DNA of 37,069 nt from IMG/VR virus record IMGVR_UViG_3300025096_000059, positions 1-37,069 of that record; one strand, written 5' to 3'. Both the position numbers and the translations under genes were made by a program. The stretch comes from a virus. Below, in pieces: positions 1-37,069 of the stretch; the stretch's first letter is position 1; each line of letters starts with the position of its first letter. The notes beneath the pieces were generated by a model. The model was not told where the DNA came from. It did not search any database and was given only the letters and a program-made list of their open reading frames with translations.

Positions 1-2896
1 TGTTAGAACAATAATCATATGTACTTTGACATATATCATCCCAAGCGTTATTACAGCAATAATCATCTACTGATATTACCCAAGCGTAACAAGGATCATT
101 TAACCAATAAGGATTGCCAGCACCAGTAACACAACCAGCGTCATAATTGCAAGAAGCGGAATCATTAACATTGGCTCCTGGATCGTAGTTGTAAGCGTTT
201 TGGTCCATACAACCTTCAACAATTGTAATACACGAACCGTTATTCGTGTTAGCCATTGAATCATAATTAAGGGCAGTGCTATCAGTACAACCATATATGA
301 AAGGAATACAACTAAAATCTTCGGTGTTCGCAGTAGGGTTATAATTGAGCATCGAAGGATCAGTACAACCATAAATAAAAGGGATACAGCTATTATTGTC
401 AACATTTGCTAAAGGATTATAATTAAACATTGTGCTGTCTGTACAACCGTAAATAGGTAGTATACAGCTAAAGTCATCAGTATTACAGCTATCACAATAG
501 TTGAGAGCCATTGGATCTGTGCACCCGTAAATATAAGGAACACACGTATTGTTGTTTGTATTTGCTAGTGGATCATAATTCCACATCGTTGAATCTGTAC
601 AACCATATAAATAAGGTATACAAGAACCATTATCTGTGTTAGCTAAAGGATCGTAGTTAAACATCATAGCATCTATACATCCATATATAACAGGAACACA
701 AGAACTATCTAATGTATTAGCTACAGGATTATAATTAAACGCAGTAACATCTGTACAACCTAATATAATTGGTACACAAGAACCGTTATTAGTATTTGCT
801 AAACTATCATAGTTAAAAGCTGAAGCATCTGTACATCCAAATATAACTGGTATACAAGAGCTATCACTAGTATTTGCAGCTGGACTATAATTAAACATAG
901 TATCGTCCATACAACCATATATAAATGGTATACAAGATGAAGAATCATTTATATTAGCAGATGAATTAAAATTAAATGCAGTAGAATCCATACATCCAAC
1001 AACTATAACTACACAACTTCCATCATCTACGTTTGCTAATGAATCATAATTAAACGCTAAAGAATTTGTACAACCTAAAACTATTGGGGTACAGGGTGTC
1101 GATGTGTTTGCTAATGGGTTATAATTTAATGCTGTAGAGTCCATACAACCATAAACTGCTGGTATACACATATTACCACAATAAGGCATTGCAGAATATG
1201 TTGGCCATAACGGAGCTTTAAAAGGTTGAAGTGCTCCTTGTCCATTATTATAAAATGGATTGGTTCCCTCTGATAATAGAGTATCTCCTAACGAACTCGT
1301 TAATAAAAACGAATTGTGCAATGTTTGAAATGCTATTTGTTGAGGTGGTTGTTGTGGTCCTCCAACTTGGAAATAGTAAACTATTATTGGTTTATCTGTT
1401 TCTAAAAGAAGTGGGAATGATTGCGTGTAATAACCAGGTCCCATTGTGAATGTCCAACTATTAGAACCTTGAGATACACCTAAATATGAATTACCCCAAC
1501 CATCACCACCATCATCTTCTATTTGTAATGTATAATTACATATTGGAACGATATCCATTGCTGTTGCATAAGGATCATAATTAAATGCGGTTGAATCTAC
1601 GCATCCTAGTACATGTAAGTTAACACATGAATTATCATTTACATTTGCTAACGGATTATATTCTTGGTATGCTGGATCCATACAACCAAGTACACTAACT
1701 GGCCCTGCGCACGCTGGTGGCCATTGTCCTCCTGAATAAGCTGTTGATCCAAATCCTGGGTTAGGTAAACTCCAAATTGTGTCTCCGTTACAATCAAATA
1801 TAGTACAAGAACCATCAATAGTTCCACCTGATGTTGAGCCCGCTAAACCATCTCCATAAGAATCGTATAATATAAATTCAAATCCTATTACACAATAAGT
1901 ATATGTAAATGTTTTACCTACATCCCCAAAATCATATTCTCCTGCTTGAACCTCATCAATTGGTTGTCCATTAGTTAAATCAATTAGTGTCCAACTCGTC
2001 TCACCTGGATAACCATCTAATGTTAAACTAATTGTTATTTCTGTTTCTAAAGAATCACACGCTATTATATCACAAGAACCATCATCTACAGTTGCCCATG
2101 GATTATAATTAGACGCTGTTGAATCCATACATCCTTGAATACAAGAGTACGGTGTATAAAACAATGTGTCTGATAATGTACTATCTGCAAACATAGCTTG
2201 GAAATATCTTTCCTCATCCCAATTAGGTGGTTGTTGTCCACTACCCATATATATACCCCAAATACCATTATTAATATTTACATCATATACTTGGTTAAAG
2301 TTTGCTGTTCCATAAAATATTTTAATTACATTACAATTAGGGTTCGGAGATGTTGTCCACTCATAATAAGTTAATACCTGAGAACCTACACATTGTTGGG
2401 TTGCCCAAGCACTATCAAAACCACCACAAGAAGGGAAGATACAAGACCCATCGTTTATTGTAGCGGTTGAATCATAATTTAACGCTATAGGATTCATACA
2501 TCCACTAGACGGAGGGGCACACGGTAATACGTTTACTGTTGTATCTCTTAAATAAAATGATACTCCTTGTAATTGCCAGTCTATAATTAACCCTTGGCAT
2601 ATGTTCTTCATTTCAAACCACGCGGGTTGAGACGATGTCCACCCATCACCAAAACTATCATTTAATATGACACGATAATTACCTGAATTTATATCTATTG
2701 TAGTATCTAAAAGTTGATAAGGAGTTGTTGGTTCGTGAAATATAACCGTATCTCCAGTTATAGTATCTTCTACCATAAACCAACTAGATTCTTGCCAACC
2801 ATAATAATCATATTGAACTTTAAAGTTTACCCAGCTATCCGGTGTTTGCGAGAATAGTATTGTAGGTAATAATAATAATAGTAATAGTTTTTTCAT
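1..2896 (-). CDS. Secreted Cys-rich repeat surface protein (3' end outside window)
   Basis: The frame is open from an ATG at 2896-2894 to the window edge, giving 965 residues with no stop, so the C terminus is missing. Residues 1-16 (MKKLLLLLLLPTILFS) look like a signal peptide ending before Gln. The body holds 17 Cys-containing units of the pattern GC(T/M)D-x-x-A-x-NYDPLAN-x-x-x-GSC; the last 13 are in tandem. Three separate D-x-x-GDG-(W/L) motifs (DSFGDGW, DSYGDGL, DDGGDGWG) lie in the N-terminal two thirds. After the repeats comes a CC-x-x-x-WD-x-x-C-x-x-x-Y-x-x-C motif at the edge. These elements are common in flavobacterial cell-surface and type IX-secreted proteins, so an extracellular adhesin is likely. 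The start overlaps the upstream stop (ATGA), implying coupled translation. No T9SS tail can be checked because the end is lost. A virion fibre is less likely given the signal peptide. Confidence 0.85.
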   Translation of the reverse strand, partial: MKKLLLLLLLPTILFSQTPDSWVNFKVQYDYYGWQESSWFMVEDTITGDTVIFHEPTTPYQLLDTTIDINSGNYRVILNDSFGDGWTSSQPAWFEMKNICQGLIIDWQLQGVSFYLRDTTVNVLPCAPPSSGCMNPIALNYDSTATINDGSCIFPSCGGFDSAWATQQCVGSQVLTYYEWTTSPNPNCNVIKIFYGTANFNQVYDVNINNGIWGIYMGSGQQPPNWDEERYFQAMFADSTLSDTLFYTPYSCIQGCMDSTASNYNPWATVDDGSCDIIACDSLETEITISLTLDGYPGETSWTLIDLTNGQPIDEVQAGEYDFGDVGKTFTYTYCVIGFEFILYDSYGDGLAGSTSGGTIDGSCTIFDCNGDTIWSLPNPGFGSTAYSGGQWPPACAGPVSVLGCMDPAYQEYNPLANVNDNSCVNLHVLGCVDSTAFNYDPYATAMDIVPICNYTLQIEDDGGDGWGNSYLGVSQGSNSWTFTMGPGYYTQSFPLLLETDKPIIVYYFQVGGPQQPPQQIAFQTLHNSFLLTSSLGDTLLSEGTNPFYNNGQGALQPFKAPLWPTYSAMPYCGNMCIPAVYGCMDSTALNYNPLANTSTPCTPIVLGCTNSLAFNYDSLANVDDGSCVVIVVGCMDSTAFNFNSSANINDSSSCIPFIYGCMDDTMFNYSPAANTSDSSCIPVIFGCTDASAFNYDSLANTNNGSCVPIILGCTDVTAFNYNPVANTLDSSCVPVIYGCIDAMMFNYDPLANTDNGSCIPYLYGCTDSTMWNYDPLANTNNNTCVPYIYGCTDPMALNYCDSCNTDDFSCILPIYGCTDSTMFNYNPLANVDNNSCIPFIYGCTDPSMLNYNPTANTEDFSCIPFIYGCTDSTALNYDSMANTNNGSCITIVEGCMDQNAYNYDPGANVNDSASCNYDAGCVTGAGNPYWLNDPCYAWVISVDDYCCNNAWDDICQSTYDYCSN
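149..1150 (-). repeat. 13 tandem 26-residue (78-bp) GC(T/M)D...NYDP...SC repeats
   Basis: The conserved Gly-Cys codon pair recurs with the Cys codon at plus-strand positions 209, 287, 365, 443, 521, 599, 677, 755, 833, 911, 992, 1070 and 1145. That gives nine consecutive spacings of exactly 78 bases, then 81, 78 and 75. Each unit has two cysteines, an NY(D/N)P core and a D/N-rich GSC end, suggesting one disulfide and possibly a metal-binding loop per repeat. The DNA copies have diverged, so this is an old protein-level expansion rather than a recent slippage array. Confidence 0.9.
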
Positions 2897-4122
2897 TTAA
2901 TAAATTTCTTTCCATTTTTAATATACATTGCCCCAGGAGACAGTATACTAAGATCGTTAATAGTTCTTCCTAATATATCATATGTTCCATAATAGATAAC
3001 ATCTGTTGCACTAACTTCTTTTAATCCTGTTGTAATAGTGAACAAATGTGTAATAGGATCAGATACACAACCGTTTACATCTTCAACAACAACAGAATAA
3101 CTACCACCAATAATGGGTGCTATAGTTTGCGTAGTCTGACCATCACTCCAAAGATAAGTATATGGAGGATTTCCATTTACAGCATTAGCTGTAAGAGAAT
3201 TACCGCTTTGTGAAATTGAAGCGGTTAATTGTCCTATACCTGCTTGTCCAGGAGGGTAAGCTGTAAAACCAAGTACGTTGTTACCTAAATCACCATCTAC
3301 TCCACCATTTGGATTACTTATTCTAACCATAATAAATTCATATCCTTGTAAACCTGTAATTGTCGGTAATATAAAATTTGTTGATTGGTAAGTACTAAGA
3401 TTACCAGTCCACGGAACGGTAGTATTAAATGTTGTAGCTCCAGAAACATCTACTTCAACATCTAATGATACTAGATTATTAATCCCATTATTCATAATAG
3501 CTATTTCAGGAGCAAGAGTTCCATCACATTGAACAGAAGCGCCTGAATAAGGCATTACTCTAGGATCATTTATAAGATTTGCCGCAGGATTACAATTTAA
3601 TAAACTATATGGATTGTTACTTTGACCTGCTTCTATTAATATTCTATCTGGACAAATCATATATATAGTTGGCCAATAAGAAATAGCATATGCCGATGTA
3701 ACGTTATCATTGTTCACGGTGCCATCGGTACAAAATATTGGGTAAGGTGTTCCTGCAACCCAATCTCCTTGTGTATTACATCCTACACCATATAAACAAG
3801 CAAGAGCATTTGCATCTCCCTCAATCATAAATACCATTACGTCATCTGTTGTGTTAGCGCTTACGCTAGGGAAACCACTAGGACCGTGATTTGTATATAA
3901 ATCTTCAAGTGTACCACCGGTATGATAACTCCAACAAGGGCCACACCATACAGCTGAGAAATCTAAAAATACTGTATAGTTATTATCTAAGTAATCATAT
4001 AAACTATGTGTAGTACCATTAACATCCGTTAGTGTCCAATCAGGAGCAATACTCAAATTTGGTAGTTGCGCACTTATTATTGTTGATAAACACAAGGATA
4101 GTATTAATAGTAATTTTTTCAT
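2893..4122 (-). CDS. Secreted thioredoxin-fold protein with SprB-like repeat and type IX secretion-like tail
   Basis: The protein has 409 residues. Residues 1-18 are a signal peptide (MKKLLLILSLCLSTIISA before Gln). Residues ~22-165 form a TlpA/thioredoxin-like domain with an intact W59-C60-G-P-C63 redox site and a cis-proline at P151 (YWPT). Residues ~205-290 are beta-rich and resemble CARDB-type domains (NPNGG-x-DGDLGNN). Residues ~298-355 contain the SprB-type signature YLWSDGQTTQ...GGSYSVVVEDVNGC. The last ~36 residues (YDILGR...GAMYIKNGKKFIK) match the terminal half of type A T9SS sorting domains, although shorter than the usual 70-80 residues. It is probably a thiol oxidoreductase exported through Sec and then possibly T9SS. 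It ends in an ATGA overlap with the next gene and starts 2 bases after the nuclease gene. The thioredoxin call is secure; surface export is inferred. Confidence 0.85.
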   Translation of the reverse strand: MKKLLLILSLCLSTIISAQLPNLSIAPDWTLTDVNGTTHSLYDYLDNNYTVFLDFSAVWCGPCWSYHTGGTLEDLYTNHGPSGFPSVSANTTDDVMVFMIEGDANALACLYGVGCNTQGDWVAGTPYPIFCTDGTVNNDNVTSAYAISYWPTIYMICPDRILIEAGQSNNPYSLLNCNPAANLINDPRVMPYSGASVQCDGTLAPEIAIMNNGINNLVSLDVEVDVSGATTFNTTVPWTGNLSTYQSTNFILPTITGLQGYEFIMVRISNPNGGVDGDLGNNVLGFTAYPPGQAGIGQLTASISQSGNSLTANAVNGNPPYTYLWSDGQTTQTIAPIIGGSYSVVVEDVNGCVSDPITHLFTITTGLKEVSATDVIYYGTYDILGRTINDLSILSPGAMYIKNGKKFIK

Positions 4123-4124
4123 AG

Positions 4125-4493
4125 TTATCGTTTTCCGCCGTGGTATTCCACAGCATGTCCTTCTTTGATTAATAATTCATTTACATTCGTCATGGTAACA
4201 CCTTCTTTACCGTCGACAATATCAATATTTAACTCACCTAAACATCTTCCATATTTTCCTACACCATGAGATTTTAATTGTATTGTTTTTGTTCCTTCTA
4301 ATAGATTCTTTAATCTATCTTTAGCCGCTAAACCCCTAGCTTTTTCTTCTAAATCCCTTGTTCTTGATTCTGGAGTGTTAATCCCCATAAACCTGATTCT
4401 TTTTTTAACTGAGACATCAAATCCTAAATCAATATAAGCATCGATGGTATCACCATCAATAACTCGATCTAATTTTATTTCGTATGTATACAT
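4125..4493 (-). CDS. Staphylococcal nuclease-like (SNase) protein
   Basis: This 122-residue protein is close to a minimal SNase domain. The landmarks align in order with the Staphylococcus enzyme: the VIDGDT strand (D15 for D21), R34 for R35, N39 for Ca-ligand D40 inside GINTPES, E42 for the general-base position E43, and R83 in GKYGRCLGEL for R87. The family hydrolyses DNA or RNA phosphodiesters with Ca2+. No signal peptide or membrane segment is visible, so it probably acts in the cytoplasm, unlike the genes on either side. Asn at the D40 position occurs in prokaryotic relatives, so activity is plausible but not certain. The ATG shares one base with the upstream stop (TAATG), pointing to translational coupling. 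Host DNA or RNA breakdown or DNA processing are possible roles. Confidence 0.88.
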   Translation of the reverse strand: MYTYEIKLDRVIDGDTIDAYIDLGFDVSVKKRIRFMGINTPESRTRDLEEKARGLAAKDRLKNLLEGTKTIQLKSHGVGKYGRCLGELNIDIVDGKEGVTMTNVNELLIKEGHAVEYHGGKR

Positions 4494-4855
4494 TAGAAAT
4501 CACTCATTAATTGGTTGTCTATTTCTTCTTGTACCTCTTCTCTAGTTGCTAACATTTTAAAACTTAAATCTGCTTGAAATCTAGCAACCTCAACATTATC
4601 TTTAAATATTATGATAGTAGGTATAACCGCTATCTTATGTTTTTTTTGTAATTCTTTTTGAGTATTTATATCTACAAATGAAATAGTTTGACAATCTGTA
4701 AGCTTTTCAAGCCAAGGTACTTCATTTGTTTTATTCCATTCTGCATTAAATTGAGTAACTTGTACTTGCCCGAAAGTTACGCTAGCTAAAAATACAAAGA
4801 AGATTATAAACATGTACGTTATAAATATCTTCCATGTTTCATCTATATTTATCAT
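4493..4855 (-). CDS. Membrane-anchored or exported thioredoxin-fold protein lacking both CxxC cysteines
   Basis: The protein has 120 residues. A hydrophobic stretch at ~10-28 is either an anchor or an uncleaved signal; a G29-Q30 cleavage is also possible. The rest reads as a thioredoxin fold: the FNAEW strand/turn (36-40), the helix after it, a central FVDINTQ strand, and the cis-proline motif IAVIPTIIIFKDN with P79. The active site, normally W-C-x-x-C, is W40-N41-K42-T43-N44, so both cysteines are Asn. The only other Cys is C55. Redox catalysis is therefore unlikely, and a binding or chaperone role in the periplasm is more plausible. It lies one gene away from a secreted thioredoxin with an intact site. 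The stop overlaps the SNase start. The fold call is moderately secure; the role is unknown. Confidence 0.75.
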   Translation of the reverse strand: MINIDETWKIFITYMFIIFFVFLASVTFGQVQVTQFNAEWNKTNEVPWLEKLTDCQTISFVDINTQKELQKKHKIAVIPTIIIFKDNVEVARFQADLSFKMLATREEVQEEIDNQLMSDF

Positions 4856-4869
4856 TTGAATTTAATTTA

Positions 4870-5145
4870 TTATTCGTAAAGTTTATCCTCTATTTTTTCA
4901 ATAGATTTTTTAATTTCTTTCACGTCTTCCTGTGTTGTTAAAATGGTTTGTCTAATCATTTGATCTTTCATATCAAATTCCATTCTAGTAACCTCTGGTT
5001 CTACCTTTGGTAATTCTTTTGCTTCTGCAATATCTGCTTGTAGCATGAACCACATACCTATTACCGTCGCCATCGCAGCACCAATTGCTATTAGTGTTTT
5101 TATACTTACTTTAAAACCACTATCTTCGTTTAATTCTTTTGTCAT
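4870..5145 (-). CDS. Small one-TM coiled-coil protein (holin or spanin candidate)
   Basis: The protein has 91 residues. The N terminus (MTKELNEDSGFK) is hydrophilic, residues ~15-36 form one strongly hydrophobic segment (LIAIGAAMATVIGMWFML), and residues ~48-91 are a charged, heptad-like helix rich in E, K, I and M. Small single-TM proteins with a coiled-coil tail in phage late operons include holins, inner-membrane spanins and membrane-anchored accessory proteins. No family-specific motif is visible. It sits between an outer-membrane protein gene and the thioredoxin-like gene, with gaps of 19 and 14 bases, in what may be the lysis or envelope region. No endolysin gene is recognisable nearby, which weakens a simple holin call. 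Confidence 0.6.
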   Translation of the reverse strand: MTKELNEDSGFKVSIKTLIAIGAAMATVIGMWFMLQADIAEAKELPKVEPEVTRMEFDMKDQMIRQTILTTQEDVKEIKKSIEKIEDKLYE

Positions 5146-5164
5146 TTTTATATTTTGTTATACT

Positions 5165-6196
5165 TTAAAAGATTACATAATTTACTCCACACTTAAAGTC
5201 ATACCATTCTCTATTCCAATACTTATTGTATTTTCCCTCTACAAATGTACCTAAATGCTTGTTTATTTTATATCCAAATATCATTCCACCTGAATAATCA
5301 TACCATTGTTTTCCATCGTTGTAATTATGATAAGAGAAACTTCCGCCATCATCGTAGTGCCAAGGCATTAAATTTAACCACGTGTGTAACCAAAAATCTT
5401 TCTTATAATAATAATAATCTAAACCTACCACTAATGATTGTTGCATTTTGTTATCTAATTCATTTCTTTTTTTCTCAGTATAATCAGCTAGTACTCCTGG
5501 TATTACTACTTCTTCCCAAACCTCTGGGCTTGTTGCAACAACTTCTCCAGATGGATCTGTGTAAATAGAATTATATACATCTATATCATATCCTTCTTGT
5601 ATTGCTAAATAAGTGTAATGTAAACTACCATTATCTAACAACCATTCTTCTAGTGGATCATATCCATACGGTTCTGACATTCTTTGGACTGCACCTATGT
5701 TAAGTGATAATTTACCTACATTATATCTATATCTTTGTGATGTTTCAAAGTATTCAATATCTGCAAATCCATCTTGTAGATATTCACCTTTTAGTATATA
5801 CCAATTACCCACATACCTTATAAAGTGATTTTGATTTACATAATCTACACCTTCTTGTCTTTTAATATCTGTTTCAAATAAAAATTCTAAACCCTTTACT
5901 TTACCTATACTAGCACCGTCAGACCATGAAGTTTCTGTACCATCATAAAACGTATTTGCTCTATTTTCATAACCAAACCTAGCAATCTTCCTAACTCCAA
6001 AAGCGAGATTATAATCGAATGGTGTTTGAATAGTCGATGTTTCTAATCCATTTGTAACAGAGAATACATCTACGTCTGATAAAGACGTACCTCCACTAGC
6101 CGCCGCATAAAATGTAGAGAATTTAAATAGTTTTTTAATACCCTGAGCCGCAGCTAAATTTGATATTAATAAAAATAATATTATTAGTTTTTTCAT
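5165..6196 (-). CDS. Predicted outer-membrane beta-barrel protein
   Basis: The protein has 343 residues. Residues 1-18 are a classic Sec signal peptide (MKKLIILFLLISNLAAAQ). The rest has many short amphipathic, aromatic-rich strands separated by polar turns, for example LVVGLDYYYYKKDFWLHTW and GGMIFGYKINKHLGTFVEGK. The chain ends in a strand with alternating hydrophobics and a terminal Phe (FKCGVNYVIF), which fits the BAM beta-signal. No known enzyme motif is seen. It is expected in the host outer membrane, not in the virion. The ATG overlaps the stop of the giant ejection-protein gene (ATGA), tying it to late expression. Possible roles are receptor masking or superinfection exclusion, a pore, or help in release; none is shown by the sequence. 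Confidence 0.78.
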   Translation of the reverse strand: MKKLIILFLLISNLAAAQGIKKLFKFSTFYAAASGGTSLSDVDVFSVTNGLETSTIQTPFDYNLAFGVRKIARFGYENRANTFYDGTETSWSDGASIGKVKGLEFLFETDIKRQEGVDYVNQNHFIRYVGNWYILKGEYLQDGFADIEYFETSQRYRYNVGKLSLNIGAVQRMSEPYGYDPLEEWLLDNGSLHYTYLAIQEGYDIDVYNSIYTDPSGEVVATSPEVWEEVVIPGVLADYTEKKRNELDNKMQQSLVVGLDYYYYKKDFWLHTWLNLMPWHYDDGGSFSYHNYNDGKQWYDYSGGMIFGYKINKHLGTFVEGKYNKYWNREWYDFKCGVNYVIF

Positions 6197-9100
6197 TTTC
6201 TTGTTTTAACTTTTCTTTTTTTGACTTTTCTACTAGTAGATCTACCTTTTTCTTTCTTAGTTTTTGCTTTAATCTTTTCCATCTTTTCATTCTCAACATC
6301 AAGATTATATTGACTCCAACCCATAAACATAAGCGCTCTTTGATAAGCTTCGTTTTGGTTATTTAAAGCTTGTCTCGTATTCTGTGTTTTGTTATATATT
6401 CTATTAGTCGGGGCGTTTGTAGTAGCTTCTATATAATTAGTAGTAGCTGACCATATTGGATTATCAATATCAAAAGTTTCCATTTCATCCATAACCTTTC
6501 TATTATAATTAAGAGTTCTTTCAGCGTTAACTATTTTCCTTGCTTTAATACCAAGTGGTGGTGATATATTTAACGCTTCAACAAGAACTGAAGCTTCATC
6601 ACCATTCCAATCTTTTCCTCTTTCTTTATGGAATGCAATTGCCATGTTTTTAATTGTAGCAATTGCTGCGCCCCAAACGCCAGTACCTCTTAAAACACTA
6701 TCAATACTACCATTAATCACTCTTTCTTTTTTCTTTAACCATTTTTCGTCATCTTCGTCATCTTCAAATAACGCTAAGAATAAAGCAGATTGTAAAGAGT
6801 AAAATACTAAGTTTTGTATTACAAAATAGTAAGCTATTCTAGACATGTTAGATATGTCACTTTGGAATTGGGTTGTATTACCAGGTGTTATTCTTCTATT
6901 TTTGATATCTAAAAATGCTTTCTTACCTAATCTATTAAACTGAGATGTCACGTTTTGGAAAGCAAGTATAACTTTTCCAAGCACAGATGCTTGCTGTTGT
7001 GAAACCATATCAGGTCTTGCTGATTGCTGGGTAGCTTCTGCTAATACTTGAAAATCTATCCAAGCTTTTGATTCAGCCTCTTTTTGGCTTAACCCTTGTT
7101 TTTTATAAGTATTAATTCTATTCCTATAAAAAGTAGCACCACCAGTAGCAATTGCCACATTATCTCCAATTTGGGTTGGTTTAAAACCAAACTCTAATAG
7201 TTTTCCTAACAATGCCATTGGTGTATTCTTCGCACCACGAAGTGACGCCGCTAATTCAGCACCATTAACGTCTGTTTTAATTCCACCACGTCTTTGTTTC
7301 ATAAAATCAGAGTTGAATATAAAAGCCCAATCTGCCCAATATTGTTTTTGATTAGCAAAAGCTTTAGCAGCAGCAAATATATTGTTATCTGCAAAGTTAA
7401 TAAAATTAACCATAGACATTTGCTGTAACACTGCGGAACGAATATTAAAGAACATAGTAGCTGCGACAGATCCGTTTAAATAATTTAAAAACATATTTGC
7501 AAGTTTATTTTGTCCTCGCGGTCTGTTTCTACCAGTTTTAGTTCTATAAAGTATATCTTTAATAGCGCTTACTACACCTTCTCCATAGGTAGCTTCTATT
7601 TTATTTAAATTCTCTTCAGAAAATATTATATCTGCGTTTTCATTAAATTCTTCAAAAAACTGTGCTCTACCAACTCTACCGGTAGCATCATCTAAATCTG
7701 TTCTTATATCACCAGCTGTCCAACCTTCAACGGGATTTACATAAGTATCTTGTTTAGATATTATATTTAAGGTTTCAGCATAAACTTGCAACTCTTGATC
7801 TGCGGCAACTAAATCAACTAACATTTGCTGATCAGTTTCACTTAGTCCAGGAATTTTATGACCATGCTTATCCCATAAATATACTCTTATCGCGTCTTGA
7901 TATGTAAAGTCACCATCTGGAGTTTTCTTTGTGAGTTTCTTTTTAACATTTTTAAACTCTTTATTTAATGATTTGTAATCATTAGCTATAGCTTGCTTAG
8001 CCGCGTTTAACTCTCTATAAGCTCTATTTAACGGTCTTATTAAAGCTTTCTCAAAGAAATCTCTATGTTGATTTCCTTTTTTGCCCTTACCTAGAAAATT
8101 GTAAATTATACCTACAAAATCTTCATGAGATGGTGGAATAAAGAATCTAAACTTACCTTTACTTTCCCCACGCTTTCTAGCTTTAACAGCAGAAAATCTC
8201 TTTTTAGAATCTATACCTGTTATTTCTTCTAGTATATTATTAAATTCAGTATTCATTGATTTACTAAATTTAACACCGGTTGCAGGTATACCTTTTGCTT
8301 CAGGATCTATTTTTAAGACTTTATTAAGATCTATTCTTACCTTGCCATCAACTGTTTTTATAACATTTTTTAAGTCAGAATTCTTTTCCGCTACTTTCCA
8401 CCCTATCTCTGTTAATTTGTCGTTTAATTTAATTTTTCCATACATATAAGCAATATCGCCTTTAGTGTGTTGGTGGTTTAATACATCTCCTTTTTTCATA
8501 ACCACGTCATTAGTACTCATGTCTCCAAAAGGTTGACCCCAATTATTAACAGCACTCATTTTACCATCTGGAAAGAAATTGTATGAAGCTGTAGCTTTTC
8601 CGTCTTTACTAAACTCTTTTATTTCGACTATAGCTCCGTCAGCATTATATCTTGTAGATTTAACTGTTTTACCTTTAACTCTATTTTCTACAATTTTAGT
8701 GCCTTCAGCATAACCATCTTGTGATTCTTCAAAAATTTCTGTTGTAACAGTATTACCATCTTTACTAACTGTTCTAGTTTCCCTAATGGCCTCTTCAATT
8801 TTACCATTTACATTTACGAGTTCTACTTTTTTAGTTACTCTACCCTCTTTAACATTTATAACAGGCCCATCTGTAGCATTATCCATTCTACTCCAATATT
8901 GCCCGTTTGCATAAAAAGATAACAATTTACCATCTTGAAAAATTATTCTTTTTGGGCCTTTACTATAATGTATCCAATCCTGCCAAGCATCCTCCATATA
9001 TAGTTTAGGATGTTTTGATTTAGCAATAAGACACCATGGATTAGAGTTTGGACCAAAATGAGTATCTACTACCTTCCTAACAGCCATCATTCCTTCTTTT

Positions 9101-12100
9101 GTATTGTCAACGCTATAAACAGTAATACCTTTTTCTTTGTGCTCTCCTGAAAACGTAAATTCTTCTACGTTATTTGGATTAATAGGCTTCTTTTTAACTT
9201 TACCCGCATACGTCTCTATAATTTCATTAGGATTATTATAAGAGAACAAATCTAGTTTAAATCTTTCTGCTAAGTTAATAGCGTCTGTTATTTTAAATTT
9301 ATCTTCTAATAGTTTTATATTACTTGTTGCTAACCATTTAGTTGTTATTCTTTCGTATTTTCTCTTTTTATTGTTAGGAATATCTAAACCATCTATAAAG
9401 ACAAACATATTATCTACAGTTTTAGATACTAATTTATCTTTAACTAAATCAGGGCGATATTTTGCTATAGTTTTCTCGTATTCAGCTCTGTGACTTTTAG
9501 AAAACTTAATATTATCATAAGTGCCAGGGTTAGCTAATCCACCAACATCTTTAACGTCGTTTTTAGAAGCTTCTTCTATAGATTTAACTACCTGTGGATC
9601 ACCGTGAACAAAATCAGCCTTAGCTTGTTGAACTTTTGATTTAACATCAAATTGATCTAACATGTTTTTAACAGCTTGTACGTTTTGTAACGCATCATCT
9701 GCAAAATAGAAATCATTATATCCTTCACCAACTTTTTCAGCCACCCATAACGCTTTAGCTTCCGCTGTAGAGTTACCTAAAGTGGATATATTTTTCATAG
9801 GTATATTTAATCCATTAGCTTTTAGAAAATCACGTATAGCTTTTTGTGCAGCTGGTGGTCTTGCTGTTAATATAAACATACTCTCAGGACCAAACTTCTT
9901 TTGCAACTTTAAAGCTTTATTAAACAATGGTGCTAGTTTAGCTTTTACAACTTTATCAAATTCTGCAAAATCAAATTTATATCCTTGCGCTAATAAATCT
10001 TGATACTGCGAAGCATATTGTTCTGCATTTAAAGTACCTTTTGTTCCGTCTGGAGCTGTAAATTTAACTAAAGATTTAGTTGTAGCTAATGTATCATCAA
10101 AATCTAAAACTGTAATACCTTTAGACTCGTTATTAGTAGATCTAGAAAAGCTAATAGCATTGTCTAAAGTTTTAATTGATTGTATAGTTTCTTCACTTTT
10201 AATTTTATCAAAAAACTTTGAGTTATCTATTCTTACTGCTAACTCTCCAACTTCTTGTGTAACATCTTCTTGAATTATAGATTTTTGTAATATAGAATTA
10301 AATATACCTCTATTTTTATTATTTGTAAATATTTTATTAGAATTAACAGGATTAAATACTGTTTTTTTAGATTTACTAAACGAAATATTTGAATTTATTT
10401 TTTTAGCAACACCATCTAAATAATCTACCGCAGCGTTTCTATTTATTTTATTATATATAAGTTTATCATACATTAACCCACTAGGTATATGTAAAGTTCT
10501 TTCTGCATTTCCAAGAGCTATCATAAACATAGCTTCACTATCCATACCAACTATAAAACCATCTGCTCCTGCTGTTTTACCCTGTTCTTTTGGCGGCGTA
10601 TAGTTTGGATATTTTTTCTCAAACTCCTCTGATGTAACACCATCTTTACTATCTAAAACTAATTGAGCGTCAGCATCTAATAACGTGGCGCTATACTTAG
10701 ATGATATTAATGGATATACTTTATTAAATTTATTATCAATAATACTTTTTAAAATATTCATGTTAAAATTTAATACTTGTAAGTTATGCTCGAATTGATA
10801 TCTTTTAATACCTTCTCCTCTAACTTTTTTTCTAGTAGTACTATAATCTAATGTTACAGAATTTAAAACAGCACCTTGTCTTGATATACCACTAGTAGCG
10901 CTTGTTTGTATTTGAACTAGTTTCATTACAAAAGCGATTGCCTCATAATACTCTATACTACCCTCTTCAAATTGATTAACATATTCGTTTAACTTATTAT
11001 AAAAATAATCTCTTACCGAATGTATTGCATCTATATCTTCTTGAGTTATTAACTTTCTTATTTTACTTGCTAATTCTTTTTGATTTGCCTCTGTTTGTGG
11101 TTTACCAGCATACTCTTCAACTAAATCAGCTACTTTATCTAATTTAGCGGGAGATACAGCTGTAGCATTTAGATTTCCTTTAAAATCTTTTTTACCTTTT
11201 GTATTATATTTACTAGGAATCTCATCTTTGTTAATTGATTTTGGAACAGTTTTACCTTCACTATTAACCCTAGTTCCAGAACTACGCGTATACAAAGAAT
11301 TACCAGCTAAAAATGTATTTGTTATTAATGATAGTTTTAAAATCCTAGGATCCATTAAACTAGTTAAACCTTTTAAACCAGTCATAAACTTAGTTTCACC
11401 GAATTTTGTCATAAGGTCAAGTTCCTTAACATTTCCTTCTGGAAATGCTTTTGATAAAAACTTTTTAACATTATCATAAAACGTGAAATTAATACGTTTA
11501 CCTCTAGTTATAACAGCTTCTCCCGCTGCTTCTCTAAACTCTTTTACAGTTATTTTAGGACCTAATCTACTGAATATCTTTTCAATCTCATCAAGTATAC
11601 TCTTGTCAACTGTTTCAGCATATTCTTCCGCGTGTAATGCTTTAACTTTCTCAAAAGTAGGATTTTCAATATTTTTAATAGCATTTGCGAATTTTTTTAC
11701 ACTTTTAGAAAACTTAATTTGATCATTATAATTACCCCTAAGTTCTTTCTTTTGTTTATTTAATTCATTTGCAAAATCTCGAAGTTTAGCTTGTATAACA
11801 GCGTCTATATCATTAGAGTTTTCTATAATCTCATTATTGATAACATCTTCTGTTATTCCTTTAGCTATTTGATTAGCTAATCCTTTTTGTCTAGCTAATA
11901 AAGTTGTATATCCTCCTTCCGTAAAGAACTTTGTAAACTTAGCCTTATTAGTTTCAATTTTATATATACTTTTTCTATAATAACTATCTTTTTTAAGACC
12001 AGGTTTATCTGCTTTTCTAGTTATTCTATCTTCTTTACCTATTTCAGTAAGTTCAAATAATGTTTTATAATTATTTTTAATAGTATTAACGTCTAAACTT

Positions 12101-15100
12101 TGAACGATGTTTGCGTAGTTCAATGCCATGAACGCTTTGTATTTTTCGCTTATAACAACTTCCCCTTTTATATTGGAAATTTTACCCATTTGAGTCTTAA
12201 CAGCTTTGGTAATTTCTTTATTTATAATCTTAGTTATTTGCTCTTCTAAGTTTTTAGGGTTTTGTTCTATTAAAGTGTCTATCTCAGCTCTTACTGTAGC
12301 AGATATTACTTCTCTATTATCAAGTTTTATATCAGCTAAACTCTTTAACACCCTAGCTTTAGGTTCTATTTTAGGTGCTTTTTTAGTTTTTGTAGGCTTA
12401 TCTTCTATTTGCATAGCCTCCTCAGTGTCTATACGTATTGTTCTTTTTGTTTCTTGACCTTTTTTGTATAACTCTGTTGCAGCATCTAACTTAGCAAAAC
12501 CAATATCAGCCATTATTCGTTCACCAATAGTTATTTCTTCTTTACTGCCTGTTTTTCTTTTTGCTTGAGGATCGTAATTCATTAATCTATTACGAGCTGA
12601 AATTATAGTCTCTTTAGTTTTAGCTGGACTCATGCCAAGACTTTTAATATAATTATTTATAGCACCGTCGTCAAGATTTATAGATTCAAAAAGATCGTTA
12701 AACTCTGGACTTCTTTGAAATTGTTCTTTTGTATATTCTTTACCTTGTTCTTCTAATCTATTTTTTAAACCTTGTTCTATTTTATTTACAGCTTCAACAG
12801 CTTCTGATCGATCTTCAACTTTAGCTGCTTTTGATCTTGATTTAGAAAACTTAGAAGTTTCTTCTGTCTCACCTTCTTTTGATACACGTTTACCACCAGT
12901 AAATTCATCTTCAGCTGCTCCAGCAAACTCAAGCATTCTTTCACTAAGTTTACCTTCTTTAACGTTTTGACTATATTCTTTCATAAAGTTAAAAGCGTCT
13001 TCACCAGTTTCTATACTTAAATTTTTATAGGGTGTACTTTCATTAAAGAACCCAGCTACTTTATTTTTTATACCATCAAAAAACCCTTTACTATTTTTGT
13101 ATGTTATATTATTTTTTTTATTCTCTATAATATCAGATAATGCAGTAAACCACTCGTCAGTGGTTGACATTTGTTCTTCTGACATTCCATAGCTTTTTCT
13201 AAGTCTATTTTCAATAGCATCAACAACATTTTTTCCAAGATTTTTTTCTACATTTAATTTAAAATCAGAGATCAAGTTTTTAACTCTACTTCCACCGTCT
13301 TCAGCATCTAACGCTTTTAAGTTAGCTAAAGCACCTTTCATAACACCGTGTAATACCTCGTGCGAACCAGCGTCTAGTGCTTTGTATTTAAAAGCCGCCT
13401 CCTCATTAATCATTATAGCTTGATTACCATCAGCAGTAGGAATATTAACAGCATCGGACTGATTTGCGCTATCTGCTATTCTGTTAGCCTCTGCTGCAAT
13501 CTGTTCTTCAGTCATAGTAGATAAATCAACAAACTTGCCATCGAAGTTATATTTTCCAAGAGACATTACTCTTTCAACTAAAGCGCTTACAAACTTACTA
13601 TTTTCTTTAAAACTTTCAAAAGGATTAAAACCCATTTGCTCACTAGCAATTTTAGCAAAAGCTTTTGTTTTTTCTAACCAAACGCTTCTAACGTCTTGTG
13701 CTACTTTCTTTCTAGCCTTGACATCCGTTGTTCTACGATCAACGCTTTTATATTTATCTATAACCCCAGCAATCTCAGCTTCTATATTCTCTAGAGTAAC
13801 ATCCGCATCGGCAACAGCAAAAATACCTTTCTTTTCAGTATCAGCTTCAGCTTTAGCTCTTTTCTTTTCTAATTTAACTAATTTTTCTCTATCAACTTCA
13901 GCTACTCTTTCATCTATCTGTGTTTTAAAAATAGCTTCTTGTTGTTTTTGATTTACAAAATCATTAAGATTTCTATCACCTTTTATGTCAAATTGAACTT
14001 TAGCTAGGTTTTCAGGTTTCATGCTATTAACCTTATTCATAACTTCTTTTCTAGTTCTTATCTCACCGTTTATTTTATATTCTTTTTTAGCGAGAATATC
14101 AGCAACGTTTACAACACCTTTTGCTTCAGCAACACCTTCCATTAAAACCTCAGCTATATCAAACTCTTGTCCAGCGACAACCTGTCCTAAAGCTTCACCA
14201 CCAGCTCCACCACCCATTTCAATACCTGTTACCCGTCTAGCTATTTTACCTTTACCAGCTCCAGCTTCATATAATTTAGAACCAACACCTCTTGATAAAC
14301 CAACAGTTATACCTTCTATAGCGCCAATTGTAGCACCTCTAGCTAAAGCCCTATCTTTTATATCTTCAAAAAGTTCCTCGTCTTCTAATATAGCTCTAAT
14401 ATTTTCTTCATTAAAATCTTTATCACCAAGTTCTGTTTTTAGTAGCTCTGTTAACGTTAAAGCTGTTTCCATAGAACCTACTAATCCAGCAACAGCACCA
14501 CCAATAGCTCCAGTTGCGGTACCAATTATAGGCACAAAGCTACCAGCGGCAGCAGCGGTAGCACTTGTAGCTCCAGTAATCAAAGCAGCTTCTTCAGAAT
14601 CGAAAAATGTTCTAGCCATTGCAGCGGCAGAACTAACTATAACTTGTGGTATAACTTGACCTCTAGTTTGAACCATTCCTTTCATAAAACCCCAAACACC
14701 ACCACCAGCTTCATTCTTTATTTCTTCGTATTTACGCATTTCATCTGAAGCACCAGTTTTATCTAAAGCATTACTTATTTCGATGTATCTTCTTAATTCT
14801 GCGCCAGATATATTTTTACCTTTTTTATAGACATCAAAAGCTTCATCAACCGTGGCTCCTTGAGCCATACCTTGTTCACCGGCTCTCCATAAATCACCAA
14901 GCCAATCAGTTGCAAAGTTTTTACCTAAAGTTCTTTCAATCCAAGTATCGTCTTCTTTAGAACCTTCTATATCAACTTGTGGTAATTCTATTGGACCTAT
15001 ACCCATCATGTCATCTTTCTCTTCTAAAATATCTAAACCAGAAATAGCTTTAACATAAGCATCTAGACTTAACCCATTACTAGCAGCTTCCCTAGCAATC

Positions 15101-15144
15101 TCTTCCTGCGTAAAAGTTTGATTATTATAAGTATAATTTGGCAT
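6193..15144 (-). CDS. Giant polyvalent internal virion (ejection) protein, 2983 residues
   Basis: A very large multidomain protein at the end of the virion genes, where podoviruses encode DNA-ejection proteins (T7 gp16 position). Seen in order: Gly/Ala-rich hydrophobic segments at ~165-240; a long charged helical stretch; a zincin-like site H595-E-V-L-H599 with E664 as a possible third ligand; a HAD-like domain at ~1676-1855; a domain with P-W2037-C2038-L-I; YwqK/MORN-like repeats at ~2092-2185; a C-terminal conserved region at ~2330-2840 (FFIPPSHEDF; SVLGKVILAFQN) with hydrophobic helices near 2772; and a basic Lys/Arg tail. Six F-S-[KR]-S motifs divide it. This matches the 'polyvalent protein' architecture described for phages and conjugative elements. 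It probably enters the host with the DNA, with the domains acting on host targets; that is inferred. Its stop overlaps the next start. Confidence 0.8.
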   Translation of the reverse strand: MPNYTYNNQTFTQEEIAREAASNGLSLDAYVKAISGLDILEEKDDMMGIGPIELPQVDIEGSKEDDTWIERTLGKNFATDWLGDLWRAGEQGMAQGATVDEAFDVYKKGKNISGAELRRYIEISNALDKTGASDEMRKYEEIKNEAGGGVWGFMKGMVQTRGQVIPQVIVSSAAAMARTFFDSEEAALITGATSATAAAAGSFVPIIGTATGAIGGAVAGLVGSMETALTLTELLKTELGDKDFNEENIRAILEDEELFEDIKDRALARGATIGAIEGITVGLSRGVGSKLYEAGAGKGKIARRVTGIEMGGGAGGEALGQVVAGQEFDIAEVLMEGVAEAKGVVNVADILAKKEYKINGEIRTRKEVMNKVNSMKPENLAKVQFDIKGDRNLNDFVNQKQQEAIFKTQIDERVAEVDREKLVKLEKKRAKAEADTEKKGIFAVADADVTLENIEAEIAGVIDKYKSVDRRTTDVKARKKVAQDVRSVWLEKTKAFAKIASEQMGFNPFESFKENSKFVSALVERVMSLGKYNFDGKFVDLSTMTEEQIAAEANRIADSANQSDAVNIPTADGNQAIMINEEAAFKYKALDAGSHEVLHGVMKGALANLKALDAEDGGSRVKNLISDFKLNVEKNLGKNVVDAIENRLRKSYGMSEEQMSTTDEWFTALSDIIENKKNNITYKNSKGFFDGIKNKVAGFFNESTPYKNLSIETGEDAFNFMKEYSQNVKEGKLSERMLEFAGAAEDEFTGGKRVSKEGETEETSKFSKSRSKAAKVEDRSEAVEAVNKIEQGLKNRLEEQGKEYTKEQFQRSPEFNDLFESINLDDGAINNYIKSLGMSPAKTKETIISARNRLMNYDPQAKRKTGSKEEITIGERIMADIGFAKLDAATELYKKGQETKRTIRIDTEEAMQIEDKPTKTKKAPKIEPKARVLKSLADIKLDNREVISATVRAEIDTLIEQNPKNLEEQITKIINKEITKAVKTQMGKISNIKGEVVISEKYKAFMALNYANIVQSLDVNTIKNNYKTLFELTEIGKEDRITRKADKPGLKKDSYYRKSIYKIETNKAKFTKFFTEGGYTTLLARQKGLANQIAKGITEDVINNEIIENSNDIDAVIQAKLRDFANELNKQKKELRGNYNDQIKFSKSVKKFANAIKNIENPTFEKVKALHAEEYAETVDKSILDEIEKIFSRLGPKITVKEFREAAGEAVITRGKRINFTFYDNVKKFLSKAFPEGNVKELDLMTKFGETKFMTGLKGLTSLMDPRILKLSLITNTFLAGNSLYTRSSGTRVNSEGKTVPKSINKDEIPSKYNTKGKKDFKGNLNATAVSPAKLDKVADLVEEYAGKPQTEANQKELASKIRKLITQEDIDAIHSVRDYFYNKLNEYVNQFEEGSIEYYEAIAFVMKLVQIQTSATSGISRQGAVLNSVTLDYSTTRKKVRGEGIKRYQFEHNLQVLNFNMNILKSIIDNKFNKVYPLISSKYSATLLDADAQLVLDSKDGVTSEEFEKKYPNYTPPKEQGKTAGADGFIVGMDSEAMFMIALGNAERTLHIPSGLMYDKLIYNKINRNAAVDYLDGVAKKINSNISFSKSKKTVFNPVNSNKIFTNNKNRGIFNSILQKSIIQEDVTQEVGELAVRIDNSKFFDKIKSEETIQSIKTLDNAISFSRSTNNESKGITVLDFDDTLATTKSLVKFTAPDGTKGTLNAEQYASQYQDLLAQGYKFDFAEFDKVVKAKLAPLFNKALKLQKKFGPESMFILTARPPAAQKAIRDFLKANGLNIPMKNISTLGNSTAEAKALWVAEKVGEGYNDFYFADDALQNVQAVKNMLDQFDVKSKVQQAKADFVHGDPQVVKSIEEASKNDVKDVGGLANPGTYDNIKFSKSHRAEYEKTIAKYRPDLVKDKLVSKTVDNMFVFIDGLDIPNNKKRKYERITTKWLATSNIKLLEDKFKITDAINLAERFKLDLFSYNNPNEIIETYAGKVKKKPINPNNVEEFTFSGEHKEKGITVYSVDNTKEGMMAVRKVVDTHFGPNSNPWCLIAKSKHPKLYMEDAWQDWIHYSKGPKRIIFQDGKLLSFYANGQYWSRMDNATDGPVINVKEGRVTKKVELVNVNGKIEEAIRETRTVSKDGNTVTTEIFEESQDGYAEGTKIVENRVKGKTVKSTRYNADGAIVEIKEFSKDGKATASYNFFPDGKMSAVNNWGQPFGDMSTNDVVMKKGDVLNHQHTKGDIAYMYGKIKLNDKLTEIGWKVAEKNSDLKNVIKTVDGKVRIDLNKVLKIDPEAKGIPATGVKFSKSMNTEFNNILEEITGIDSKKRFSAVKARKRGESKGKFRFFIPPSHEDFVGIIYNFLGKGKKGNQHRDFFEKALIRPLNRAYRELNAAKQAIANDYKSLNKEFKNVKKKLTKKTPDGDFTYQDAIRVYLWDKHGHKIPGLSETDQQMLVDLVAADQELQVYAETLNIISKQDTYVNPVEGWTAGDIRTDLDDATGRVGRAQFFEEFNENADIIFSEENLNKIEATYGEGVVSAIKDILYRTKTGRNRPRGQNKLANMFLNYLNGSVAATMFFNIRSAVLQQMSMVNFINFADNNIFAAAKAFANQKQYWADWAFIFNSDFMKQRRGGIKTDVNGAELAASLRGAKNTPMALLGKLLEFGFKPTQIGDNVAIATGGATFYRNRINTYKKQGLSQKEAESKAWIDFQVLAEATQQSARPDMVSQQQASVLGKVILAFQNVTSQFNRLGKKAFLDIKNRRITPGNTTQFQSDISNMSRIAYYFVIQNLVFYSLQSALFLALFEDDEDDEKWLKKKERVINGSIDSVLRGTGVWGAAIATIKNMAIAFHKERGKDWNGDEASVLVEALNISPPLGIKARKIVNAERTLNYNRKVMDEMETFDIDNPIWSATTNYIEATTNAPTNRIYNKTQNTRQALNNQNEAYQRALMFMGWSQYNLDVENEKMEKIKAKTKKEKGRSTSRKVKKRKVKTRK
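8268..12849 (-). repeat. Six dispersed F-S-[KR]-S linker motifs in the giant protein
   Basis: The motif occurs at F766 (SKFSKS), F1145 (IKFSKS), F1589 (ISFSKS), F1666 (ISFSRS), F1881 (IKFSKS) and F2293 (VKFSKS), each within disordered-looking polar sequence between predicted domains. The codons differ between copies (Ser as TCT, TCG, AGC and AGT), so the conservation is at protein level. The coordinates given run from the last to the first Phe codon. Confidence 0.75.
9600..10119 (-). other. HAD phosphatase-like domain inside the giant protein
   Basis: Residues ~1676-1850 carry the HAD signature in order: motif I VLDFDDT with D1681 and D1683, motif II ILTARP with T1760, a Lys at 1797 in AEAKALWV that fits motif III, and motif IV FADDA with D1816 and D1817. 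All catalytic positions appear intact, so phosphohydrolase activity is plausible. The nearest shape is the small HAD enzymes of the nucleotidase/polynucleotide phosphatase type, but the substrate cannot be read from the sequence. F-S-[KR]-S motifs occur on both sides (F1666 and F1881). Confidence 0.8.
13153..13362 (-). other. Zincin-like HEVLH metallopeptidase motif inside the giant protein
   Basis: H595-E596-V-L-H599 sits in a predicted helix (DAGSHEVLHGVMKG). About 65 residues on, the segment STTDEWFTAL offers E664 as a gluzincin-type third ligand. This arrangement is recurrent in phage polyvalent proteins. It could process host proteins or the polypeptide itself. A five-residue motif can arise by chance in a chain this long, but the downstream acidic helix supports the call. 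Confidence 0.6.
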
Positions 15145-15153
15145 TATATAATT

Positions 15154-16947
15154 TTATTTTGAAGGTGGTTTTGGTCCTGCTACATATTCTGATAGAAATT
15201 TATTTATGACATCAATTTGCTTTTGGTCAGCGTCTCCTCTCGTAGTGATCCTCCAAGGCCCCTTACCATCCCAGGTAAATTTACCGCTCGCCTCCAATTC
15301 CTTCTTTCCAACAGGCATTTTTGTTTTCATATCTATTAACATTAAATCATTTGTGTTAACACGGTCTAACATTTTACCCTTACCCATACCGCTTGGCAAA
15401 TTTAACATCTGGGTAGGATATGTCCCATCTTGATTCCTTTGCGTGGTATAAGGAACGAATTGATAAAACTTATTAAAATCTTTAAAACCCCGTTTGAACC
15501 AATTATTTAAATTATCAGCGGAAACATCATCGTTTTGATCTTTAACATTAATCATATCAATTGTAGCTTTGCCTTCAAGTTTTTGTTTTTGAATTTTTGC
15601 TTCTTCTGCAGAAGTGGTTGCTTCTTCTTGTGCATAACCTACATTAAACGTGGCTTCTGCTTCACCAGATTTTATTAATCCTTCACCGTAAGCTAAATCA
15701 TAATGTGATTTTGTTTTACCGGTACTTTCTGCTACCCACATATTCGGATTGTCCTCATCGGTATTCCAATCCCATTTCTCATTATCACTTCCAATAAACG
15801 ATTTAAACGCATCTAACGAAGTTCTTCTAAGAGTAGCCGTTTTAGGAACTACCCATTGACCTGTATCAGGAGCTCTCCAACCAGATGAACCCCAACCCTC
15901 AAAACCTCCACCTCCACCTCCATTACCACCTTTGTTTTTTCTATTCATCGCATCTATTTGCGCCTGTTTATATTGTCGTGTTTGTAAAATGTCAGAACCA
16001 ACATCTGCTTCATCATAAATCCCTTGTGAAACGTTTCCAACAAATTTACCCATTAAATCAAGGCCTCTTTGTTTATCATTTAATAAATCCTTTACGTCAT
16101 CTTCAGTAATAATATACTTTCCTGCTGTTTCATCTTTTGTAAACTCCGCGTAGAACTCGTCACCCATTGTTCCACTTGCCCATTGATCCATAAAAGACAA
16201 GTCAGAATCATCACCAGTTAAATCTGTTTGTAATAAAGCAGATAAATCATTTTTTGAAATACCTTTATGCCCGTTTACAAAGTTAGTAGCAAATCTATCT
16301 TTACTCATGTCTTTACCACCCTCTTTTAAAGTTGCTGCCAAGCCAAATAGAGCATCTATATTTTTTTCACCATCGTAATTCCTTAAGGTATGTTCACCAA
16401 AATCTTCTAATTTTCTAGTTTCTCCATTAACAGTGAATGACATTGCTCCATCTCCATCAATAGTAAATTGAGCATTTGGATTACCATAAACAGACGTGTA
16501 AAACGCATTATCCTTAGCAAAACTTCCACCCTTCATTAAATTACCCTCTTCGTAGTCAAGCATGTATTCTCCTTTATTAGTAGCGAATGTGCTTAGTTGG
16601 GTGTTTAAATTTTCAAACTTATATTTTATAGCATCCATTTTATCTTTTATAGCTGGATCTTTTGATTTTGCATATTGCTTTGCTAATTCAGCATACTCAT
16701 CTCTATTTGCTCTTAAAAATTCTGTTACAGGTCCTCTTTGTTGTTCGGATATCTTACCAATATTTTCAATACCACCCAGATTCTCCATATGTTTCTCCAT
16801 TTCAGCTTCAGCTTTTTCTTGCTCAGCTATATTGACAGCGAAAGCTTGCGCTGCCCCACCAACTAAGGATTCTGCACGAGTATCCTTACCCGCTTCTAAC
16901 ATCTCTTTATGTATACCTAATAAATTAGGTCCTGTTGTTTTTGCCAT
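15154..16947 (-). CDS. Probable internal virion/cargo protein, 597 residues
   Basis: I do not recognise a named family. The N-terminal ~150 residues are helical and charged (AEQEKAEAEMEKHMENLGG). The middle is mixed alpha/beta and acidic. A polyglycine linker (KGGNGGGGGG) near residue 345 precedes a Trp/Gly-rich stretch, and the C-terminal ~200 residues look globular and end in a Pro/Lys-rich tail. There is no signal peptide or membrane segment. The gene lies between a gp14-like internal protein and the giant ejection protein, with 18- and 9-base gaps, which is the T7 gp15-like or crAss-like cargo position. A structural or ejected role is inferred from position only. Confidence 0.65.
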   Translation of the reverse strand: MAKTTGPNLLGIHKEMLEAGKDTRAESLVGGAAQAFAVNIAEQEKAEAEMEKHMENLGGIENIGKISEQQRGPVTEFLRANRDEYAELAKQYAKSKDPAIKDKMDAIKYKFENLNTQLSTFATNKGEYMLDYEEGNLMKGGSFAKDNAFYTSVYGNPNAQFTIDGDGAMSFTVNGETRKLEDFGEHTLRNYDGEKNIDALFGLAATLKEGGKDMSKDRFATNFVNGHKGISKNDLSALLQTDLTGDDSDLSFMDQWASGTMGDEFYAEFTKDETAGKYIITEDDVKDLLNDKQRGLDLMGKFVGNVSQGIYDEADVGSDILQTRQYKQAQIDAMNRKNKGGNGGGGGGFEGWGSSGWRAPDTGQWVVPKTATLRRTSLDAFKSFIGSDNEKWDWNTDEDNPNMWVAESTGKTKSHYDLAYGEGLIKSGEAEATFNVGYAQEEATTSAEEAKIQKQKLEGKATIDMINVKDQNDDVSADNLNNWFKRGFKDFNKFYQFVPYTTQRNQDGTYPTQMLNLPSGMGKGKMLDRVNTNDLMLIDMKTKMPVGKKELEASGKFTWDGKGPWRITTRGDADQKQIDVINKFLSEYVAGPKPPSK

Positions 16948-16965
16948 ATTTTATTTATTTCCGGT

Positions 16966-17862
16966 CTAAGATCCTCCCTTAAACTTTGTTAGTAAATCTG
17001 CGCCAAGACCCTCACCACCAAAACCACCAGTTAGAGCTGTTGTTGCTAGTGATCCAATACCACCAAATAAAGCGGCATTAGCATCTTGTATAGCTTTATC
17101 TGCAGCGGTCTTTTCTTGCATCGCAAAACCTAATTCCATTTCTTGTTTTTGCCATTCTAAACTTCTAGAATCAGCAGCACCCCTTAATCTTTGTAGTTGC
17201 GCTTGATATTCTCCTTGTCTTTCCATGCTTTGTACTCTAGCAGCACCTTGAGCAGCGGCTCTTCGATTGGCAGACTCTTGTTGTCCTATACTAGCAGCAG
17301 CTCTTTGATTTGCTAGTTGACTTTGATTTGCCATTACTTGTGCTAAACCAGCTATACCACTACCACCAGCGGCTCCTCGCATATTTTGCATTATATTTGC
17401 TCTTGATTGTGCTCCTTGTTGAGCTTCAAATTGAGCTTGTTGTTGATTCACAGTTAAATCTTCATATACATTTTCCATACCTGTAAATGTATTCTTAAAT
17501 CCAGCTGCTAAATTACTAGTATCTAAATCTTGATAAGCTTTTCTTTGTTTTTGATACTCTCTTTTAGCTCTCCTTTGCTCAGCTCTTCTTTTCTTTCGTC
17601 CAAATAAACCTTGTATTATACCTCCAACTCCACCAGCTACAGATGCTTGTTGTGTGGCTGACATATTAGGGAATAAACCACCTTTATCCCCGCCGCTAAG
17701 CAATCCCTTATAGGGGTTGTTTCTTGCGGCCCCGCTTAAATTCAAATTGCTCCAGTCTGGCATTTTATAATTTAAACCGCCTTCAGTTCCAAAAGCTCCT
17801 TGAAAACCCGTGTCTAACCAACTTGTATCTAAATCTAAACCTAACTTACCGAATATTGACAT
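16966..17862 (-). CDS. Internal virion protein, gp14-like
   Basis: The protein has 298 residues. After a ~75-residue polar N terminus comes a short Gly/Ala hydrophobic segment (ASVAGGVGGIIQGLFG), followed immediately by a strongly basic run (RKKRRAEQRRAKREYQKQRK). Next is a ~150-residue Gln/Ala/Arg-rich helical region (QQQAQFEAQQGAQ), and the end has Gly-rich hydrophobic sequence (ALFGGIGSLATTALTGGFGG). This pattern is typical of the small internal/ejection proteins of podoviruses, which insert into the host envelope during DNA entry. Similarity to T7 gp14 is by composition and position, not a proven alignment. It is preceded by a 50-base A/T-rich gap and followed by the cargo gene 18 bases on. 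Confidence 0.65.
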   Translation of the reverse strand: MSIFGKLGLDLDTSWLDTGFQGAFGTEGGLNYKMPDWSNLNLSGAARNNPYKGLLSGGDKGGLFPNMSATQQASVAGGVGGIIQGLFGRKKRRAEQRRAKREYQKQRKAYQDLDTSNLAAGFKNTFTGMENVYEDLTVNQQQAQFEAQQGAQSRANIMQNMRGAAGGSGIAGLAQVMANQSQLANQRAAASIGQQESANRRAAAQGAARVQSMERQGEYQAQLQRLRGAADSRSLEWQKQEMELGFAMQEKTAADKAIQDANAALFGGIGSLATTALTGGFGGEGLGADLLTKFKGGS

Positions 17863-17912
17863 ACTATTTTGTTTTATCTATTTATAATTACAGTTTTTAC
17901 TGTTTTTTTACT

Positions 17913-19532
17913 TTATGATGCGGTTAGGAACTTTTCAACATCGAAATACAAAGAAAAGCTAGTATCATCGACGTTAACAAATTCTATATTACCAGTTATT
18001 GTCGCTACTTTACCGGTGCCTCCAACTGTTAATGTAACTCCTTCTTCTAATGTTTGTGCAGCACTAGCAGTCCAATTACCAGCGCCCTCGTCAGTAGCAC
18101 TTGCAACTGTTGGATTTGCAACAGACGAATCTATACCTATACCACTGATAGTAGAAACATTTACTACTGTTCCCTTTCTCTCTGCCACAGGTATCGTGGT
18201 ACTATTATTAACTGCCGCAGTAGTAGTTGTTGTGACTCCTGTTAGTTCTACTTTTAAATCAGTTAACTTTATTACAGTGTTATGTATTGCTTTTATTGCT
18301 TCAGGGCCATAGGCATAAAAACGTTTTGGGTTTGTATCGTCTATATCATTAATTAATTGACTGGAAAAAGTTATATTACCTAATTGTTTTGTTACAATGC
18401 CGTTTGTAATTGTTGGTTTATAACCTAAAGGATCCAATGCTGGAACACTAACATTTACAACGGTATTCTCTACTTCCTCAATACTACCATCATCGTTGTG
18501 AATCTGAGTTGTGTATGTTGTTGTGTCTTCATAGGAACCAACTGTTGTTCTTGGAATTGAAGGATAATCAGGGTCAATATAAACCATTCCACTTGTTATT
18601 GTGTGCATACTACTAGCAGCAGCTACATTATACCTATAATAATAAGGTGGGGTGAAAGTTAACGTAACACCGTCACCAACAGTAACATTTTCTGAAGCAA
18701 CAAATCTATAAGTACCATCTATAGATGCTACTGTAACCACAGAATCACTAGCAATACCAGTTCCGGTAACTCTATCACCAACTTTCATTTTAGAAGCAAC
18801 AGCCGCATCCATAGTCACTGTGTCATCAGCTTCAACCGCACCATTTACGGTATCTGTACTTCTAACAGTTCCCGCCCAGATATCTTCACCATCTATTTTT
18901 ACAGCGTCCCCAAAAACTGCAGATGTATAAGCGACTAAATCATCTATTGTCGGTTGTTTACTTATTTGTAGCGACTTATCAGTGGCCGCTGTAACTGCTA
19001 CTGAAAAAGCAGTTTTACCAACAGTATTACCTCTACCAACCGTAATGGTATCTGTAGACACACTCATACTACTAAAATTAGTAGTACTGTGGGTTGTATC
19101 CGGTGCTACGGCACTTAACGTAATTACAACATCGTCATATTGGTATATTACTTTTGTTAGTAGATTAGAATTAGAACCTGTTGATGAGTTTATATCTATG
19201 CTACCATCACCAAATCTAACTTCAGAATATGGCGCATGAGTAGTGTCGTGCATAGATTCTGCAAAAAGATAAATATCATATTGGTCAGGATCTCCAACTG
19301 CTGGAAAATTAATATATCCTTTATAAATACCGTTAACCAGCTTTTTATTTTTTAATCTATTATATGTAGTTGTAAAAGTATTTGTACTAAAATTATAGTA
19401 TTTATTATCTTCGTTCTTAACTTCCAATGAAAATATAGCACCACTATCTCCAGTTACAGAAAATTGTCTTACCGCCCCTGCTGCAGCCATACTACTTAAA
19501 TCTATTTTAAAATCGTTAATTACTTTTGCCAT
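17913..19532 (-). CDS. Beta-rich virion structural protein
   Basis: The protein has 539 residues, is rich in Thr, Val, Ser and Gly, and has almost no long helices. The N-terminal ~130 residues (FSVTGDSGAIFSLEVKNEDN) look like an Ig-like or jelly-roll domain. Two later segments, around residues 248-295 and 454-505, share the pattern (K)VGD-x-VTG-x-GI-x-x-x...TVASI...A...T-x-x-GVTLTF, so an internal duplication is likely. Similar modules occur in the ring-like and muzzle-like proteins upstream. It follows the muzzle gene after only 8 bases. A tail-associated decoration or fibre-like role is reasonable; no enzymatic motif is seen. Confidence 0.65.
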   Translation of the reverse strand: MAKVINDFKIDLSSMAAAGAVRQFSVTGDSGAIFSLEVKNEDNKYYNFSTNTFTTTYNRLKNKKLVNGIYKGYINFPAVGDPDQYDIYLFAESMHDTTHAPYSEVRFGDGSIDINSSTGSNSNLLTKVIYQYDDVVITLSAVAPDTTHSTTNFSSMSVSTDTITVGRGNTVGKTAFSVAVTAATDKSLQISKQPTIDDLVAYTSAVFGDAVKIDGEDIWAGTVRSTDTVNGAVEADDTVTMDAAVASKMKVGDRVTGTGIASDSVVTVASIDGTYRFVASENVTVGDGVTLTFTPPYYYRYNVAAASSMHTITSGMVYIDPDYPSIPRTTVGSYEDTTTYTTQIHNDDGSIEEVENTVVNVSVPALDPLGYKPTITNGIVTKQLGNITFSSQLINDIDDTNPKRFYAYGPEAIKAIHNTVIKLTDLKVELTGVTTTTTAAVNNSTTIPVAERKGTVVNVSTISGIGIDSSVANPTVASATDEGAGNWTASAAQTLEEGVTLTVGGTGKVATITGNIEFVNVDDTSFSLYFDVEKFLTAS

Positions 19533-19540
19533 ATTATGAT

Positions 19541-22500
19541 TTATTTACTACTTTCTGTTACTTCAGAACTGACCGAGAATAATTCAGCTTTATCTATAGA
19601 ATTGTTTTTAAACATTGCGTCAGCATAATATCCCGATAAACTAGACGTATTTATTGATTGATTTTTAGCAAACATGATATAATCTTGTGGGGTTGGTAAA
19701 GTACCGCTGTTATCTACGGTTACAGTGTTATTAGTTAAATTTGTTACAACGCCACATTTTTGTAGTTGATCAGATTCTATTCTTGTAAAACCAAAAACCT
19801 TTCCGGTATTAACTTCTTTTACTGAAATATTATCTATTGTTCCATCAAAAGCATCACTACTATATATCATTATTGTATTCGTATTGTTTGATCCCTGAAC
19901 CCAACGGACTTTATGTGTTGCTACTGTGTTCGATTCTAAAAGATCGATATCTATACCACCCACCCCGTGACCAGATAGCACTAACTCACCACCGGTACTT
20001 ATGACTGTTATATCATAAGTTATTTCATACAGTTCTCCTTCGGTAATTCCATTAACATCTTGGTGTAAAACACCTGGTTCAACTCCACTTACAGCTATCC
20101 CGCCATCTAGTGACCATGCAAGTTCAGGGTTAACAATCCAAGCAGAATCTATATTACCACTCGCAAAATCTCCATCAGCAATTAGTTCTTCACCTAGTAC
20201 CTCCGATAATCTTTCAAAATATAAAGTATCACCAATTTGTAGTGAAGAATTTATATTGCTAGCAAAAGTTATTTCGTTAGCATGCATACTATCAACAGTA
20301 CCTATTCCTTGTATATCGAACGATCCGAAATCTGTTGTTGAGTCTACATCAGAATCTATACCTTTAATATAATTAAACCACTTCCCTTCTTTTTCTATGA
20401 ATTCGTGTAAGTTACCTTCTTGTTTATCTGTTTCAATATTACTAACATACCAACCATCCTTAGGCATAGAATTAAAATGATTAACAGTTTCTTCTTGTTG
20501 TTGTGTAGTTATAACATCACCAACTTGCCAATCACCGTCTATACCAATGTAAAACCCCCTAGAATTTATTTTCACGCCATGAATTCCACCACCCGCAGGA
20601 TCATTCCATACCCGCGCTAAACCTGTCCAAATTAAAATGTTATCTCTATATTGCTTTACAGGAATTGAAGTATTACCTACAACACCACCAACCCCTGTTG
20701 GTTCCGTGTTAACATGGCTTATATCTACTATGGTATTGAAATCTTCTTCACTCATATAGAAAAACATTCCATCTGGATAAGAGTTAGGATTTGTGCCATC
20801 TGCTAAGCTATAAACAATACCATCGACCGTGATATTTCTAATACCTTCAACTCTAGATTGACTACCTTCATAATCTAAAGTGTGAAAAGATTTTACACTT
20901 CCAGGTTGATCGTTCAGTACAACGTTTATACTAGAGTTCGTATAATTACCATAAAAAGTGTTTCTACCTACAGTGTCATCGTAGTGTTTATATAGTTTAC
21001 CATCTAATATTGTAAAGTAATTATTAGCACAACTAACAGCGTTTTCTGGAACGAATGATTTAAAACTTATCCAACCCCTAACATCTTCTCTAAATGATAC
21101 AGTTGTAACATCACCAATAGTTATGTTATACTCATCATTCCTATCATCATAACTACCAATAAGTTTGTTACTAGCTTTTAAATTATCTCTAAACCAATCT
21201 TTCATACCATGCATAGAAATAGGTGTTAACCCGTCTCTTGATAATCTCATTACTGCACCTCTCTGTTTATCTGTAAAGTAAGATCTATACGCTTCAGAAA
21301 CAAATGACTCTGGATTTTTAGATATTCCATATTCACCAACAAACGGTATAGTTTGTCCTAATACATTTTGTGTAGCGGTTAAATTAGGATTTCCATCTGC
21401 ATTATATACAGCGTCTTTACTAGCTAAAATTCTTAAAACCTTATCTTCACACAAAGTAACTAAATCTGTGTCTCTAGTATGTAGTTTTTGAACACTACCA
21501 TATATTGGGTTTATATCTTTTGTGATCTTCTCAGCTTGGATAAATTGATTTAAATTGTTAATACCACTAGTACTATTATATAATCCAGAATATATTAAAC
21601 CGTACTTCCTGTGTTCTTCTTTATACTCACCTTCTTCTAACACGGTAGATGCCTTAACGCCGTTTGATATATACGCTAAGTTAAAATTGTCTCTAATTCT
21701 ATTTGACTCTACGCCATTACCAAAAGAGTAACAATTAAACCAATTTAGATCATATACTACATTTGAACTGTATAATTTAGTATCTATTGTTAACGTATTA
21801 GTAGAGGTACCGCTAGTATAAGCACCTATACTTATAATAGTGCAGGTAACAGAAGACCCATCCGGTTTTGTTATTTTAAGCTTATCAAGTGGATCGCTCT
21901 CTACCCCTTTAGCGTTTATAAACCCTGTCCCTGTAAGTACACTTGTACTAAGCGTTATAGTTCCAGCGCTAGTTATAGAATCAACAGTCGTACCAGCGGG
22001 AATTAAATTACTTCCAACGTGACTTACCGTAGACCCTATAGGTATTGCTAAACTTTTAGTATCATCAGTTAATAGTATTGGGTTAAGTCCACTAGCTTCA
22101 TAATAAATATCTAAATCAGCTGACTCTTTAGGTTCTGTTTCCCATATAGCTGGATTACTTGGTAACTCGTCCTCAATTTCTACAGCCTCAATAAAGTCTA
22201 TATGATAACCTATAGCCATTAAACCAGGAGTATCAATAGTAAAAGTACTGCTATTAGCATTAATTCTATTGGCAGAATACTCACTATAACCATTCATTGC
22301 AGGTTGTTCAAAAACCATATTTTGACTTTGGGCTGGTATAGTAGTATACAAATCATGTGTACTAGATAATATAGCAGAATATCCCGTTAAATATAAGTTA
22401 TATGTAGTCACTTCGTTAGGAGCGGTACCAGTAGTTACTTCTTCAATTTGCCATATAACCAACCAGTCTTCATCTGTCTCTGATCCATCTGTGTTTCCTG

Positions 22501-25500
22501 TAGTACCGTTGGAATGACTAGTTAATATCATACCCTCTTTAATTTGATGCGAACTACCGTCTGTGTGTGTACCTACCAGAGTATCTACTTTTACAGCTAT
22601 TTTTGGTGTTATATTAGCTCGTACAGGAGCAGCATCTGCAGAATGGGCGATGGTTAACTTTAGTCCATTAGTAATTGGACCCAGGCTACCACCCTCGGTT
22701 GGATCCCAATCAACTACATTCGTGTTTGTCTCATTTTGATTTTTAATTTTTAGTAACCAATTACGAGTAAAATTAGGAGACAACATAGATATTCTATCCC
22801 AATCAATAGTCCAAGGACCTATTGAATATGGTTTACTAGTTGGGTCAGTGGCGTTAGTACCATCGCTATATCTTAATAATCTTTGCGGTTCCACACTAGG
22901 TAATATTGTGTATACATTAGCATTATGATCTTCTCTAAATCTAAATTGTCTAGCTGGATAAAATTTATCAACTAAACTTACAGTGCTACCATCTCTATAA
23001 TTTAGATTACCATCTGGCATACCAACATTAAAGAAATTACCTACTCTTGTATCATTTTGGTCACTTATTTCACTATGGAATATCCCACCCATAGCGATAT
23101 TTAAATAAGAATATTTATCGCCTACGGTCTGATCAATTCCAGAATTTTGACCACTATCTTGATCAATCCATGTCCAATGTAAATGCTCGTTAGTGTGTCG
23201 TCGTCCAGCATAGTTACCACCGTCAATAAACCAAACTGGATCATCTGTACCATCTTTACCAGCGGCCTTGTCAGCTTTCTTCAGTGACGAATTTGGTGCG
23301 GTAATATTAGAACTGCTAGCCCCTCCTGCCCAGTGCCCTAATTCACCTGTCCATTCTCTGAATTCAAATTTTGCGTCACTTACATCACCAAAAATATATT
23401 GATTTACAGGTAACGCGCCTGTACCAGCAGGATTTGAACCTACTCCATTTATTGTTATGCTAGTATCTTCCGAATTATAGTTTCTAAAAAATGGTGCAAA
23501 CCTACCAAAATCATTAGCATGACTGGTACTTCCACTAGGTGTAGTCCAAGAACTATTATAACGACCAGTATTTTGTCCCGTTATAGTGCCGGCATGAGTA
23601 CTGTTATGGGTACTACCATTCATATAGTATAACTTTTGGCTCTTTAGAACTCTATAATTTAAGTCAATAGAAGCATTTTGTTTAATGTTACGATTAAATA
23701 TATCATCGTTTATTACTTTAACAAAAAACCTACCATCAAACTCTGGTGAATTTTTAACTTCGTATTTGTATATTCTTACAATAGTACTATCCTTTATTTT
23801 AGTAGTGTCACTCATAAAATCTACATCCTCACCTAAATTTTTACGTAGTTTTATATTATATGTACTAGTGGCTAAAGTTGATTGGTCAGTACTGACATAG
23901 TCTGTAGTAATACTTGATATTTCATACCTACTAGATGTTGCTTCTTCTCCTGTTTTTGTAAACTCAACATACAGTGTTTCACTTATTTCATGCAAATTTG
24001 AACCACTACTATCAAAGAACGGGTCAAAATTCATTTTAAAATTATCTCGTCCAGATAACGGAGCATTATCTAAGTTGTTTTTAAATAAATCAACAGCACC
24101 ACCATATACGTGTGTTTTTTCCTCTATTAATGATACTTTGTTTTTTATAAATTCTGGTGCTTCGTTTTCAATTGCTATAACTTTGTATCTAGCAGGATCT
24201 GTAACTAGATCATCTACTGCAATACCTTTTTTAAGAATTAAAAACGTATCAATATCAATTTTATTTCTATCAGAAGACGGGAAAGAAACCCAAACGTGGT
24301 CATCATCAGCGTCCCAAAATCGATCCATAGCCATGTTATAATATTCACCCGAAGTTTCTTTTACATAGAACTTAAAATACTTCATGTCTTTTACGTGGTC
24401 ATCATCATGAAAACTAACGCTTATTTGATTGGATTTAGCTGCTTCCGTCTTAGGTAATGTCTTTGCAGTACGTTGATTAGATATAACTGGTGTTTCTCTA
24501 CCGTACTTATCAATAAAAACAATACCTAATTGGTACTCTCTTAATGATTTCATTGATTTAACGGTATCACTTGTTATATCATTACCTGTAAAATCCCAAG
24601 TAAAGTTTGGATTATAATCGTTATCAGCAATATCTTTTAAATTATAACCCTGTATATAATTACCATAAACAAGTCTATTACCAACGATATCTTGAGCTAA
24701 AGCTTTTCTTGGTACATTATCCCAAGGTCTTAACAGTTGATTTGACGGAATAATTCTACTTATAGTCTCTGATTCAATTATATAAGGATTTCCCCAATCG
24801 TCAGGTTTTATAGTGTCTACAACATAGATATTTGGGGAAAGTTCGTCTTTGTATAAAATATCGACAGAAACAACATCATTAGGAACATAAGCGTCAATAC
24901 CTTCAATAGTAATTGTTTTAGTTCTATTTGTCATTCCTAAATTATAACCTTTTTTAGGATGATAATCAAATGATCCAGGTAAAAAAGCTATTTCAGAAAA
25001 TGGAGAGAACGCAGAATACTCTCCATCCTCGTATTTATATCTAGTAGCAAATCTTGGAAATTTAAATTCAAACAACTTTTCTTCCGTGTCTTGCTTATCA
25101 ATAGCATATCTTAATTCTGTTGCTGGAGATTCTACTTGAGGAGGAATACCGTTTATAGCAGTAATTTTAAGAGCTACCATAGCATTAGCAGTACTTGTGT
25201 CTTTTACAGAAACATTTTCTATTTTACCTGTAAAACCAATTTCTTTTTTCATACTTACCTGCGCATCAAAATCAATCCCAAAAACACTACTTATATGGTC
25301 TTCTAAAACATCATACCCATTTGTTGGGATAGATATAGCGTTTCCTGTTACCATAGCGTTTAAAGCAATTGTATCAATACCCGCTTGCCCTGTTGGTTTT
25401 GATCTAGATCTTACAAATATATCAATTTGTTTTGTACTTGAAGTTGCATCAAACTCAATCGTTTTAGTTGCTGTAACAGGTAAAGTACCGGTAAAATCGC

Positions 25501-27721
25501 TTTCGTCAAACCTTGCAGATGATGAAACTCCTCCATCTGTACTTATACCAATTTCATAATCATCAAAACTAGAATGGGAAACGCTATTTACAGTAAACTC
25601 TAACTCTAACTCATACCTAGCACCGTTCCTAAGATTTTCTATCATTATATTGTTAAAATATAAAGTGTTTAAGTTACTTGCGCCGGGGCCTGTGCCATTA
25701 CGCGGGGTTCCTAAATGATTTGCATCATCAATTTCAGTATAATCAAAACTAATACTCTTAAGTTGACCAGGACGCCAAGCATTACCTTGAGAATGCGGTC
25801 CAATTGTTGTACCAATTGTTGAGGAAGACGCTGTATTAACATCAATTAACTCTGGTTGATTGGTAAAATTACCATTGCCAGTAAATTGGAAGAAAAATTT
25901 GTTTTCTAAATAACCAGCACTCCAGCTCGCTGGACCTTGGCCTGATAAAGTTAAGCTCTCAGTGTGAGTGCCAATAGCAGTTTTTCGCGTTGTTTTATAA
26001 ACTTGTGTCCCAGAAACTGGATCTGGTATAGCTATATAAGCACTAATTCCACCTTCAAACTCATCAGTGCCATTTACGTCAATCTTACTCACCGTATATT
26101 CAACTGTATATGTTTCACCCGCAGCGAAAGGTAAGGTATCGCTTGTACGCACTTTGTGGTGCTGCATTGCATCAACACATAGTAATTCACTATCAATAGC
26201 TGAGTATGTTACTTTACCTGTACTACTCCAACTACCAGCATTACTCCATCCTTTTGGTCCAAAACCAGTGCTGTTTGGTGTTATAAAATCTCCAATAAAG
26301 TTTCCGTTTGTATCTTCTAACATTTCACTTACAGCATCAGTAAGTCTAGGTGTAACTGGGGATGAGGTTCCACTATCCCATGTAACTCTATCAAGAATTT
26401 TAGCTTTTATTCTATAATCTGTTATTGGTATTCTAGGCGCTACGTCATCTTCAAATTCTTTGATCATTACAGTGTCACCAGTTTTCCAATCTAAACTGAA
26501 ACCACTATTACCGTGGATGTCAGTTTCTATTTCTGTCACAAAAGTATCATCAACACCTAAACCAGAAAAGTCATGTCTAATAACACCTTCTGTCCAAACA
26601 TTAAATGATGATGGGTTTAGTGTTTTAGCAACAGTTGGATAATTGTAATCTGATGTAATTCGCATTACGCCGGTATGAATTTTTCCTTCTGAACTAAATC
26701 TTTCTGATTGTAATTTTATAGTAGGGGAGGTTGGAGGAGATTTTTTGATAATAGTAACGTGCTCCTCTTTTAAAGGTATATTAGAGGATGCATCAAATCC
26801 TTGAGATTCGTTTATTAATCTAGTTTGTGTATTGAAATTAAATGTTCCAGCTTTACATCTAGGTATGTTTATTTTTTTCGGTTCAGAATGATTATCTGTC
26901 CAAAACAACATGTCATCAACTATATTAATTCCTGTTATATTGATATTAGAGTCAAAATCTAAAACTCTTTTTATTTCTGTACGTTCAAAAGCTGGGTGAG
27001 TATATGAACTATCAATAAAAGTTGGGCCTATTGTTCTAGTTTCTCCTGGACGTATAAATCTTAACCCACTAAGCACCGAGTAATTATATATACTAGCTAC
27101 GGTTGCAAGTGAAACTGGAAAAGCCGCATCAACAGTAACAGTACCACCGTTAGGATTAATAAGAGCTGCAGCTCCAGTTGTAGGGGTAATACTAGTTATA
27201 TTACGTTCAAAAGTTGATATAGGACCTAAAAATTGAACTTTCATACCAAGATCAATATCATTTATATTTTCTAATTCAAATGTAGTTTGAGGACCTACTA
27301 AGCTCAAGTTAGGTTCTATCCAAGGAAACTCTACCATCCATTTGTCTACGAAGACAGGTTTTACCGGATTAGTAGTATCGAGCGTATCATGTTCTACTAT
27401 ATAGTCCTTATACACTTTACCATTGGGATCGCCTGTAATTGTTCCATCCAACACCCAAGGCGTTTTATTAGTAATAAACCAATATAATTTATCATTTTTT
27501 TCATCTGATATAGACCCAACACAATGAGTATCACCACTAATATTACCTTGCCCACCAACTAAAGAATTACCTAATATATTCTGAACTGTACCAACATCAG
27601 ATCCTTCTGAAGTTGACACTTGTATATTCATTGCGTCTCTATATTCTCCATCTCGAACAAGTCTCTCGTCGAGATCCTTATTCATTTTACCAGCGGTAAA
27701 AGTGTGCTTAATCTCTGGCAT
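19541..27721 (-). CDS. Tail muzzle/stabilisation-like protein (2726 residues) with carbohydrate-binding-like modules
   Basis: The N terminus (KMNKDLDERLVRDGEY, then AMNIQVSTSEGSDVGTVQNI) is the signature seen at the start of tail stabilisation/muzzle proteins of crAss-like and related podoviruses, which occupy the T7 gp12 nozzle position. A second conserved block near residues ~2130-2290 (YFTDKQRGAVMRLSRDG; GSYDDRNDEYNITI; GWISFKSF) supports this. Between and after these are added modules: jelly-roll/CBM-like segments at ~490-640, ~690-845 (ending FTGKIENVSVKD) and ~2512-2635 (starting LIADGDFASG, ending FDGTIDNISVKEV), and a GTTVDSI...TITLS beta module at ~1890-1935. The protein probably forms the distal tail tube and may touch surface glycans. 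It starts 3 bases after the second ring-like gene. The muzzle call rests on remembered family motifs. Confidence 0.75.
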   Translation of the reverse strand: MPEIKHTFTAGKMNKDLDERLVRDGEYRDAMNIQVSTSEGSDVGTVQNILGNSLVGGQGNISGDTHCVGSISDEKNDKLYWFITNKTPWVLDGTITGDPNGKVYKDYIVEHDTLDTTNPVKPVFVDKWMVEFPWIEPNLSLVGPQTTFELENINDIDLGMKVQFLGPISTFERNITSITPTTGAAALINPNGGTVTVDAAFPVSLATVASIYNYSVLSGLRFIRPGETRTIGPTFIDSSYTHPAFERTEIKRVLDFDSNINITGINIVDDMLFWTDNHSEPKKINIPRCKAGTFNFNTQTRLINESQGFDASSNIPLKEEHVTIIKKSPPTSPTIKLQSERFSSEGKIHTGVMRITSDYNYPTVAKTLNPSSFNVWTEGVIRHDFSGLGVDDTFVTEIETDIHGNSGFSLDWKTGDTVMIKEFEDDVAPRIPITDYRIKAKILDRVTWDSGTSSPVTPRLTDAVSEMLEDTNGNFIGDFITPNSTGFGPKGWSNAGSWSSTGKVTYSAIDSELLCVDAMQHHKVRTSDTLPFAAGETYTVEYTVSKIDVNGTDEFEGGISAYIAIPDPVSGTQVYKTTRKTAIGTHTESLTLSGQGPASWSAGYLENKFFFQFTGNGNFTNQPELIDVNTASSSTIGTTIGPHSQGNAWRPGQLKSISFDYTEIDDANHLGTPRNGTGPGASNLNTLYFNNIMIENLRNGARYELELEFTVNSVSHSSFDDYEIGISTDGGVSSSARFDESDFTGTLPVTATKTIEFDATSSTKQIDIFVRSRSKPTGQAGIDTIALNAMVTGNAISIPTNGYDVLEDHISSVFGIDFDAQVSMKKEIGFTGKIENVSVKDTSTANAMVALKITAINGIPPQVESPATELRYAIDKQDTEEKLFEFKFPRFATRYKYEDGEYSAFSPFSEIAFLPGSFDYHPKKGYNLGMTNRTKTITIEGIDAYVPNDVVSVDILYKDELSPNIYVVDTIKPDDWGNPYIIESETISRIIPSNQLLRPWDNVPRKALAQDIVGNRLVYGNYIQGYNLKDIADNDYNPNFTWDFTGNDITSDTVKSMKSLREYQLGIVFIDKYGRETPVISNQRTAKTLPKTEAAKSNQISVSFHDDDHVKDMKYFKFYVKETSGEYYNMAMDRFWDADDDHVWVSFPSSDRNKIDIDTFLILKKGIAVDDLVTDPARYKVIAIENEAPEFIKNKVSLIEEKTHVYGGAVDLFKNNLDNAPLSGRDNFKMNFDPFFDSSGSNLHEISETLYVEFTKTGEEATSSRYEISSITTDYVSTDQSTLATSTYNIKLRKNLGEDVDFMSDTTKIKDSTIVRIYKYEVKNSPEFDGRFFVKVINDDIFNRNIKQNASIDLNYRVLKSQKLYYMNGSTHNSTHAGTITGQNTGRYNSSWTTPSGSTSHANDFGRFAPFFRNYNSEDTSITINGVGSNPAGTGALPVNQYIFGDVSDAKFEFREWTGELGHWAGGASSSNITAPNSSLKKADKAAGKDGTDDPVWFIDGGNYAGRRHTNEHLHWTWIDQDSGQNSGIDQTVGDKYSYLNIAMGGIFHSEISDQNDTRVGNFFNVGMPDGNLNYRDGSTVSLVDKFYPARQFRFREDHNANVYTILPSVEPQRLLRYSDGTNATDPTSKPYSIGPWTIDWDRISMLSPNFTRNWLLKIKNQNETNTNVVDWDPTEGGSLGPITNGLKLTIAHSADAAPVRANITPKIAVKVDTLVGTHTDGSSHQIKEGMILTSHSNGTTGNTDGSETDEDWLVIWQIEEVTTGTAPNEVTTYNLYLTGYSAILSSTHDLYTTIPAQSQNMVFEQPAMNGYSEYSANRINANSSTFTIDTPGLMAIGYHIDFIEAVEIEDELPSNPAIWETEPKESADLDIYYEASGLNPILLTDDTKSLAIPIGSTVSHVGSNLIPAGTTVDSITSAGTITLSTSVLTGTGFINAKGVESDPLDKLKITKPDGSSVTCTIISIGAYTSGTSTNTLTIDTKLYSSNVVYDLNWFNCYSFGNGVESNRIRDNFNLAYISNGVKASTVLEEGEYKEEHRKYGLIYSGLYNSTSGINNLNQFIQAEKITKDINPIYGSVQKLHTRDTDLVTLCEDKVLRILASKDAVYNADGNPNLTATQNVLGQTIPFVGEYGISKNPESFVSEAYRSYFTDKQRGAVMRLSRDGLTPISMHGMKDWFRDNLKASNKLIGSYDDRNDEYNITIGDVTTVSFREDVRGWISFKSFVPENAVSCANNYFTILDGKLYKHYDDTVGRNTFYGNYTNSSINVVLNDQPGSVKSFHTLDYEGSQSRVEGIRNITVDGIVYSLADGTNPNSYPDGMFFYMSEEDFNTIVDISHVNTEPTGVGGVVGNTSIPVKQYRDNILIWTGLARVWNDPAGGGIHGVKINSRGFYIGIDGDWQVGDVITTQQQEETVNHFNSMPKDGWYVSNIETDKQEGNLHEFIEKEGKWFNYIKGIDSDVDSTTDFGSFDIQGIGTVDSMHANEITFASNINSSLQIGDTLYFERLSEVLGEELIADGDFASGNIDSAWIVNPELAWSLDGGIAVSGVEPGVLHQDVNGITEGELYEITYDITVISTGGELVLSGHGVGGIDIDLLESNTVATHKVRWVQGSNNTNTIMIYSSDAFDGTIDNISVKEVNTGKVFGFTRIESDQLQKCGVVTNLTNNTVTVDNSGTLPTPQDYIMFAKNQSINTSSLSGYYADAMFKNNSIDKAELFSVSSEVTESSK

Positions 27722-27724
27722 GTA

Positions 27725-29062
27725 CTAGTGTTTTATATGTTTAGACTTACCTCGTAATGTTTGAGTTAATTCTTCTAATTTAATATTTGATAATCTTAAT
27801 TTTGCTGTTCTTATAGCTGCAAACTTTTCTCTCTTAAATCTAAGAACTTGATATTCCGGAACATTTGCTCGTGTTGACATTATCGCATGAGCAATAGATT
27901 TATACATTGCTTCCTCTGCGAATTTATGAACTTGCATTTCTTCGTCTGTACCAAGACCATCACTTATATAGTCTAATACTACTGTTTTTCCAGAAATATT
28001 AGAACTAAAATGAATTTTTCCTGATTGTTGATCTATATAAAATGAACCGTTAACTTGAGCGTGTTGAGGATCTAAACCATATCTTTCCCCGTCTATCGGC
28101 CAATACGTATCGTCTTCATAATCGTCGTTATTATTTTCAGATGGAGTCGCAGATTTATAATTCGACCAAGTGTCAGATTCAGAATCTGGAGATATAAAAG
28201 TTACTTCGCCACCAGAAGTTACAGCTGTATCTGGTAATGCAGATGTAACTATAGTAGTTGTGTAAACATTTGTTACTGTTGTTCCTTTTGGAAAATTATC
28301 ATGCGACACTAACATGCCAACTTTTATATCAGTTAATTCAGAAGCAGTACCAGTTATTTTATAATCCGTAAGATTCCAAGATAAGTTTTCTACTACATGA
28401 GAAGATTGTTTTTCCAAAATTAATTCTCCTCCAACATTTTTAAATGTTAAAGTTGTTCCTGAATTACTTTCAGTTGGAAGTACTGCTTGTCCATCAACAT
28501 CTTCTAGTGTTATAGTAGTTATACTACTGGAATTAGATGTTGCTGCAACATAGGTTTTAGAAGGGGTTATTGGAATATATGGACCACTAACTATCATACC
28601 AACTTGAATGTCTTTATATTCTGCATCTAATTCTATACTACTAGAACTATCATCCAATGTACCAACTGCGGTTAACGCAAAATCTCCATCATCATTTTGT
28701 ATTGGATTTGATGGATTTGAAGTTCTGTTTGTCGGGTATAGTGGGTGCTTTATACCAGCAGAATCTATCCTACTTATTTTTGTATAATTTACATAGTCTT
28801 GTGGAAGTATCATTTGTAGCGTTCCTGGTACTGTTATTTCTTGAGATTTGATAGACTTAAAAGTATCAAATGATAGTTCTTGTATAGCTCTTTGAGCGTG
28901 AAAAGCTATATCAGCTCTCTTTACTTTAGGTATTATTTTATCTTCACCAACATAAGCAATTTGAAATTGAGTTATAATATGATCCAAAGAAGTAAATTGG
29001 TAATTACCATGATCACTTCCTTGATAATATTGTGTTTGTGTAGTGCTATCTAATAATCCCAT
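27725..29062 (-). CDS. Ring/adaptor-like neck protein, 445 residues
   Basis: The N-terminal ~120 residues (LDHIITQFQIAYVGEDKIIP, FHAQRAIQELSFD) and the C-terminal ~80 residues (EEMQVHKFAEEAMYKSIAHA) are helical and form one conserved core, like connector-ring proteins of crAss-like phages. The middle is a beta-rich insertion with two copies of a VGM-(I/L)-VS...TV-x-x-V...TLTF module. The arrangement suggests a neck ring with an outward-facing decoration domain. The gene sits 4 bases after the first ring-like gene and 3 bases before the muzzle-like gene. The function is by analogy; there are no catalytic motifs. Confidence 0.7.
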   Translation of the reverse strand: MGLLDSTTQTQYYQGSDHGNYQFTSLDHIITQFQIAYVGEDKIIPKVKRADIAFHAQRAIQELSFDTFKSIKSQEITVPGTLQMILPQDYVNYTKISRIDSAGIKHPLYPTNRTSNPSNPIQNDDGDFALTAVGTLDDSSSSIELDAEYKDIQVGMIVSGPYIPITPSKTYVAATSNSSSITTITLEDVDGQAVLPTESNSGTTLTFKNVGGELILEKQSSHVVENLSWNLTDYKITGTASELTDIKVGMLVSHDNFPKGTTVTNVYTTTIVTSALPDTAVTSGGEVTFISPDSESDTWSNYKSATPSENNNDDYEDDTYWPIDGERYGLDPQHAQVNGSFYIDQQSGKIHFSSNISGKTVVLDYISDGLGTDEEMQVHKFAEEAMYKSIAHAIMSTRANVPEYQVLRFKREKFAAIRTAKLRLSNIKLEELTQTLRGKSKHIKH

Positions 29063-29066
29063 TTAT

Positions 29067-29837
29067 TTATTGTTTTTCTTGTTGAACTTTAACTTGTTCT
29101 AATCCTGCAGCTACTTGTGTTAATTGTGGTTTTTCAATTGCAATACCACTAAAAGCTAATATTTTATATACTAATTCAGATTCTTCTGCTGGATGTAGTT
29201 CAAAATCAGTTGATGTATTTGAATTATAAAGCGGTTTATCGTTTACAACTACATATCCCCAATTTGGCTTTGATGGTTTTTGTATATAAGTAATTAATAC
29301 TCTATCTATAGTTTTATCTGAAGATGGATAAGGATATACTTTTAAATTTTTATGATTAGCTCCTGAGTACCTAGTATATACAGGACGTGTTTTTGTCCAG
29401 TCACCTAATGGAGAGGTACCATACTTAGTTAATTCATTTAACTGAATTTCTTCAGCAACTCTATAGTGAGGTTCAGTTTCATAATCAACTCTCACCACAC
29501 CTAATCTATATAAATTTGGAAACTGAGTAGTTAAATTTACATCACCCCAACTATCATGACCACTTGGATTATTACTAACATATGTTACATCAGCTTCTCG
29601 ATCATACCTTTCAAAGAGTTGGATTTTTTCTTCTAAATTAGTAACCATATCTGAATAAGCGTAGTTATTACCTGGTACTCTTCCGAATTGGTTTTTATCA
29701 TAGAAATATTGTTCAAATATTTCCATTTGTGCTTGGTCGGCAAATAAATTAAACTCTTGAGGAGTTATATATCCTCTCTGCTCTTTGTTAGCAAATACTA
29801 AAACTTTTTGATATACGGTGTCTACACTTATCGCCAT
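29067..29837 (-). CDS. Ring/adaptor-like neck protein, 256 residues
   Basis: The opening MAISVDTVYQKVLVFANKEQ with RGYITPQEFNLFADQAQMEI belongs to a structural family widespread in marine and crAss-like podoviruses, in which a helical N terminus docks below the portal. The middle has beta strands (TYIQKPSKPNWGYVV, with aromatic LKVYPYP), and the C terminus has a helix (ESELVYKILAFSGIAIEK) with a Gln/Glu-rich tail. It lies directly after the hairpin region and 4 bases before the second ring-like gene. Neck adaptor (T7 gp11-like position) is the best call. Confidence is moderate because it rests on recalled family resemblance. Confidence 0.7.
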   Translation of the reverse strand: MAISVDTVYQKVLVFANKEQRGYITPQEFNLFADQAQMEIFEQYFYDKNQFGRVPGNNYAYSDMVTNLEEKIQLFERYDREADVTYVSNNPSGHDSWGDVNLTTQFPNLYRLGVVRVDYETEPHYRVAEEIQLNELTKYGTSPLGDWTKTRPVYTRYSGANHKNLKVYPYPSSDKTIDRVLITYIQKPSKPNWGYVVVNDKPLYNSNTSTDFELHPAEESELVYKILAFSGIAIEKPQLTQVAAGLEQVKVQQEKQ

Positions 29838-29851
29838 AATTATTTTTTAAT

Positions 29852-29898
29852 TTATAGTAACGCAACCACCCTTTTATAGAGTGGTTGCTCTACTATAA
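29852..29898 (-). other. Stable 47-nt RNA hairpin between two virion genes
   Basis: Outer arms TTATAGTA (29852-29859) and TACTATAA (29891-29898) and inner arms GCAACCAC (29862-29869) and GTGGTTGC (29881-29888) are each perfect 8-base complements. They are separated by a 2x2 internal loop and an 11-base apical loop. The hairpin begins 5 bases after the upstream stop codon. No U-tract follows in the direction of transcription, so it is not a canonical intrinsic terminator. An RNA processing or stabilising element is possible. Confidence 0.55.
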
Positions 29899-29903
29899 GG
29901 TTG

Positions 29904-30758
29904 TTACGAATTTAATCGTTTTTCTATATTGGAGTAAATCTCCATTCCTTCGTCAGTTTTAAACCAAGCAGCTAAAGCTGAATAAGGATGTTCATCAAAA
30001 GGAACATTCATTAGTTTTCTATTGTTAGAACCCCATAAAAAAGTTCTTTGATCTGGGGATAGTTTTAATATTCCTATTTCTGTTGCTCTAATACCAAAGT
30101 TTCTAAGAACAACGTTTTCATCGTTTACTAATTCTAAGAATAATTTAGGATTTTTCTTAGCATACACTAGTAAATCTCTTTTAAGCTCTTTAGAACTCAT
30201 CTCTGATACTTTAGACCCTACTTCAACACGCATAATTGCTTCTGCAATATCTATATCTAGATTTTGAGCTACAGTTAAAGCTTCAATTTCTATTTCTATA
30301 TTCTCTACCTCATCAGCAGCTTCAACTTCTGGTTTACTTTCAAAAAAAAGTGTTTCTCTATGAGGGTGATATAGTGATAATAATTTTTGAAGAACACTTT
30401 TTTCTTTTGGTACAGTTAAAGCGCCGTTTCTAAAAACTATGTGTTCCATTCTTTGATCTCCAACCATTTCATCTACAAAACAGGTTCTTTGATTTGAGCA
30501 ATATTTTAATTCTCTTTCATAACCCTTCTCTTCATCGAAATAATAAATGTTTGTAGCTCTTATCGATTTACTTAACGGTGATCTGTTACCGGTTAGGTAA
30601 TATTGACGATCTTTTATTTTCCAAATATCTTTTTTCTTTTCTGGTAATGATTTTTCCATTACTCTTACTTTTGGTTGTTCTACAACCGAGGCAGTTTTAA
30701 CTGCCGCTTCTTGAGTTTGAGGTTCTTCCACCTCAACTTTTTTTGTTTTTTTTGCCAT
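29904..30758 (-). CDS. Conserved phage protein of unknown function next to the capsid gene
   Basis: The protein has 284 residues. Residues 1-45 are low-complexity Lys/Glu/Val (MAKKTKKVEVEEPQ). A compact domain follows with a Cys pair (CSNQRTC, ~83-89) and a strand-rich stretch (HIVFRNGALTVPKEKSVLQK), then a helical region containing a mostly acidic segment (EVENIEIEIEAL). The C-terminal half is helical and mentions no known active site. The gene lies between the major capsid terminator and the first ring-like gene, flanked by RNA hairpins on both sides, so its level is probably controlled separately. A minor virion or head-completion protein is a guess from position. Confidence 0.75.
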   Translation of the reverse strand: MAKKTKKVEVEEPQTQEAAVKTASVVEQPKVRVMEKSLPEKKKDIWKIKDRQYYLTGNRSPLSKSIRATNIYYFDEEKGYERELKYCSNQRTCFVDEMVGDQRMEHIVFRNGALTVPKEKSVLQKLLSLYHPHRETLFFESKPEVEAADEVENIEIEIEALTVAQNLDIDIAEAIMRVEVGSKVSEMSSKELKRDLLVYAKKNPKLFLELVNDENVVLRNFGIRATEIGILKLSPDQRTFLWGSNNRKLMNVPFDEHPYSALAAWFKTDEGMEIYSNIEKRLNS

Positions 30759-30788
30759 AATATAATATATAATAAAATTAATAAAAAT
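30756..30788 (-). promoter_or_regulatory. A/T-rich translation leader shared with the scaffold gene
   Basis: Upstream of the ATG at 30758 the leader reads TATATTATATT directly before ATGGCAAAAAA. The same word with the same ATGGCAAAAAA start occurs at 33507. There is no Shine-Dalgarno sequence. It could be an A/T-rich flavobacterial initiation region or include a promoter that restarts transcription after the capsid terminator. A -7 element cannot be picked with confidence. Confidence 0.3.
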
Positions 30789-30820
30789 AAAAGGACCGAG
30801 GCCGAAACCTCGGTTCTTTT
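30789..30820 (-). terminator. Rho-independent terminator after the major capsid gene
   Basis: On the transcribed strand the RNA reads AAAAGAACCGAGG, loop TTTCGG, then CCTCGGTCCTTTT, followed by ATTTTTATT. The stem has a 7-bp GC-rich core (ACCGAGG/CCTCGGT), one A-C mismatch, and a 5-bp A/U extension (AAAAG/CTTTT). It starts 10 bases after the capsid stop codon at 30830. This is a canonical intrinsic terminator in the position where phages limit read-through beyond the abundantly made capsid protein. Confidence 0.88.
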
Positions 30821-30829
30821 AAAAATTGA

Positions 30830-32278
30830 TTAGTTTAACATAAAGAAGTTGTTTGCTCCTTGTACTACTAAACATCTTTCAGATAAATAATGTATTTCCA
30901 TCGCATCTAAATCAGACGTAGTAGCTCCTACAGAACCAGTAACCCAATTTTTGAATTTTCGGTTATCAGTTGCAGACGCTCTATATCTCACATGTAAGAA
31001 TGGACGTTTTAGATTTTTACCTAAAGCTTGATCATAAACTGAAGAAACTCCAGCTGGAATCATAACACCTCTAATAGCATTAACCGTGTCTTTAGCGTTA
31101 ATTAATCCTCTAGTAGATTGATCATTTAGATATTTCCAATCAGATTTATAGAAGTCATAAGAACCTCTACGGAATCCAGAGAAACCTAAATTAAGTGCCA
31201 TATCCTCAGAGTTGTTGAATACTCCGTAAGAAGTACCACCAGCACCATAAGAATTCATTGAAGCTAACATATCATCCATTGCTAAAGCAGTCGATCTGTT
31301 AACAAACATCATGTTTTCTTCAATAGCACCGTTCTTATCAAGTTCAGCTAAGATAGCGTCAAATTCAGCTAAATCAGTAGCCGCGTTAACACCAGTAATA
31401 CCAGTGCTTTCGTTTCCTCTAGTTTCTATAGCAGCGAATAAACCTTCAGTACCTTCAATTGTACCAGTAGCATTAGTTTGTGTAGCTGTAATTGTAACTG
31501 TAGCTTTTTTAGATTCAACCATTGCCATTTCAATATAATCAGTGAAACGAGATCTAGTGTCACCTGATGATTTTAAATACCATAAGTAACCTGATTGACC
31601 ATCTTCACCGCTTACTTCAACCCAACCAATTTGAGAAGCATCAGATCCTGAGATATCATACTTGTCTTTAATAATAATTGGTTTGTTGTCATAAGATTTG
31701 AACATCGCTTTGTTTGTTTGGTCTCTACCAACAGCTCCTTTTGCATATTCAGAACCATAAACTAGAATTTTAACAGTTTGTGCATCTGCGATACCAGAAG
31801 AAGAAGTCATGTTTGCTCTATCATAAACGTCTACAGTGATAACACCAGTAGTTGCGTGTACAGAAAGTACAAAACATTTTAGTGTTACAGAAGCGTTTGA
31901 TACGATTAACATATCTCCAGCTCTAACACCGTGATCTTTTGTAGAATATACATCAGTACCAGGAGTTCCATCATCAGCGTCTTTAGTAACTGTTAATGTT
32001 GTACCAGTATCACCTGTAGTACCTTCGTAAGATAAGTGTAATCTTGATTGCTCAGACCAAACAACTTGATCAGCAGTCATAGATTCTTCAGCTCCAACTT
32101 GAGATAAAAAACCTGAGATAGTTCTGTTTCCAAAAACCTCAGCTTCTTTTTCCATTAAGTCTGGAACGTATTGTCGTGCCCAGTCAGTACTTGAGCCACC
32201 TGTAAAATCTAGGTAAGCTGAAGCCAACGTCTGCTGTATTGGAGCAGGGGTGGGCGTGTAATTACTTGTAATTGCCAT
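30830..32278 (-). CDS. Major capsid protein
   Basis: The protein has 482 residues and lies directly after the portal and scaffold genes. The N-terminal region (ASAYLDFTGG, WARQYVPDLMEKEAEVFGNR) and the long alpha/beta body fit the HK97-fold capsid proteins of marine and crAss-like podoviruses (about 480-500 residues). Residues ~90-165 are a beta-rich stretch (TTLTVTKDADDG; GDMLIVSN) that may be an inserted surface domain. The C terminus ends YLSERCLVVQGANNFFMLN. No N-terminal protease-type delta domain is obvious; the separate upstream gene appears to supply scaffolding. A strong terminator follows. The position and recalled motifs give good confidence. Confidence 0.85.
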   Translation of the reverse strand: MAITSNYTPTPAPIQQTLASAYLDFTGGSSTDWARQYVPDLMEKEAEVFGNRTISGFLSQVGAEESMTADQVVWSEQSRLHLSYEGTTGDTGTTLTVTKDADDGTPGTDVYSTKDHGVRAGDMLIVSNASVTLKCFVLSVHATTGVITVDVYDRANMTSSSGIADAQTVKILVYGSEYAKGAVGRDQTNKAMFKSYDNKPIIIKDKYDISGSDASQIGWVEVSGEDGQSGYLWYLKSSGDTRSRFTDYIEMAMVESKKATVTITATQTNATGTIEGTEGLFAAIETRGNESTGITGVNAATDLAEFDAILAELDKNGAIEENMMFVNRSTALAMDDMLASMNSYGAGGTSYGVFNNSEDMALNLGFSGFRRGSYDFYKSDWKYLNDQSTRGLINAKDTVNAIRGVMIPAGVSSVYDQALGKNLKRPFLHVRYRASATDNRKFKNWVTGSVGATTSDLDAMEIHYLSERCLVVQGANNFFMLN

Positions 32279-32298
32279 TTCGTAATAATTTTAAATTG

Positions 32299-33507
32299 TT
32301 ATTTTTGTTTAATTTTAAACTTAAAATCAGAAGAATCATCACCTAGCACTTTGAACTTCATACCACCCGCTTCAATAGTTCCATGGGCTTGCCTTGGATC
32401 CATATTCACGTTTTTGGCTTTAGCGACACTATCTTTCATAGCATCTGCTTTTCCTTGTTCATAAAAGTGATTAGCAACAGCATCAGCATTCATTGCAGTA
32501 TAAAGAGATTTATGATACCCTTTAGCGTCTGACATTTCATTTTTCTTATTCAAGAACTTCTTGACAAAATTATTAATATCGCTTTGAGCTTCTTTAATCT
32601 CATTAGCATCTTTAACATTAAACCTAAATTTCTTATCTCCGACGTTATATTCAAAACCTTTGAACTTGTCGTTAAAAATATTATCTGTTTTTTGTAAGAA
32701 TGTAGATTTAGCTGCATCTGCTGTTTTCTGATTTTCCTCAGATTCCTTGTTGTATCTATTAAAGAAATCAACTGCTTTCTGTTGCTCACTCGTGAGCTTT
32801 GAACCAGCTTTGATATCTTCATAGTATTTGGATTTGTTCTCTTCCAAGTGAGTTTTAGCGCTGGCAACTTGCTCTTTTAACGCTAATTTTTTTCTACGTA
32901 TATCTCTTTCTTCGTCTACATCTTCGTCGTAAGAGAACGTGTCTTCCATAAGGAAGTTAATTTCTTCTATATTTAAATGAGGTTTTGTTTGTTTATAATA
33001 TTCATATAATAAATCTTTATTCTCTAATTTACTATAATCCTGATTAAGTTTAACATAATCATTTAAATCTCCACCAGTATCTTCCATAAAATCCATCAGT
33101 TTCTGGATATTTTCTGGTAAATCTTTTCCGGTTTCTTCAGCTTTAGTTATAGCTTCAACAGTTTGCTCTGCAAGTTCCTCTACTTCTGCTTCTGTTTCTT
33201 CACTAGTTACTTCTTCTATAATAGGTATTTCAGTGTTTTCTTCTGTAGTTTGTTCAACAACCTCTTCTTTATCAGTCGTTTCTTCAATAACCTTTTCTTC
33301 AACAACCTCTTCTTTATTGGTATTTTCTGGTTGTTCATCTTCTTTAGTTTCTGGGGATTTGCTTAAATCAACCTTAGTTATAGTTTCTTCTTCAACTATA
33401 GGTTTCATTTGCATTTTTTCTTTTACCTTTGTAACATCACCTTTAGGTTCCTTTACTTTTGTTTCTTTAGTAGTCTCTTCTACTACCTCTGTTTTCTTTT
33501 TTGCCAT
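32299..33507 (-). CDS. Scaffolding-like acidic coiled-coil protein
   Basis: The protein has 402 residues. Residues 1-130 are very rich in Glu, Lys, Thr and Val (EEVVEEKVIEETTDKEEVVE) and probably disordered. Residues ~135-300 are helical and charged (DYVKLNQDYSKLENK, INFLMEDTFSYDEDVDEERD, IRRKKLALKEQVASAKTHLE), and the C terminus is a short basic/hydrophobic segment (MKFKVLGDDSSDFKFKIKQK). This composition, with the position between portal and capsid genes, fits a capsid scaffold. No protease motif is seen. It starts from the A/T-rich leader shared with the gene at 30758. The scaffold call is inferred from position and composition. Confidence 0.72.
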   Translation of the reverse strand: MAKKKTEVVEETTKETKVKEPKGDVTKVKEKMQMKPIVEEETITKVDLSKSPETKEDEQPENTNKEEVVEEKVIEETTDKEEVVEQTTEENTEIPIIEEVTSEETEAEVEELAEQTVEAITKAEETGKDLPENIQKLMDFMEDTGGDLNDYVKLNQDYSKLENKDLLYEYYKQTKPHLNIEEINFLMEDTFSYDEDVDEERDIRRKKLALKEQVASAKTHLEENKSKYYEDIKAGSKLTSEQQKAVDFFNRYNKESEENQKTADAAKSTFLQKTDNIFNDKFKGFEYNVGDKKFRFNVKDANEIKEAQSDINNFVKKFLNKKNEMSDAKGYHKSLYTAMNADAVANHFYEQGKADAMKDSVAKAKNVNMDPRQAHGTIEAGGMKFKVLGDDSSDFKFKIKQK

Positions 33508-33534
33508 AATATAATATAATAATAATTAATAAAT
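33505..33534 (-). promoter_or_regulatory. A/T-rich translation leader of the scaffold gene
   Basis: The 27-base gap between the portal stop and the scaffold ATG is almost pure A/T and ends TATATTATATT before ATGGCAAAAAA, matching the leader at 30758. It lacks a Shine-Dalgarno motif. It is probably an initiation-enhancing region; promoter activity is not demonstrated. Confidence 0.3.
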
Positions 33535-35943
33535 TTATAAACCTAAATTAAATCCGCCACTTAGAATATCATTACCTGCAGATTCAAAATTTTTAGGTGG
33601 TTTATCCTTGTTTCTTTGGTCAATCATTTCTGATTGTTGTGTTGCTTGTATTTTTGTTCTCTCATCTTTACGATCTTCTTTCTGTCGTTCTCTTTCCTTT
33701 ACCCCATCAACCTCAATTCCTTTAAGTTGCATGCTGTATTGAAATTCTAATCCCATTAATTCTTTTTTGTGTTCAACTTCTTGTATCATTTTTTGAGACT
33801 CCAATTGCGCTTTCATTTTTTCAAGCTCAGCTTGAGAAAGAGCTTCTGCTTGATTTTTTTGCATTTCAACTTGAGCAGCGGCTTGAGCTGCTTTTGTGTT
33901 AGATTCAGTTTGAGCTTCTATATTTTCTAATTGTAATTGTCTATCTCTTTCTTGTTTTTTACTTCGTCGTAACTTTAGCAACTTATTTGCTAATTTAAGA
34001 TTTTTAATATCTCGCACGTCAATAGCGTCTTCAAGTTCTATACTTTGTTGTTGCAAAGCCATTTGAATATTATTCTCTAGCATTTGTTTTTCTTCTTCAT
34101 CTGGTGATAATTCTATAAATATACCAAAATCGTATAAATTAAGTTTCTTTATTTCATCCAAAGTCTCAACATTATGAGTTCCAATACTTTGGATAAAAGC
34201 ATCTTTTGTTGGAGAGTATTCTATAATATCAGATATTCTAAGAGACAGGCACTCTGCCACTTCAGCTGTTAAAAATAACCCAGCTTGTAAAATATGTCTA
34301 GTCGCTGTATTAGAGTTTGCGGCAGCCATTTTTTGTATACCTACTAAAGCATTTTTATCTGGTGTACTACCATCTCTAGCTTCGTTTAATCCAGTGACAT
34401 CTCTTATCATTTGTAAATAATAATTATATGTACCAATTAAACTTTGTAATTTTTGTCCTCCAGATCCGGATTGTATTTCTTGAATAGGTATTTTACCAGG
34501 ATTTAAATCACCGTCACTCGTAAATGACCGACCTATAACAGATCCGGTTTGGAAGAACATGTTTAATGCTTCTTGTGGATTATAGTTTGTACCATTACCT
34601 AAATCGATCTCAGCTAAACCATCAGCATCTAAATAAACACCATCTGGTGTTAGTCTCGCCATCACTTGCTGTAATTTTAAATGAGTTAGTTGAATCATAT
34701 CGGCAAAACCAGTTATTCTACCAACTAATGATTCTATTTTACCATTATACATTCTAGGCGCTACAATAGCATAGTTCATTTTAACTTTAGTATAGTTACT
34801 CTTAGGGCGTAACATGTTTTTAGCCATTTCCCATTTAAGTAGTTTGTTGGTACCAAGAATCATAGCGCCATCATATAAACATTCTATAGATCGTAACATT
34901 TTAGAGTATCCACCCTCTTTGTCTGATGGAGGATTAAAACTATCATCTTTAGGTATAATTTTATCAGCACCAGTTCCAGTTTCTTTTACTTTATAAACCT
35001 CATTCATATAAGTTTTATAATTAAAGTATAGAATTTGGATTGTATTATTATCTTCTTTATCAATAGAAAACCTAGTGCTATAATTATTTCTATTAAAAGT
35101 TTTATTTTTTACTATATCCTCAAGATCAGATTCTGTAAGGTGAGGAAATTGTTTTGCCAATTCATTTACTGGAATAGATTTAACTTCACCAACATAATAT
35201 ATATCTTCAAAATAAGGAGAATCTGTATAAGAATATACAAGATTAGCAGGATCAACATAATCAATAGTAACACCTTCAGATGTGTTAAAACTTGTTTTTA
35301 CAGCACCAATACCAAGAACAGCTAAATCATAATAAAACCTTTTACTTGTTAATTCGTAGTTATTACCTTCCATAAGAACTTTTAAAGCTTGTTCTTCAGC
35401 TATTTCTATAGATTGTTTATAAGTCAATTGCATGTACAACTCTACTTCCTCTTTTGTTTCAGGTAAATCAGTAACAGAACTTTCTGATAAATCCATACCA
35501 AATTGCAAAGCAAAATTGTTAACATCTTGCATTCGCATATCTGAAAGTAAAGCTTCTACATATTTAGTTCGTTCTTTTACACTATAAGGATCTTGAGAAT
35601 AAGCTTTTACATCATAAGTTCTTTCGGCTATACCGTTTACAACAATATCTACAAATTTTGAAATAATTGGAACAGGTGTCCAATCTAAATTAAGATAGGA
35701 CAAATCACCATTTATTGATAACTCATCCTTATATTTTTGAATAGATTGTTCGCCTCTAGCATACAATCTTAAATTATGGAAATTATTACTATTAGTTTTA
35801 TACCTATTAGAAGAACTTCTATCATTATTAAACCATTCTGTCTCTATAGCTTTACCTACTTTTAAACCGTAATCATAACTTAATTTTTCTTGATCACTTA
35901 CGGTTTGACTTGGGAAATAATTTTTAATGCCAGACTCTGCCAT
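33535..35943 (-). CDS. Portal protein
   Basis: The protein has 802 residues, close to crAss-like and P22-like portals (about 700-800). The N-terminal part has the helical, Trp/Tyr-rich portal start (NLDWTPVPIISKFVDIVVNG, IAERTYDVKAYS). The central region reads through a wing/clip-like segment (EAQALKVL-type helices, YSYTDSPYFEDIYYVGEVKS) and an LTHLKLQQVMARLTPDGVYL helix. The C-terminal ~140 residues (~660-800) are a Gln/Glu/Lys-rich coiled coil with possible barrel character. It forms the dodecameric DNA channel at one capsid vertex and docks terminase. It follows terminase after 2 bases and precedes the scaffold gene by 27 bases. The call rests on recalled motifs and gene order. Confidence 0.85.
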   Translation of the reverse strand: MAESGIKNYFPSQTVSDQEKLSYDYGLKVGKAIETEWFNNDRSSSNRYKTNSNNFHNLRLYARGEQSIQKYKDELSINGDLSYLNLDWTPVPIISKFVDIVVNGIAERTYDVKAYSQDPYSVKERTKYVEALLSDMRMQDVNNFALQFGMDLSESSVTDLPETKEEVELYMQLTYKQSIEIAEEQALKVLMEGNNYELTSKRFYYDLAVLGIGAVKTSFNTSEGVTIDYVDPANLVYSYTDSPYFEDIYYVGEVKSIPVNELAKQFPHLTESDLEDIVKNKTFNRNNYSTRFSIDKEDNNTIQILYFNYKTYMNEVYKVKETGTGADKIIPKDDSFNPPSDKEGGYSKMLRSIECLYDGAMILGTNKLLKWEMAKNMLRPKSNYTKVKMNYAIVAPRMYNGKIESLVGRITGFADMIQLTHLKLQQVMARLTPDGVYLDADGLAEIDLGNGTNYNPQEALNMFFQTGSVIGRSFTSDGDLNPGKIPIQEIQSGSGGQKLQSLIGTYNYYLQMIRDVTGLNEARDGSTPDKNALVGIQKMAAANSNTATRHILQAGLFLTAEVAECLSLRISDIIEYSPTKDAFIQSIGTHNVETLDEIKKLNLYDFGIFIELSPDEEEKQMLENNIQMALQQQSIELEDAIDVRDIKNLKLANKLLKLRRSKKQERDRQLQLENIEAQTESNTKAAQAAAQVEMQKNQAEALSQAELEKMKAQLESQKMIQEVEHKKELMGLEFQYSMQLKGIEVDGVKERERQKEDRKDERTKIQATQQSEMIDQRNKDKPPKNFESAGNDILSGGFNLGL

Positions 35944-35945
35944 AT

Positions 35946-37069
35946 TTATTGTTTAATTATTTTTGACATATTACCTTTATTTTCATATTTAGAAACATGT
36001 ATGTTCAATTTTGGTTTTTCAATTTTTGCGTTCGGAGCATATAAATGTCTATTATTCGCCATAATTGCTAAACCTGAACTAATAGACGCATCAAACTTTG
36101 TACGTTTAGTTATATCAAATCTAGTCCAATCATTTAATAGAGCATTAAAATATAAATCTCCAAATGTTCCATCTTGCTGCATGCCTACGTGATCTTGTAT
36201 ATACATCTCAATTGCAGCGGCATGCGCTTGTTTTATATCTTCACTGGAGTTAGGAATTCCTCCAACTTCTTTTTCTGCTACAGATAATTTGTTCCATATT
36301 TTGTCCGGCCTGTTCATGCTGAACCCTCTATATCCTCTTCTTCTTAAATAATATAAAAGTCTAGGTTTGTTATTCTCACAAAGTATTGGCATTCCATAGA
36401 ACACTATCGCCATTAAAACATCTTCAAAGAATATTTCAGCCGTAGGTGGTCTTGATAAGTATTCTAAAAAAAAGCTATTAGCCGGAGCGTCCTCCATACT
36501 GAATCTAGTAAGGCCATGTAGTGCTCCTTTAGATCCTTCTCCATCTACGGTCCCTGATATGTCATAAGAGTCACAACCAAATGCTCCCATATGTTCGTTA
36601 CCAGGATATTTTATACCATTTTTAAGTACCACCCTATTTTGTAATCCAGTCTTTGGAACCCAACTAACTTTAAATCTACCATTTTGATCTGGATAAAATA
36701 TAACTTGTGAATCTTTTATTCCATTAACCCATTGGAAATTACCTTTTGTAACCCCAAGTGTTCTAGACATTTCTTCGTTATAATCTATTTGCTCATATAT
36801 TTTAACGAGATTAAATATACTTCCTTTTGCTTCATCTCTAAACGCGTGTTCAGTAGTTTTAGGAAATTGTCTGTAGAACTCGTTTAACGCATCATGATCA
36901 CCTTTTAAACCATCAGCTTCATTTTGCCAATGTTCTATTATACCTACATCTATTAATTCACCATCTGGACCGAACACATCGATGTCTGGTGTATCAAAAA
37001 CTGGAAGTCCGTGCTCATCAATAAATCCTTCGTAGTTCCATTCCATTGGGACAAACAGAGAATATAAAC
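35946..37069 (-). CDS. terL: Terminase large subunit, C-terminal part (5' end outside window)
   Basis: The frame is open to the window edge. An in-frame Met lies at 37046, but codons upstream (LYSLFVP before MEWNYEG) continue the protein, so the true start and the ATPase domain are outside. The visible part is the RNase H-fold headful nuclease: acidic positions in FGCDSYDISG (first strand), ILCENNKPR (second acidic residue) and TKFDASISSG (third, near the C terminus) fit a metal-binding triad. TerL pumps DNA into the prohead and cuts the concatemer. The portal gene follows 2 bases after the stop. Residues after the nuclease fold form a short basic tail (KPKLNIHVSKYENKGNMSKI). Confidence 0.85.
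   Translation of the reverse strand, partial: LYSLFVPMEWNYEGFIDEHGLPVFDTPDIDVFGPDGELIDVGIIEHWQNEADGLKGDHDALNEFYRQFPKTTEHAFRDEAKGSIFNLVKIYEQIDYNEEMSRTLGVTKGNFQWVNGIKDSQVIFYPDQNGRFKVSWVPKTGLQNRVVLKNGIKYPGNEHMGAFGCDSYDISGTVDGEGSKGALHGLTRFSMEDAPANSFFLEYLSRPPTAEIFFEDVLMAIVFYGMPILCENNKPRLLYYLRRRGYRGFSMNRPDKIWNKLSVAEKEVGGIPNSSEDIKQAHAAAIEMYIQDHVGMQQDGTFGDLYFNALLNDWTRFDITKRTKFDASISSGLAIMANNRHLYAPNAKIEKPKLNIHVSKYENKGNMSKIIKQ

Follow-up and report, generated by a model that had tools for sequence, protein, structure and literature searches.

A giant multidomain protein in a crAss-like virion gene block

The window analysed here, a stretch of 37,069 nucleotides that makes up one whole IMG/VR record (IMGVR_UViG_3300025096_000059), comes from a marine, crAss-like phage. 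PHROGs matched portal, terminase and virion-protein families in it. Its gene order is a muzzle-like gene, three ORFs and then the giant protein studied here; in crAss001 the order is muzzle, gp45, gp46 and gp47. Since the giant protein stands at the position of a crAss001 cargo protein, this gene order makes it likely to be a virion cargo protein. The crAss001 cargo block gp45-gp50 (PMC10172136) shares the muzzle-like gene upstream and a giant protein downstream, gp47 (2341 aa), whose HExxH reads HEAFH. In contrast to the window protein, gp47 carries no FS[KR]S motif, and the two gave no sequence match to each other at a tblastn threshold of E 1e-5, at which distant homology is possible. The genes and the parts of the giant protein, with the motif copies numbered as in the second list below, are as follows.

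19541..27721, minus strand: the other giant ORF, 2726 aa, muzzle-like (crAss_MUZ_C, 28.2 bits against a cut-off of 27); motif-free control without any FS[KR]
6193..15144, minus strand: putative giant multidomain (polyvalent-type) virion cargo protein, a single open frame of 2983 aa, ~335 kDa
13867..14961, minus strand: N-terminal segment, aa 62-426, matching phrog_32588 (function not known) at E 1.2e-51
12907..13578, minus strand: zincin-like domain, aa 523-746, with HEVLH at aa 595-599 (13348-13362) and a putative third Zn ligand, E664 (13153-13155)
11713..12837, minus strand: module between copies 1 and 2, aa 770-1144, swapped among relatives
10381..11700, minus strand: module between copies 2 and 3, aa 1149-1588, present in few relatives
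9466..10140, minus strand: HAD/polynucleotide-kinase-like domain, aa 1669-1893, with a DFDDT motif, matching phrog_415 at E 4.6e-6
8269..9492, minus strand: WC segment (NPWCLIA), aa 1885-2292, an inserted module with a motif copy on either flank
6196..8268, minus strand: C-terminal domain, aa 2293-2983, the best conserved part in the family (alignment A1, 68% mean column identity)

This protein bears the hallmark of polyvalent proteins in that zincin-like, HAD/PNK-like and other modules are joined in one large protein and shuffled among relatives. It shares giant size, exchangeable modules, an HExxH with a downstream Glu and predicted self-processing with the polyvalent proteins of Iyer et al. 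2017 (PMC5512222), as described in the accessible part of that paper. None of the Pfam domains of that set was detected in the window protein or six relatives, and the window protein has the linker motif found here. Pfam gave no match to the giant protein and, in the six relatives, only one SHOCT below threshold; PHROGs matched only phrog_32588 and HAD/PNK. The whole giant protein had no match in an annotated phage collection (tblastn, E 1e-5).

In the canonical form of the zincin, H73, E74, H77 and the downstream E142 were invariant in 69 homologues, and every full-length family protein but one had HExxH or HHDxxH. The structural model (pTM 0.76) has strands ahead of the helix that bears HExxH, and the Glu where a later helix begins, the order given for polyvalent MPTases in the accessible text of PMC5512222. 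Searches with the zincin models in Foldseek and VIA-align returned nothing significant; a few family members matched Peptidase_M78, M4 or M90 weakly.

The F-S-[KR]-S motif in linkers and at module borders

Six copies of [SIV]-[KS]-F-S-[KR]-S had been described in the giant protein by an earlier note on this DNA, and each was recovered with its position and context.

12838..12849, minus strand: copy 1, TSK-FSKS, aa 766, on the C-terminal side of the zincin; pLDDT<50
11701..11712, minus strand: copy 2, QIK-FSKS, aa 1145, where eight alignments with relatives stop; pLDDT<50
10369..10380, minus strand: copy 3, NIS-FSKS, aa 1589
10138..10149, minus strand: copy 4, AIS-FSRS, aa 1666, at the N-terminal HAD border; 18 alignments begin nearby
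9493..9504, minus strand: copy 5, NIK-FSKS, aa 1881, at the border of HAD and WC segment, with clustered alignment ends
8257..8268, minus strand: copy 6, GVK-FSKS, aa 2293, at the border of the conserved C-terminal domain; 18 alignments begin nearby

The residues preceding copies 1-6 are SK, IK, IS, IS, IK and VK, copies 3 and 4 (aa 1589 and 1666) are spaced by just 77 residues, and A[KR]VKFSKS at the copy 6 site is kept in most relatives. The codons for S-[KR]-S in copies 1-6 are TCT-AAA-TCA, TCT-AAA-AGT, AGT-AAA-TCT, TCT-AGA-TCT, TCT-AAA-AGT and AGT-AAA-TCA. Because TCN and AGY serines are mixed and the two classes lie more than one mutation apart, the repetition is selected at the protein level, which bears out what the earlier note had argued from differing codon usage. 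A DNA-level repeat was considered and rejected.

The earlier placement of the motif in linkers holds for the two copies that were modelled: in an AlphaFold2 model that covers aa 480-1165, both copy 1 (aa 766) and copy 2 (aa 1145) fall in segments with pLDDT<50, which the model presents as disordered linkers. The claim that the copies bracket domains stands for the HAD, WC and C-terminal borders; the zincin has a copy on its C-terminal side only.

Relatives were collected by the whole protein (22) and, for more loci, by the C-terminal domain, giving 182 distinct proteins among the matches listed (at least 431 contigs). The non-redundant family consensus from positions -2 to +3 is [VI]-[KMQ]-F-S-[KR]-[ST]. 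At least 19 motif sites resemble no earlier site in either flank, so that the motif occurs in many unrelated contexts. Upstream of the conserved C-terminal border, FS[KR]S was found 61 times against 2.6 expected, and in 926 other ORFs on the same contigs 7 times against 5.7 expected. As a point against a recognition site, 37 of 164 C borders were without any [FY]S site.

The polar, Lys-rich nature of the linkers could suggest a compositional accident in Lys/Ser/Phe-rich sequence, a reading to which we give next to no chance. The 2983-aa protein contains exactly six F-S-[KR]-S against 0.06 expected from composition, and 5000 composition shuffles averaged 0.06 with a maximum of 4. FSKS ranked first among its 4-residue patterns when all ungapped and gapped patterns were compared, and the other 16 of the 17 window ORFs checked contained no FS[KR]S. 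Across the family, FS[KR]S was found 147 times in 168 proteins among the matches listed (10.7 expected), and the 926 other ORFs were close to expectation. The shuffle, family and control counts thus refute an accident.

The copies coincide with the ends of local alignments between relatives. In the first set, 38 of 41 copies lay within 12 aa of such an end (8.4 by chance), with FSX of other X at the background rate, and copies 2 and 3 were each spanned by one alignment only. In the larger set the enrichment at breakpoints was 12.8-fold, dominated by the C-terminal and HAD borders, without which it was 2.5-fold; control FSX ranged from 0.95 to 1.13. A lack of enrichment at the domain borders of homologues was one half of the refutation that the earlier note had named; this half did not refute it, and its proposal of a selected, recognised linker motif is strongly backed by the result. 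Comparison of sequences establishes the motif's enrichment, its placement at module borders and its selection at the protein level.

Most relatives run directly from HAD to the C-terminal domain without the WC module, and the window protein and L022 have an extra module there, each end of which carries the motif or a near-motif. In L006, the match to aa 1867-2045 of the window protein lies at another place, again with FSKS adjoining. Copies at alignment breakpoints and at either end of the inserted modules would also suit a recombination seam without a role in the protein, left over from cassette joining or serving as DNA-level homology for domain shuffling. We regard this as improbable, since the copies differ in codons with TCN and AGY serines mixed, and this is equally so for the FSE copies of E-type proteins described below.

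Concerted change of the third residue

The residue that follows F-S is mostly K or R, in some proteins E, and in rare cases A, Q, N or L. Eight proteins are of the E type (L002, L009, L043, L087, L096, L117, L118 and L119) and two of the A type, with FSAG (L066 and L120); L014, L016 and L019 have ESK-like borders. The residue at the C border was the same as that at the HAD border in 57 of 71 proteins (43.3 on shuffling). This concordance was 40 of 53 (27.5) after close relatives were collapsed and 38 of 48 (28.3) without the L043 clade, the main E/A clade. The C border also agreed with the [SGRT][KR]x[AV]FSX site in 17 of 22 proteins against 8.3 expected (p 5e-5), where a few of the 22 pairs involve different sites that happen to match the pattern (e.g. 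FSP) and were scored as disagreements.

Away from the C border, FSE occurred at 1.19 per 1000 aa in FSE-border proteins and 0.20 in K proteins; the corresponding rates of FS[KR] were 0.36 and 1.09. Internal sites were passed through a filter that was set by eye and drops conserved in-domain FS sites; the same filter underlies the tree pairs and the E-zincin counts below. All E-type statistics draw on the eight proteins, four of which (L043, L117, L118 and L119) are alike in motif context. On the C-terminal-domain tree, E requires six changes, at least four of them on supported branches. In phylogenetically independent K/E pairs, other sites on average followed E in 3.1 of 4 and almost never went the opposite way, four pairs being too few to reach significance alone. 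Against a shared code, where the C border reads FSN or FSQ, other sites have in most cases not taken up the same residue. Overall, the tags within one protein tend to change together in sequence, as would be expected of one shared reader.

At the module border AQ[SG][KR]xAFS-X, X is K, E or A according to whether the protein is of the K, E or A type. As this residue suits the protein in which it stands, the tag is adapted and not merely carried along with its module, and hitch-hiking of the motif with modules was rejected. Nor would a passive seam predict that the residue at a homologous border matches the other borders of its protein.

The variant at the border is also linked to the zincin. 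An E border was found in 8 of the 47 proteins that lack the usual zincin and in none of the 117 that have one (p 2.9e-5, kinship ignored). The association between zincin class and motif variant is not strict, because the K-type motif is kept in several proteins whose zincins are divergent (HELQH, HEVGH and HEAFH). HHDxxH proteins, in which the catalytic Glu is replaced by Asp, retain FSE or ESK-like borders, which speaks against cleavage by the zincin.

Candidate readers of the motif and known systems

The motif is, in our judgement, somewhat more probably than otherwise a site in disordered linkers that the embedded zincin recognises or cleaves and at which a virion cargo polyprotein would be split into modules. 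A zincin-read maturation site fits best because the variant changes in concert and because E occurs only with non-standard zincins. The linker tags would be read by the zincin metallopeptidase of the same polypeptide, either in cis or from one copy to another, with a cut at each tag or beside it. This may free the zincin, the HAD/PNK-like domain, the WC module and the C-terminal domain before packaging or after ejection. Thermolysin-like peptidases prefer a large hydrophobic residue at P1', which is why we would place the scissile bond before the Phe. Because trypsin cleaves within the motif after K/R, tryptic proteomics would tend to overlook such a site.

It is rather unlikely, though a serious alternative, that some other factor reads the motif and that the internal zincin is not needed. 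Such a factor might be a protease of phage or host that acts in trans, a chaperone of packaging or ejection, or a docking partner in the virion. Concerted change points to a shared reader and not to which reader, K-type motifs accompany several zincin subtypes, and separate segments of the crAss001 cargo protein gp45 bind the portal and the tail barrel (PMC10172136). A docking partner, however, should track structural lineage, and L009 (FSE, HELGH) and L040 (FSKS, HELLH) are sisters on the C-terminal tree (support 100) that differ in motif, which favours a zincin reader over a structural docking partner. The confinement of E to proteins without the usual zincin also weighs against an external reader, and so does the PHROGs scan of the structural genes, in which none matched a known prohead protease and several had no match at all.

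Precedents for processing by the zincin point both ways. The accessible part of PMC5512222 names zincins as the most frequent domain of phage polyvalent proteins and predicts that they process them; self-processing has been proposed since 2017, and the processing of P1 DdrB is a precedent in favour. The N4 virion RNA polymerase, which has an HExxH domain yet is packaged unprocessed, is a precedent against in the same text (PMC5512222); its structure was solved from recombinant full-length protein (PMC12633501). The accessible part of PMC5512222 names no cut site or recognition motif for polyvalent proteins.

The prohead protease gp245 of SPN3US, which cuts after A-X-E (PMC10052503), likewise recognises a short motif repeated in virion proteins, and its action includes self-cleavage. 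The window motif differs from prohead-protease sites in sequence and lies between the modules of one protein, whereas theirs lie in the propeptides of many.

In the polyproteins of RNA viruses, one cis-acting protease serves several similar linker sites, whose residues vary together within a genome. The window protein resembles them in its putative embedded protease and in several similar sites whose residues vary together; here the setting is a dsDNA phage and a probable ejected cargo, and cleavage is only proposed.

More tentatively, and with somewhat less confidence than we have in the maturation site itself, marine crAss-like phages may package a modular polyprotein in which the zincin and the linker tags (FS[KR]S, FSE or FSAG) form a co-evolving lock and key, and modules could be swapped if their borders carry the local tag. 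We found no description of such a polyprotein strategy in tailed phages in the literature searched. If true, effector modules could be exchanged without loss of maturation. A co-varying candidate motif also makes the self-processing of polyvalent proteins directly testable, and it marks module boundaries in 300-kDa proteins that are otherwise hard to annotate.

No excess of FS[KR] was seen beyond this family. The earlier note had pointed to similar FSR/FSK linkers in other phage polyvalent proteins, which was not borne out: 14 unrelated giant proteins from LPD38-type loci had 11 FS[KR] against 10.0 expected, P1 DarA and Hdf had no FS site whatsoever, and crAss001 gp47 was without the motif, as described above. 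ART-PolyVal and LPD3 loci, sought for the same test of generality, were too few or too partial, and no FSRS or FSKS motifs in phage proteins were found in the literature searched. The partial sequence of P1 DdrB has one FSE.

Two minor observations were made on these comparison proteins. In the 14 LPD38-type giants, [FY]YS[KR] was seen 9 times against 0.52 expected, a post hoc count from which we make no claim and in which three sites fall within the C-terminal block of one protein. In crAss001, gp49 and gp50 each contain three FS[KR].

Border motifs in relatives and unrelated giant proteins

Five relatives of the giant protein, the 2983-aa probable virion cargo protein of the window, carry a zincin motif of the form HHDxxH, with Asp in place of the catalytic Glu (L002, L087, L014, L016 and L019), and in place of FSKS their border motif reads FSE or ESK. 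In unrelated giant proteins from LPD38-type loci, [FY]-Y-S-[KR] was over-represented, with 9 copies vs 0.52 expected in a post hoc count; the proteins bearing it include L292, L297, L308, L310 and L312, among others. Part of these copies fall at apparent domain borders.

The module after the zincin

In the module C-terminal to the zincin (window 11713-12837, aa about 850-900) and in relatives, a repeated pattern like 'YDPxxG..L..YI...I' was observed, which by eye resembles sigma-70 region 2.

Other genes of the window

2893-4122: ORF; its matches to AhpC-TSA/thioredoxin and the SprB repeat are weak, every one under the Pfam cut-off
4125-4493: a small homologue of staphylococcal nuclease (SNase), scoring 47.4 bits
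19541-27721 (-): 2726-aa ORF, crassvirus muzzle C-terminal domain, barely over the Pfam cut-off

The ORF at 2893-4122 is possibly a secreted redox protein of host origin carried by the phage, judging from these matches and from its C-terminus, which by eye is similar to a Bacteroidota type IX secretion tail. The SNase homologue adjoins the cargo gene, and the muzzle-like ORF belongs to a 37-kb virus record that is far shorter than the crassvirus crAss001.
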